This document shows positions 1 to 64,000 of a stretch of 64,000 nucleotides of DNA, piece by piece. The stretch is taken from NCBI GenBank assembly GCA_963971285.1, contig OZ020260.1, positions 9,582,798 through 9,646,797 of the forward strand, given 5' to 3'. The DNA comes from Astropecten irregularis. Taxonomy: Eukaryota; Echinodermata; Asteroidea; Paxillosida; Astropectinidae. Position numbers and translations under genes: made by a program. Position 1 is the first letter of the stretch. Each line of letters opens with the position of its first letter. The notes beneath the pieces are model-generated. The model did not search any database, was not told the DNA's origin, and saw only the letters and a list, made by a program, of their open reading frames with translations.

Positions 1-417
1 CCAGGTGCCTAGCTGTTTCAACTTTGACATGTTCTAAATAGTAAATACACAGTACTACAGGCCTCATTTCAAGAGGATTTGCATTGGCTTGCATCATGTC
101 TACTTACGAGTTACCACCCGTGATGACCACGACTTTTCCCTCCTCTGTCATTGTGGAAATTTACTTTTGTGTGAACAAATTACTTAACGCGTAACGTTAA
201 GCCTAACTGCAGTTAAAGTACAGGCAGTTACAACGTGCACAGCGCTGCGTAGAGTTGTATGCGTTATGCAATATTCGGCCTATCATCAATACTATTCTCA
301 AGGTAAGGGAACAGAATCTGTTATTTGTTTGCCTTCACCGACGTCTGGGTACATGACTACGGATGGAAAGACGTTAGAACGGTGGCTATAGAGGGCGCAT
401 TACCTCGCCGCCGAGTT

Positions 418-784
418 GAAGGTAGTATCATAGTTACTTTGGTTTTTATCAAAGAAAATACAGATTCGTAGGCAAAAATATAAAGGAAGATACAATAAAA
501 GTAATCTGTGAAAATGTCAGTCCCATACGGTGCCCACTTTTTGAGAAAACAGTGAAAAACGGCAACGGTATTTCTTAATTTTTTTCTCTTTTATTTTTGA
601 TCTTTTAAAAGATCAAAAAGATTTTCGGTCGTTGTTTTATTAATTTCTGGATATTTACACCATTTCAGGCGGAAAAATGTTAACGGTATGTTTCTACCAC
701 CACCATCTTCATACCCTGTAAGTTATACGTAAATTTGTGAACATGCTGTTTTGGTTTCTTACTAAAGTATGATACTACATTTAA
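418..784 (+). mobile_element. T1 MITE copy 1 (TTAA-type)
   Basis: About 365 bp. The ends are inverted copies of AGGTAGTATCATACTTTGG. The middle has the palindrome GATCTTTTAAAAGATC, and the right half reads CACCATCTTCATACCCTG as in other copies. Intact copies in this window end at TTAA, as expected for piggyBac- or Kolobok-type non-autonomous elements. This copy's left TTAA is mutated (TTGA). Confidence 0.75.
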
Positions 785-994
785 TGGGCACCACACTAAA
801 TAGTTTCCCATTGACTAAAATACATTAACTCACATTAAGTTCTCACAGGAGTCTCTCAGTGATTGGTGCAATAATTCAAACAAAGTTTGGACTGTCATCT
901 ACATAATTCCTTTCACTTTTTGGTATGTTAGCCAATCAGATTTGTGGTAATTGCCCCAAGTAAAAAACACCCCAAAAATGTCAATTTTCCCAAA

Positions 995-1489
995 GGGGCC
1001 GTCCATAAAGTACGTACGCATGAAGTGGGGGGAGGGGGTTGTTACCGATGCGTACGCCATGCTTACGAAAAATTGGTATAATCATTGAGAGATGGGGAAA
1101 AACGAGAAAAAAGCACAGGATTGTTTTTTTCCCATTTTTTTCTTATTCAACATAATAAAAATAGTAAATTACGTCTGTAAATGTATAAAAAAAACGGTTA
1201 CACTTTAGTCATTTATCACAGAATTTGAAAGTGACGTCCCAATAATGGTACCGGCCCCGATTATTTTGACATCAGTTAATGATGCTAAAGCAGGGCACTA
1301 CGAAAAGTGAAAACCTAATGTGGAATGCGTACAGGGAAGAGGGGGGGTTGGGACCAATGCATACGCCATGCACGAGGTTTTCCAGGGGGCACGTGCCCCC
1401 CCCCCCCCCCCCCTTGGCGACGCCACTGGGGGGGGGGGGGGGTTCAAAAAAGTTGCCATTTCGTGCGTACGTACTTTATGGACGGCCCC
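995..1489. mobile_element. MITE with GGGGCCGTCC terminal inverted repeats
   Basis: The left end is GGGGCCGTCCATAAAGTACG followed by TACGC (995-1019). The right end is its exact inverse complement (1465-1489). The interior is non-coding and includes long C and G runs at 1397-1441, which make spurious open frames. The element is about 495 bp. Confidence 0.8.
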
Positions 1490-1761
1490 AAACCAATATA
1501 CTTGCAGCCGGTTTTCACGTTCAAAACACGTACGGCAACATTAATTTTTAGCCCAAATTTCTCATGTCTCTATACAGCAGGCTGAAGCACTGATGATAAC
1601 TTGTCATAATTACACAATAATATTAATTGCATGCCCCCCCCCCCCAAAAAAAAAAAACAATTAAAAAAAATCATATTTAAACAAACATTTGAGGGGTACA
1701 CACAATTATGATACTCAGCTCGGCGCACTGATTTTCGAACTATTTAGTGTGGTGATCTTTC

Positions 1762-2131
1762 TTAAGAGGTAGTATCATACTTTGGTAAGAAACCGAAACA
1801 GAAATGTTCAAAGATTTACGTATAACTTACAGGGTATGAAGATGGTGATGGTAGAAGCATACCGTTAAAATAGTTCCGCCTGAAATGGTGTATTTATAAA
1901 TTAGTCAAACAATGACCGAAAATCTTTTTGATCTTTTAAAAGATCAAAAATAAAAGAGAAAAGACTTAAGAAATACTGTGGCCGTTTTTCACTGTTTTCT
2001 CAAAAAGTGGGTACCGTATGGGACCGAAATTTTCACAGATGACTGTTACTGTATCTGACTATCTGTCTTGATATTTTTGCCCATGAATCTGCATTTCTTT
2101 GACAAAAACCAAAATATGACACTACCTTTAA
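1762..2131 (-). mobile_element. T1 MITE copy 2
   Basis: Full-length copy in inverse orientation to copy 1, flanked by TTAA at both ends (1762-1765 and 2128-2131). The same central GATCTTTTAAAAGATC palindrome is present. Confidence 0.8.
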
Positions 2132-2217
2132 AGGTAGTCATACTTTGGTAAGAAACCAAAACAGAAATGTTCACAGATTTACGTATAACGACCGAAAATC
2201 CGTTTTTGATCTTTTAA
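2128..2217 (-). mobile_element. T1 MITE copy 3, internally deleted
   Basis: About 90 bp. It keeps the left end, then joins to ACCGAAAATC and the central half-palindrome. It shares its boundary TTAA with copies 2 and 4. Confidence 0.65.
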
Positions 2218-2578
2218 AGGTAGTATCATACTTTGGTTTTTGTCAAAGAAATACAGATTCATGGGTAAAAATATCAAGGAAAATACAGTAAAAGTAATCT
2301 GTGAAAATTTCAGTCCCATACGGTGCCAACTTTTTGAGAAAACAGTGAAAAATGGCCACAGTATTTCTTAAGTCTTTTCTCTTTTATTTTTGATCTTTTA
2401 AAAGATCAAAAAGATTTTCGGTCGTTGTTTTATTAATATCTGGATAAACACTCTATTTTAGGCGGAAATATTTTAACGGTAGGTTTCTACCAGCATCATC
2501 TTCATACCCTGAAAGTTATATGTAAATCTTTGAACATTTCTGTTTTGGTCTCTTACCAAAGTATGATACAACCTTTAA
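2214..2578 (+). mobile_element. T1 MITE copy 4
   Basis: Full-length T1 copy in the orientation of copy 1, bounded by TTAA on both sides. It abuts copies 3 and 5. Confidence 0.8.
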
Positions 2579-2697
2579 AAGATCAACAAGAAAAGAGAAA
2601 AGACTTAAGAAAAGTGGGCAACGTATGGGACTGAAATTTTCACATGACTGTTAACTGTATCTGTCTTGGTATTTTTGCCCATGAATCTGTATTTGGG
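2575..2697 (-). mobile_element. T1 MITE copy 5, partial
   Basis: Starts at the central AAAGATCAACAAG region and runs through GGGACTGAAATTTTCACA to CCCATGAATCTGTATTT. Both terminal repeats are missing. Confidence 0.6.
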
Positions 2698-5394
2698 TCT
2701 GTCCACACTAATGCATATGTTTGTGTGACTTTTGGAGGGAACCAAGCACAGGAATTGGAACAGTAATATTTGCCATGTTTTCTCTTTAACTACATCCCAT
2801 ATTCTTGTAAGAACTTGGCCAGGCCAAAACGTTTGATAGATTTCGAAGTACTCAAGATATTGAGGATCATCTTCAAGATGTAACGTTTGTAACATGGACA
2901 GACATTTCATCATTAAGTGCTGGACATTAGTAATGAAAATAGTTTAGTATTCCAAATAGTGTTTCTTATGCAAAGCTATCCATTTGTGGGATGGCTACTG
3001 GTCAATTATAGTTTATTACCTCTAGGTATTTTTGAACTACAATCTTCACGATTTCACGTTTGTTACGGGGACAGACATTTTGTCCTGAAATGTCTGTCCA
3101 CTACAATGTTACGAACAATATTCAAGACTCATCCTAATTTCATAAATAACAAATAGGCCTAGGTTGCTTTAATTTTAGTAATGACATTTGCACATCACTA
3201 AAGTAATATAAACGGAACAAGTCTGCATTGAATTATGACAAGAGTATACTTGTACTATACAATAATGTCTGTCAATGTGACAAACGTTATCATTAATTTC
3301 ATCTTAAAGATGCCCTTTTAATTTTCTACTTATCCAGTGAATCAGCCTATTAATTTTTTAGTTTAACTACGAATGAATACATGAATGTTTATGGAAACAA
3401 AATTTAGGATAAAACCTGATTTTAAATGCACCTACCACGTTACACCCCAGAAGTTATCAAATGTATGCATTTGTATGGGCAGACCCATTTCTTTGATAAA
3501 AGCCAAAGTATGATACTACCTTTGAAAGGCTGCTTAGAGTTAGGAGAGCCAAACGTTTCGATCCTTGCAAGATCTTTCTCAAAGGCTAAAGTAAAATAAA
3601 CTCGAAATGCTAGTGGCTCCAACACCAAGTGATGGCTTATAAACGAACCGATATCTCTGAACTTCTTTAAAGTAGAATACGACTACATAAGGGCCTACAG
3701 AATGACAAATGATGAAAAAAAGTTACATTGGTTTTCCCATGACGATGAAAAGAGCCACAAAAGGATCACTTCTTCATGATATTATTACTAAGACAGATCT
3801 TTACGAAGTGGAAGAGGTATTCAGCTGTAGATTGAATTACCGTTCGTGTTTGCCATTATTGACCCAGCAGGTTTACATGACGGCTGTATGCCGACATCAA
3901 GCAGCATACGCCCTCTATTCACCGACCAATCAGTGTTCAGAAAGACCTCTGGTATATTGTTTTTCTCGGTCGTAGTTTAACTTGATCGATCTTATGACAG
4001 ATTACCGTCGCTGGTATTGCCTCCGTGAGATGAGACCCACTCTCATAAGGTGCCCCAATGTCGTGTTGCCGTATCGTGTGCCGACACTGCGCCGTCTTCA
4101 GGAAATTAATTATTTGTTCCCAATCTTGAATATCTCTTGACATTCAGTATAAAGATATTTAACGCTAGGTTTTAGATGTCACGAAGTACAGATAGCATAG
4201 ATTCCAGGTATAACTGTCAGTTAGTCTTTTAATTGGAACGAGGCACGAGCAGATCTTTTTCAGGCAGACAAAATTTGATTATTTTGATCAACTCGTCAGA
4301 CCCCTCCCATTTTTTTTTATTCGAAAAACTGATCACCAAGACATGTTTTGCTTTAAAAACATACAGCATTAAATTGGCGGCATTGAATGACCAAGCAATG
4401 CACCTATTTGTTTATAAATGTTATCATGCTACAATCTCGGACGAGTCACATAATAATTTCTTGTCCTTAGAAATTGCTCTTGTTGCGATAGTAGCCTTTA
4501 TGCTCTGCGCACTGAACATGACTCGGAATGAGCAATTTTCAGTCCTGTTTTCTTGTAAGTGACACTATAGGCACACTGGCATGTACCGCCGCAATCGATT
4601 TTATGCATGTCATAGACGTTGTCATTACTAATACGCGTACATGTATTGTGTAGTACAAAGAATAATTATTAAAGACTCCATTGTGAGTAATGGAAAATAA
4701 ATGGAATGATTTCTCGGCCACCAAATCCAATTAATTACTGGCCCACACCAAGGTAATTACATGTTGCCATACAAGGAAATAATCGTGGGTGACCAACCCA
4801 CGGCCGGGACGACAGACCGAGGTAAATTGCTCAAGTGACGGCCCACGTCCGGCCGTCTTGCCTCGGAAAAAGACATCGTCGTCAGTGAATTATTATTCAT
4901 CTGCATCTTTTGGTACACCGGGGTCAATTAACTTTACCATCGACCTAAATGATGCCCGCTCAGATAGCGAGCACTTTGTTGTAAATGCTGCAAGATTGTA
5001 CAATTAGACCATGGAGGTATACCTCTATGATTAGACATTCCAACAATCCCTGTGTATGCTACGTCCTTCTCATTCCACCCACATCAATTATAATTTTGCT
5101 TCAACAATTCACTTAAATTCAGCACACTGATTGTCTAAACATGCTCATTCAAAGTATTTAGACGATAAGATAATTGTTTTACCAACCTCGTTATAACCCA
5201 ACATGTACTGGCAGATCCATTCTATAATCGAAGAATTAATATACACCTGTGTGTAGAACATACTGCAATGATAATGATCAATAGGGAACCTAAGCAGAAG
5301 CCAACTCCAACTATACGCATTGTCCATCTACGTATTTGTCTTAATAATGAGGATCAACAATACAAGTTATAGTCAATTACATAAACTGCGTGGA
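2698..5394. other. Intergenic region with no recognised gene
   Basis: Short open frames such as 2605-2913 (-), 3709-3975 (+) and 4233-4562 (+) have no family motif that I recognise and no supporting splice structure. The stretch contains only short repeat fragments, listed separately. Confidence 0.5.
3470..3593. repeat. T1 end fragment followed by a GATCC-hairpin repeat
   Basis: 3470-3525 matches the T1 end (CCAAAGTATGATACTACCTT). 3531-3593 matches the dispersed repeat CTTAGAGTTAGGAGAGCC with CGTTTCGATCCT, also found at 5395, 6893, 10321 and 40040. Confidence 0.55.
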
Positions 5395-5503
5395 GTACCT
5401 GACGCGTTTTGATCCTAGCAGGATAAAGCATCAATCATATATTTCAGGTAATTATTTTGGCTGATGAGCAGTTTGCAGCAGTTTACTACTTGTATTGTAT
5501 AAA
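5395..5503 (-). repeat. Dispersed short repeat (GATCC-hairpin family), inverse copy
   Basis: Contains CCTGACGCGTTTTGATCCTA and, further on, GCTGATGAGCAGTTTGCAGC. Both blocks occur in reverse order and orientation in the copy at 6893-6998, so they belong to one family. Confidence 0.6.
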
Positions 5504-5895
5504 TTATACAAATATATGTACCGGTACCTCACATTAACTATAAAAACTCACTTCTCGACTATAAGAAAAACAAGGCTATATAAAAACATCGATGACCAAT
5601 AAATCCCTTTAATCAATCAATGTCTGGTGTAACCGACAGTTATAGAAATGTTTATTCAACAACCTGGATGATTTAATTACAACCATTTATCGCTGTAACA
5701 ATATTGACGTCTATAAAATCCTAAATCCCGCCCAGTAGTACAGGTGCTGTCATCCAATTAGAGAACTCGAACCCTCGTTATGTGAGAACGTGACGTTACA
5801 ATTAGATCGATGGGAGTTGCTGTATGCATCCTTGGAAGCTGGCCGTGTTATTGGTTGTTCAGCATCCCCCGCCTCCCCTGATCACTTCACTGCAT

Positions 5896-5908
5896 GGTCA
5901 CGGTGACC
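5896..5908. promoter_or_regulatory. Palindromic estrogen-response-like element upstream of the DBH-like gene
   Basis: The sequence GGTCACGGTGACC matches the ERE core GGTCAnnnTGACC exactly. It lies about 175 bases before the start codon at 6083. Steroid-type nuclear receptors bind such inverted half-sites spaced by 3 bases. Function here is inferred from sequence and position only. Confidence 0.35.
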
Positions 5909-6082
5909 TGATACTATTCGAAAAGCTGTGTTGAGGCAGTCACGAGCCAGTTGAATCAATCATCACTTAATGTTCCACGATTCCAGCCATAAGTTGATTT
6001 CCCCAACGACGATACGGGAGACAGACAGACAGACAGAGAATGTACTAAGATTCTTCGAAGAAACTGCCCCGAAGTTTGAAAG

Positions 6083-9000
6083 ATGCTTCGAGCTTTATTG
6101 CTGCTGTTGTGTGTAGTAACGGGAGGGATATGTGGGCCTACAGCAACAGACAGTAAGCAACAGTCGAGATTTCCATTCAGCATTCTCCTCACTCCCAAAG
6201 GACAGGGCAGTGACCGAGCGGCTGATTTGCACTGGGCCGTCGATTTCGAGCAAGAGACGGTCGACTTTAGCCTGAGCGTGCCGCTAAGCCACGGCCGTGG
6301 ACTGAGCGAGAACGGGGAATGGATTGCCTTTGGGATGTCTCCGGACGGGACACTCTCCGAGGCGGACCTTGTGGTGTTCTGGTTCCCACAATTAGGGAAA
6401 CTTAAACTTACGGTAAGTGATCACTATGCGACTATAAAATCAGACGTGTGAACCATACTTGAAATTGCAGTGTTATATAAAAGTGCTCATCCAGACCAAG
6501 TGTGATAGATATAGGCATACAGCAATATCAGAACCACTGATGAAGAGCGAGATTATTTGTTCCCCAATTGCCGGAGGCGGACAACACAGTCTTGCTCTGT
6601 TCACAGCCATACATCTTTATTTATACTATTTTACACTGTCATTACAATCCTGGGGTGCTGTGGCCTAGTGGTCTGGCGTGTCGGACTCAAGATCTTGTGG
6701 TCAATCTACGGATTGTGGGTTCGAATCCAGCCATGGGCGAGTTAAGCAAGACGCTTTGTCACATGTTGCTTCTCTTCACCCAGGAGTAAATATCTGTAAG
6801 GGTATTGATGTTTGTGTGCTTATTTAGCCTACGTACGCTTTACAGTAGCTGGGGCTGTATACTCCCCAGGGAGTTGAGATGGTTTTAAGAATAATACAAG
6901 TAATAAACTGCTGCAAACTGCTCATCAGCCAAAATACCTAAAATTAAAATGCTTAGAGTTAGGAGGGCCTGACGCGTTTCGATCCTGAGCAAGATCTTGG
7001 TTTTAAGAATGTTGGTGGGGCCCGATGACCAGGGATAATAATGGTAATCGCCTTGAGCACCCCCTGGGTGGATATGTTGCGCATTATAAATGTCTATATC
7101 GTTATTATTTATTCTTCCGAAATAAGAAATCCCACGAATGAAGTCACATTGAGACGAAAGTTTCACACTCAATATAATGGACTTGGTGCCGATTTCACTA
7201 TGCGCTATGCGATCATCGCTAAAGGCAAAGCCCAAATCCATCGCTACACGGAAAATTGCAACGCAAAGTAGCGATCGATTATTTTACGTTTAGCGATGAA
7301 TTTTGGCTTTAGCGATGGTCGCAAAGCGTTAGTGAAATCTTGAAATAAGGAAAACAACAATGATCAGTATTAAGTATGTGCACTTCTGTGCGGCACCGTT
7401 CACTTGTCTAAAAAATTATCATACTATAGCGAAAGAAAAACTGAATATGATATTATTGTCTTTATCATAAAAAAATGATCAGCTGGTGTGCATGATTATA
7501 AAATAATGCGATATATCTTTCGCAAGCAGACCTTAATTCGCAGTATGCACGGCCTGACATAACCGTACAATTTGACTTTCTCAAAATATCTTGGCCCATA
7601 AAATACAATTGAAATGACAGTAAGTCCACTTCATCGCACACGACTAAACACACTGGCCGCCTATATCTCTAACTAGACGTTGATCGATGGGAACATGTCA
7701 TACAAAATTTGACATATCACGTCCCGTACCCTCAGACAAAAGCTGTAATTATAGTGATCTTTTCTCTCATTCAAACATTAACTTTTAGGGTTCGTACAAC
7801 GATCAATCTTACAGTATTCTTTGAGTCAATATATCAAGATGGTGCCACATTAGGCCCACACGCTCACTGAGCTTTCCTGATTGGAAAGAGTTAGGGATGA
7901 TTTATCTACAATCAGGATTAATGAGTATAGGTTGATGTACTCTCGGCGAATATAAATGTTCAGTAACTTTGTTTCTTGAAACGACGGAAGGAATGATGGA
8001 AGGAAATTAGCTAATTTACTGTCATCCGTATGAAATAAATCAAAGTCACAAACATTCAGGGACCTTATACTCCCATGGTGATCTCGATATGTCCTTCACA
8101 GGACAGCATTTTATATTCCATTATTCCTTTGGTTTACAGTTGCAAGATATTTATTTTATCAAACTTAATATGCAACATTCACCAGTGTCGAGTCTAATAT
8201 ACTTATTTTTGAATGTCCAGTAACTTACCTGTTTACGGAGAAATCGGAGGACGGATGTACAGATGTGTTAATATTAATAGCAGTATACATGTAGTGTAGG
8301 CCTACAAGCATAACATGCAATTTTCCTGTCAATTTCATAGCTATGATTCATTTTGTTCTTATGGTCATCTCATCCACACAATTCCACTCTTATAGGTGCA
8401 TACGGTTCAACGATTTCAAATTTTGAGACAGCATTTTGCACAATCTGTATTTCCTCTGTGAATGGGTTATATTGCACCTTCCATAACGGGGGCTTGTATA
8501 TCGATCGTCCTTCATAGGAAGCTTACACAGACGATGAAGGCGCCATGCACGAGGATGAGAACGATCATGATTACGTACTACTGGACTGGAGGTTGACACC
8601 GGGAGGGTGTGAGCATGGTTGCCCCGCCCTTATGGAGGTCGAGTTCAGGCGCAGGTTTGACACTTGTGATGTGCGTGACTATCGCATCGAGGTAAACATA
8701 AATTATTGTCTTTTGAGCATTATATGTGAAACATGACACACGTATTAGCAAAATATGCTGCAGTTGTCAGATCAGGTCAAGTCCCGTCAACACGATGGCC
8801 GACTGGTGCTAATTCATTAACACATTTTTAAGGCTTGATTTCAGGTGTCAATTTCATAGAGCTGCTTAAGCACCAACATTTCCTAAAAGGTATAGCATCA
8901 TACTTTGGTAACATACCGTAACAAAAATCTTCACAGATGTACCTATAACTTACAGGGAATAAAGATGGTGATGGTAGAAACATACCGTTAACATGTTTCT

Positions 9001-12000
9001 GCCTGAAATACTGTATTTATCTAGAAAAGAGTAAAACAAGTAACCAAAATTATTTTTGATCTTTTAAAGATCAAAAATAAAAGAGAAAAAAACGTGGGAA
9101 TCGTATGCGACTGAAATGTTCACATGCAGATGACTATTACTTGTATCCTCCTTGATATTTTCGCCCTGGACATGAATCTGTATTTCTTTGACCAAAACCA
9201 AAGTATGATATTACCCTTAAGCACAAAAGCTTGGTAAATAAAATCAGTGTGCCAGCCAAAACTCATTGTGAATGTTATGCTCAGCGAACAATGACCAAAA
9301 CAGTCAAAAGCAGTAAACATTACGTGAAAATATGGTTAGTAATCCTATTTGATCAAGGAAGACTTTTCATGTAAGAAGCTCTATGAAATTGGTCCCCATG
9401 TCCCAAGCGAAGTCCTGTATAAAACCTTTGCAAATTGTTGATTTGTTTCTGAGTAATTATATTCTGTAATTATTCTGTATATTTAATTGCAGTCTTGTAA
9501 ACATCTTTGTTCAATATTTGTCTCCCAGAGTGGGACGGTGGATCTGTTTTACTTACGGGGGAACCACTCAACAGTTGCATCTGGGCGCATCGATCCACGG
9601 AAGGCTGAGATTGCAATCCAGCGCGCTCAGCTTCTGAAGAGTACAAGAAGTCCACCCCCGCTACCACCAGATGTGAAGACTGCGGATATCATCATGCATC
9701 ACGTGAGACCCAACCTGGGGCCAATTCCATACAGTTACTTTAGCACCAAAATTTGCTTAAGCACCAAAAACCTTGGTAAATAAAATCAGTATGCCAGACA
9801 ATATTCCATGTGAATGTTATATGCTTAGCAATGGCCGAATACGAATCAAAAACAGTAAACATCACATGAAACTTTTGTTGGTAATCAAGTTTAATCAAGA
9901 AAGACATTCCGTGCTTAAGCAAATTTTGGAATTGGCCCTGTTCATTTTGGTTCCCACTAATTCTTCATCCCATCTCGGACAGAAGAACAATCCAATCAAT
10001 GAAAAATCAAACATTATAATAGTAAAGAATTCCACATAAGATCGAAAAAAAGAAGAAACACGTATACCTTGTATTGAGACAAGTCAACCGAATGAACGCT
10101 TGTTACACCCTATAATACCGATAGACAACTAGCCCGACCGAGAGGCAGAGACTGTGGAGTTAACTTGCTTAAGACGTACAGTACCCTGAGATTCACCTGT
10201 CCAAAATAGAAACAAAAAAACATAATGAACTATTTGTCAATTTGGAAACAGAAATCAAAAGGAACATTGTCCAATTCAAAAATGAGGAACATGGTGCAAC
10301 TCAGAGTTCCAAATAATGACCTAAGTTCATAGTAAGAAGGGCCTGATGTTTCGATCTCACAGCAGGATCATCCTCCAAGGCTAAATGAAAACTTCATATA
10401 ATTATTATAGTTTGTATTAGCATACAGGTTGTGTAATTTTCAAATTTGGTATCCACTGCCCGTACGGCCTCTTCGTGGTGTATTCACATGTACCAGGGTA
10501 GGCCTATGCCTTTGATGGAATAACACTAATTTCAAACGCACACTTTGTTAGTCACAACTGCGGTTAATTATTTTGTTTTTCAAAAGCTAACTTCACTTTT
10601 GGGTCATATTGCGGAGGCATCTATTATATTTACTTCTTTCATTTTTTCCCCTCAAAGTATTAAATTCTTTGAGTAAAACCCTGAAATATCGTGCCTCGGT
10701 GGACAGCGTTGCACACGTGCATTGATTTCACCTGTCAGCTGCTATGTGCACTGGCAAATTTTGGAATAACATTGCTGCGCGTGGAACCAAAAACCGCGTG
10801 AAAAGCGACAGGCGTACGGTGACGGCCACGAGGGAAAAGTAACTTTATCTTCCCGCGCAAAAACTGAGCGTCTACTCGGCCCAGTGTGCGGGACCACAGG
10901 CCAAAGGTACACCGGGAAAAGGAGACTTGGTTGCATAGCTTCAGACGCGAACCACCATCAAATATTGATTCAGTTTAAGTAATGTTATATTTGCAGTGCA
11001 AAATGGCACGTCAGTCACGCAGGATTCTCTCCCAATGTTTGTATGATTGTCAAACAGTTTTTATATTTCTATATTCTATTTATTGATCTTTTCTCTTTCA
11101 ATTTCGGTACAGACCGAAGTACCAAATCAAGTAACAACGTATTGGTGTTCAGTTAGAAAATTCCCGGATGTTAAGGAGCGTCATCACATAATCCAGGTAA
11201 CTATTTGAAGGAAAGTAGATTCAACACCAGTCCGTCTAGATATTACAAATTAAGCACAATGTCACGTTTATACCGCTAATCCTTCAGTCATACAGACGTC
11301 AACAGGTTAAAGTCTGAAGAGTGAATTTACTTCCTGCACACTTCAATTCAGATGATGATCACAAAGGTTAAGGACTCGTAATTTGTTACAAAATGCAGAC
11401 GTGCCGTTCAATGAAGAAATCTGGATGTAGTTTTCCTCAATTGGGTTTATTTGATAGTGGTTTTTTTAGATGTAAAACTTCCAATTCATCCTCCATCCTC
11501 AGTATGAATCAGTGGTCACCCCTGGCAACGAAGACATCGTGCACCACATGGAGGTCTTCCACTGCATTTTGCCTGAGGGAGTCGAGGTACCAGACTACAG
11601 TGACCAATGTGGGGACGAGAACCAACCACCTGTGCTGGATTCTTGTAAGAGGGTGATTGGCGCATGGGCAATGGGAGCAGCGGTAGGTTTATTACTTCTC
11701 CTACTTCTCCGAAAAACACTTTTAAAAAAGAAGAAAATGACCTTTGGTTTTACCATAATCTGGAATGGATCAAATGAACCGAACTTAACCGAACCGAACT
11801 GATTAAGCTTAAACCGAACTTAATTAGACCACGCAAGATGATGCAAACCTAGGCCTATGTGGTATTTCTTTCTTCAATACATCGCGCACTCTCGTAGGCC
11901 TATATAGCCGTATAGAATTGGCTCAATAACCACCTTGTCCATCAATATTCATGAACCACCTTGTTATCAGCTTCACTTACACACAGAAAGTGCCCATTTG

Positions 12001-15000
12001 CCGATCCATAAATCCATCCAGTCACAGCTTTCACAGTGATGGAGCCCCGGTCCAAACCGATTGTACCCCGGGGCTATACAGCTAGAACGTCCCAATCTTG
12101 AAAGGTAGACTCGACTCAATTTTGTTTCCTCCTGTGATGTTTCCTTGAATACAGGCTTTCTCTTACCCTAAGGAGGCTGGAGTGCCTATTGGTGGATCCG
12201 GGCTATCTTCATATGTTATGCTCCAAGTTCACTACAACAACCCCAGCATCAGAGAAGGTTTGCCCATATAATACTCATCATTATACACGATGGAGTCTCC
12301 CAATGAGCAATAACCAATATTAGATCGGATATTCAAACCCTAATTCCAATTTTGGTAATATGCTGGGGAAAAAAATCGGTAAATAGCAGTTTTGATTATA
12401 TTTCCTGTCGTCTTTGGCTTGAAGGAGTTGTGGATAGTTCGGGTATTCGGTTTTACTTCACCTCCTCGCTGAGGCCCCACGATGCCGATATCTTGGAAAT
12501 AGGAGCCACCTACTCGCCCAACCTCTCCGTACCTCCAACGTCCAATAGCTTCTACCTCACAGGTTACTGTGCTCCGGATTGTACTGATCAGGTGAGGCGT
12601 TGTATGGTGCCAACTTTTCAGAAATGTGCCGTCGGCTCGTCGCGTTTTTCTAATTGGCGTCGCATCTTTAATTGGCGTCGCGTTTTTCTAATTGGCGTCG
12701 CATTTTTAATTGGCGTCGCGTTTTTCTAATTGGCGTCGCATCTTTAATTGGCGTCGCACCATAAATTTGGTTTATTTCAGGTTTCAGGTTTTGTAATTTG
12801 ATATATTGTATTTTCAGTGAGGTATGCATTATTAAAAATATAACACCTTATACAGATCGGTGAAACCCATTCATCTAATTATGTACACGTTTGAGGAATC
12901 CTTTGCTTAAAATGTGTACCGATTAAACATTTACAGCTTGTGTATCCTTTCCAGGTTAATCGCAAAACATTCCTTTGATGATACATTACTAGTTAACAAT
13001 GGTTAAAAACAAAATATCTGATCAAAATTTCGCTCAACGTGTATACTTGCACATATGTCCTTGTCACAACACAAACATCTGTACATTGCAAAGATGATTG
13101 TATCAGACAATCTGCAAATATAATAATATTATATCTGGACGATTGTGTCAATGCTCTTCATTGCAATTCTTAAAAGATAATACATTTTCTGCAATACCAA
13201 CTGTTACCGTCATTACATTTCAAAAGCTTGTTCTTTGAATGATTTTGTCGCTGCACAATTTACTGCACGCCCATAATAAAGGCTATCACCAGAAAGTACA
13301 AACAATTTAAAGAATCTTTCAAGAAATTAAGAAATAATCATGTTGTTGTGCACCATTTTGTTCTTATAGGGAATCCCCGAGGACGGCATAAAGGTGTTTG
13401 CTTCACAACTGCACACCCATCTGAGTGGTACGGCAGTCTGGACTAAACATGTCCGCAACGGGGTAGAGATGCAGGAACTCAACAGGGATGACCATTACAG
13501 CTCAATGTTTCAGGTATAGTACCTTGCTTACACAGCCGACATTAAGCCTGGCACAAGCCTGTGCCGTTTAGGTTTAATTATCTAACTATTACAAATGTTC
13601 TTGGTTAATATGTTTTGTAAACTTGTATAGGCCTAGGTCTATTATTATAATGAGAGGAGGAAATGTAAAGTGTTTACGCGTAGTATTGGAATTAGAATTG
13701 GTATAAGCGCTGTTCAGCAAAACGGATTCATGGGCAGTCGAATTTCTGTGTTTATAGCATTTTATTTCTTATTTCTAGAAGCACAATTTCTCGAAATGCT
13801 GTTTTTAAATTGCATGACCTTTCTCTCAACTAGGAAATCCGATTGCTTGAAAAGGATGTCACTGTGTTACCGGTAAGTCTCATTTAAATTCGAACATAGT
13901 GTATGAAAGGTTGTGAATTAATATAGGTCATTTTATTCATATTCATCACCTTAAACAATCATCCATGTACGACCACGGCACTCATTATCATATCGCAATT
14001 ATTATTTGCCTCTGGCGGTGTACAATATTATATGCATCTAGGCCAAATTCCGTTTCTCAGTAATGTCACGGGGAAAAGTACAGTATTCAACTCGAAGCTA
14101 TGCAAACAAAAACATCCAGAAGCCAGACCTAGCCCGAGCTCCGTGGCCGAGTGCCCGTGAGCTCAACAAGTCCGTTCCCCTATTGATCCTAACCTCCCCA
14201 ACAGACCCTCAAGAGTCAGCCGATCACATCATCATCATCCCGTTATGGGTAATTTCTTCATTGCATGTAGGGAGATGCTCTGATAACGACCTGTAGATAT
14301 GACACCACGACACGGCAGAATATAACGTTGGTGAGTACGGATGTATAGCCTCGAGTCCTTCAGTTAAATCGGTATCATTACCGACCAGATCTATTTGTGA
14401 AATCACACCTTCTACACGGCAACTGAAAAATTGTACATGTACATTGCATTCTTGAGGCTGAATGATATCTTTTTAAGATTAATTATCTCTAAGTATTTTA
14501 AAATTTAACAAAAACAAATGTTTGGAACGGGTAGGCCTATCCCTGCAAATTACATGAGGAGATGATCCAGTTGCTAGTCAGAAGCCATAATGATTAAGAA
14601 TCAATCCGATTATTTTTGAGTCAGTAAAGAATTAATTATGTCGAGGTGCTGGCATGTTTGAAAGGCCAGACAATTATCCATTATAGGCAAGACAACTGAA
14701 GTAATGGCACAGACTTGTTCCCTACATGGTGAAAGAAATCGTCAAAAATGTCATCCACGAACCATGACTGTTTGTGAACTCCGCAGGGTGGGTTTGGCAT
14801 ACAAGATGAGATGTGCGTAAACTACATGCACTACTATCCCAGTAGCGGCCTGGAAGTTTGTAAGAGTACCGTGGCTAACACGCCCCTAAATGCCTTCTTC
14901 AAGGTCGTCGGTGAAAGGTCAGGGAATTTATCCAGCTCCTTAAAATACAAAACTTCATTTTCCATTTTTCCCATACATTTTTTCATAAACTAGACACAAA

Positions 15001-16390
15001 TTATATTTTGAGCAGGAGTGAGGATTGGCATTGATTGATTGCATGGTTCCGAGGCGTTTATGCCACATTCCATCTTGGCGAGAACTGCTCACCGTGAGCT
15101 AAATAAACGGTTCCTTTCTGAAGAAGAAACCCACGAACTCGTCAAGATTTTCTCAAAGATACACATGTATCCTTCTCTCCATAGTGTTATGAAATTCCTG
15201 GGTCAAATCGCCGAGAATTAAATGGATGGACAATAGCTAGTTCCCACACAATAATTGTCGTAAAGGTTGTTACAATTACTACTATACAGACAATGAGACC
15301 TATCTACCCATGATACAAACCTTCCCAACCCCAGAGGCCCTAAGATATCCATTCATCTTTCAATAATTAAAGGTAACCCATCTCCAATGTATAAGCATCA
15401 CGAACTGTTTCTATACCTCACCCCCTCACCCCCAATTCAGCGGAAACAGGAAGCCACACGACGTCACAGGTTCATCGCTCTCAGCGGTGGCCAGCCGCTT
15501 TCTGAACGTGAACTGGACACCGAGTCTTAAGTTGCTATGGCAATACGTCATCGACAAGGCGCCAATAGACGTAGAGTGCCTAAAGTCGTCTGGCCAGCCG
15601 TTCCATGTGAGACACGTTTGTATCTCATCGATTTTTAGGTTCTGGGGAGATTATATTTAAAGATCCGTCATCTAATCATAAATGACAGGAGCCTAAAACT
15701 TGAACGCGATATTTTCTTGCTCAATATTTTGCACGTGATGATGATGGGACACATTAGTGTCTGTTAGTCTAATCATGTAGACTTCATTCCAGTCCGTATA
15801 TAGGAGACTTAATCGTGTGTATCTCAATCTTTGTGCGATAAAATAAAATTTGACTATTGCAAAGAATAAGATATTGTGGTGTACGTACGTGATGCCGAAA
15901 CTCGGCATGGGATTCACTCAGGGTGCTAATTAATTTCTGTCGGAACTAAACATGCATGTGAAGGAGAATACAAGGAGTCGATTAAGGTATAGACTCGTAT
16001 CAAGTCTAGACTCTGATAATGCAACGTTCTGTATAGAAATAGTTCACGTTTCGAACTCTATGAAACCTATCATATTCAGAATGAAGCTTTTGGATTATCC
16101 TAACGATGCGAAGAACAGTCAATTCTCCGCGGTTGGTGGTCAACGACTTGATCTCAAGTATTGCCGTTTGAGGGTTTCATAATGATTCACTACTCATTTT
16201 GCTTACCGTACTTTGTTTGTTTGATTAATTGATTGATTGATTGTTTGTTTGTTTGTTTTTCATTCAGGGCGCTTGGAAAGACAAGTTGCCTCCTGACATT
16301 AAGGTTCCCTTGCCGAGAAAGCAACGACACTGCCTCGTCAACAAACTGTTTCCTCTACAAAGAGCTCTTCAGTCAATTGCTAACAATTGA
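6083..16390 (+). CDS. DBH/MOXD1-family copper type II ascorbate-dependent monooxygenase, 13 exons, complete
   Basis: Exons: 6083-6412, 8518-8691, 9529-9702, 11113-11196, 11503-11682, 12155-12257, 12425-12591, 13370-13513, 13834-13872, 14271-14330, 14787-14917, 15441-15606, 16268-16390. All are bounded by AG/GT and all phases agree, giving 1875 nt or 624 aa plus stop, the usual size for this family. The start has a hydrophobic signal peptide (MLRALLLLLCVVTGGICG). A DOMON domain lies in exons 1-3. Cu2_monooxygen N domain: TTYWC, then RHHII and HHMEVF, whose histidines bind the CuH site. C domain: HTH in SQLHTHLSG and the Met of EMCVNY bind the CuM site. The GYC motif and the paired cysteines are kept. 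Known for the family: DBH hydroxylates dopamine to noradrenaline in secretory vesicles, using ascorbate and O2; the MOXD1 substrate is not settled. The C-terminus has no membrane segment, so the product is probably soluble and lumenal or secreted. I cannot decide between DBH and MOXD1 orthology. Confidence 0.93.
6649..7115 (+). mobile_element. tRNA-derived SINE, split by a later insertion
   Basis: The head resembles tRNA: an A-box-like GTGGCCTAGTGG and the B box GGTTCGAATCC (6718-6728). The tail CGCCTTGAGCACCCCC and GCGCATTATAAATGTC, followed by T/A-rich repeats, is at 7051-7110. A second repeat at 6893-6998 interrupts it and is flanked by a 12-bp duplication. Confidence 0.7.
6893..6998 (+). 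mobile_element. Short mobile repeat inserted in the SINE with a 12-bp target duplication
   Basis: GGTTTTAAGAAT occurs at 6881-6892 and again at 6999-7010, directly flanking the insert. The insert contains GCTGCAAACTGCTCATCAGC and TTAGGAGGGCCTGACGCG. The other copy is at 5395-5503. Confidence 0.7.
7191..7339. repeat. Imperfect foldback (hairpin) element in intron 1 of the DBH-like gene
   Basis: The left arm starts GATTTCACTATGCG and contains ATCATCGCTAAAG. The right arm contains CTTTAGCGATGGTCGC and ends GTTAGTGAAATC. The arms are about 50 bp with mismatches around a 45-bp centre. Confidence 0.6.
7340..8517. other. Intron 1 remainder, no feature recognised
   Basis: A/T-rich intronic sequence between the foldback element and exon 2. 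I found no recognisable open frame or repeat. Confidence 0.5.
8849..9391. mobile_element. MITE with CTTAAGCAC ends, split by a T1 insertion
   Basis: The left end CAATTTCATAGAGCTGCTTA is matched by AGAAGCTCTATGAAATTGG at 9373-9391. The interior GGTAAATAAAATCAGT is shared with the element at 9721. A T1 MITE occupies 8884-9220. Confidence 0.6.
8884..9220 (-). mobile_element. T1 MITE copy 6 (nested)
   Basis: Diverged T1 copy with AGATGGTGATGGTAGAAACA and the ending AAAGTATGATATTACCCTTAA. It lies inside another MITE in intron 2. Confidence 0.7.
9721..9935. mobile_element. MITE with CCAATT...AATTGG ends beside exon 3
   Basis: About 215 bp. The ends are CCAATTCCA with AAAATTTGCTTAAGCAC, and GTGCTTAAGCAAATTTT with GGAATTGG. 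It begins 18 bases after the exon 3 donor without disturbing it. It is the same family as 8849-9391. Confidence 0.65.
10321..10400 (+). repeat. Dispersed short repeat (GATCC-hairpin family)
   Basis: AGAAGGGCCTGATGTTTCGA followed by AGCAGGATCATCCTCCAAGG resembles the copies at 3531, 6893 and 40040. Confidence 0.5.
11113..11682 (+). CDS. Copper H-site exons (4 and 5) of the DBH-like gene
   Basis: Exon 4 (28 codons) carries the TTYWC motif and ends in RHHIIQ. Exon 5 (60 codons) begins YESVV and holds HHMEVFHC. Together they supply the three histidines of the CuH site, split across the intron at 11197-11502. The exon 4 donor is GTAACT and the exon 5 acceptor is CTCAG. Both exons are phase 0. DBH has Gln where this protein has His in HHMEVF(H)C, a small local difference next to the copper ligands. 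Confidence 0.9.
12640..12762 (+). repeat. Short tandem repeat TTGGCGTCGC in intron 7
   Basis: AATTGGCGTCGC recurs six to seven times, separated alternately by GTTTTTCT and ATTTTT/ATCTTT. This gives a dimeric unit of about 36-38 bp. It starts about 50 bases after the exon 7 donor. Confidence 0.8.
13370..13513 (+). CDS. Copper M-site exon (8) of the DBH-like gene
   Basis: This 48-codon exon encodes GIPEDGIKVFASQLHTHLSG and then RDDHYSSMFQ. The HTH pair is the histidine pair of the catalytic CuM site. The third ligand, Met in DEMCVNY, is in exon 11. All three catalytic-site ligands are intact, so the gene looks functional. Confidence 0.9.
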
Positions 16391-16552
16391 CAGCTGCACA
16401 TGAAGCAGATAATTATTACCAGATATCACCAAGGATTCACCACGATCCTTCACAATTCCATGACAACTATTAAAGCAAAATGTTTCAATGTATCAATCGA
16501 ATCATAATTTGTATAATTTTAATTAAATTAACATTCAAATTTCCTAGTTCAA

Positions 16553-16558
16553 AATAAA
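16553..16558 (+). terminator. Candidate polyadenylation signal of the DBH-like gene
   Basis: AATAAA lies 163 bases after the stop codon, in an A/T-rich stretch. It is the first canonical hexamer I found downstream of the stop. The cleavage site is not visible. Confidence 0.45.
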
Positions 16559-18101
16559 AAGTGAGTGGGGTCTACTTAGCATCTTTTGTTTTGAAATACA
16601 CACGTCGGATATAATGACCTTACATTATGCGGTAGTCAATCATTTGAAAAGATATCGGTTCCAAAGTACAACAATAGTAACAGCGTTTGTTATTTGCTGT
16701 GGTATTTAAATTAAAGAAATAGACATACTTTAAACAAATTAACCTCCGATATACTTCGTTCCGGTAACTTCTGGCCGACCGTTCACATTCCGGCTTCGGT
16801 CTGTTTCTTTCCTAAACTTTCCCATTTCAGACAGCGTTCCAGCGTCGGCGCGCATTAATAACTAAACTGATCAGGAGCGACTCAAGATCAACCCAACTCA
16901 AATTTAGGTTTCAGACAGGCGATTTTTTTCAAGTGCTTAATTCAAATCTTGCCTTTCAATTTGTTCGGCTTGACGCTGGAACACCTGTAAAAGAGATTTA
17001 CACGAAATGACATTTCCTGCCAGAGTTTTTTACTTTGAGATAATGTAATGGTGATAAATCGTCAGTTTTGACTATTCACTTGTGAAGCATGTAGTTGAAA
17101 TGATGGTGAACATTTCATTATTACGCTGGCATAAATTAGGTCATAAAGTATTTAGCAATCGTTAAATCACACTAATTGAAAGTAACTTGAAAGAAGGATT
17201 CATGCGGAATTCAACTTCAAATTCCTACATGCAATTATCATGGCCTGTGGACGGTCAAAGAACTAACCTGGATCTAAGCCTTGAAGAAAGTAATTTACAT
17301 ACCAGATCAATGTATAATAGAAATAATGCCATGTATATATATAAATTATACAATGAATTAAATAGCGGCGGAGTCTGCTGGAATTAATTAAAATGATATT
17401 TACAACCGTGAACTGTATCATGTAAGGTTCAATGCACAATGCTGTTTTATCAGCAGTCTGGGTTTTGGATCTCGTTTCAGTTAAAACTCCTACAATAATG
17501 GAAACACGCAAATATACTTTGAGTTTCAACATGAACACGACCCAACATAATCTACCAGAATGCACTCTATTGTATTATGTACCAGAAGGATACATTATTT
17601 TCAAGTCTACAATTTATGTATGAGCGTGTCCCTCGCCCTTCGCATGCACCATGACTGTAAACGAAGTCTCCAAGTTTTTTTTTTTTCGAAAAGTGGCTTA
17701 AACGTGTGAAACCAGTTTAACCAAAATTCCTTGGCTTCTCAGTTCAAGAGCAATTTGCACTAGCATTGTAGGAGACCCCGAGATGTCATGATGGCCCTCG
17801 AAACTCATCTGTAGTGCATGAAATAATAAAGGGTGACCAATATTTCCTACTGACTTCTTGCTGTTGTTGAATTGCGTAATACCCCCTACGGAATAGAGTA
17901 ACCACAAAAAGAAGACTTTCCTGGACTGGTTGTAACAACACTTTTGACCTGTGTACACGTTGATCAAAAATTATACCAAGGTACAAAACGCCAGGAATTG
18001 GCTGTAAAATCACACTCGCTCATCATACAAATACCAACGTCTTATCTGACATGCATTTCTTTGTGACATCTGCGAAATTTTGTTCTAAGCTTTTAATCTT
18101 T

Positions 18102-18107
18102 TTTATT
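18102..18107 (-). terminator. Candidate polyadenylation signal of the ACE-like gene
   Basis: AATAAA on the minus strand lies about 145 bases beyond the stop codon at 18250. Confidence 0.4.
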
Positions 18108-18249
18108 GATGAATAGACACTTTTTAGGCGGAATTTTCCGACTTTGATTCTATCAACTTCATTGGACCATTTTACTCCATGCGTAGTGCGTACAAAGAGT
18201 TTTGAATAATTGAAAGGTAATTGGAGTCGCCGGTCTTAATCACAAAATA

Positions 18250-18341
18250 CTAATTGTGTACAAGCCGCATGGTCACCAACACGCAGAATACCAGCAAAGC
18301 TATGGACAAATGTGGTATAGTTACACCTGAGTCTCCTCCAT
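18250..18341 (-). CDS. Terminal exon of the ACE-like peptidase: hydrophobic C-terminal tail
   Basis: The exon follows TTTTAACAG and joins in phase to exon 12 (G|AT gives Asp). It encodes [10 protein letters not shown], then the hydrophobic [14 protein letters not shown], then RLVHN and stop. This could be a membrane anchor or a GPI-attachment signal. Reading on from exon 12 without splicing would give a charged tail ([10 protein letters not shown]), so splicing decides whether the enzyme is anchored. Confidence 0.75.
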
Positions 18342-21300
18342 CTGTTAAAAAAGAAGAATAAGAAAGAAACGGATTAGTTTCATGTCAATTTCCCATCACC
18401 AGGAGAAGACATCATTATGAGGCACTGTCACCATTATGAGTAGGGGCGCCCTCTACGAGAGTCTATCAGAAGGTAGGTCATTGACTCATTCCGTCAGCCG
18501 CGCCAGTGGTTGTCAGTATTTTTTATCCTGTACAGGACAGTATTATGTTTAGCAACCACGATCATAGATGATGGTAATAAGTACATTTTCTATATAATAT
18601 GAATACATTTGCTCCTTGGAGTTGATCCCCAGCAAAGTATCTTGCTCAAGGACACAATTAAGACATTGTTCTCCGCACAACTTTCGGGAGCCTCCTTTGA
18701 CGCCGAGCAAAATCCGACGTCAATTTTGAACGTTTTTCACTTTTACTCTTATGCAAGGCTCTTATACCAAGCTCCTTACCCCATCCGATCGTTTCTCCGT
18801 TCTTCTCGTTGGTCTCCTTCAGCCACTTCAGAAGAGGTGCAAAGTAGGCGTTGATCGCATCGGCTGATATTGACCTTTGACCTGTAATGGCTTCCATAGC
18901 ATCCGGCCATTGCTTGCTGCATCCTAGTTTCAGCATATCTCTGCACAAACAATGACAGGCATACGCATCATCTTTCTTGAGATCGGAGGAGCATTGTTAT
19001 CACTACTAGATATTATTTTTGCAGCAAAGTACGGCAGATATTTTATTTCATGAATACACATCAGTGTTTATACTAACTGTTCAGTTTTTATATTATAAAT
19101 GTCCTCAGTTGTTGTGGATTAGTGAATAGTGATACATGACATTTGCACAAGGATGCCTATTTCCCCTTCCCCACCTAGATACAAGTGGGTGATGGGCCTT
19201 GGACTTATGGATCACATTCAATTGTTTCAAAAGATAGGAACAGTTTAAAGACTAGAATTATATTTTACAATTTATATTGCAATTCATAATGAGCATGTTT
19301 TAACTACTTCAATTATGAACGGGTACACATTTGTGTAGAAAATGAATGTCATACTCAAGTCTAGACAGCATATGTGCCATTGTTGTAATTAGATAATTAT
19401 TGTTATTCACATTCAGTAATAGTCCACAAGATCAGACCTGCTGGCCTAGAGCTTGTGGTATTTAAAATGTTGGGCAGTTTCAATCGAATGGATATACAAT
19501 TACTTTGCCAAGAATATTTTATGAGTGATGATTCTCAATCAGTTATTAAGATTATCTGTGTTTGTGCGCATTGCTGTAAAATAGGAAAACTGAGAAATGC
19601 TGTGTAGTCTGTACGGTACAAAACTACAGGATGGAATATTACATCAAGGCGAAAGGATATTGCTTCTTCCAATTAGTGGAGTAGGTCTACGTAGCAGCTT
19701 GAGAATCGAATACCTTAGGTATGACCGTGTCATTATGTTTATTGGAAGTTTAAAATCGTTGACATTTTGCAGCCATTCAGCTCGCTCAAATAAGGCAGAA
19801 TCAAGACGAAAATGTCGGCAATGCATGGACTTCCCTTCATATTCAGACCAAAAGTAGGCCTAAACTTAAGTACAGAAAAGTATGAAATTACCAGTTGCAT
19901 AACATACTGCATGCCCTTGCTGGTTTGTTTTCTATACTAAGATAATTATGTGACCGAATCGAACGGTTCGTGCGTTTGATGTGTCCGGCAGGTGAGTTTA
20001 CCCCGTCACTTCACGGAATCCATTATCGTAATGGTCTACTTTCCAAGATATCAAACAAAACTCCAATAAAATCAATCGAAAGATTATGCCATTAAATCAA
20101 ATCATAATCCTTTCGAGTCCATTGTATGCAAATCGTGTCCGCGAGTGGCCCGTGTAGGGATTGATGATATAACGGTGGATAGGGGTTCCTAGGTCATTGA
20201 GGTTGTATTATGTCAATCAAACTTTCCTATCAGAAAAATTACCAAAAAGTACTTTTGGGGTAAAAATGCACGATCTAAATGATGAAAATGTTGAAAATGC
20301 TTGCTGTGTCACAATGGAAAGTAGTGAAATATTGAGATGTCCATACTTTCAAGGTTGTATCCCACCCTAAACCTGTATGGCAAAATACCGTAATGAACAA
20401 TAAGTATTTAAGAGGTGGAGGCATATCTTTTCCTTAATACGGGGTACCCCTTAATTAGCATCATATATATAGCTATTTAAGAGTATCTGTATATAGCGTC
20501 ATTAGTGCAAGTCTTTGAACAATGAAACTTAGATGAAAGGGGGTCCTTATAATGGTATATTGACATGATTGAAAGCATCTATAACATCAATAACAATTTT
20601 GCCAGTAGTTTTCAATATACATTTACATGGGTCTGTTTCTAGCCCTATTTGATGGAATTTTGCGATTTGGGGGTAAAAACTGGTGAAAGTTTCAATTTTG
20701 AAACAATGACAGGCACAACAATAGAACGTTTGTCTGCAGACTTATTGTAAACATTGGCTCCTGAAAAGATTGGGTATTAAACAAGGAAGACCACTCCCCC
20801 CCCCAAAAAAGGGGAAAAATCTGGGCCTTTTTTGACTGATTCTGTACAGCATCCATGAGAAGCTGTCTGTCCACCAATCCTATACATGACTTTACAGTTG
20901 AATGTAATGAGCGAGTCAAATTTCAGCCTTTAAAAACATTTTAAAATTGTCCAAATAAATGCAATAATGTTTTCCCTTACTAATAAGGACATCCTTGTAA
21001 TTTCAAACTGTTTTCATAGTGTTGAAAAGAAGCGTTCCTCACTTACCAACAGTCTATGAAGTTGATCGGAAATCAAACAATTGCAAAAGTGCCACTTTGA
21101 ACGAAAACTTGTGTTATATTCTTTGTGGCGCAAAAAGAATTAAAAAATAAAACAAAATAAAAACAAAAAACAAATTGAAAAAGAAAAGCTATTTCGCCGA
21201 AAACAAATCTGAACAAAATTAAAGGGTTTTCCGATTTATTATGATCGGAAAAGCCAAAAAAGAAAATCAGAACAAAGAGAATTATGAATTATGAATTAAT

Positions 21301-24300
21301 ATTATATCTCGTACTCGAAAGTGCGAAAAAGTACAACAAAAGAAAGGGAAAAAACCCAACTTTCGCGCTTGAAAGTGTGCCGAAAAAGTAAATAAAGCTT
21401 TCATAACGCGGATGATTAAATATCCATCTCAAATAGAAGCAGCCTATTGGCTGTTTGTACCAATGACACCGCTGAACCCCCCCCCCCCGTTTAGATTCCC
21501 AGTGATGACATCTTTATTGTTATTGATCACTTTTCATAATACGTCGTGTAGACCTACTATATAAGTTCATGTCCATTAGAAAGACGTGAAACCATTAAGA
21601 ATGCAAAGGTCTCCAGTGAAATGTAGGTTTTTTGGCCGTTATACAACCGTCCATGGCAAAAACATTAGAAGTAGGTGAATCCTATAGTATATTCAAATAG
21701 TTTATCGAATTGATTCACTTACCGGCTCTTCTAATGAGCAAGTTGGAATGAGCAGATGGAACGAAGGCACTTATTAAGAAACATTATAATAGGCTACTGG
21801 ACACGACAAATTCTGCACAGATTTCTCATAGACATTGTGTCTTGGCTTTCCCTGTATGGAATGATCATAAACATTATCAATGATGCCGTGTTATACATAC
21901 GCTAGTTTTTGTCCAGCAGCCTCAGACTTGTAGAAGTCACATCGATGGAGCGGTCCCGTGTAGTTAGCAGCATCACAAAGAGCCTTCTGGAACTGGAACT
22001 GGATGATGGTACGCATGTAATACCTGCAATCATTGGAGGAGGGAGAAACAAAGGTAGTGTGTTAAAAAAAAACTGAACGGGAAAGCATTGGCGTATCTAG
22101 AGAAAACGGCGAGCATTAAATTTGCTCCCCTGATTTCAACTTCTGATGGCAATGAAAAAAAAAATACACATTTTGAAATTGGAATTTTTCTTTCTTTGTT
22201 CAAACTTCATCGGATTAGATTCCCAATAATTTTAACAGTACAGCTCCTTTACTCCCCTCCTTTTTATCCTTGCGTTTTTGTGCCCAAAATTGGCACCCGT
22301 GGCACGCGCCCCCGTTGCCCGACCCCGCCCCACAACTTACGCCACTGCGGTGAAGGCCAGTAAAAAAAATTAATGTTCGGCATATTGATGTAGTCACAGT
22401 CAAGTTGAATAACTGCCGAAGCAGGCCATATTTGAATTAATCTTAAAAGATGTATTACATTTCTCTAGTCACTGCATATATAAAACATTTAGGCGATATC
22501 GAATCATTGTTGGAATGATGGTGAAATTAAAGTAATAGGCCTATTTCTTATTTACTAATTTGTCAGACGTGTACCAATTTTGTTCATTCTTGACTGATTG
22601 CAGGTGAACAATTTTCAAGAGTACAAATTTCTGTCGATAACCATTATTCAAATGTATAATACATGATTGGCAAAGGTCACAAAACAGCACTCACACTTTG
22701 TCTAATCTAACATGAACATAAGATAACACACCATTGAAAATATGAGCTCAATCGGACATAAGTCACCAAAGAAAATAGCAGAAAACCGACTCAATTTTTC
22801 TTATAAAACATAAAGAATGGTTTTGATCTTAACCCGAGATCAAAACTGTTTTCGGTCTTTGCTTGACTAATTTCAGGATAAATACACCATTTCAGGCGGA
22901 AATATTTTAACGGTATATGTTTCTACCAGCACCATCTTCATACCCTGGAAGTTATACATTTCTGTTTAGGTATGTTACCAATCCTGTACTGTACTTTTAA
23001 ACACGGCCCGGGATCTGTTTGGGTATGTACTGTACATTTAATGAGGAATTTTGCCTCCCACATTTAGGTTCATGATACCATACTGGAATCACATTAACAA
23101 ATGTACATTATGATAAGCATCCGATAAATTGCGTCAAAACAACATTGCCGAGGCTAAGCAGGCAATGGTGGAAACATTGCTTATGTCTGTCTAATTTGCC
23201 GAACTGTGTCATAATATTTACATAGGATTGAAAGCTATGAGAATCTCTTCAAACTGGGCTTATACGACGGAAATATCTTTAGATTTTCTTTCCGTACCCC
23301 AAGAACGGATAGGCCACCACGATATGGTACATTGCTCCCGGGTCAAAGTCGTCTTCAGTCCGTTCAACCGGCGCCTCAGTGCCAACAATATCATGCCTGC
23401 ATGGTGATAGATAACAAGAAAAAGATGATTATCATTCGATTCCAAAGCCACCATCACCCTTGAACAATCAACACATTCAAATACTGAAATAGATAAAGCC
23501 AAAAATAATAGTGTACCAATATCAATTATTAAATAAAGACTAAAGTACATGCACCAGTAGTCCTAAAGTTTAAAGTAGGTTGTATACATACAGGGTCTGC
23601 TGCAACTAAGATTCCTCAGTATAGACTCAGCATTATGTTTGAATACATTGGTTCCAACATGTGGCACGCAAAGACAGCTTTTATAAAATACAGGGGTACA
23701 TATCAGCTGCTGATCCTTATAGAAGGTAGTCATAATGTGAGTCACAAACTGAATTGTCATGACTCCCTATCAAGGAGTGAGTTGACATGATGAGGCACTG
23801 GACTTATTAATTATGTGCCACACCGTGGCCAACCTGACCCTGCAGGAAACTGTTCCTGAGACTCACTTCAACTGCCACCATCTTTCTGTCCATTTGTCCT
23901 CACTGATGTCACCAGCGAAGACGTCCCATCTCCACTGGTCCAATGCCAGGCTGAATGGCAGAGTACCAATGGTGCTCAACGCCGTCTTCAGCAGAAAGTT
24001 GATGTCAGTTCCTGGCGAAAAAAGTTATGTGAGTGTCTGAGCATGTTTCTCAAGCCGTCTGGTACGCGTGATGATTAAATCAATGAAGTATAATAGGCTT
24101 AAGGCAAATACAAATTATGTAGGAAGAATTTTCTTTATGCTGGGATTCATCTATGGGACATTGTATCGGACATGTATCTCTGCTCAACAAACAGTGAAAA
24201 AAAGCAATTTCTCTGCTGCCACCTAGAGTTTTTTTAAGTCCAGCATTTCAACCCTTAAGCCTATATAGCAGCTAGTAAAGCACACGCAATATACAGATGG

Positions 24301-27300
24301 GAAGGATAGGCATACCTTCATCCAAGCCAGAACCTTCCTCTAGCAGTCCAACATCTGGATGTGACAGGTGGGTGGGCGTGGACACTGAGAGGGTCATCAC
24401 CTCTCCCACAGCCTCGTGGAAGGCACCATTAGCCCCGTCACGAAATGGCGATGGCAGTTCGCTGTACTGCATCTGGTACTGGGTGTGGCCCAACTCGTGG
24501 TGTATGGTCTGGAAGAAATCCATCGTCACCTCTGTACACATCTTGATTCTTTTATGTAGGGAAAAATTGAAAAATCGTCATTTTTTTTCTCATAAGCAAA
24601 ATATACATGTACACACAAGAAAATAAGAAAATTCACAAACTATATGCAAGCAACAAGCAGACAAGGAAACAAATCGTGGACAAAGAAAGGAGCATAGAAA
24701 GCAAGCAAACAAACAAAATTTCGGCGACCAAATGTAAAAATCTAAAACAGCCTCAAGAAAGATTTCAGGCTTTGCATGGTAACAATTGGTATGAGGATCG
24801 GTTTGCGGAAACACCATATATCGTTCGCACTTCTCGCAATGAGACCTATGATTGTTTCCGCAAACCGATCCACATAAAACAGCCTTGCCAGATGCAGAGC
24901 AACGCATGAAATGAAACCTGCCTGAAGTCTTCCCCGTTGGCCATGTCCCAAGCCGTCGGGTGGCACACGACCTGCCGGCCATCCGACGGTTTCTCAATCA
25001 TGGATTTCTCCCAGAACAACGGTTTGACGCGCAGCAGGCCCATCGAAGCGAAGAAATCATCTGCTAGTTCGAACATTTTCTTCGGTGTAAAGCCCTGGAC
25101 AAATTGTGCAAGGAGGTAAAATAAAGCATGTAAAAAGGACAAAGGGGCCGCACACACAAATCTACAATTAGATCTAGGCAATCTTTCAACTTTTCAAGAA
25201 TATTCTTTCTTTGTGACCCGGCACTGTCTTAACATGTATTCTGTTCTAAATCGTTCCTTTGATTGCAAGTTCATCGCTTTGAAGTTGATGGCTGTAAAAA
25301 GCACATGCTGTGACAAGCTTTTGTTTGTCTGTTTCTATGCTACAGATTAGGACCTCGGAACGGGCGTGGGCGTGATTCGCTTCGCAAAAATCATCACCGG
25401 TTTAACCCGATAAAGCAGCCACTGCTAGTTCTGTCTAACCTGCAACCAGACCTGGTAGACTCATCATACTGATCACCAAGAAAAGGTACATCTAATCGTC
25501 GCTAAATAATCAGTAAACTGATCATGCTTCCGCGAAGAGGCAAATCCCTAAACTCAAGATGGCGTCCGCCGCCGACCAGAACAAAGCCCAATAAATTCAA
25601 CATCTTATTATTATTATTATTATTTATTATTATTTATTTCTGGTAATGACACCAAGGATTCCTCAAAAGTGCCCTAGGCACTGTAGCTCGCAAGCCTGAT
25701 GAAACCTGTTATGGAAAGATGATGAGAAGAAGATACAGTTTTAGAGGTGGGAGGAAAACCCCAGAGTAATATTCTGGGTAAAACCCACGGAATCAGGCAG
25801 GGACTGAAAACCCAATCCACTTATGAACCGAGCCGGACTTGAACCCGGTCCACAGAGGTGAAAGGCGAGGAAAGAACCGCTACGCCAACCTGACTCCCCA
25901 GTGTCTTATGCAGTGTCTTCTGAGAAAAGTTCTCCAACATTCACTGTAAGCTTGATAATGTGCATGATCAGAAATCAGAAAAAAGATTCGCTGGTCTGCA
26001 CCAATACGACCGATGAAGTCTGTAACAAGATGTCATCGAAACGTCCGATCCGGTTATCAAAATGTCTCAATAGCTTGACGAGGCCATGAAGCGGATCAAC
26101 AAGATAGAGGAGGCAGTTTTACAGCTACAGAGGTATACTCACGGAGATTTAACCTTCGATTTGGTCCGGACGAAAGCCCTGCGTACCTTCCGAAATTGTC
26201 AGGGAAAATTTTGACTGATCGGAGTTTCAACTGCCCGATGTCTCACTAGAGAACGGCCACTAGACGGGCTCTGGGCATAAAGGTACGGTACCCGTACCCC
26301 GTCATCAGTCTCAACTACCCCACGCCACATCATTGCCAAGGCCCCAACGAGAAGCTGGTTGAACAACAGGTATGTTTTCAATTATACTGCAAAAGATATC
26401 TATCCGACCTATCTCCTAATCGCACTATTGCACAAACAGATCATCTGCTCAATCTTACTAATATCAATGAATACCAACAGAACATTTCACGGTACAAACG
26501 CTACACTAAAGCAACTCCCCGACGACTTTAAAATGTTTTTCTTTCGATTCAACTACACTGTACATGATCGCAACACCAGATCATCAACAAACATACATAT
26601 CTCGAACCATAGAACGCAACTGTTTCAGCAATTCGGTATTCTGGCGGAAACAATAGGAATCTGCTCCCCTTTGCATAAGACGTTCACTTTCACTGGTCTC
26701 ATTCCAGCACAAACTTAAAATGTATCTCTGAAACCAATCTGTAGTACTGTTGTTAATTAGATTGTAGATTATAAATACTTATCGTTATTATACCATTGTT
26801 GTTATAACTGTCCGATTGACTGTGTGTTTTATTAAACTATTAAACTTCTTTCCTTCGTCTGATCTGTATAATTACCCAGTCTTTGTCCTAAAGCTTTCTC
26901 AATACAAGCACTACTTATCTAGACTTGCCTCCATTTCCCTTGTTATCATAACTACCATAATAATGTTATTTTCCTTATGTATAATTAATTTGCTTATGTC
27001 TGGTATGATAATATGAAAAGCAAATGTCTATTGAAATGAATTGAATTTCATGATGCCACCTTTTCGAACCATAAGTACATTCGAATGAAACGTTACCTTG
27101 GCAACCATCGCATCCGTGACGTCAATATTGGGACTGTCCGGGTAAGGTACAACTTGGCTGTATATATTACCCCAGAAGCGCCCCCACATGTCCCCTGTTT
27201 GATGAAAAAAAATGCATGTAAATCTATTGGATGACAAAAATGATCGATCACCATGAAAAAAATAAAGGTAAAGACCTTTTCTAGCCAAACAACAACCAGC

Positions 27301-30300
27301 CACGTACAGCCAGTAATTTTGATTCGTCGGATGGCAAACAGTAGGCCGGTTTGTAGCTGTTTGAACGTCTGGTCAGTATTTCGTCATTACGATTAATGTC
27401 TCTGTTCGTAAAGCGCCCATTCCCCTGGACTTGTACCAACAACGCAATTTCATTTTGAAAATCCGTAGGTCTAATTATTTTGTACCTAGTAAACAAGACG
27501 GGATACGCCCTCTCACGTCCACACGGGAGCCATGTGTCTTATGCATAATCCGTCTGACGTAAGCATGTAGTTGTTTGTAAAGCGGCAGAATCTGCTCGTA
27601 TATGTCATATGACTGTGCTATGATCTCAGCATCCTCATACTCCGACCGCCAGTAAGCTCCCATGTCCGGGTAACCTAAGAAAAGGAAGAATGATAAAGGT
27701 TATTAAAATAGTATGAAAGGTAATTCTGTCCCCAGGGTAAAATGTGTCCAGTTGGACAGCATAAAAACGTGCTGCGGACAAACAGGTAAAAGTGTCCCCG
27801 ACGACAAAATTACCAGGGCAGAATTATGTTTGACACCTGCGCTTATAGGGCGTGGCTTTACCATAGATCGATTGGTAATACCGTGAAAATCATTGGTGGC
27901 CCACCATGATGCACACGCCCATCAGCATGCTCCTGTTTGTAGAGATTCGTTAGGTTTGGTACAGAGTAAGTGGTGGAGGGGGGGGGGGGGTCACGGGGCA
28001 AGGGAACGATCTGCAGTGAAGGACGCTTATTATGGAAAACAAATTCAAAGTGTAAAATCCGGATCCGAACGTCTCGCATCATGGAGTCGTAGATTATTGC
28101 GCTGTCAGTTGTGCAAAGTTCTTACAACGTGTGTGCGAACTTAAGCACAGAAAACATAAAACCATACACGAGAAAGCGAGACTTAATTGCGAACAACGCG
28201 AATGTTCCAAGAATTATGGGCGAAATTTTGCAGATATTTAGTGACGCATGCGAACGTTTTCCGCATTTACGAACAATTAACTTCGTTCATTTCATTTCTG
28301 CGAAATTCATACATAATTGTGTCGCGGGAATATTTTACAAAAATTCGCAGAAAGAGAAATAATTGCGCGAACTTCGCTGCTTGTGTGAGACTTTCTGCAA
28401 ACTTTCGGGATCTGATTGACTCGGATTTATAAAGGTTTTGCGAACATTCTATACATGTCTTGAGGTCATGCATTATGACGAAGCTTTGGAGAAATTTTGG
28501 AGAACTTGAGTTCACGACTTAAAGGTATAATACATGATTGGTAAAGGTCATGATCACTCATACTTTGTCTGATCCAGCATATACATGAACGTATAAACCT
28601 GTGGAAATAATATGACCTTAGTCAATCGGACATATGAGTCACGAAAAAAATTGCGAAAACCTGACTAATTCTTAAATGGAAGAATGGTTTTGATCTTACC
28701 TCAAGATCAAAACTGTATTCGGTCTTTGTTTTGCTAAGTAGGCTACTGGTTAAATACATCATTTCAGGGGGAAATATTTTTAACGCTACGGTTTCTACCA
28801 GGACCATCTTCATACCCTGAAAGTTATACGTAAATCTGTGAACATTTCTGATTGTTACCAATCCTGTGCTGTACCTTTAAACACGGCCCGTGATGCGGTA
28901 AATTAAAATTCAAACTTTCTTGGAATTCCCGCCGAACAAAAAACGACGCCCGCGAGCATTGACGACACTTTCGAACCCCCGCCATGGTATGGCGATCTTT
29001 TGCAGCATAAAATGCAACTGTTGGACTTTTGTGCCACTTTTGTCGACATTCGCGTCCTTTGCAAATGCCAAATCGTTTGCGTGCCCTGTGAAAATCCTTC
29101 TTAACAAGACAAAGATCATTATCATCAGGAAACTTACCATTAGCCACGGCGGCCTTGTTTGACAGAGGTACAAACTTTTTATACAGGGGCTTGTTTGGTA
29201 TACCGACGGCATCACGAAATCCCTTCCAGGCCCAGACGAGTTCATCCCAGTCCCGTGAGGTGGCCATGACTTTGGATAAACCTAGAACACAATCCAGCGA
29301 AATTAAAACTCGTCAACCAACACGCATATCTGACGGAGAGATACTTGGTCTTTAGATCCCACTTTGAATAGGAGAGGATTATAATCATCATACAATTCAT
29401 TTCCATTTTACAGAAACAAGCAAACTTAGATTCAAGCTTAATTCCATGCTAGAAAATTCGTGCATGTGATCTTCTTTCGGTGTGATGTAGGCCTACGACA
29501 AAACAGTAATGGGCTTTATTTGAACGAACTCTTTGAGGCTTTGCATGCAATTGTTATGTGGATCGGTTTGCGGAAACACCTTGTAATAATCGTTCGTACT
29601 TTCCCACTTCTACAACGTTTCTACTAGTCTGCTCTGGTCCTCATCAGGAGACGCCTGGAAGTAAGAACGATTATTACATATTACAACGATCCACATAAGA
29701 ACTCTGACATCTTTATAATTATTGGTACTGTAGTACTGTAGATATCATCCCACATATACCGCTAATTGCAGTAGATTAATATCTGGACAATTATTGCAAT
29801 TATGGTAACGGCATTGTGGACTATATGGCCAGTAAAGATGGCAGACTGTGGTGCAATAATGTCCATTATGACAGATCATGACAAGAGACGGTAGAGTGAT
29901 CCATTTTACAGTGAAACAAACATACCTGGTTCTAGCTGCATGCACACCGTTGGTTCGTCTTCCTTGCATACCGTACCAGTGCTATAGTTATCGGTCATGA
30001 TGTTCACCACATTATTGTACTAAAAAATGCCAGAAACAAATTATATAAAATTGACAATTGACAACTGAAAGGTCTTCTTCTTCTTCTCCTCAATTCTACA
30101 CAATGTCCAGTGAAGGGTACAAGATCTGGCTTTGGTGTTGAAAGACTCCAGATCTTTGGCAAACTGACGGTGAACAAAGACAAATTGACTAGAGGAGGAT
30201 TCGAACCTGCGGGATAATAGAATCCCATATCACTCAATTAGTCTTTGTTCGCCTTTCAGCGATACTAATATAAACAATCTATAACGTCATTTGTCCTGTT

Positions 30301-33300
30301 AAGTTGGTGGATGATTCCCTGAGAATCATCTCGTATTGTGAAAGCGCTCGTCTGTGGGCCTAATTCATCGCTACAATTTTTGACTGGGCCAAACTACGAA
30401 TGAAATAACATTTTCATCTCAAGAAACCTTTTTTGTGTGCTATTTTTGCACTTGAGCATGAAAATGTTAGTTACAAGAACCAATGTATTCTTCACACATT
30501 CAAACATTCATGCAAAAACAAAACCGGACCTCTTCCAGATCGCTGGTCTCCAGTGCAGCCGTTCCGACGTCTTTGATTTTCTTAAACTGCCTCTTAACGT
30601 CATCAGGAAAATTCGTGACGTCAAACAGAGTGGCGTTTTGATAGGCTTCCTGTCGAAAAGCGGCTGAGGCAAGACTACCTTGCACCTATGGAATAAACAC
30701 ATGACGGAAACTGCTAAAAAGGGAAAGGAAAGCCGTAGGCCCTAAAGCAAACAATTATAAATATCCCAATAAAATATGCAAACAAACAGCCAAATGAATA
30801 TACATCAAAGTATACAAATTAAAGGCACCCAAATGAGAAATTGTATGAAACTTAATATTGGAAGGGAGCAAATGCAGTTTTTCCTTAAAGGAACATCGGC
30901 CTATAGCAGGCAAGCATGCATGGGCGTAGACCACCCGGAAGGGGGAGGGTTTATCCCCATAATTTCATTTTGTACATTTTATTATAGGGGCCTATGTATA
31001 TAATGTGCACAGACTTATATGAACGTACGGGCCAGCTACAGTATCAACCCCCAGTTATGAGGACTTGTCTATTATGCACGATCATGTTGGAGTACTCGTA
31101 CTCGAACTCGAACTCGAACTTGAGTACCAATAAGAACTTGGCCCGTGCTTGGTCACAAGTACTCGAAAAAACAAAACAAGTACTTGGCCCGTACGTACTC
31201 TTAATTTCGAACTCGGACTCGTCTCCGAACTCGACAAATTGTACTCGGTGAACTCGATCCCAAACAGTTGCAAGTACATGTAGGCCTACTCGAAAGAAAA
31301 TTCGGATTTGTTTATATATTAATTTTTCGATACTAAACTTATCAAAATAATGATGAATGTAATGCGTTATCGACTCTATTGCAGCGCATTTTGTATCGTC
31401 ATATTCCCATGGAACACTACAAAAATACCAGCGAAATATATTGCAAGCTTCTTGTTATGGACCGCGTTTATCACATGCAGCATTTTCTAACTAACAAGGC
31501 ACGGTAAGGAAAGATCGTATGTGGGGGAGAGGTTGTGCACAATGTACACAACGTGTCACATTCTCTCTAATGGGCGCATGGCGCAATGTTCTAGTTAAAA
31601 AATGTACTCGGGATGTACTCGATGTCATTGTACTCGAACTTGGCCCGTACTCGGACTCTGAAAAACTCGAACTCGGTTTTTTTGGCCCAGGACTCGATTA
31701 AAAAGAACTCGGACTCGGCCCGTACTCGGCACTGTGTGTACTCGGGAAAACTCGGTACTCGAATGTTGGTACTCGATTACCGAGTGACACTGGCATGATG
31801 CAAGCAAGCAGGCACAACGGGGCAACGGACGAACAAGCAAGCACAACAGGGCAGCAGACGAACAAGCAAGCACAACCGTAGGGCAGCGGACAAACAAGCA
31901 AGCACAACGGGGCAGCGGACGAACAAGCAAGCACCGACGGGGCAGCAGACGAACAAGCAAGCACAACGGGGCAGCGGACAACAAGCAAGCACAACGGGGC
32001 AGCGGACGAACAAGCAAACACAACAGGGCAGCGGATGAACAGGCAAGCACAACGGGGCAGCAGACGAACAAGCAAACACAACAGGGCAGCAGACAAACAA
32101 GCAAGCACAACAGGGCAGCAGACAAACAAGCAAGCAAGCACAACGGGGCAGCGGACGAACAAGCAAGCACAACAGTGCAGCAGACGAATTTACAAGCAAG
32201 CACAACGGGGCAGCGGACGAACAAGCAAGCACAACAGGGCAGCGGACGAACAAGCAAGCACCGACGGGGCAGCAGACGAACAAGCAAGCACAACGGGGCA
32301 GCGGACGAACAAGCAAGCACAACAGGGCAGCGGATGAACAAGCAAGCACAACAGGGCAGCAGACGAACAAGCAAGCACAACAGGGCAGCGGATGAACAAG
32401 CAAGCACAACAGGGCAGCGGACGAACAAGCAAGCACAACGGGGCAGCAGACGAACAAGCAAGCACAACACGGCAGCGGATGAACAAGCAAGCACAACAGG
32501 GCAGCGGATGAACAAGCAAGCACAACAGGGCAGCAGACGAACAAGCAAACACAACGGGGCAGCGGACGAACAAGCAAGCACAACAGAGCAGCAGACGAAC
32601 AAGCAAGCACAACGGGGCAGCGGACGAACAGGCAAACACAACGGGGCAGCAGACAATCAAGAACAACGGGGCAGCGGACTTAATTATAATTATTTCAAGG
32701 CAGATATATCTGTTTTCCCTTGCTCATTTTTCCTGACTGAGGCATCATTTTTTTGAAAAGCTAGGAAATGTGCTTTCTAGAAATGTGATTGATCCTTTAA
32801 AATAAAATTATCGTTGTGCATATTACTTTTTGATAGCATTGCTTCATATTGTCTTTACTCACTCATGCGTGAAGTATGTATCATAATGAATGGTATCAAA
32901 TGAAAGCTGAGAAAATAAACATTTCAGATATGTGTCATTTATTATTCAAAAGTGAAATTAAAATAGGATTAAACATTGACAAATCTCGGTTTCGTTTTTT
33001 TTGGGACACCCTGTATACATGTACAGATTTAAACGAACTGCTATTACATCAACAAACACAATCAACAAACGATACGGGTCTGGATGATAAGAGGCATATT
33101 ATTGAACCTAAATAGTCCGTATGTTTGGACAATGGTTGATTATCCTATGCAGATACGCAATAAAATATCTTTTTAGACAGTCCAGAAAGAGCAAAGTCTA
33201 TAAAATCCCGTTGAATTCCCCCATTTTGATGTCTGTATGCAAACAGCATTGGAATCAAAGTTCTGGGTCGAATACATTTTATATTACAGGTCACTGGGTT

Positions 33301-36300
33301 ATCTTGATTTATGTTTAATTTTCATGTGACTTTACTGCTCTTATACGTACGTATACTCGTATACTCAATGTCAGGAAATAAAATTAGTAGACATAGTTTA
33401 TACAATTGGTTTTAAGCTTACTGCTCACAGACCTCATACGTGACCCGGTAATTATGTGACTTTTCCTCTGAAAATAATACTGTCGTATTTGAGAAAACTA
33501 AACTTAAGATAAAATATTTAAAAGGGGCAAATCGCTATATAAAAACAGCTAAAACATGGCCCCCAAATTTCAAATCCAGGGAAAGTTATCATCCATAGAA
33601 TAATACTATCACCCATACTATCACCCACAGAATAATACTATCATCCATAGAATAATACCATCATTCATAGAATAATACCATCATCCATAGAATAATACCA
33701 TCATCCATAGAATAATACCATCATTCATAGAATAATACCATCATTCATAGAATAATACCATCATCCATAGAATAATACCATCATCCATAGAATAATACCA
33801 TCATCCATAGAATAATACCATCATCCATAGAATAATACCATCATCCATAGAATAATACCATCATTCATAGAATAATACCATCATCCATAGAATAATACCA
33901 TCATCCATAGAATAATACCATCATTCATAGAATAATACCATCATCCATAGAATAATACCATCATCCATAGAATAATACTATTATCCATAGAATAATACCA
34001 TCATCCATAGAATAATACCATCATTCATAGAATAATACCATCATCCATAGAATAATACCATCATCCATAGAATAATACCATCATTCATAGAATAATACCA
34101 TCATCCATAGAATAATACCATCATCCATAGAATAATACTATTATCCATAGAATAATATTTATCGTCATCCATAGAATAATACCATCATCCAATACACTAT
34201 CATCTCTAATAATGAAGACCCATTTGGATGAAATCTTCACGGGTTATTATAGCTCTAGTTCTGTCATATAATGACATTTCAAAAACACACTGTTGGCACA
34301 AATTATGCATACTCTTTCACAAGCTTGACTAATCCTAAACCTTCGGTATAAGGACGTGTAGTATTGCGTTCCATAGCAGCGATGCAAGGTCCTTAATAGT
34401 GTGTATTACTATATATAGTAGAGTCAATCTATGACAAAATGTGCACTTACCCCAAAAAAATTGCAACAGAAGGTTTTATGGCATTTTCTTGTAGTATGAG
34501 GTCAGACAAACAAAATATCAAAAATCGAGAAAAATCCAACTTCAGGAAGGGGTCTAACTGTGACGTCATCAAAATGGCCGCCCAAACCCCAGTATTGGGC
34601 AAAATAATCATGTTCAAATCGATTGTATTCCAAATAATTCACCTCTCAGAGTGAGATTTGTATCCATGATATTCATTGTAGTGACTTTTACTTATGGACA
34701 TAATTATTTGGGATGATTATTTTGAAGGCAACGTATTGAAGTTGTAATTTTAAAGCTCTGACGTGGCGGCCATATTGAATTTTAAATGACCGCTTTCTCC
34801 TTAATGCAAACTTTCATCTCATTGCATTCAAAGAAATTATATGTCATGTCAGCATGTGAAAAACATGATTGTAGATTTGTGTAATGACACCTAGCCCATG
34901 CTACGAAAGTTAATATTGGTTTGTCTTGTATGGGATGTTTGTGAAAACATGGACTAAGAACAAGCGTCAGATGAGCCTCAGACCTGGGGCTATGATCATG
35001 TAGCTGGGTCGGACTTCCATAGACGTTTGTGCACATAGGCTAATATAATACATCCATACGTACAAAAATACAAAATGAAAACCTGCGGGTGTTCAACCCC
35101 CGCCTCACACCGACGCCCCCCCCCCCCTATCAGACTGTCCAAAGAATTGGTTTTACATAGTCCAGCCGACTTGTATGAAAGACTTTCAACCGCCTTACTG
35201 GCAGAGGCCCCACACTGACCAAATGTCCAGTGACATCTAATTTCATCACAGTAACCCATTCCTGACAAATGGACGGTTCTATGACACCAGCAAGGTCCAC
35301 GCACTTGCAGTTAAAACACTTGACAGTCATCTCTCGGAGCCCTTCTCTGCAGAGGAAATCACTAGTTGCTAGCTACCAAATCAAGAGACAACATTTTTGT
35401 TCTATGTGCATATTACCAGGCATGGCAATAGCCAAGATCTGGCCCAAAGCTGCAATTATTACCATTCCAAAGCCTAACAAGCCCGTTGAAAATCCCAAGA
35501 AGTATTGCCACCATCTTGCTCCTTTGTGTGCCAGTCAACTTGCTGAGACGACTTCTCCTTGCCCGTCTTGATTAACCATGGAGGTAGAACATGCTTGAAC
35601 CTATGGTCAAACCTCAGCTCCCATACACAAGAGGGCTGGTTTCCGGAAATGACACAACACAGTCCATCAAGTCATGCAGCTATCAGATTACATTGAGGAA
35701 GCCCTCAAAGCAGGCCACAAGGCGAACGTTTTCCTGTTGGATCTCCTGATGCTTCTACAAATGCTACCCGACTGACTCTTCGTGGAATGCATCTCAACCA
35801 TCATCTAATACTGGATACTTCGGTCGACATCCATAAAGCTTGTTCCACTCCTAACAGGCATTGTCCACAGCGCTCCCAATATTTCTGCATGAGCGCATCA
35901 AAGATGCTGGAGGCCTTGGCAGAAAACGCCTCATCAGCTCTCGTCACCCCTTCAACCGTCATGCCCCGTCTCTCAACAATGTTCCAACTTCAACCTTGTA
36001 CCTTGTACCTTGTAGTACAAGGTGCTCCACTACAGAAGGCTAGTCCTTCTCTGGATGCCACCCCCATTCATGCTGTATTGTTCTGCTTTTTCTATTTTGA
36101 TACACTTGTTTTAATCATTAATCTTTATTCATTGTATGTTTGAAGTATGAATGGAAATAAAACAAACAAACAAACAAACAAACTTACTTCAGAAAGGCCC
36201 TCAAGGAAGTTGAGAAGATGAGAAGAAGATACGGTTTTAGAGGTGGGAGGAAAACTCCAGAATAATATTTTAGGTAAGACCCACAGAATCAGGTAGGGAC

Positions 36301-39300
36301 TGAAAACCCAATCCACTTATTGTGGACTGAGCCGGACTTGAACCCGGTCCGCAGAGGTGAAAGGCGAGGAAAGAACCACTACGCCAACCTGACTTCCCTC
36401 ATTGAATATTAGAAAAACAACCGGCAAGAGATTGAAAGACCAATAGCGTTCAGCACTAATGACGTCACACCATGCATGCACGCGCACACATACCCCACTC
36501 GGCACTCACCACACGTTTGCACGGCCGGTTGCAATGTTTGTCTGAGGTTCGGTGCTATTTTTAGCGCAAGTGCGCAGTGCTATCCAGTTCATCACCCATC
36601 GGAAGCCCTTGAAATTGCCATATAGAAATCACTAACACAACGCCGGAGACTGTCACATGGCTACATTAGCTGCATGAAGTTGTACATTCACATGTATATC
36701 GGTTAGAAGTATTTCTAGCGCATAAAGTTTTCCCTTACAGTGCAATTTTGACATAATTAAGCAAAATTACTAAATTGGCGGCCATTTTGAAATCCAATAT
36801 GGCTGTCAAATCGATTCACCTGAACTGTTATGTAACAATTATTCATTACTTCATCCAGAAATTTGCTTCTGAACAAACATTGTCACCTGAGGAATCCACA
36901 ACAATGACCGAATGAATCATGTTCTTTAATGCTGTTCTTTTGCTCCACTTTTTAGATTTTTATTGCAACTTGCTTCAAGCATTATGCTTTGGGCCACTTT
37001 TCATCTTTTGTGATGTTTTCATCAGGTCCCAGAATCCAAGTTTAAAAAAAACAAAAAAAAAAAAACAAAAAAAAAACAACATGTTAATGGATAGAATTTT
37101 GCCATTTTCAGCGTTTTGGCGGCCATTTTGATGACGTCACAGTTAGACCCCTTGCTGAAGTTGGATTTTTCTCGATTTTTGATATTTTGTTTGCCAGGCC
37201 TCATACTACCAGAAAATGCCATAAAACCTTCTGTTGCAATTTTTTTGGGGTCAAGTGGTATTTTGACCCTACTAATAGCAGAGTTAACGGCGTCAGAATA
37301 TATTAAAACACTTATGCACTTACGCGCACAACAACAAATACGCTTTCGCTAACACAATACAAATTCTTGAATCTACAAGCACTACATGTAGCGGGCCATG
37401 TCAAAAGGCTTTAAGTGCAAATATTTTCCCGAGTTTGTGGACTTTCAGAATGAGATATGACATGTAGGCACATTGTGCAAGCTATTATTCCAAACTCAAT
37501 GCAGTTACGTTGTTGTGTATAATAATACTCGTTGACCATGGACTGAATTGTCATTTGTACATCATAATTATTTTAAAAATGCAATTAATTTTGCATAGGC
37601 CTACCAGCAGGAATTTTAAAGGTGCTTCCGTTATTATAATAATTGCATTTACAGAATACACGTACATTTTACATGTAAATCATTAGCATTACTTATGTTT
37701 CAAATGCAAATATAGAATTTAGATGAAGGGTATAGATTTAAACAAACACTATTACATGTATCTATAACCTTTTGCACGTATTTCAATGTGGGAACTGCGA
37801 CGCGAGATTCGTATGAGATCATTGTTGGTCAAGACATTGTCATTAGGCCGCCAGCGTGCATAGATCACAGCTTCATCAGCTGCAGGATCGTTGACATGTA
37901 CAGTGTGAACGAAGCCTCGTGATAGCTGTCTTTTAGTTTATCAAAATAATATTGAACATTTAGGTACCTGCCTGTAGTACTTCAAACGTTAGGTTGGTCT
38001 TACAGTACGTACAGGATTGGTAACATAACCAAATAGAAATGTTCACAGATTTACGTATAGCTTTCAATAGCTTTCAGGGTATGAAGATGGTGCAGGATAC
38101 GTGACATAAACGTTAACATATTTCAGCCTGAAATGCTGTATTTATATCCAGAAATTAGTAAAACAATGACTGAAAACAGATTAAAACCATTAAATTAAGA
38201 TTAAAACCATTTTTAGTATGTTCAAGAAAAATTGTGTCTGGTTTTCGCTATTTTCTTTGGGCCTCAGATGTCCGATTGGGCCTATACGTATTGTACAGTG
38301 TACATAGTACATCATAGGCCACTCAGCCCATTTCATGCGGAAACATTTTAACGGAATGTTTCTACCACCACCATCTTCATACCCTGTAAGTTATAGGTAC
38401 ATCTGTGAACATTTCTGTTTTGGTGTCTTACCAAAGTATGATACTACCTTAAAGGCTTTAAGTCCGAACTGAATAACACAGTCTTTGAATTGATTATGCA
38501 GTCGTGTCTTGTTAAAAAATTGGGATAACCAAATGAATCGCAAGACGATTTCGGAGGGTCACAAGTACTATTGATGATAATTCTATTATACAGTGTCTAC
38601 TTTCAACTGTGGCCGGCACTTTGTTGAAATTTTACAGTGTGAACTGGCCAGTCACTTTTACACAATTGATTTTGTGATATCACAACTGCATGGTCAGTCT
38701 TTCTTTCATACAATATGCCGAACCAACATACCAGAATGCCCAAGACTTACCTTCGATTGACCTCAGCTGTAAGAAGTACCCCTCTCTGCATGATCCAGTA
38801 CATCATTTATTTCAATTCAATTTTCCCACCAATGCCACCATCTTATAATGCTCAATCTACATTGATCATAACTGAAATCTAGGTGAAACCTTCAATGATC
38901 AACATAAAACTGAGCGTCATCACAATTAGTGTCAAAAGACAATAGGTCTATACAGTATATAGACCTACACGGCATTAATTTGTGGAAGTTGATTGGAAAA
39001 ACAAAAACATCAGGCACTGAACTCCACAACATCAAGAAAAGAAACCCCATGTATTCTTTTCATTTCAAAGTCAACTTTTCCAACTTACTATTGATTTATA
39101 ATCTTGATGATGACCACAGTCATTAAATTAACATAATTCATCATTATGCATTATAGAACATTAATACCATATACAATCGTCAAACTTCATCTGACCAAGA
39201 AAAAAAAACCACCTTCACACCCCAATGCAATGTTCACGACATGAGTAAGATTGTAGTATATTATCACAATAAACTTGCAGGCCTATAGGCCTAAAGGAGT

Positions 39301-39606
39301 TCCTCCCAAATCGCACGCCGGCTCTGTCATCAAACAAAAATACAGATTTCCACTTACGTCAAGTTGGAGATTGTGGTCGGTGATGTTGGTGTTGTAATTC
39401 CAGCTGGCCAGGTAGGCTGTATGCAGTATCACCTGGGCCTTTTCCGTGTAACCAGTTAGAAATGCTTTGGCCTGGTCAAGATCGGAGTTCAGTCTTGACT
39501 GTCCATCCCTGGCGGTGTTTGGTGTATCAGCGTTGGCAGAAACTACGACAATGATGAGAACAATTGGCGCCAATGAAGGCCTAATACTGAAAAGTAACAT
39601 TTTCAT
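18250..39606 (-). CDS. Single-domain M2 zinc peptidase, ACE2-like angiotensin-converting enzyme, 13 exons, complete
   Basis: Exons on the minus strand: 39606-39358, 30685-30530, 30019-29926, 29281-29138, 27674-27486, 27194-27097, 25094-24918, 24541-24316, 24011-23867, 23396-23298, 22023-21901, 18940-18780, 18341-18250. Phases agree throughout, giving 1953 nt or 650 aa plus stop. The N-terminal signal peptide includes [20 protein letters not shown] in exon 8 is the HEXXH zinc site and FHEAVGE gives the third zinc ligand. Other family landmarks are [23 protein letters not shown] and the paired cysteines. Family role: removal of C-terminal dipeptides (ACE) or single residues (ACE2) from peptides at the cell surface. 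MWGRFW, HDIVG and GYYMRT resemble ACE2 rather than ACE. There is no collectrin domain; the last exon adds a short hydrophobic tail. Weak points: the exon 8 acceptor has a poor pyrimidine tract, and the exon 2 donor is GTCCGG. Introns carry many repeats. Orthology to ACE2 is an inference. Confidence 0.93.
21209..21262 (+). repeat. Solitary 3' hairpin module of the B-family array element
   Basis: GAACAAAATTAAAG is followed by a stem TTTTCCGAT / ATCGGAAAA (21227-21252) and GCCAAAAAAG. This is the same module that ends the B and C elements of the 41-62 kb array. It lies in intron 11 of the ACE-like gene, with no CTAG directly after it. Confidence 0.6.
22085..22347. mobile_element. Probable non-autonomous DNA transposon with CAGTGGCGTA-type ends
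   Basis: The left end CATTGGCGTATCTAGAG and the right end CAACTTACGCCACTG are imperfect inverse complements. The interior is C-rich (GTGGCACGCGCCCCCGTTGC) and non-coding. Confidence 0.45.
22649..23000 (+). mobile_element. T2 MITE copy 1
   Basis: The left end reads GTATAATACATGATTGGCAA and the right end GTACTGTACTTTTAA. The inner part AGGCGGAAATATTTTAACGG is related to T1. It lies in intron 10 of the ACE-like gene. Confidence 0.65.
24316..24541 (-). CDS. Catalytic exon (8) of the ACE-like peptidase
   Basis: This exon encodes the HELGH zinc-binding and catalytic motif and the downstream FHEAVGEV motif with the third zinc ligand. Vertebrate ACE and ACE2 have HEMGH, so Met is replaced by Leu here; HEXXH chemistry is kept. 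The exon ends in phase 1 at donor GTATGC. I place its start at the ATG codon after CAAG (24541), because the upstream AAAAG acceptor would be out of frame. Confidence 0.88.
24790..24877. mobile_element. Short MITE with GATCGGTTTGCGGAAAC inverted ends, copy 1
   Basis: ATGAGGATCGGTTTGCGGAA at the left is mirrored by TTTCCGCAAACCGATCCACAT at the right. It is 88 bp and ends 40 bases short of exon 7. Confidence 0.7.
25605..25895 (-). mobile_element. tRNA-derived SINE, minus strand, copy 1
   Basis: On the minus strand the head GGGGAGTCAGGTTGGCGTAG is followed by a B box GGGTTCAAGTCC. The body ends in an (AAT)n tail (25605-25632 on the plus strand). A second copy is at 36212-36396. Confidence 0.75.
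25901..26725 (+). pseudogene. Possible decayed LINE fragment
   Basis: 26359-26718 reads LPDDFK, then a segment around [12 protein letters not shown]. This resembles the C-terminus of CR1/Jockey-type reverse transcriptases, which often has a YNTR-type motif. The stretch 26090-26200 could encode a short coiled-coil piece, but stops follow. The match is by eye and weak. It lies in intron 6 of the ACE-like gene, on the opposite strand. Confidence 0.35.
28519..28880 (+). mobile_element. T2 MITE copy 2
   Basis: The full-length copy begins TTAAAGGTATAATACATGAT and ends TGTGCTGTACCTTTAA. The ends are inverted repeats and TTAA is present on both sides. The inner CCATCTTCATACCCTGAAAG is shared with T1. 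It lies in intron 4 of the ACE-like gene. Confidence 0.75.
29554..29697. mobile_element. MITE with GATCGGTTTGCGG / CGATCCACATAA ends, copy 2
   Basis: TTATGTGGATCG at the left mirrors CGATCCACATAA at the right. Inside, ATAATCGTTCGTACTT mirrors AAGTAAGAACGATTATT. The bases just upstream (GGCTTTGCATG) also precede the copy at 24790. Confidence 0.65.
30070..30250 (-). mobile_element. tRNA-like SINE fragment, minus strand
   Basis: On the minus strand a B-box match GGTTCGAATCCT lies in GCGGGTTCGAATCC-like context. It is followed by about 150 bp of body and a GAGGAGAAGAAGAAGAAG stretch. The A box is not clear. Confidence 0.4.
31085..31270 (+). repeat. Diverged (ACTCGA/ACTCGG)n simple repeat, left block
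   Basis: Repeated ACTCGTACTCGAACTCGAAC with interruptions such as TTGGCCCGT. A second block lies at 31600-31795 on the far side of an unrelated 300-bp stretch. Confidence 0.75.
31600..31795 (+). repeat. Diverged (ACTCGA/ACTCGG)n simple repeat, right block
   Basis: The same hexamer family as the left block, again with GGCCCGTACTCGG. It abuts the 30-bp minisatellite. Confidence 0.75.
31798..32680 (+). repeat. 30-bp minisatellite, about 29 copies, intron 1 of the ACE-like gene
   Basis: The unit is near ACAAGCAAGCACAACGGGGC plus AGCGGACGAA, 30 bp. The unit length is a multiple of 3 and lacks stops in several frames. This creates long open frames on both strands (343 and 277 residues on minus, 193 on plus). 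They are Cys/Leu- or Gln/Thr-rich 10-residue repeats, not recognisable proteins. Confidence 0.9.
33590..34190 (+). repeat. 20-bp satellite, about 30 copies, with 160-bp higher-order unit
   Basis: The unit is ATCCATAGAATAATACCATC. Single-base variants (ATTCAT, AATACTATT) are not random: the eight-unit block 33841-34000 is repeated at 34001-34160 with the same variant order. Confidence 0.9.
35280..36110 (+). pseudogene. Decayed non-LTR reverse transcriptase fragment
   Basis: 35425-35570 translates to [20 protein letters not shown] followed by NPKKY. This is the conserved start of a LINE reverse transcriptase domain (I/Jockey type; KPGKP...YRPI in intact elements). 35674-35745 gives [20 protein letters not shown], the next conserved block. 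Many stops and frame changes follow. The fragment is non-functional and lies inside the long-TIR element. Confidence 0.6.
36212..36396 (-). mobile_element. tRNA-derived SINE, minus strand, copy 2
   Basis: It matches the SINE at 25605-25895 across GGTGAAAGGCGAGGAAAGAA and the B box (reverse of GGACTTGAACCCGG). The 3' part is truncated near an (AAAC)n stretch at 36158-36181. Confidence 0.75.
36440..36583 (+). repeat. Segment duplicated in inverse orientation at 63279-63421
   Basis: CCAATAGCGTTCAGCACTAA, CATGCATGCACG, CACACGTTTGCACGGCCGGTT and GCTATTTTTAGCGCAAGTGC all occur inverted at 63279-63421. Confidence 0.75.
38000..38454. mobile_element. Chimaeric T2/T1 MITE remnants
   Basis: 38015-38290 is an inverse T2-like copy (ACAGGATTGGTAACATAACC, then TCAGGGTATGAAGATGGTG). 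38325-38454 is a T1 right half ending CCAAAGTATGATACTACCTT. Confidence 0.55.
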
Positions 39607-39753
39607 TCAGCCGCTGGGCGACTGAGATGATACACTACTCGGCCGGATAAACCGTGGCGTTGAAATGCAATGCTGATGATAGTGCATGGGCACGTATTTT
39701 ATGGTGCTTTATGGTGCGTGATGTGTGCGGGTTGGTGTTTTGTAATGCCCCAA

Positions 39754-39759
39754 TTTATA
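39754..39759 (-). promoter_or_regulatory. Candidate TATA box of the ACE-like gene
   Basis: On the minus strand TATAAATTGGGG lies about 150 bases upstream of the start codon at 39606. No other core promoter element was recognised. It is a match by motif and position only. Confidence 0.3.
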
Positions 39760-40039
39760 ACTCCGTTGATAATAATATATAACATAGGCCATGCCCGTGA
39801 CTATACGGTTAAACTTTGCCCCTAGTGTTCAGAGCTGTACTTTACCACCTGTAGACGGACTGGTCTTCTTTGCTGACATTCATTCGCTGGGTCTAATTGC
39901 CGTATGTTGGGGAAACATTGTCAGTATGAATTACGCAATTTGTTCGGGATAGCAACAAATCCCGTAATTCGCGGCTAGACATTTGGATTAGAACTGCGTT
40001 CACTGTATAATATATTTAGAGATTTGATTAAATAATGCA

Positions 40040-40113
40040 TGGAGTTAGGAGGGCCGCGTCTTTTAGCATTTGACAAATATACTGCTAGGATCGAAACGTC
40101 ACGCCCTCCTATC
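40040..40113. repeat. Foldback copy of the GATCC-hairpin repeat
   Basis: GTTAGGAGGGCCGCGTC at the left is mirrored by CGTCACGCCCTCCTA at the right, with TGCTAGGATCGAAACGTC between. It lies about 430 bp upstream of the ACE-like start codon. Confidence 0.55.
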
Positions 40114-40117
40114 ACTT

Positions 40118-40303
40118 AAAGGTACAGTATAAATTGGTAATGGTCACAGAGCAGCACTCACACTTTATCTGATCCAGCATGTACATGAAATCTGAATCTG
40201 AATCACGAGAAAATAGCGAAAACCCAACTCAATTTTTCTTATAAAACATAAAGAATGGCTTTGCTCTTTTACCCCGAGATAAAAACTGTTTTAAGTCTTC
40301 TTT
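40118..40303 (+). mobile_element. T2 MITE, left part only
   Basis: It begins TTAAAGGTACAGTATAAATT and runs to ACCCCGAGATAAAAACTG. A T1 copy follows at once and the right half of T2 is absent. Confidence 0.6.
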
Positions 40304-40662
40304 AAAGGTAATATCATACTTTGGTTTTTATCAAAGAAATACAGATTCATGGGCAAAAATATCAAGGAAGATACAGTAACAGTCATCAGTGAAAATTTCA
40401 GTCCCATACGGTGCCCACTTTTTGAGAAAACAGTGAAAACAGCCACAGTATTTCTTAAGTCTTTTATTTTTGATCTTTTAAAAGATCAAAAAGATTTTCG
40501 GTCGTTGTTTAACTCATTTCTGGATAAATACACAATTTCAGCCGGAATTTTTTATTGCTGTATGTTTCTACCAGCGCCATCTTCATACCCTGTAAGTTAT
40601 ACGTAAATCTGTGAACATTTCCGTTTTGGTGTCTTACCAAAGTATGATACTACCTTTAACTC
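40302..40662 (+). mobile_element. T1 MITE copy 7
   Basis: Full-length copy, AAAGGTAATATCATACTTTG to AAAGTATGATACTACCTTTAA. The central palindrome is GATCTTTTAAAAGATC. Confidence 0.8.
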
Positions 40663-41186
40663 TATGTATTACAACAATTATTTAAATACTCAGTATTTGG
40701 TTCCCTCGACCGAAATGATTTAAATACAAAGGGTATAAAGGGACTCTATTCGTACTTAGACGACTCGAGCGCCTGACCGCGAGCGCCCTCTCTCGGTGAA
40801 TACCAGAAAGTCAAAAGTCTCCCATACAGGGTGAGTCCACAAGAAGACGGAGATTGGTGATGTTTTTAAAAACAAACAAATGACACTCAAAAGTTCAGTA
40901 AAGCATAATCTAACAAGCACTCATTCCTGCTTATTAGAAATAAAAGAGAATACAAAAATTTGATCATTCCTAGGAGGACTTATGTCTACTTTAATAAAGC
41001 TATTCATTGTTCAAGTCATCCATGGAATATACATGTACTTGACAAAACAAATTATATAGTAAAATATTCTTTACTACCCTTTGCTACTTACTCATATGTT
41101 TAGATTCAGTCAAGCCCTGTGTTCGTTTTCCATTAAAACGTATGATATCACTTTTATTTTGATCTATTCAATATATTCAAACCAAA
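40663..41186. other. Left flank of the CTAG array, nothing recognised
   Basis: This stretch has no repeat copies seen elsewhere in the window and no credible open frame. Confidence 0.5.
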
Positions 41187-42160
41187 CTAGACATTGTGGT
41201 TGTGGGAACAACCACTAGGTGTTCGGGGTCTCATTTTGTACTGGAACTGTTATGAGAATGTCTGTTGGAACGCATGTGTGGCATTATGAAATACACTAAA
41301 ACTGTGTGACTGAGCAAATACTGATCATGCTGAGTGCAGTGTATTCGTATTATATGTACACTGACTGATAGCGTATAGAGAATGGTGTCACCTTTAAATA
41401 ATGTAAAATTGCCCGGACGATAACTTCCGGTTAGTTAATCACAAACAACTGAAAATTTGCAAAAATCATTCAATGCATAGGATGTAAACAATTTGCAACT
41501 TTCACTGATGTACGTCATGTACTTAACGAGTAAACAGTATTTGAATAATGACATCATTTTCCCCTTAAAAATGCATAACTTCCGGTTGAATAACGTCACT
41601 GATTTTAAACTTTGCAAACATGTCAAGGTGCACTAGTGCTTTACACTCACCAAATTTGGCGGAAATCCGGTGTTTACTTTCGGATTACGTAATCACTGTA
41701 TATCTTTAAGCCACCGTAGAGGGCGCTATACAGCCCGTATGACGTCATTGTTGATATTTTCTGAAAGCCCAAGACCTACTCTATCTTTTAGCCCTCTCGG
41801 TTTTTTGTGCCCAAATCCTTCCGTTTTCGAGTTATTTTGAGTTAAACTTCAACTTCCGGTAACACCGGAAGTGAAGGTCATTTGTACACAACACTGAATA
41901 TATTAATTGTTGACATTCACGTGTTGAGTAACATATGTCAATATCAAAATCATAGGTCATGTGGTTCTCAAGTTATAAAGCACCAAAGTTTTTCCTAAAA
42001 ACGCGTGTAATTTGATACCCGATGACGTCATCATGACGTCAATCTTCTAAATACAACTTGGCATCATGACCGAAGTTCCCACTAAGTTTCAAGTCAATAT
42101 CTTGTAACTGTCATATAGAAGTCCTGCTGACAAGTTTGGGAAGAAGACAAATAAAAAAAA
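41187..42160 (+). mobile_element. Array element A1 (family A)
   Basis: It starts CTAGACATTGTGGTTGTGGG and ends CTGACAAGTTTGGGAAGAAG plus an A-rich tail, directly followed by the next CTAG. The body has three ACTTCCGG sites, the palindrome ACTTCCGGTAACACCGGAAG, GTAGAGGGCGCTATA and GATGACGTCATCATGACGTC. It is the simplest A copy (975 bp) and sets the reference. Confidence 0.85.
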
Positions 42161-43930
42161 CTAGACATTGTGGTTGTGGGAACAACCACTAGGTGTTCGG
42201 GGTCTCATTTCGTAGTTGAACTGTTATGTGAAGATGTTGGAACATAATTATGTGATCAATTAATGGCATATTGAAAGACACTTACACTGCGTGACTGAAA
42301 TACTGATTGCTTTATTCGTACACTTAACAGGCAGCTGAACAGTATAGAAAATGGCTTCACCTTAAAAAAAAATTATATTCAATGCATATTATGCATCACA
42401 AACAACAAAAATCTAGTGGCCCTTGTGTCTTTTATTTCTACCTCCATGCTCTGATCCATAAACCAAAATTTAATTTTGTTCATCATTATTAGGACTTTCC
42501 TCAAACAATTTGATTTATGAGGTCTGAAAGAAATAAATCTCTACAGTTATCATTGTACATCAGTCATCAGATGTATCCTGAGTTCCTTTATCATTTGAGT
42601 GTGTCTGTTTAAAACTTTAGCTCATAAAATGATATGCTCCCCCTTTGATTTTGTCTCCGTCATTTTCAAACATTGATAGTATTACCCAGTTTTTCGATAT
42701 TAATACCACTTGACCAGTTCATCAAACGTGTCAGCATTAGCTTTGACAAGAGCACTACTCCCAAAAGGATATTTCATGGAGTTGAAAAACACTATCCAAT
42801 AATGAAAATCAATGTCAATCTTTCAACCCGATTCTCACGGTGGATGGGATAAAGTTAACTTTATAACAGCAGTCGTCTGTACATGCAACATCATCATTCA
42901 ATTCTCAACGTGTTTTGCATCACAAGAGGGCGCTGTTGTAAGGACTCTATTCCAACAACAGAGAAACGATCATCGAGCTTGAACGTTAGGTGTTTATGCA
43001 GTTGATATATCACACATTGTATAATTATCGCCATCACAGACAACCAAATTTAAGTTTTAAAAAGTTTAAATCATGAAATGAAACGTACATTGTCCGGGAT
43101 TACATACATTGAATCAATTTATTCCAATATTTGAAAAAAATGTTCAATCACAATGGTGTACATCACCTTTAAAATATGCAATATTGTCATGACGATAACT
43201 TCCGGTTAGTTCATCACAGACAACTCAAAGTTTGCAGACATCATTCTATGCGGACAATGTAAATAGTTTGCAATTTTCATCGATGCACGTCACGTGATTA
43301 CTGAGTAAACAGTATTTGAATAATGACGTAAGTTCTCCTTTAAAAGAGCATAACTTCCGGTTGAATGACGTCACTACTTTCAAATTTCACAAACATGTCA
43401 AAGTGCATTTGTGCTTCACACCAACGAAATTTGGCAGAAATCCATTGTTTACTTTCGGATTACGTAATCACTGTATATCTTTAACCAACCGTAGAGGGCG
43501 CTATATAGCTCGCATGACGTCATCGTTTATATTTTCTGAAAGCCCAAGACCTTCTCTATCTTTTACCCCGCGGGGTTTTATGTGCCCAAATCCTTCCGTT
43601 TTCGAGTTATTTTGAGTCAAACTTCAACTTCCGGTGACACCGGAAGTGAAGGTCATTTGTACACAACATTGAATATATTAATTGTTGACATTCACGTGTT
43701 AAGTAACATATGTCAATCTCAAAATCATAGGTCATGTGGTTCTCAAGTTATTAAGTACCAAAGTTTTTCCTAAAAACGCGTGTAATTTGATACCCGATGA
43801 CGTCATCATGACGTCAATCTTCTAAATACAACTTGACATCATGACCAAAGTTCCCACCAAGTTTCATGTCATTATCTTGTTCCTGTGACCAAGAAGTCCT
43901 GCTGACAAGTTTGGGAAGAAAAAAATAAAA

Positions 43931-43962
<32 letters not shown>

Positions 43963-44007
43963 CTCGAACAATAACAATAGGTGTTCGGCTTGAACCCGAA
44001 CACCTAA
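42161..44007 (+). mobile_element. Array element A2 (family A, long form)
   Basis: It has the family A 5' end, then an extra 5' module of about 840 bp (42300-43140) shared with A10, then the standard A body. The 3' end carries one hairpin module (43979-44005) followed by AACTAG. Confidence 0.8.
43979..44007 (+). repeat. A-type 3' hairpin module at the A2/B1 junction
   Basis: ACAATAACAAT is followed by the stem AGGTGTTCGG / CCGAACACCT with loop CTTGAAC, then AA and CTAG. The left strand of the stem repeats the motif AGGTGTTCGG found just after the 5' hairpin of every A element. Confidence 0.8.
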
Positions 44008-45083
44008 CTAGAGATTGTGTCTATTGAAAACAGAACACAAGGCTTTTCCGTTTTATGATATTCAAATAAATTGTCAAAACCTTTTACACACAAAGACATT
44101 TGATTAAGATATTAAGCCTACTTTAAATATACTTGGTCATGTTTGTGTCAAAAAGAAAGACCTTGCCTAATATTAACATTTGGTGAAAGAATCCTGATCA
44201 TAGCTCTTACCACTTTTAAATGAGGAGCTACTTCAGGTTTGACCGGAAGTAGAGGTCAAAGGGGTTAACCAATGTATCACAAAGAAAGACCTTACCTTAC
44301 ATTCACTTTTTGTGAAAGAATCATGATCCTAGCTCTTACCACTTTTAAATGAGGAGCTACTTCCTGTTTGACCAGAAGTAGAGGTCACAGAGGTCTAGCA
44401 ATGTGACACAAATGAAAGACCTTGCCTAACATTGACCTTTGGTGAAAGAATCATGATCACAACTCTAAACACTTTTAAATTAGGATCTACTTCCTGTTTG
44501 ACCGGAAGTAGAGGTCACTGGGGTCAACCAATGTATCACAAAGAAAGACCTTGCCTAACATTGAGTTTTGGTGAAAGAATCATGATCATAGCTCTTACCA
44601 CTTTTAAATGAGGACCTACTTCCTGTTTGACCGGAAGTAGAGGTCACAGAGGTCAAGCAATGTGTCACAAATGAAAGACCTTGCCTAACATTGTCTATTG
44701 GTGAAAGAATCATGATCATAGCTCTTACCACTTTTAAATGAGGAGCTACTTCCTGTTTGACCGGAAGTAGAGGTCACAGAGGTCAAGTTATTTGTCACAA
44801 AGAAAGACCCTGCCTAACAATCACTTTTGGTGAAAGAATCAACTTAATATCTGAAACCGTTGATTTTTTGTTGATTTTTGAAGATTTTGATTTTTAAGTT
44901 CAAATTGCTTGTCACATGACACCTGATGACGTCATAACGACGAAAAGTTTCGGGAGACAACTTCCCTATATGGACTTCGTTCAGACCAAATTTGGTTAAA
45001 ATCGGCTATTAAAAAATGGCCGAAGTGCCGCAGACAAAATTTGTGTACAAAGTCAATACAAATTGAGGAGAAGAAGAAAAAAA
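44008..45083 (+). mobile_element. Array element B1 (family B)
   Basis: It starts CTAGAGATTGTGTCTATTGA. The middle is about five 130-bp tandem units (44139-44800). The end has TGACGTCATAACGACG, AAAGTGCCGCAGACAAAAT and a GAGGAGAAGAAG tail. There is no terminal hairpin. Confidence 0.8.
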
Positions 45084-46447
45084 CTAGAGGTTGTGTCTGT
45101 TGAAAACAGAACACATGGCTTTTCCGCATATGATAAAGAATATTTCTCAAATTGAATAAACATCGCTGATGTTGTTTGATTCAGCAAATAAATGATATCG
45201 TCTTCGGGAAATGATTTCTCGTTTTAATCAAAAGAGGGCGTTATTCAAAACCGTGCGCTTGGAAAACTGAATCCTGCATTACGGGTGCAGCCAAGTAAAT
45301 ACATGTAGTGGTAAAATGGGTCCGCCGAGCTCATGAATAAAAGTTTAGCACTCAATATATTTGAAATAAGAGAGTTGTGAGAGCTATGAAAATGAAGGAT
45401 TGAAGAAATATGGCACTGGACCTCCTGCCTGGACTCTGGGCTTCCATTTGTGACCATTTTTTGATGCAATTGTGTGAGAAAGTGGGCCTATTTCAGCCGC
45501 TTTAGAGGGATGTTTTTTTTTAATGGCTTCTTTGACTGGAGTGATCCGTACCTTGTTTTAGGGGTGGTCATGCTGAGAATGAGTATAACTCAAAAATTCT
45601 ACGGTCACCCTACCATAAAATGAAAAGAAAATGAAAGGTTACATGTTCATCGTCATTTTTCTGTGCAACTTGAACAGCTGTGAGAGTTCTGTATATTTTT
45701 TTAACGATTTTTGAAGTTTGGGGATTTATCACTGTTGTCCACGGGAGTTTATTTACTTGGGTGCAACCTTACGTACTGAAAACGGTATAAGTAGATTGCT
45801 GCGCGTGCGCGGTTGTCTGGTCAAAACACGGCTCTAAATCAGCATTTACGCTGCTTTGCTGGCAACTATGATAAGGAAGTAAATAAAAATACGGCATATA
45901 TAATCCAGGCAATCAAACATCCAAACGCGCCTTGTATTTATGTTGTTTATATCGTATGTTTTTTTTAATGACCAATATTTTCGCGTACAGAGCAACCTAC
46001 ATCGATAGCATTTCGATTAAGATTTGGTGCTGGTATTTAATGATATATAAAATGGAATTACGTGCAAACTATGGCAAGTTGTAAACGACGTTTTGTGTCA
46101 CGCAATCGGACATGTGCATTGTATGTTACACACAGTGAATTGCGTACGTAGGCCTACGTGTACACTGTACATAGTGTATGGGAAATTGATCGAGCTTTAT
46201 GTTTTGACAACGACCACGTTCACGTAATCTGTGTACAAAGTGAACGGGCTAGTTTGATAATTAAAAAAATCATATAAAATCAAGTTTTGACGTCATGATG
46301 ACGAAAAGTTTCGGGGAACAACTACCCTATATGGACTTCATTCAGACCAAGTTTGGTTAAGATCGGCTGTTTCAAAGTGACCAAAGTGCCGCGGACAAAA
46401 ATCTGTGTACAAAGTCTATGGGCCACAGCACAAACTCAAAAAAAATA
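45084..46447 (+). mobile_element. Array element B2 (family B 5' end, MITE inside)
   Basis: The 5' end is CTAGAGGTTGTGTCTGTTGA. It has no 130-bp units; instead it holds the GGGTGCAGCC MITE (45283-45769) and the module CATCGATAGCATTTCGATTA. The 3' end has AAAGTGCCGCGGAC and an A-rich tail. It is a close copy of C2 apart from the 5' hairpin. Confidence 0.8.
45283..45769 (+). mobile_element. MITE with GGGTGCAGCCAAGTAAATA ends, copy in B2
   Basis: The left end GGGTGCAGCCAAGTAAATA is mirrored by TATTTACTTGGGTGCAACC (45749-45768). The interior has GGCTTCTTTGACTGGAGTGA. Other copies lie at 51324-51818 and, diverged, 62758-63207. Confidence 0.7.
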
Positions 46448-46589
46448 CTAGAGATTGTGTCTGTTGAAAACAGAACACAAGGCTTTTCCGTTTAATGATA
46501 TTAAAATGAATTGTCAAAACCTTTAACACATAAAGACATTTGATTAAGATAATTAAGCCTACTTTTAAAATTCTTCGTCATTTTTCTGT

Positions 46590-47390
46590 CACAAATGAAA
46601 GACCTTGCCTAACATTGACTTTTGGTGAAAGAATCATGTTCATAGCTCTTACCACTTTTAAATGAGAAGCTACTTCCGGTTTGATCAGAAGTAGAGGTCA
46701 CAGAGGTCAAGTTATGTGTCAAAATGAATGACCTTGCCTAACATTCACTTTTGGTGAAAGAATCATGATCATAGCTCTTACCACTTTTAAATGAGGAGCT
46801 ACTTCCTGTTTGACCGGAATTAGAGGTCACAGAGGTCAAGCAATGTGTGACAAATGAAAGACCTTGCTTAACATTGACTTTTGGTGAAAGAATCATGATC
46901 ATAGCTCTTTTCACTTTTAAATGAGGAGCTACTTCCTGTTTGACCGGAAGTAGAGGTCACAGAGATCAAGTAATGTGCCACAAAGAAAGACCTTGCCTAA
47001 CATTGATATTTGGTGAAAGAATCATGATCCTAGCTCTTACCACTTTTAAATCAGGCGCTACTTCCTGTTTGACCGGAAGTAGAGGTCACAGAGGTCAAGC
47101 AATGTGTCACAAATGAAAGACCTTGCCTAGCATTGTCTATTGGTGAAAGAATCATGATCATAGCTCTTACCACTTTTAAATGAGGAGCTACTTCCTGTTT
47201 GACCGGAAGTAGAGGTCACAGAGGTCAAGTAATGTGTCACAATGAAAGACCTTGCCTAACATTGTCTATTGGTGAAAGAATCATGATCATAGCTCTTACC
47301 ACTTTTAAATGAGGAGCTACTTCCTGTTTGACCGGAAGTAGAGGTCACAGAGGTCAAGCAATGTGTCACACAGAAAGGCCCTACCTAACA
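46590..47390 (+). repeat. 130-bp tandem repeat block (largest, in B3)
   Basis: The unit runs GTCACAAATGAAAGACCTTG, GGTGAAAGAATCATGATC, CCACTTTTAAATGAGGAGCT, ACTTCCTGTTTGACCGGAAG, TAGAGGTCACAGAGGTCAAG. The period is 130 bases (for example 47101 to 47231). Other blocks: 44139-44800, 48890-49375, 49860-50130, 52600-52990, 53340-53890. In total there are about 24 units. Confidence 0.9.
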
Positions 47391-47659
47391 ATCACTTTTG
47401 GTGAAAGAATCAACTTAATATCTCAAACCGTTGATTTTTTGTTGATTTTTAAAGATTTTGATTTTTAAATTCAAATCGCTTGTCACGTGACCCCTGATGA
47501 CGTCATGATAGCGAAAAGTTTCGGGACACAACTACCCTATATGCACTTCCTTCAGACCAAGTTTGGTTAAAATCGCTTGTATAAAAGTGACCAAAGTGCC
47601 GCAGACAAAAACCTATGGTAACTCAAACGACAAGAAAAAGAAGAAAAAAGAAAAAAAAT

Positions 47660-47757
47660 CAGAACAAAAACAATACCTTTTCCGATTAAAATCGGAAAAG
47701 CCAAAAAAAAAACAGAACAAAAGTAATACCTTTTCCGATCACAATCGGAAAAGCCAA
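47660..47757 (+). repeat. B-type 3' hairpin module, two tandem copies
   Basis: Each copy has CAGAACAAAA, then TTTTCCGAT / ATCGGAAAA, then GCC and A-rich bases. Only the second copy is followed by CTAG. Confidence 0.8.
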
Positions 47758-48752
47758 CTAGACATTGTGGTTGTGGGAACAACCACTAGGTGTTCGGGTC
47801 TTATTTCGTAGTTGAACTGTTAAAATGTGAACATGTTGGAACGTATGTGATCAATCGTCCCTCATATAATGGCATTTCGAAATACATGTACGCTTAAACT
47901 GCGTGACTGAACAATACTGATCATACTGATTGCTGTATTCGTACACTGACTGATAGAGTATAGAAAATTGCGTCACCTTTAAATATACATAACATTGGCT
48001 GGACAATAACTTCCGGTCAGTTCATCACAGCTAGCTGAACATTTACAGAAGTCATTGAATGCATACGATGTATATATTTTACAATTTTCACCGATGTACG
48101 TCATGTACATGTAATTACTGAGTAAACAGTATTGGAATAATTCAGTAATTTTCCCTTTAAAAGAGCATAACTTCCGGTTGAATGACGTCACAGATTTTAA
48201 ACTTCACATACATGTCGAGGTACATTAGTGCTTTACACCTACTAAATTTGGCGGAAATTCATTGTTTACTTTCGGATTACGTAATCACTGCATGTCTTTA
48301 ATCAACCGTAGAGGGCGCTATACAGCCCGCATGACGTCATTGTTTATATTTTCTGAAAGCCCAAGACCTTCTCTATCTTTTACCCATGAGGTTTTTTGTG
48401 CCCAAAACCTTCCGTTTTCGAGTTATTTTGAGTCAAACTTCAACTTCCGGTAACACCGGAAGTGAAGGTCATTTGTACACAACACTGAATATAATAATTG
48501 TTGACATTCACGTGTTGAGTAACATATGTCAATATCAAAATCATAGGTCATGTGGTTCTCAAGTTATAAAGCACCAAAGTTTTTCCTAAAAACGGGTGTA
48601 ATTTGATACCCGATGACGTCATCATGACGTCAATCTTCTAAATACAACTTGGCATCATGACCGAGGTTCCCACTAAGTTTCAAGTCAATATCTTGTAACT
48701 GTCATATAGAAGTCCTGCTGACAAGTTTGGGAAGAAGACAAATAAAAAAAAA
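47758..48752 (+). mobile_element. Array element A3 (family A)
   Basis: Standard A body of 995 bp with CTAGACATTGTGGTTGTGGG at its start. It ends in GAAGACAAATAAAAAAAAA and has no terminal hairpin. Confidence 0.85.
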
Positions 48753-49654
48753 CTAGAGTTTATGGCTGTTAGAAACAGCGCATAAGGCTTTTTCGCATAA
48801 AAATTATGGCATTTTAAATTGATATATAAATATATAATATGCTATACAAAGAAAGGGATCACTCAATGAGACAAATGAAAAAAAATCATGATCCTAGCTC
48901 TTACCACTTTCTAATGAGGAGCTACTTCCTGTTTTGCCGGAAGAAGAGGTCACATAAGTCACGCAATGTGTCACAAATGAAAGACCTTGCCTAACATTGT
49001 CTATTGGTGAAAGAATCATGATCACAGCTCTTACCACTTTAAAATGAGGAGCTACTTCCTGTTTGACCGGAAGTTGAGGTCACAGTGGTCAAGCAATGTG
49101 TCACAAATGAAAGACCTTGCCTAACATTGTCTATTGGTGAAAGAATCATGATCATAGCTCTTACCACTTTTAAATGAGGAGCTACTTCCTGTTTGACCGG
49201 AAGTTGAGGTCACAGTGGTCAAGCAATGTATCACACAGAAAGACCTTGCCTAACATTCACTTTTGGTGAAAGAATCATGATCCTAGCTCTAACCACTTTT
49301 AAATGAGGAGCTACTTCCTGTTTGACCGGAAGTAGAGGTCACAGAGGTCAAGAAAAGTGTCACAAAGAAAGACCCTGCCTAACAATCACTATTGGTGAAA
49401 GAATGAACTTAATATCTCAAACGGTTGATTTTTTGTTGATTTTTGAAGATTTTGATTATTAAATTCAAATCGCTGGTCACATGACACCTGATGACGTCAT
49501 CATGATGAAAAGTTTCGGGAGACAACTACCCTATATGGACTTCCTTCAGACCAAGTTTGGTTAAAATCGGCAGTTTAAAAGTAGCCAAAGTGCCGCAGAG
49601 AAAAAGTCTATGGTAACTCAAGCGACAAGAAGAAGAAGAGGAAGAAGAAAAAAA
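48753..49654 (+). mobile_element. Array element C1 (family C)
   Basis: It starts CTAGAGTTTATGGCTGTTAG. About four 130-bp units (48890-49375) are followed by the B/C end with GATGACGTCATCATGATG. The tail is GAAGAAGAAGAGGAAGAAG. Confidence 0.8.
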
Positions 49655-51137
49655 CTAGAGGTTGTGTCTGTTGAAAACAGAACACATGGCTTTTCCGCAT
49701 ATGATATAGAACATTTCTCAAATTGTATAACTTATTTTGTCAGTTTAAGACATTTGGTTTAAAAGTATCAATTATTTCAATGTAGAAAACTAAAGTTAAA
49801 CAAATAGTTGCAGGGTTTATGGAACACATTGCTTGTCATTTAGAATTGTGTCACAAAAAAAAATTGCCTAACATTGACTTTTGGTGAAAGAATCATGATC
49901 AAAGCCCTTACCACTTTGAAGTGAGAAGCTACTTCATGTTTGACCGGAAGTAGAGGTCACAGAGGTCAAGCAATGTGTCACAAATGAAAGACCTTGCCTA
50001 ACATTGTCTATTGGTGAAAGAATCATGATCACAGCTCTTACCACTTTTAAATGATGAGCTACTTCCTGTTTGACCGGAAGTAGAGGTCACAGAGGTCAAG
50101 CAATGTGTCACAAAGAAAGACCCTGCCTAACAATCACGTTTGGTGAAAGAAGCAACTTAATATCTCAAACCGTTGATTTTTTGTCGATTTTCAAATAACA
50201 TAATGACACCACCACAGTTTCTTGGTTTAATCCAAAGAGGGCGCCATTCAAAACCGTGTGCTCGATTCATGCATTACTTGAAAGGTAGATTGTTACGCAT
50301 GCGTAGTTGTCTTGTCAAAACAGTATTTCCGCTGGCGACTATGATAAGGAAATGAAAAGAAACACTGCATATATAACACAGGCAATCAACCATTTGCCCG
50401 CGCCTTGCATTTAATGACCAATATTTTCACGTACAAGTCAATGGGCTAGCGTGAAAAATATTTAAAAAAATCATAAAAAATAAACAAATGAAGCTGTCTT
50501 GACGTAACTTCATAATTACGATCCCGAACCTCCATTTTACCAACCTACCAATTTTCAAGGTGATTAGCCGTTCCTGCTATGCGTTATAAAAATTGCATTT
50601 TTTATGACGTCATGATGACGTCACCGATTTTTTGTCTACGCAGTGTTCATTTATGGTGCATGCTGAAGAATTATCAAAAAGAAATTCAAAGATATCTTGT
50701 TTCGTTTACTAGATATCGTTAAAAGAACTTTAATGACCCAAAATTTCAATAAATCATAAAAAATCAGGGAATGACGTCACGATGACGTCATTGCAATTTT
50801 TCGATATAACACTTCCCGACTTAGATACATACCAAGTTTCAACTCAATCGGACTTAGGGTTCGTTCATAATTGATGTCTGAAGTTTGCCCCTTTAAGACA
50901 CTGTCACGTGACACCTGATGACGTCATGATGACAAAAATGTTGCGCACACAACTACCCTACGGGGACTTTGTTTTGACCAAGTTTGGTTGAAATCGGCTG
51001 TTTAAAAATGACCAAAGTGCCGCACACAAAATTTGTGTACAAAGTCAATACAAATTGAGGAGAAGAAGAAGAAGAAGAAGAAAAAAAAAAAACAGAACAA
51101 AAACAATACCTTTTCCGATTCAAATCGGAAAAGCCAA
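49655..51137 (+). mobile_element. Array element B4 (family B)
   Basis: The 5' end is CTAGAGGTTGTGTCTGTTGA. It has two 130-bp units (49860-50130), then a long unique part rich in TGACGTCA. It ends with one hairpin module (51111-51132) and CCAACTAG. Confidence 0.8.
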
Positions 51138-52502
51138 CTAGAGTTTATGGCTGTTGAAAACAGCACATATGGCTTTTCCGCATATGATATAGAATATTTC
51201 TCTAATTAAATACACATCGCTGATGTTGTTTGATTCAGCAAATAAATGATATCGTCTTCGGGAAATGATTTCTCGTTTTAATCAAAAGAGGGCGTTATTC
51301 AAAACCGTGCGCTCGGAAAATACGGGTGCAGCCAAGTAAATACATGTAGTGGCCAAATGGGTCCGCCGAGCTCATGAATAAAAGTTAAGCACTCAATATA
51401 TTTGAAATAAGAGAGTTGTGAGAGCTATGAAAATGAAGGATTGAAGAAATATGGCACTGGACCTCCTGCCCGGTCTCTGGGCTTCCATTTGTGAGCATGT
51501 TTGATGCAATTGGGTGAGAAAGTGGGTCTATTTCAGCCGCTTTGCAGAGGGATGTTTTTTTTTTTTTTGAAAATGGCTTCTTTGACTGGAGTGATCCGTA
51601 CCTTGTTTTAGGGGTGGTCAGCTGAGAATGAGTATAACTCAAAAATTCAACCGTCACCCTACCATAAAATGAAAAGAAAATGAAAGGTTACATGTTCATC
51701 ATCATTTTTCTGTGCAACTTGAACAGCTGTGAGAGTTCTGTATATTTGTTAACGATTTTTGAAGTTTGGGGATTTATCACTGTTGTCCGCGGGAGTTTAT
51801 TTACTTGGGTGCAACCTTACGTACTGAAAACGGTATAAGTAGATTGCTGCGCGTGCGTGGTTGTCTGGTCAAAACACGGGTCAAAACCAGCATTTACGCT
51901 GCTTTGCTGGAAACTATGATAAGGAAGTAAATGAAAAAACGGCATATATAATCCAGGCAATCAAACATCTGAACGCGCCTTGTATTTATGTTGTTGACAT
52001 CGTATGTTTTATTTAATGACCAATATTTTCACGTACAGAGCAACCTACATCGATAGCATTTCGATTAAGATGTGGTGCTGGTATTTAATAATATATAAAA
52101 GGAATTACGTGCAAACTATGGCAAGTTGTAAACGACGTTTTGTGTCACGCAATCGGACATGTGCATTGTATGTTACACACAGTGAATTGCGTACGTAGGC
52201 GTAGGCCTACATGTACACTGTACATAGTGTATGGGAAATTGATCGAGCTTTATGTTTTGTACAACGACCACGTTCACGTAATCTGTGTACAAAGTGAACG
52301 GGCTATAAAATATTTTTAAAAAATCATATAAAATCAAGTTTTGACGTCATGATGATGAAAAGTTTCGGGGCACAACTACCCTATATGGACTTCATTCAGA
52401 CCAAGTTTTGTTAAGATCGGCTGTTTAAAAGTAACCAAAGTGCCGCGGAGAAAAATCTGTGTACAAAGTCTATGGGCCACAGAACAACCTCAAAAAAAAA
52501 TA
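51138..52502 (+). mobile_element. Array element C2 (family C 5' end, MITE inside)
   Basis: The start is CTAGAGTTTATGGCTGTTGA. The rest nearly duplicates B2, with the MITE at 51324-51818 and the same 3' part. It shows that 5' ends have been exchanged between families. Confidence 0.8.
51324..51818 (+). mobile_element. MITE with GGGTGCAGCCAAGTAAATA ends, copy in C2
   Basis: Nearly identical to the copy at 45283. It was carried along when B2/C2 duplicated, since flanks on both sides also match. Confidence 0.7.
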
Positions 52503-53259
52503 CTAGAGTTTATGGCTGTTGAAAACAGCACATAAGGCTTTTCCGCATATGATATAAATTCCTTTTCAATAAGAATTTTGCCGCTAATTAAGATCGACCT
52601 TCCCTAACATTGCCTTTTGGTAAAAGAATTATGATCCTAGCTCTTACCCCTTTTAAACAAGGAGCTACTTCCTGTTTGACCGGAAGTAGAGGTCACAGGG
52701 GTCAACCAATATGTCACAAAGAAAGACCTTGCATAACATTTACTTTTGGTGAAAGAACCATGATCCTAGCTCTTAACACTTTTAAATGAGGAGCTACTTC
52801 CGGTTTGACCGGAAGTAGAGGTCACAGAGGTCAAGCAATGTGTCACAAAGAAAGACCTTGCCTAACATTGATATTTGGTGAAAGAATCATGATCCTAGCT
52901 CTTACCACTTTTAAATGAGGAGCTACTTCCTGTTTGACCGGAAGTAGAGGTCACAGAGGTCAAGCAATTTGTCACAAAGAAAGACCCTGCCTAACAATCA
53001 TTTTTGGTGAAAGAATCAAGTTAATATCTCAAACCGTTGATTTTTTGTAGATTTTTGAAGATTTTGATTATTAAATTCAAATCACTTGTCACATGACACC
53101 TGATGACGTCATAATGTTAAAAATTTTCGGGAGACAACTACCCTATATGGACTTCCTTCACACCAAGTTTGGTTAAAATCGGCAGTTCAAAAGTAGCCAA
53201 AGTGCCGCAGAGAAAAAGTCTATGGTAACTCAAGCGACAGGAAGAAGAGGAAGAAGAAA
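52503..53259 (+). mobile_element. Array element C3 (family C)
   Basis: The shortest member. It has CTAGAGTTTATGGCTGTTGA, about three 130-bp units (52600-52990), the B/C 3' part and a GAAGAAGAGGAAGAAG tail. Confidence 0.8.
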
Positions 53260-54344
53260 CTAGAGTTTATGGCTGTTTGAAACAGCACATAAGGCTTTTC
53301 CGCATATGATATAAATTGCTTGTCAATCAGATCGAATTGTGTCATTAGAAAGAACTTCCCTTACATTGACATTTGGCGAAAGAATCATGATCAAAGCTCT
53401 TACCACTTTTAAATGAGGAGCAACTTCCGGTTTGACCGGAAGTAAAGGTCACCGAGGTCAAGTTATGTCTCACAAAGAAAGATCTTGCCTAACATTGATA
53501 TTTAGTGAAAGAATCATGATCCTAGCTCTTACCATTTTTAAATGAGGAGCAACTTCCTGTTTGACCGGAAGAAGAGGTCACCCAGGTCAACTTATGTATC
53601 ACAATGAAAGACCTTGCCTAACATTGACTTTTGGTAAAAGAATCATGATCCTAGCACTTACCACTTTTAAATGAGGAGCTACATCCGGTTTGACCGGAAG
53701 TAGAGGTCACAGAAATTAACCAGTATGTCACATAGAAAGACCTTGCCTAGCATTGACTTTTGGTGAAAGAATCATGATCCTAGCTCTTACCACTTTTAAA
53801 TGAGGAGCTACTTCCGGTTTGACCGGAAGTAGAGGTCACAGAGGTCAACCAATGTGACACAAAGAAAGACCTTACCTATCATTGACATTTAGCGAAGGAA
53901 TCAATCTAATATCTCAAACGGTTGATTTTTTGTTGATTTTTGAATATTTTGATTATTAAATTCAAATCGCTTGTCACGTGACACCTGATGACGTCACGAT
54001 TATGAAAAGTTTCGGGAGACAACTACCCTATATGGACTTCCTTCAGACCAAGTTTAGTTAAGATTGACTGTTTAAAAATTACAAAAGTGGCTCCGAGAAA
54101 ACCCCTGTGCTTTGTCTATGGGAATTTTGGCGACAAGAAGAGGAAGAGGAAGAAGAGGAAGAAGAGGAAGGAAGAAAAAAAAAAAAAAAACAGAACAAAA
54201 ATAAAGGCTTTTCGCTTCCGCGAAAAAGCCAAAAAAAAAAACAGAACAAAAATAAAGGCTTTTCGCTTCCGCGAAAAAGCCAAAAAAACAGAACAAAAAT
54301 AAAGGCTTTTCGCTGCCGCGAAAAAGCCAAAAAAAAAAAAAAAA
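53260..54344 (+). mobile_element. Array element C4 (family C)
   Basis: About four 130-bp units (53340-53890) follow the C-type 5' hairpin. The 3' end has three hairpin modules in tandem (54206-54230, 54257-54281, 54304-54328) before the next CTAG. Confidence 0.85.
54188..54344 (+). repeat. C-type 3' hairpin module, three tandem copies
   Basis: Each copy has CAGAACAAAAATAAA and the stem GGCTTTTCGC / GCGAAAAAGCC with small loop changes (TTCC or TGCC). Only the last is followed by CTAG. Confidence 0.8.
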
Positions 54345-55443
54345 CTAGACATTGTGGTTGTGGGAACAACCACGAGGTGTTCGGGGTCTCATTTCGTACT
54401 GGAACTGTTAAGAGAATGTTTGATGGAACGCGTGTATGGCATAAATATTGAAATACACTGAAACTGTGTGACCGAGCAAGTACTGATCATGCTGATTGCA
54501 CAGTGTATTCGTACATGTACACTGACTGATAGCGTATAGAAAATCAATCGTGTCACCTTTAAAAAATGTAAAATTGCCCGGACGATAACTTCCGTTTAGT
54601 TAATCACAAACAACTGAAAATTTGCAGAAATCATCGAATGCGTACAATGTAAACAATTTGCAATTTGCACTGATGTACGTCATGTAATTACTGAATAAAC
54701 AGTATTTGAATAATTACATAATGTTTCCTTTAAAAACGCATAACTTCCGGTTGAATGACGTCACAGATTTCAAACTTCACACATATGTCAAGGTACAATA
54801 GTGCTTCAAACTCACCAAATTTGGCGGAAATCCGTTGTTTACTTTTGGATTACGTAATCACTGTATATCTTTAATCCACCGTAGAGGGCGCTATACAGCC
54901 CGTATGACGTCATCGTTTATATTTTCTGAAAGCATAAGACCTACTCTATCTTTTTGCAAAGCAATTGTATGTGCCCAAAACTTTTCCGATTTTGAGTTAT
55001 TTTGAGTCAAAGTTCAACTTCCGGTAACACCGGAAGTGAAGGTCATTTGTACACAACATTGAATATATTAATTGTTCAGATTCATGTGGTGAGTAACATA
55101 TGTCAATATCAAAATCATAGGTCATGTGGTTCTCAAGTTATAAAGCACCAAAGTTTTTCATTAAAACGCGTGTAATTTGATACCCGATGACGTCATCATG
55201 ACGTCAATCTTCTAAATACAACTTGACATCATGACCAAAGTTCCCACCAAGTTTCATGTCAATATCTTGTACCTGTGACCAAGAAGTCCTGCTGACAAAT
55301 TTGGGAAGAAAAAAAAAAAAGAAAAAAAAAAAAAGAAAAAAAACTCGAACAATAACAATAGGTGTTCGGCTTGAACCCGAACACCTAAAAAAAACTCGAA
55401 CAATAACAATAGGTGTTCGGCTTGAACCCGAACACCTAAAAAA
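54345..55443 (+). mobile_element. Array element A4 (family A)
   Basis: Standard A body. It ends with two A-type hairpin modules (55360-55386, 55411-55437) and a short A run before CTAG. Confidence 0.85.
55343..55443 (+). repeat. A-type 3' hairpin module, two tandem copies
   Basis: Two copies of ACTCGAACAATAACAATAGG with the closing arm CCGAACACCTAA. Their centres are 51 bases apart. Confidence 0.8.
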
Positions 55444-56422
55444 CTAGACATTGTGGTTGTGGGAACAACCACTAGGTGTTCGGGGGGTTATTTCGTAGTG
55501 GAACTGTTATGTGAACATGTTGGAAGTGATCAATCGTCCCTCAGATAATGGCATATCGAAATACATGTACACTTAAACTGCGTGACTGAACAAATACTGA
55601 TCATTCTGATTGCTGTATTCGTACACTGACTGCTAGAGTATAGAAAATTGCGTCACCTTTAAATATACATAACATTGGCTGGACAATAACTTCCGGTCAG
55701 TTCATCACAGCTAACTGAACATTTATAAAAGTCATTGAATGCATACGATGTAAATATTTTGCCATTTTCACTGATGTACGTCATGTACTTAAAGAGTAAA
55801 CAGTATTTGAATTATTACATCATTTTCCCTTTAAAAACGCATAACTTCCGGTTGAATGACGTCACTGATTTCAAACTTCGCAAATATGTCAAGGTGCACT
55901 AGTGCTTCACACTCATCAAATTTAGCGGAAATCCGAAGTTCACTTTCGGATTACGTAATCACTGTATATCTTTAAGCCACCGTAGAGGGCGCTATACAGC
56001 CCGTATGACGTCATTGTTTATATTTTCTGAAAGCCCAAGACCTGTTCTATCTTTTACCCATGAGGTTTTTTGTGCCCAAATCCTTCCGTTTTCGAGTTAT
56101 TTTGAGTCAAACTTCAACTTCCGGTAACACCGGAAGTGAAGGTCATTTGTACACATCATTGAATATATTAATTGTTGACATTTACGTGTTGGGTAACATA
56201 TGTCAAAATCAAAATCATAGGCCATGTGGTTCTCAAGTTATAAAGCACCAAAGTTTTTCCTAAAAACGCGTGTAATTTGATACCCGATGACGTCATCATG
56301 ACGTCAATCTTCTAGGTACAACTTGACATCATGACCGAAGTTCCCACCAAGTTTCAAGTCAATATCTTGTAACTGTCATATAGAAGTCCTGCTGACAAGT
56401 TTGGGAAGAAGACAAATAAAAA
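55444..56422 (+). mobile_element. Array element A5 (family A)
   Basis: Standard A body of about 980 bp with tail GAAGACAAATAAAAA and no terminal hairpin. Confidence 0.85.
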
Positions 56423-57924
56423 CTAGACTTGTGGTTGTGTGAACAACCACTAGGTGTTCGGGGTCTCATTACGTGGTGGAACTGTTATGTGAACATAAAA
56501 GTTATGTTGGAACGTATGTGGTCAATTGTCGCTCATCCTCATACAATGGCATATTGAAATACACACTAAATTTTGAATATGATGTAAATATCTTGCAGTT
56601 TTTATTTTGTTTGATTAAGACATATGGTTTACAAGTGACCATATCTCAACGTAAAGAAACTTAATTTTAGCCCATGGAGTTTAGTTGCAGTGTTTATGGA
56701 ACACATTGTCATTTGACAAAATGATGTACAATACTCCGCAACCTACATCGATAGCATTTCGATTAAGATTTGGTGCTGGTATTTAATGATATATAATAAG
56801 ATTTACGTGCAAATATATCTATAGCAAGATGTAAACAAAGTTTTGAGTCACACAATTGGACATTACATGTACATGTGTACATGTTCTACACAGTGAATTA
56901 TGTACAATTTTTGTACATATATAGTGTATGGGAAAAAGAGTCAATCGATCATCATATTTTTTGTACATGACCATATTTTCACGTAACACAATGTGAGAAT
57001 AATTAAAAAATTCATATAAAATCAAGAGATGCCGTAAATGTTCATTTCAAATCTACGCTGTAAGAACTTTGTCTGGGCCTTTGTATGGTTAAAATTGACT
57101 GTTTAAAAGTGTATGAGGTGTATCAAACTCCTGTGTTGAGGCTATCATGTGTTTCCACTGAGACAATGTAATGAAGCACATTCCAATCACCTTGCAATGA
57201 CTGCCATCTGGTACTAATCAGAGTCTCTTGTAATCACATTACAAGCAGTTTTCACTGATGTACTCATGTGATTACTGAGTAAACAGTATTGGAATAATTT
57301 AGTAATTTTCCCTTTAAAAGAGCATAACTTCCGGTTGAATGACGTCACAGATTTCAAACTTCACATACATGTCGAGGTACATTAGTGCTTTACACCTACT
57401 AAATTTGGCGGAAATTCATTGTTTACTTTCGGATTACGTAATCACTGTATGTCTTTAATCAACCGTAGAGGGCGCTATATAGCCCGCATGACGTCATTGT
57501 TAATATTTTCTGAAAGCCCAAGACCTTTTCTATCTTTTACCCATGAGGTTTTTTGTGCCCAAATCCTTCCGTTTTCGAGTTATTTTGAGTCAAACTTCAA
57601 CTTCCGGTAACACCGGAAGTGGAGGTCATTTGTACACAACATTGAATATATTAATTGTTGTGATTTACGTGTTGAGTAACATATGTTAATCTCAAAATCA
57701 TAGGTCATGTGGTTCTCAAGTTATAAAGCACCAAAGTTTTTCCTAAAAACGCGTGTAATTTGATACCCGATGACGTCATCATGACGTCAATCTTCTAAAT
57801 ACAACTTGACATCATGACCAAAGTTCCCACCAAGTTTCATGTCATTATCTTGTACCTGTGACCAAGAAGTCCTGCGGACAAATTTGGGAAGAAAAAAATA
57901 AAAAGTAAAAAAAAAAAAAAAAAA
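56423..57924 (+). mobile_element. Array element A6 (family A, mosaic)
   Basis: The 5' end is slightly altered (CTAGACTTGTGGTTGTGTGA). The first half is replaced by a module with CATCGATAGCATTTCGATTA, which B2 and C2 also carry. The second half is standard A. Confidence 0.8.
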
Positions 57925-59597
57925 CTAGACATTGTGATTGTAGTAACAACCACTAGGTGTTCGGGGTCTCATTTCGTAGTGGAACTGTTATATGAACGTA
58001 TGTTGGAATATATGAGATCAATCATCCCTCATATGATGGCATACTGAAACACATACATACACATAAACTGCGTGACTGTACAAAATACTTTGATCATGTT
58101 GATTGCTTATTTGTACATTGACTGACTGATTATGGAAATGGCGTCACCTTTAAATATATATAATATTGTTTGGACAATAATATGATGTGTTGCAGTTTTA
58201 TTTTGTTTGGTTAAGACATATGGTTTACAAGTGACCATATCTCAACGTAAAGAAACTTAATTTTAGCCCATGGAGTTTAGTTGCAGTGTTTATGGAACAC
58301 ATTGTCATTTGATAAAATGATGTACAATACTCCGCAACCTACATCGATAGCATTTCGATTAAGATTTGGTGCTGGTATTTTATGATATATAATAAGATTT
58401 ACGTGCAAATATATCTATAGCAAGATGTAAACAAAGTTTTGAGTCACACAATTGGACATTACATGTACATGTACATGTTCTACACAGTGAAATTTTGAAC
58501 ATATATAGTGTATGGGAAAAAGAGTCAATCGATAATCATTTTTTTGTACATGACCATATTTTCACGTAACACAATGTGAGAATAATTAAAAAATTCATAT
58601 AAAATCAAGAGATGCCGTAAATGTTCATTTCAAATCTACGCTGTAAGAACTTTGTCTTGGCCTTTGTATGGTTAAAATTGACTGTTTAAAAGTGTATGAG
58701 GTGTATCAAACTCCTGTGTTGAGGCTATCATGTGTTTCCACTGAGACAATGTAATGAAGCACATTCCAATCACCTTGCAATGACTGCCATCTGGTACTAA
58801 TCAGAGTCTCTTGTAATCACATTACAAGCAGTTTTCACTGGTGTACTCATGTAATTACTGAGTAAACAGTATTGGAATAATTCAGTAATTTTCCCTTTAA
58901 AAGAGCATAACTTCCGGTTGAATGACGTCACAGATTTCAAACTTCACATACATGTCGAGGTACATTAGTGCTTTACACCTACCAAATTTGGCGGAAATTC
59001 ATCGTTCACTTTCAGATGACGTAATCACTGTATGTCTTTAATCAACCGTAGAGGGCGCTATATAGCCCGCATGACGTCATTGTTTATATTTTCTGAAAGC
59101 CCAAGACCTTCTCTATCTTTTACCCATGAGGTTTTTTGTGCCCAAATCCTTCCGTTTTCGAGTTATTTTGAGTCAAACTTCAACTTCCGGTAACACCGGA
59201 AGTGGAGGACATTTGTACACAACATTGAATATATTAATTGTTGAGATTTACGTGTTGAGTAACATATGTCAATCTCAAAATCATAGGTCATGTGGTTCTC
59301 AAGTTATAAAGCACCAAAGTTTTTCCTAAAAACGCGTGTAATTTGATACCCGATGACGTCATCATGACGTCAATCTTCTAAATACAACTTGACATCATGA
59401 CCAAAGTTCCCACCAAGTTTCATGTCATTATCTTGTTCCTGTGACCAAGAAGTCCTGCGGACAAGTTTGGGAAGAAAAAAATAAAAAAAAGGAAAAAAAA
59501 AACTCGTACAATTACAATAGGTGTTCGGCTTGAACCCGAACACCTAAAAAAACTCGAACAATAACAATAGGTGTTCGGCATGAACCCGAACACCTAA
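57925..59597 (+). mobile_element. Array element A7 (family A, mosaic)
   Basis: The same mosaic as A6 (58185-58830 is nearly identical to 56575-57240). It ends with two hairpin modules (59519-59545, 59569-59595) and AACTAG. Confidence 0.8.
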
Positions 59598-60569
59598 CTA
59601 GACATTGTGGTTGTGGGAACAACCACTAGGTGTTCGGGGTCTCATTTTGTACTGGAACTGTTAAGAGAATGTTTGATGGAACGCATGAGTGGCATATTGA
59701 AATACACTTAAACTGTGTGACTGAGCAAATACTGATCATGCTGATTGCACAGTGTATTCGTACATGTACACTGACTGATAGCGTATAGAAAATCGTGTCA
59801 CCTTTAAATAATGTAAAATTGCCCGAACGATAACTTCCGTTTAGTTAATCACAAACAACTGAAAATTTGCAGAAATCATCGAATGCGTACAGTGTAAACA
59901 ATTTGCAATTTGCACTGATGTACGTCATGTAATTACTAAATAAACAGTATTTGAATAATTACATAATATTTCCTTTAAAAACGCATAACTTCCGGTTGAA
60001 TGACGTCATAGATTTCAAACTTCACACATATGTCAGGGTGCAATAGTGCTTCAAACTCACTAAATTTGGCGGAAATCCGTTGTTTACTTTTGGATTACGT
60101 AATCACTGTATATCTTTAATCCACCGTAGAGGGCGCTATACAGCCCGTATGACGTCATCGTTTATATTTTCTGAAAGCCTAAGACCTACTCTATCTTTTT
60201 GCAAAGCAATTGTATGTGCCCAAAACCTTTCCGATTTTGAGTTATTTTGAGTCAAAGTTCAACTTCCGGTAACACCGGAAGTGAAGGTCATTTGTACACA
60301 ATATTGAATATATTAATTGTTCAGATTAATGTGGTGAGTAACATATGTCAATATCAAAATCGTAGGTTATGTGGTTCTCAAGTTATAAAGCACCAAAGTT
60401 TTTCCTAAAAACGCGTGTAATTTGATACCCGATGACGTCATCATGACGTCAGTCTTCTAAATACAACTTGACATCATGACCAAAGTTCCCACCAAGTTTC
60501 ATGTCAATATCTTGTACCTGTGACCAAGAAGTCCTGCTGACAAGTTTGGGGAAAAAAAATTAAAAAAAA
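59598..60569 (+). mobile_element. Array element A8 (family A)
   Basis: Standard A body, closest to A4. The tail is A-rich and there is no terminal hairpin. Confidence 0.85.
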
Positions 60570-61533
60570 CTAGACATTGTGGTTGTGGGAACAACCACTA
60601 GGTGTTCGGGGTCTCAATTCGTACTGGAACTATTATAAGAATGTCTGTTGGAACGCATGTGGGGCGTTGAAATACACTTAAACTGTGTGACGAGCAAATA
60701 CTGATTTGTATTCGTATTATGTACAATGACTGATAGCGTATAGAAAATGGTGTCACCTTTAAATAATGTAAAATTGCCCAGACGATAACTTCCGGTTAGT
60801 TCATCACAAACAACTGAAAATTTGCAGAAATCATCGAATGCGTACGACGTAAACAATTTGCAATTTGCACTGATGTACGTCATGTAATTACTGAATAAAC
60901 AGTATTTGAATAATAACATCATGTTTCCTTTAAAAACGCATAACTTCCGGTTGAATGACGTCACAAATTTCAAACTTCACACATAGGTCGAGGTGCATTA
61001 GTGCTTCACACTTACCAAATTTGGCGGGAATCCGTTTTTTACTTTTGGATTACGTAATCACTGTATAACTTTAATCCACCGTAGAGGGCGCTATACAGCC
61101 CGTATGACGTCATCGTTTATATTTTCTGAAAGCTTAAGACCTACTCTATCTTTTACCCTGCGAGGTTTTATGTGCCAAAATCCTTCCGTTTTCGAGTTAT
61201 TTTGAGTCAAACGTCAACTTCCGGTAACACCGGAAGTGAAGGTCATTTGTACACAACACTAAATATGTTAATTGTTGAGATTCACGTGTTGAGTAACATA
61301 TGTCAATATCAAAATCGTAGGTCATGTGGTTCTCAAGTTATAGACCACGAAAGTTTTTCATAAAAACGCGTGTAATTTGATACCCGATGACGTCATCATG
61401 ACGTCAATCTTCTAAATACAACTTGACATCATGACCAAAGTTCCCACCAAGTTTCATGTCAATATCTTGTACCTGTGACCAAGAAGTCCTGCTGACAAGT
61501 TTGGGAAGAAAAAAAAAAAAGAAAAAAAAAAAA
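60570..61533 (+). mobile_element. Array element A9 (family A)
   Basis: Standard A body with tail GGGAAGAAAAAAAAAAAAG and no terminal hairpin. Confidence 0.85.
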
Positions 61534-62635
61534 CTAGACATTGTGGTTGTGGGAACAACCACTAGGTGTTCGGGGTCTCATTTCGTAGTTGAACTGTTAT
61601 GTAAACATGTTGGAACGTATGTGATCAATTAATGACATATTGAAATACACTTACACTGCGTGATTAAATACTGATCATCCTGATTGCTTTTTTCGTACAC
61701 TGGTTGATCGGTATAGAAAATGGCTTTACCTTTAAAAAAGAATTATATCCAATGCATATTATGCATCACAAACAAAAATATAGTGGCCCTTGTGTCTTCT
61801 ATTTCTACCTCCATGCTCTGATCCATAAACCAAAATTCAATTTTGTTCATCATTATTATATTAGGACTTTCGTCAAATTTGATTTATGAGGTTTGAAAGA
61901 AAAGAATCTCTACAGTTATCATTGTATATCAGTCATCAGATGTATCCTGAGTTTCTTCATCATTTGAGTCATATGTCTGTTTAAAACCTTAGCTCATAAA
62001 ATGATATAATGCTCCCCCTTTGATTTTGTCTCCGTCATTTTTAAATTTTGAAACTAAACCCATTTTTCCGATATTACCACTTTATAAGTTGCATCAAACG
62101 TGTCCTCGTACTTGACATGAGCACTACTCCTCATTGAATGATATTTCATGGAGTTGAACAACACTATCCAATAATGAAAATCTATGTCAATCGTTTTGTC
62201 CGATTCTCACGATGGATGGGATAAAGTTATCTTTATAACAGTCGCCTTTGCTTGAACATCATTGTTCAATTTGCAACGTGTTTTTGCAAGCATAAATTAA
62301 TTAATTACAAAAGTGCATCACAAGAGGGCGCTGTTGTATTATTCCAACAACAGAGAAACGATCGAGCGTGAACGTTAGGTGTTATGCAGTTTATATATCA
62401 CACAAAATAATCACATATTGTATATCGCCATCACAGACAACAAAATTGAAGTTTTCAAAAGTTTCATGAAATGGTACGTTCTCCGGGATTACATACATTG
62501 AATCAATTCCTGCCAATATTTGAAAAAAAAAATTCAATCATAATGGTAATATCAAAATCGTAGGTCATGTGGTTCTGAAGTTATGGGGCACCAACCTTTT
62601 TCCTAAAAACGCTTTTAATTTGCCACTTTGTGTTT
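61534..62635 (+). mobile_element. Array element A10 (family A, long form, 3' truncated)
   Basis: It has the family A 5' end and the extra module seen in A2. The A body is missing except for a short piece (ATCGTAGGTCATGTGGTTCT, 62555-62630), and similarity then stops. There is no closing CTAG, so the right edge of the array is eroded. Confidence 0.7.
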
Positions 62636-62757
62636 TCGGGCATTAAAATTGGGGTGGGTGGCAACACGAAGCTAAAAATTAATTGTAATTGCCTTAATTT
62701 AATGTTTACAGCTTTTTCTGCGTGTTTTTGAAAGTTTTTGGACAATCACCGTATACG

Positions 62758-63207
62758 GGGTGCAGACCAGGAAATAGGCCTAGGCCCATTACGGTCCGCG
62801 GAGGCCATTAAATTTCTGTATACCTTCAAAATCTTTTCTATGGTGAGCCCTAAGTACGTGGGAAGTCCGACTTGTAGACAAATTGGATGGAACACGATTA
62901 CCAGGGGATGGTCTTTCACCTTTGAGCCATTTGGATGAAATCAGGCCTTAAATTCATTTTATTTTTGCCCTGTATGTTGGTCTGTCACCGGTCAATTGGG
63001 CCGTTTTAGGGGTATTTTTCTTTGAATGTACTTTTCGGCAAAAAGTCATGCGTTAACCTATAGGAAATTGAAAAGAAAATGAAAATTGAAGTTTTCACCT
63101 TTATTTTGCCGTATTGGTCGATTGCTTCAGAAACGTCTGAGTATTTTTAATAATTTTTGGGCATTTGGCGTGGAACCCTATGGGAATTTATTTACTGGTC
63201 TGCACCC
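62758..63207 (+). mobile_element. Diverged MITE with GGGTGCAGACCAG ends
   Basis: GGGGTGCAGACCAGGAAATA at the left is mirrored by ATTTACTGGTCTGCACCC at the right. The interior keeps GAAAAGAAAATGAAA and GGGAATTTATTTACT as in the other copies. It is the only copy outside the array. Confidence 0.65.
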
Positions 63208-63278
63208 GTGTACAAACGTTTTCAGGAGAACTATAGTTTGCTGCCCTCTTTCGACAGACTGCTCTAAAAGTTTCTCAA

Positions 63279-63421
63279 TAGCACTGTGCACTTGCGCTAA
63301 AAATAGCACAGAATCTCAGACAAACATTGTAACCGGCCATGCAAAGGTGTGGTGAGTGGGCCAGGGGGTATGGGTGCACGTGCATGCATGGTGTGACGCT
63401 ATTAGTGCGGAACGCTATTGG
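63279..63421 (-). repeat. Inverse copy of the 36440-36583 segment
   Basis: GCACTTGCGCTAAAAATAGC, CATTGTAACCGGCC and TGCATGCATGGTGTGACG match the other copy inverted. Confidence 0.75.
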
Positions 63422-64000
63422 ACACGGCGTGGTAGTTTGAGTACGATTGTGGATGACTATTTGATGTTGTTAGACAAGTTGCTGGCCTGATTGTTAGGAT
63501 AATTGTGGTGAGTATTAAGTTGTCATCTTTTCGTTTGAGTTTGTTTTTTGTTTGGTAGTTGTTCTGTTGTTTGGTGTCCATTTTTTATGAAGATTTATTT
63601 GATGAAATATGTTTGTTGGAAGTATTTTGTGTTTTTTGTGGATCTGTTTGTGTTATTTGTGTACTGAGGTTCTAGGTCTTTAAAAAAATCTGATTTTCTG
63701 GTTGGGGATGGGGACGACTAGGGGGGGGGATGGATTGTGGGAGAATTTGTGAAAGGGATGAATGCTTGCGGCTCCTTTTTCACGCTTTCCTCGTTTAACA
63801 CAAATGATGTGATATATAAATATATATTTCCAGTCCCATACGTTGCTCACTTTTTTTTTTAAATTTGATAGTGCATGCAAATGTATACAATTTTATCTTA
63901 AATGAATAGTTGGAAATCAAATTGAAATGTTAGCTACAAGATAGAGAGAATCATTTGATTCAGGTTTTTTTCATTGTACTTATATTTTGTGTTGTGTTAT
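63422..64000. other. Right edge of window, nothing recognised
   Basis: T/G-rich single-copy-looking sequence. A short piece at 63830-63855 (CAGTCCCATACGTTGC) resembles the T1 interior but is too short to call. Confidence 0.45.

Follow-up and report, generated by a model that had tools for sequence, protein, structure and literature searches.

Composition of the array

The window, i.e., the whole 64,000-nt stretch of DNA analysed here, carries at positions 41187-62635 eighteen non-coding elements joined head to tail, belonging to families A (ten copies), B (four) and C (four), and no open reading frame of at least 150 aa overlaps this interval. The elements are HINEs, that is, non-autonomous, internally deleted, non-coding Helentrons. 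Every start proposed by the first-pass annotation was recovered, on one strand; all the elements lie on the minus strand, and the first coordinate of each interval below is the start found by a plus-strand search. Element 1 (A, 41187-42160) carries the outermost CTAG of the array, which abuts non-HINE DNA (CAAACCAAA/CTAG, the slash marking the junction), and is followed by element 2 (A, 42161-44007), which contains a single 5' subTIR hairpin of type A (pattern start 43967) and which, over its right ~1.6 kb (from nt 204-230 onward), matches Helentron copies at their right end. Three B copies come next, namely element 3 (44008-45083), with a core made of a 129-bp tandem repeat, element 4 (45084-46447) and element 5 (46448-47757), the last with two B-type 5' subTIR hairpins (47663, 47716). 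The families are mixed in the central portion, which comprises elements 6 (A, 47758-48752), 7 (C, 48753-49654), 8 (B, 49655-51137, with one B-type hairpin at 51096), 9 (C, 51138-52502), 10 (C, 52503-53259) and 11 (C, 53260-54344, with three C-type hairpins at 54194, 54245 and 54292). The remaining seven copies are of family A: element 12 (54345-55443, with two A-type hairpins at 55348 and 55399), 13 (55444-56422), 14 (56423-57924), 15 (57925-59597, with two A-type hairpins at 59507 and 59557), 16 (59598-60569), 17 (60570-61533) and 18 (61534-62635), which is truncated near 62635 and lacks a T-run or hairpin end.

All 17 internal junctions fall exactly at CTAG, as previously claimed; 11 join an A-rich tail to CTAG, six place one or more hairpins and A's before it, and at two of the 17 (46448 and 52503) TA instead of AA precedes it. 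A pattern of four CTAGs added no information. A putative fourth tail family lies at locus L006 (815-955) and may be a Helentron end. Five Rfam matches were obtained for 40500-63500, every one under its family's own threshold (e.g., Atu_L1, 23.5 versus 60 bits; Histone3, 20.5 versus 34), and an RNA-family identity was rejected.

The array is not a chance arrangement, since the 475.7-Mb genome contains 1035 matches to the 40-nt A terminus (at most 3 mismatches) and none to the reversed control. On contig C1, 94 exact termini form 45 clusters (23 single, 11 double and 11 larger), neighbouring termini at most 15 kb apart share the strand in 48 of 49 cases, and smaller arrays bounded on both sides by non-HINE DNA occur elsewhere in the genome; on this clustering, strand agreement and flanking DNA, an assembly artefact appears an unlikely source of the array.

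Ends, target site and autonomous partners

On the minus strand, the layout reads 5'-TT/palindromic subTIR-T-run-body-subTIR'-hairpin-AATGT-CTAG-3'/TT, which reverses the orientation first assigned: the supposed A-rich 3' tail and 3' hairpin are the 5' end (T-run and palindromic subTIR), and the supposed 5' hairpin with CTAG is the 3' end. The 5' end reads TT/AGGTGTTCGG..., in agreement with the subTIR position of HINEs and Helentrons (2-4 nt from the 5' end), and the inverted copy of the subTIR, CCGAACACCTA, stops 29 nt short of the 3' terminus, the same layout as, and slightly nearer than, the 38-60 nt of mite HINEs. The 3' palindrome GTGGTTGTTCCCACAACCAC ends 9 nt from the terminus, within the 8-35 nt of HINEs and Helentrons.

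The CTAG is the HINE's own 3' terminus, because solitary copies have it at one end only, in T-T targets. AA precedes CTAG at 88 of the 94 exact termini on C1 (a T-T target in the transposition orientation) and at 49 of 52 distinct starts scanned, and TT adjoins CTAG in 19 of 20 C1 copies read, whereas the far end of complete singles and doubles is hairpin/AA with no CTAG. The first-pass annotation had named solitary copies with ends off CTAG as evidence against its reading; such ends exist, at one side only, as a one-sided terminus predicts. Its proposal that each copy entered at an older copy's CTAG with a 4-bp CTAG target duplication agrees with the array junctions, all of which are at CTAG, and is refuted by the solitary copies: CTAG is absent from the hairpin side of L027, L030, L034, L037, L042 and L043, array right edges finish in hairpin/AA, and at L041 one copy lies within another, at a mid-body AA, without CTAG. 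The comparison of L041 with the text of element 6, the one filled/empty pair, has TT flanking both sides and hence a 2-bp ambiguity; together with the 88 of 94 termini on C1, it agrees with T-T insertion without target-site change, as in HINEs and Helentrons.

A self-inserting SINE/LINE-like retroelement with a poly-A tail and a precise 5' end, paralleled by Zepp of Chlorella, would account for the GAA repeats in the A-rich tail, as read on the plus strand, and for the A-rich insertion sites. It is disfavoured to the point of being scarcely credible by the subterminal inverted repeats, the CTAG-hairpin end, the hairpin beyond the "tail" and the ends held in common with Rep/helicase Helentrons. 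An integron- or Crypton-like cassette recombination was also discarded, as array edges lack CTAG, and a Replitron identity (Y1 HUH) was dropped when a Rep/PIF1/endonuclease partner appeared.

Specifically, the genome contains autonomous Helentrons coding for HUH Rep, PIF1, AP endonuclease and OTU, one of which measures 18.9 kb; Helitron_like_N (PF14214) has 149 matches, 94 of them within open frames of more than 3000 aa. One such Helentron lies 16-26 kb to the right of the array, and its protein, the single one scanned against all Pfam domains, combines a Helitron_like_N Rep, PIF1 and Exo_endo_phos with an N-terminal OTU part; it carries the Helentron-type motif VEFQQRGSPHTH, and its Rep motif 2, FYRVEFQQRGSPHTH, is of the Helentron type, with S between RG and P.

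These partners share both ends with the HINEs, and the class assignment made earlier is correct. At the right, the Helentron 3' region continues across one and the same join into the right half of HINE-A in five copies, and a listed Rep precedes four of these. At the left, six loci (four read, two aligned) have an A- or B-type CTAG terminus 7.5-10.1 kb upstream of Rep and on its strand; terminus and gene are linked by distance and strand at L050 and L051, and also by sequence at L052. For the Helentron at C24:9666829, no left end was found. With the CTAG end upstream of the gene on the same strand, the gene direction is opposite to the inferred transposition strand, and not toward the 3' hairpin end as is usual for Helentrons; no A terminus in the opposite orientation was found within 11 kb downstream of Rep among 37 C1 Reps.

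Order of the ends and growth of the array

We favour, with a probability of about 0.85, nested self-insertion of Helentron-mobilised HINEs at their own T-run as the process that built the array, in line with the earlier suggestion that the elements target their own kind. The data show the ends, the target, the autonomous partner and, in small complete arrays, the nested pattern. Helentrons of this genome would supply the Rep/helicase/endonuclease that moves the HINEs, by a rolling-circle chemistry that we infer. Each element starts at a T-T site with the palindromic subTIR and the T-run just inside and ends with subTIR'-hairpin-CTAG; a new copy would enter at TT without the target gaining a CTAG. 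The T-run of every copy would be a favoured target in which newcomers insert in the same orientation, placing the new CTAG end against the T-run of the old body and pushing the old 5' hairpin outward. Repeated rounds would yield nested arrays with approximately one hairpin per element stacked at the 5' edge, and growth most likely continues because the T-run carried by each older copy keeps receiving new ones.

The order of the marks, with termini opening and hairpins closing a bracket, is informative on this point. The 5' hairpins stack at one array edge like closing brackets, and three of the four complete doubles (L045, L047, L057) read A(A(a)a). The bracket count at a complete triple (L059+L060+L061) called for a third start, which was then found, giving A(A(A(a)a)a). 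Among the 29 C1 clusters with both marks, the terminus comes first in 28 and the hairpin last in 27; 36 further C1 clusters have termini only or hairpins only. The genome totals, 1200 hairpins and 1035 termini, were obtained with different mismatch limits. In the window, the class of the last open element (A, or B and C merged) agrees with that of the hairpin in 10 of 11 cases, a score reached by 1.4 percent of class shuffles; the exception is an A hairpin in place of an expected C-type. The truncation of element 18 leaves elements of this array unclosed.

Rolling-circle concatemers, i.e., head-to-tail multimers produced by a missed terminator or circle replication and inserted as a block, predict instead a ()()() order in which each unit has one hairpin and neighbours are alike. 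Bat and silkworm tandem Helitrons have been so explained, in that the "termination signal is bypassed" (passage in PMC4067079), as have plant arrays in the summary given in PMC12628747, and some marks here are concatemer-like, namely the six hairpin/CTAG junctions of the window, the )()( order at L050 and ten close-open steps in C1 clusters. The hairpin/CTAG junctions are genuine and call for insertion beside, not inside, an older copy. The hairpin number also departs from nesting at L046, a complete double (one of four) with a single hairpin, and at L030, a single (one of seven) with two. Close-open steps provide a weak test of order, which slightly lowers our confidence in nesting: shuffles with the first and last cluster marks fixed give 13.7, and 258 of 5000 give 10 or fewer. 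A shuffle without fixed cluster ends (24.9 expected) was rejected, since clusters start with a terminus and the contrast is overstated. Conversely, the A(A(a)a) doubles and the 27 open-open and 26 close-close steps in 20 C1 clusters (exact matches only; missed marks inflate both) speak against concatemers, as do the mixed-class neighbours in the window (A-B, B-A, A-C, C-B, B-C and C-A) and the adjacent A elements, which align at ~75-97 percent. Bracket order argues against terminator bypass, and concatemers are disfavoured as the main route, with a low probability; the precise rolling-circle end-joining considered in the first-pass annotation is probably not the main builder, as hairpin stacking fits nesting and the joined elements come from different families.

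Unequal crossing-over or segmental duplication after few insertions is an unlikely main source of array spread, somewhat less so than concatemers, and may add to large arrays. Two A copies at L008 (1166, 3234) resemble recent duplicates, and elements 4 and 9, which are followed by the same junction text, agree at 93.6 percent over their whole length; this process leaves unexplained the mixed bodies, the many separate loci, the single copies at the same site and the last-in-first-out hairpins.

As for the cause of the own-T-run preference under nested self-insertion, a tentative possibility, rather less likely than not to hold, is that the Helentron transposase, while bound to the 5' subTIR of a copy already in place, actively directs incoming circles to the T-run beside it. 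The landing pad would then be part of the element itself, growth would be confined to nested arrays, and chimeras with several 5' ends, able to move again, would arise.

Head-to-tail arrays of Helitrons are commonly regarded as a mark left by rolling-circle replication; bracket reading separates nested insertion from concatemers by sequence alone and favours nesting. With its preferred target at a fixed place, a transposon can build satellite-like arrays of one orientation in a simple way, and it also gives a natural record of insertion order.

Comparison with known systems

The account of HINEs and Helentrons in Thomas et al. 2014 (PMC4067079, relevant passages) describes a palindromic 5' subTIR with an inverted copy near the 3' end, a 3' palindrome, a T-T target with no evident duplication, central tandem repeats and the Rep motif VExQxRGSPHxH, HINEs being deletion derivatives of Rep/Helicase/AP-endonuclease elements. 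The present elements agree in subTIR layout, 3' palindrome, target, central repeats, Rep motif type and deletion-derivative status, and differ from that description in the T-run next to the 5' subTIR, in the nested arrays and in the CTAG 3' end, reported there for the intermediate proto-Helentron-Pi; the reversal of gene versus transposition strand is there an exception, Helentron-Da-40A.1. The canonical Helitron (Helitron1) has a 3' CTRR with a hairpin ~11 nt upstream, and the present hairpin, 5 nt and CTAG conform to it, as anticipated in the first-pass annotation; its A-T insertion and 5' TC are replaced here by T-T and TT/AGG. The Cg_HINE of the Pacific oyster (PMC7492417, in part) shares the status of non-coding Helentron derivative and the satellite-like central repeats, for which, and not for nested element arrays, it is compared here.

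FoHeli of Fusarium shares non-canonical ends and reversed ORFs, and self-insertion was proposed to yield FoHeli elements with several 5' termini (PMC5148889); those are single cases, whereas many arrays, approximately one hairpin per copy and a T-run entry point are found here. Lastly, the tandem Helitrons of bats, silkworm and plants are also head-to-tail rolling-circle elements, ascribed in the pertinent parts of PMC4067079, PMC5876387 and PMC12628747 to terminator bypass or rolling-circle amplification, and many plant arrays have multiple 5' ends and a single 3' end; in the arrays described here, by contrast, the 3' CTAG is retained in each copy, and it is the 5' ends that stack.

Element ends and orientation

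All 18 elements of the array (window ~41187..62635, contig C24 of a 475.7-Mb genome) that the first-pass annotation had described as joined head to tail at CTAG are recovered on the plus strand, each starting with CTAGA and directly abutting the preceding element, with an A-rich tail (11 junctions) or hairpin(s) plus A's (6) against the next CTAG. Families A, B and C are distinguished by their first ~45 nt, B and C elements contain ~129-bp tandem repeats, and no ORF of at least 150 aa overlaps the array, in keeping with its earlier description as non-coding. Elements 4 and 9 (~45290-45778 in element 4), stretch L038 and the region beside the array at ~62700-63220 share a repeat whose ends resemble GGGTGCACCCAAGTAAATA / TTTACTTGGGTGCACCC; on visual inspection, this resembles an independent DNA transposon or foldback that came along as a passenger. 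At 31625-32756, the window also holds a minisatellite-like region with long repetitive frames on both strands.

Twenty copies on contig C1, picked for the absence of an exact listed neighbour nearby, were examined; many in fact adjoined diverged copies or extended beyond the extracted stretch, and six are single, complete copies flanked by non-HINE DNA. Five of these (L027, L034, L037, L042, L043) start with AA/CTAG and end with an A-run, a hairpin and AA, without CTAG at that end, and the sixth (L030) ends likewise but has two hairpins. A seventh copy, L041, is inserted mid-body of another A element, and its flanks, with AA on both sides, rejoin into text also found in element 6. Since the single copies and L041 show CTAG at one end only, CTAG is the element's own terminus, and the CTAG target duplication initially considered is refuted, as the opposite end reads hairpin/AA. 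TT follows CTAG in 19 of the 20 C1 copies, and AA/CTAG is found at 49 of 52 distinct starts in a wider scan, which leaves out duplicate flanks and some diverged elements, and at 88 of 94 exact termini on C1.

The minus-strand layout reads TT/AGGTGTTCGG..CCGAACACCT..T-run..body..CCGAACACCTA-GTGGTTGTTCCCACAACCAC-AATGT-CTAG/TT. Specifically, a palindromic subTIR lies at the 5' end, its inverted copy ends 29 nt from the 3' end, and the 3' hairpin ends 9 nt from the CTRR-type end. This is the HINE architecture described in PMC4067079; it upholds the proposed Helentron/HINE likeness and, lying on the minus strand, reverses the orientation first assigned, so that the subTIR and T-run side is 5' and the hairpin and CTAG side is 3'. 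A tail of a fourth family with like architecture (L006:815-955) consists of an A-run, AACAAAAACAAA, the hairpin AGCTGTTCCG..CGAAACAGCT and AA. Two A termini, C1:10287727 and C1:10300788, have an unusual layout, with opposite-strand hairpins (10287825, 10300886) ~100 bp off.

Bracket order and the growth of arrays

Entry of a new copy into the T-run of an older copy would displace the latter's 5' hairpin to the outside. With "(" for the CTAG terminus and ")" for the 5' hairpin, in plus orientation, nesting predicts (()), while concatemers predict ()(). Complete doubles, defined by non-HINE flanks on both sides as judged by eye (L048 and L058, whose ends lie beyond the extracted stretch, are excluded), read A(A(a)a) in L045, L047 and L057 and A(A(a), two copies with one hairpin, in L046. 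The L059 array has two termini, three hairpins and another copy's tail upstream, a count from which a third start was expected; it was then located in L061, adjoining non-HINE DNA. The order )()( in L050 indicates that insertion beside a hairpin also happens. Most of the evidential weight for nesting comes from these small, complete arrays. L030 and L046 depart from one hairpin per copy: the former would fit a nested element that moved with two 5' ends, by analogy with a proposal in PMC5148889, and the latter would fit loss of a hairpin or an inserted copy lacking one.

The class A terminus recurs across the genome (1035 matches over 40 nt with up to 3 mismatches, against 0 genome-wide for the reversed control), and the number of A hairpins, 1200 when up to 2 mismatches in 31 are allowed, is of the same order of magnitude, the two totals resting on different counting rules. 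In a survey of C1 clusters by exact matches, with hairpins covered to 27.0 Mb, the terminus comes first in 28 and the hairpin last in 27 of 29 clusters with both marks; a further 26 contain hairpins only and 10 termini only. Adjacent events up to 6 kb apart share a strand in 111 of 115 cases. Clusters of three or more events number 20 and comprise 27 open-open, 26 close-close and 10 close-open steps. Under free shuffling, 24.9 close-open steps are expected, with none of 5000 shuffles as low as 10, whereas with the first and last marks fixed the figure is 13.7, and 258 of 5000 are as low; the order test is therefore only suggestive in favour of nesting over concatemers. Because of this weaker test, our probability for nested insertion as the explanation of the array was lowered from 0.87 to about 0.85.

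Ten of the 11 window hairpins agree with the class (A versus B/C) of the last open element, a value reached by 1.4 percent of class shuffles; as element 18 is truncated, the brackets are checkable in part only. A second array (L007:9417-L008:4340), on the same strand ~31 kb to the right, begins at the right end of a Helentron and contains A, C and A elements with piled hairpins. The L008 stretch has a C element, then a B-type hairpin and a pair of A-type ones, an order to be expected were this C copy nested within an A copy. A contribution from block copying is also suggested by elements 4 and 9 and by the two A copies of L008.

A T-T target read on one strand would give T-run insertions a uniform orientation. 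A/T runs of at least 8 have a density of 448 per Mb in 201 kb of neighbouring array-free DNA, which extrapolates to ~213,000 in the genome; the ~1200 HINE-A T-runs represent, as a rough estimate, about 0.6 percent of these. Of the 94 exact C1 termini, at least 24 follow another exact A terminus of like strand at a distance of 0.9-1.1 kb (in a 25th pair the strands differ, and a hairpin is present at some of these junctions). Rough as the estimate is, this points to a preference for more than the mere presence of a T-run. A transposase bound at the neighbouring subTIR may be the cause of such a preference for the element's own T-run.

Autonomous Helentrons with shared ends

Helitron_like_N has at least 149 matches genome-wide, 94 of them inside open frames longer than 3000 aa, and no matches in 14 control genomes. 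The large Helentron frames lie partly in same-strand series with ~20-25 kb spacing (C11, C14, C15, C20). Between the two arrays, 16-26 kb right of the first, a Helentron ORF of 3236 codons (L006:4602-L007:4309) encodes Helitron_like_N, PIF1, Exo_endo_phos, OTU, Herpes_teg_N and DUF6570 domains; its Rep motif VEFQQRGSPHTH carries the Helentron-type serine, and its best named relatives include echinoderm proteins (Asterias amurensis, 60 percent identity). Tandem repeats of CCAGTCAGGATGATCAGTATGTAA-like units lie just downstream (L007:4454-5920).

At the right end, the sequence following this ORF aligns with nine further loci as far as the query end, where HINE-A sequence starts. Among the matches listed, eight of the nine have a same-strand upstream Rep (the exception is C1:10.2 Mb), and the four inspected (L053-L056) all enter the A element at nt 204-230 through the same join. 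At the left end, in L049, which lies between two Helentron ORFs, a hairpin-bearing tail ends at 6643 and is followed by a C HINE. The B-type CTAG terminus after that, at 7671, carries ~240 bp of B-like DNA, which passes into the region upstream of the following Helentron ORF. Beyond the A-type termini in L050, L051 and L035+L052 lies non-HINE DNA; similarity to the DNA upstream of the L006/L007 Helentron is 86 percent for L052, and in L050 and L051 the terminus is tied to the gene by distance and strand. A 1451-bp L050 query across the terminus matches two Helentron loci, fully at C1:10386181-10387619 and in pieces at C30:10928577-10929566, and a third locus, C17:8106663, with no Rep nearby among the matches listed. 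Six CTAG termini lie 7.5-10.1 kb upstream of a Rep on the same strand, and one complete-looking Helentron spans ~18.9 kb from its terminus at C1:4885274 to hairpins at 4866367-4866464. Helentrons matched at both left and right ends thus supply the autonomous partner envisaged at first and, as these ends are common to both, element 2, a HINE A, is a left piece joined to a Helentron's rightmost 1.6 kb. The left region of the L050 Helentron also holds a ~360-bp repeat (L050:1304-1661; at least 36 places, 87-90 percent) that looks like a separate interspersed repeat.

Bracket-like nested HINE arrays are not described in the parts of the open-access literature that were covered. Lastly, the Helentron genes run from the CTAG end to the subTIR/T-run end, opposite to the strand bearing the HINE layout, and such a reversed gene direction is a known exception according to PMC5148889 and PMC4067079.
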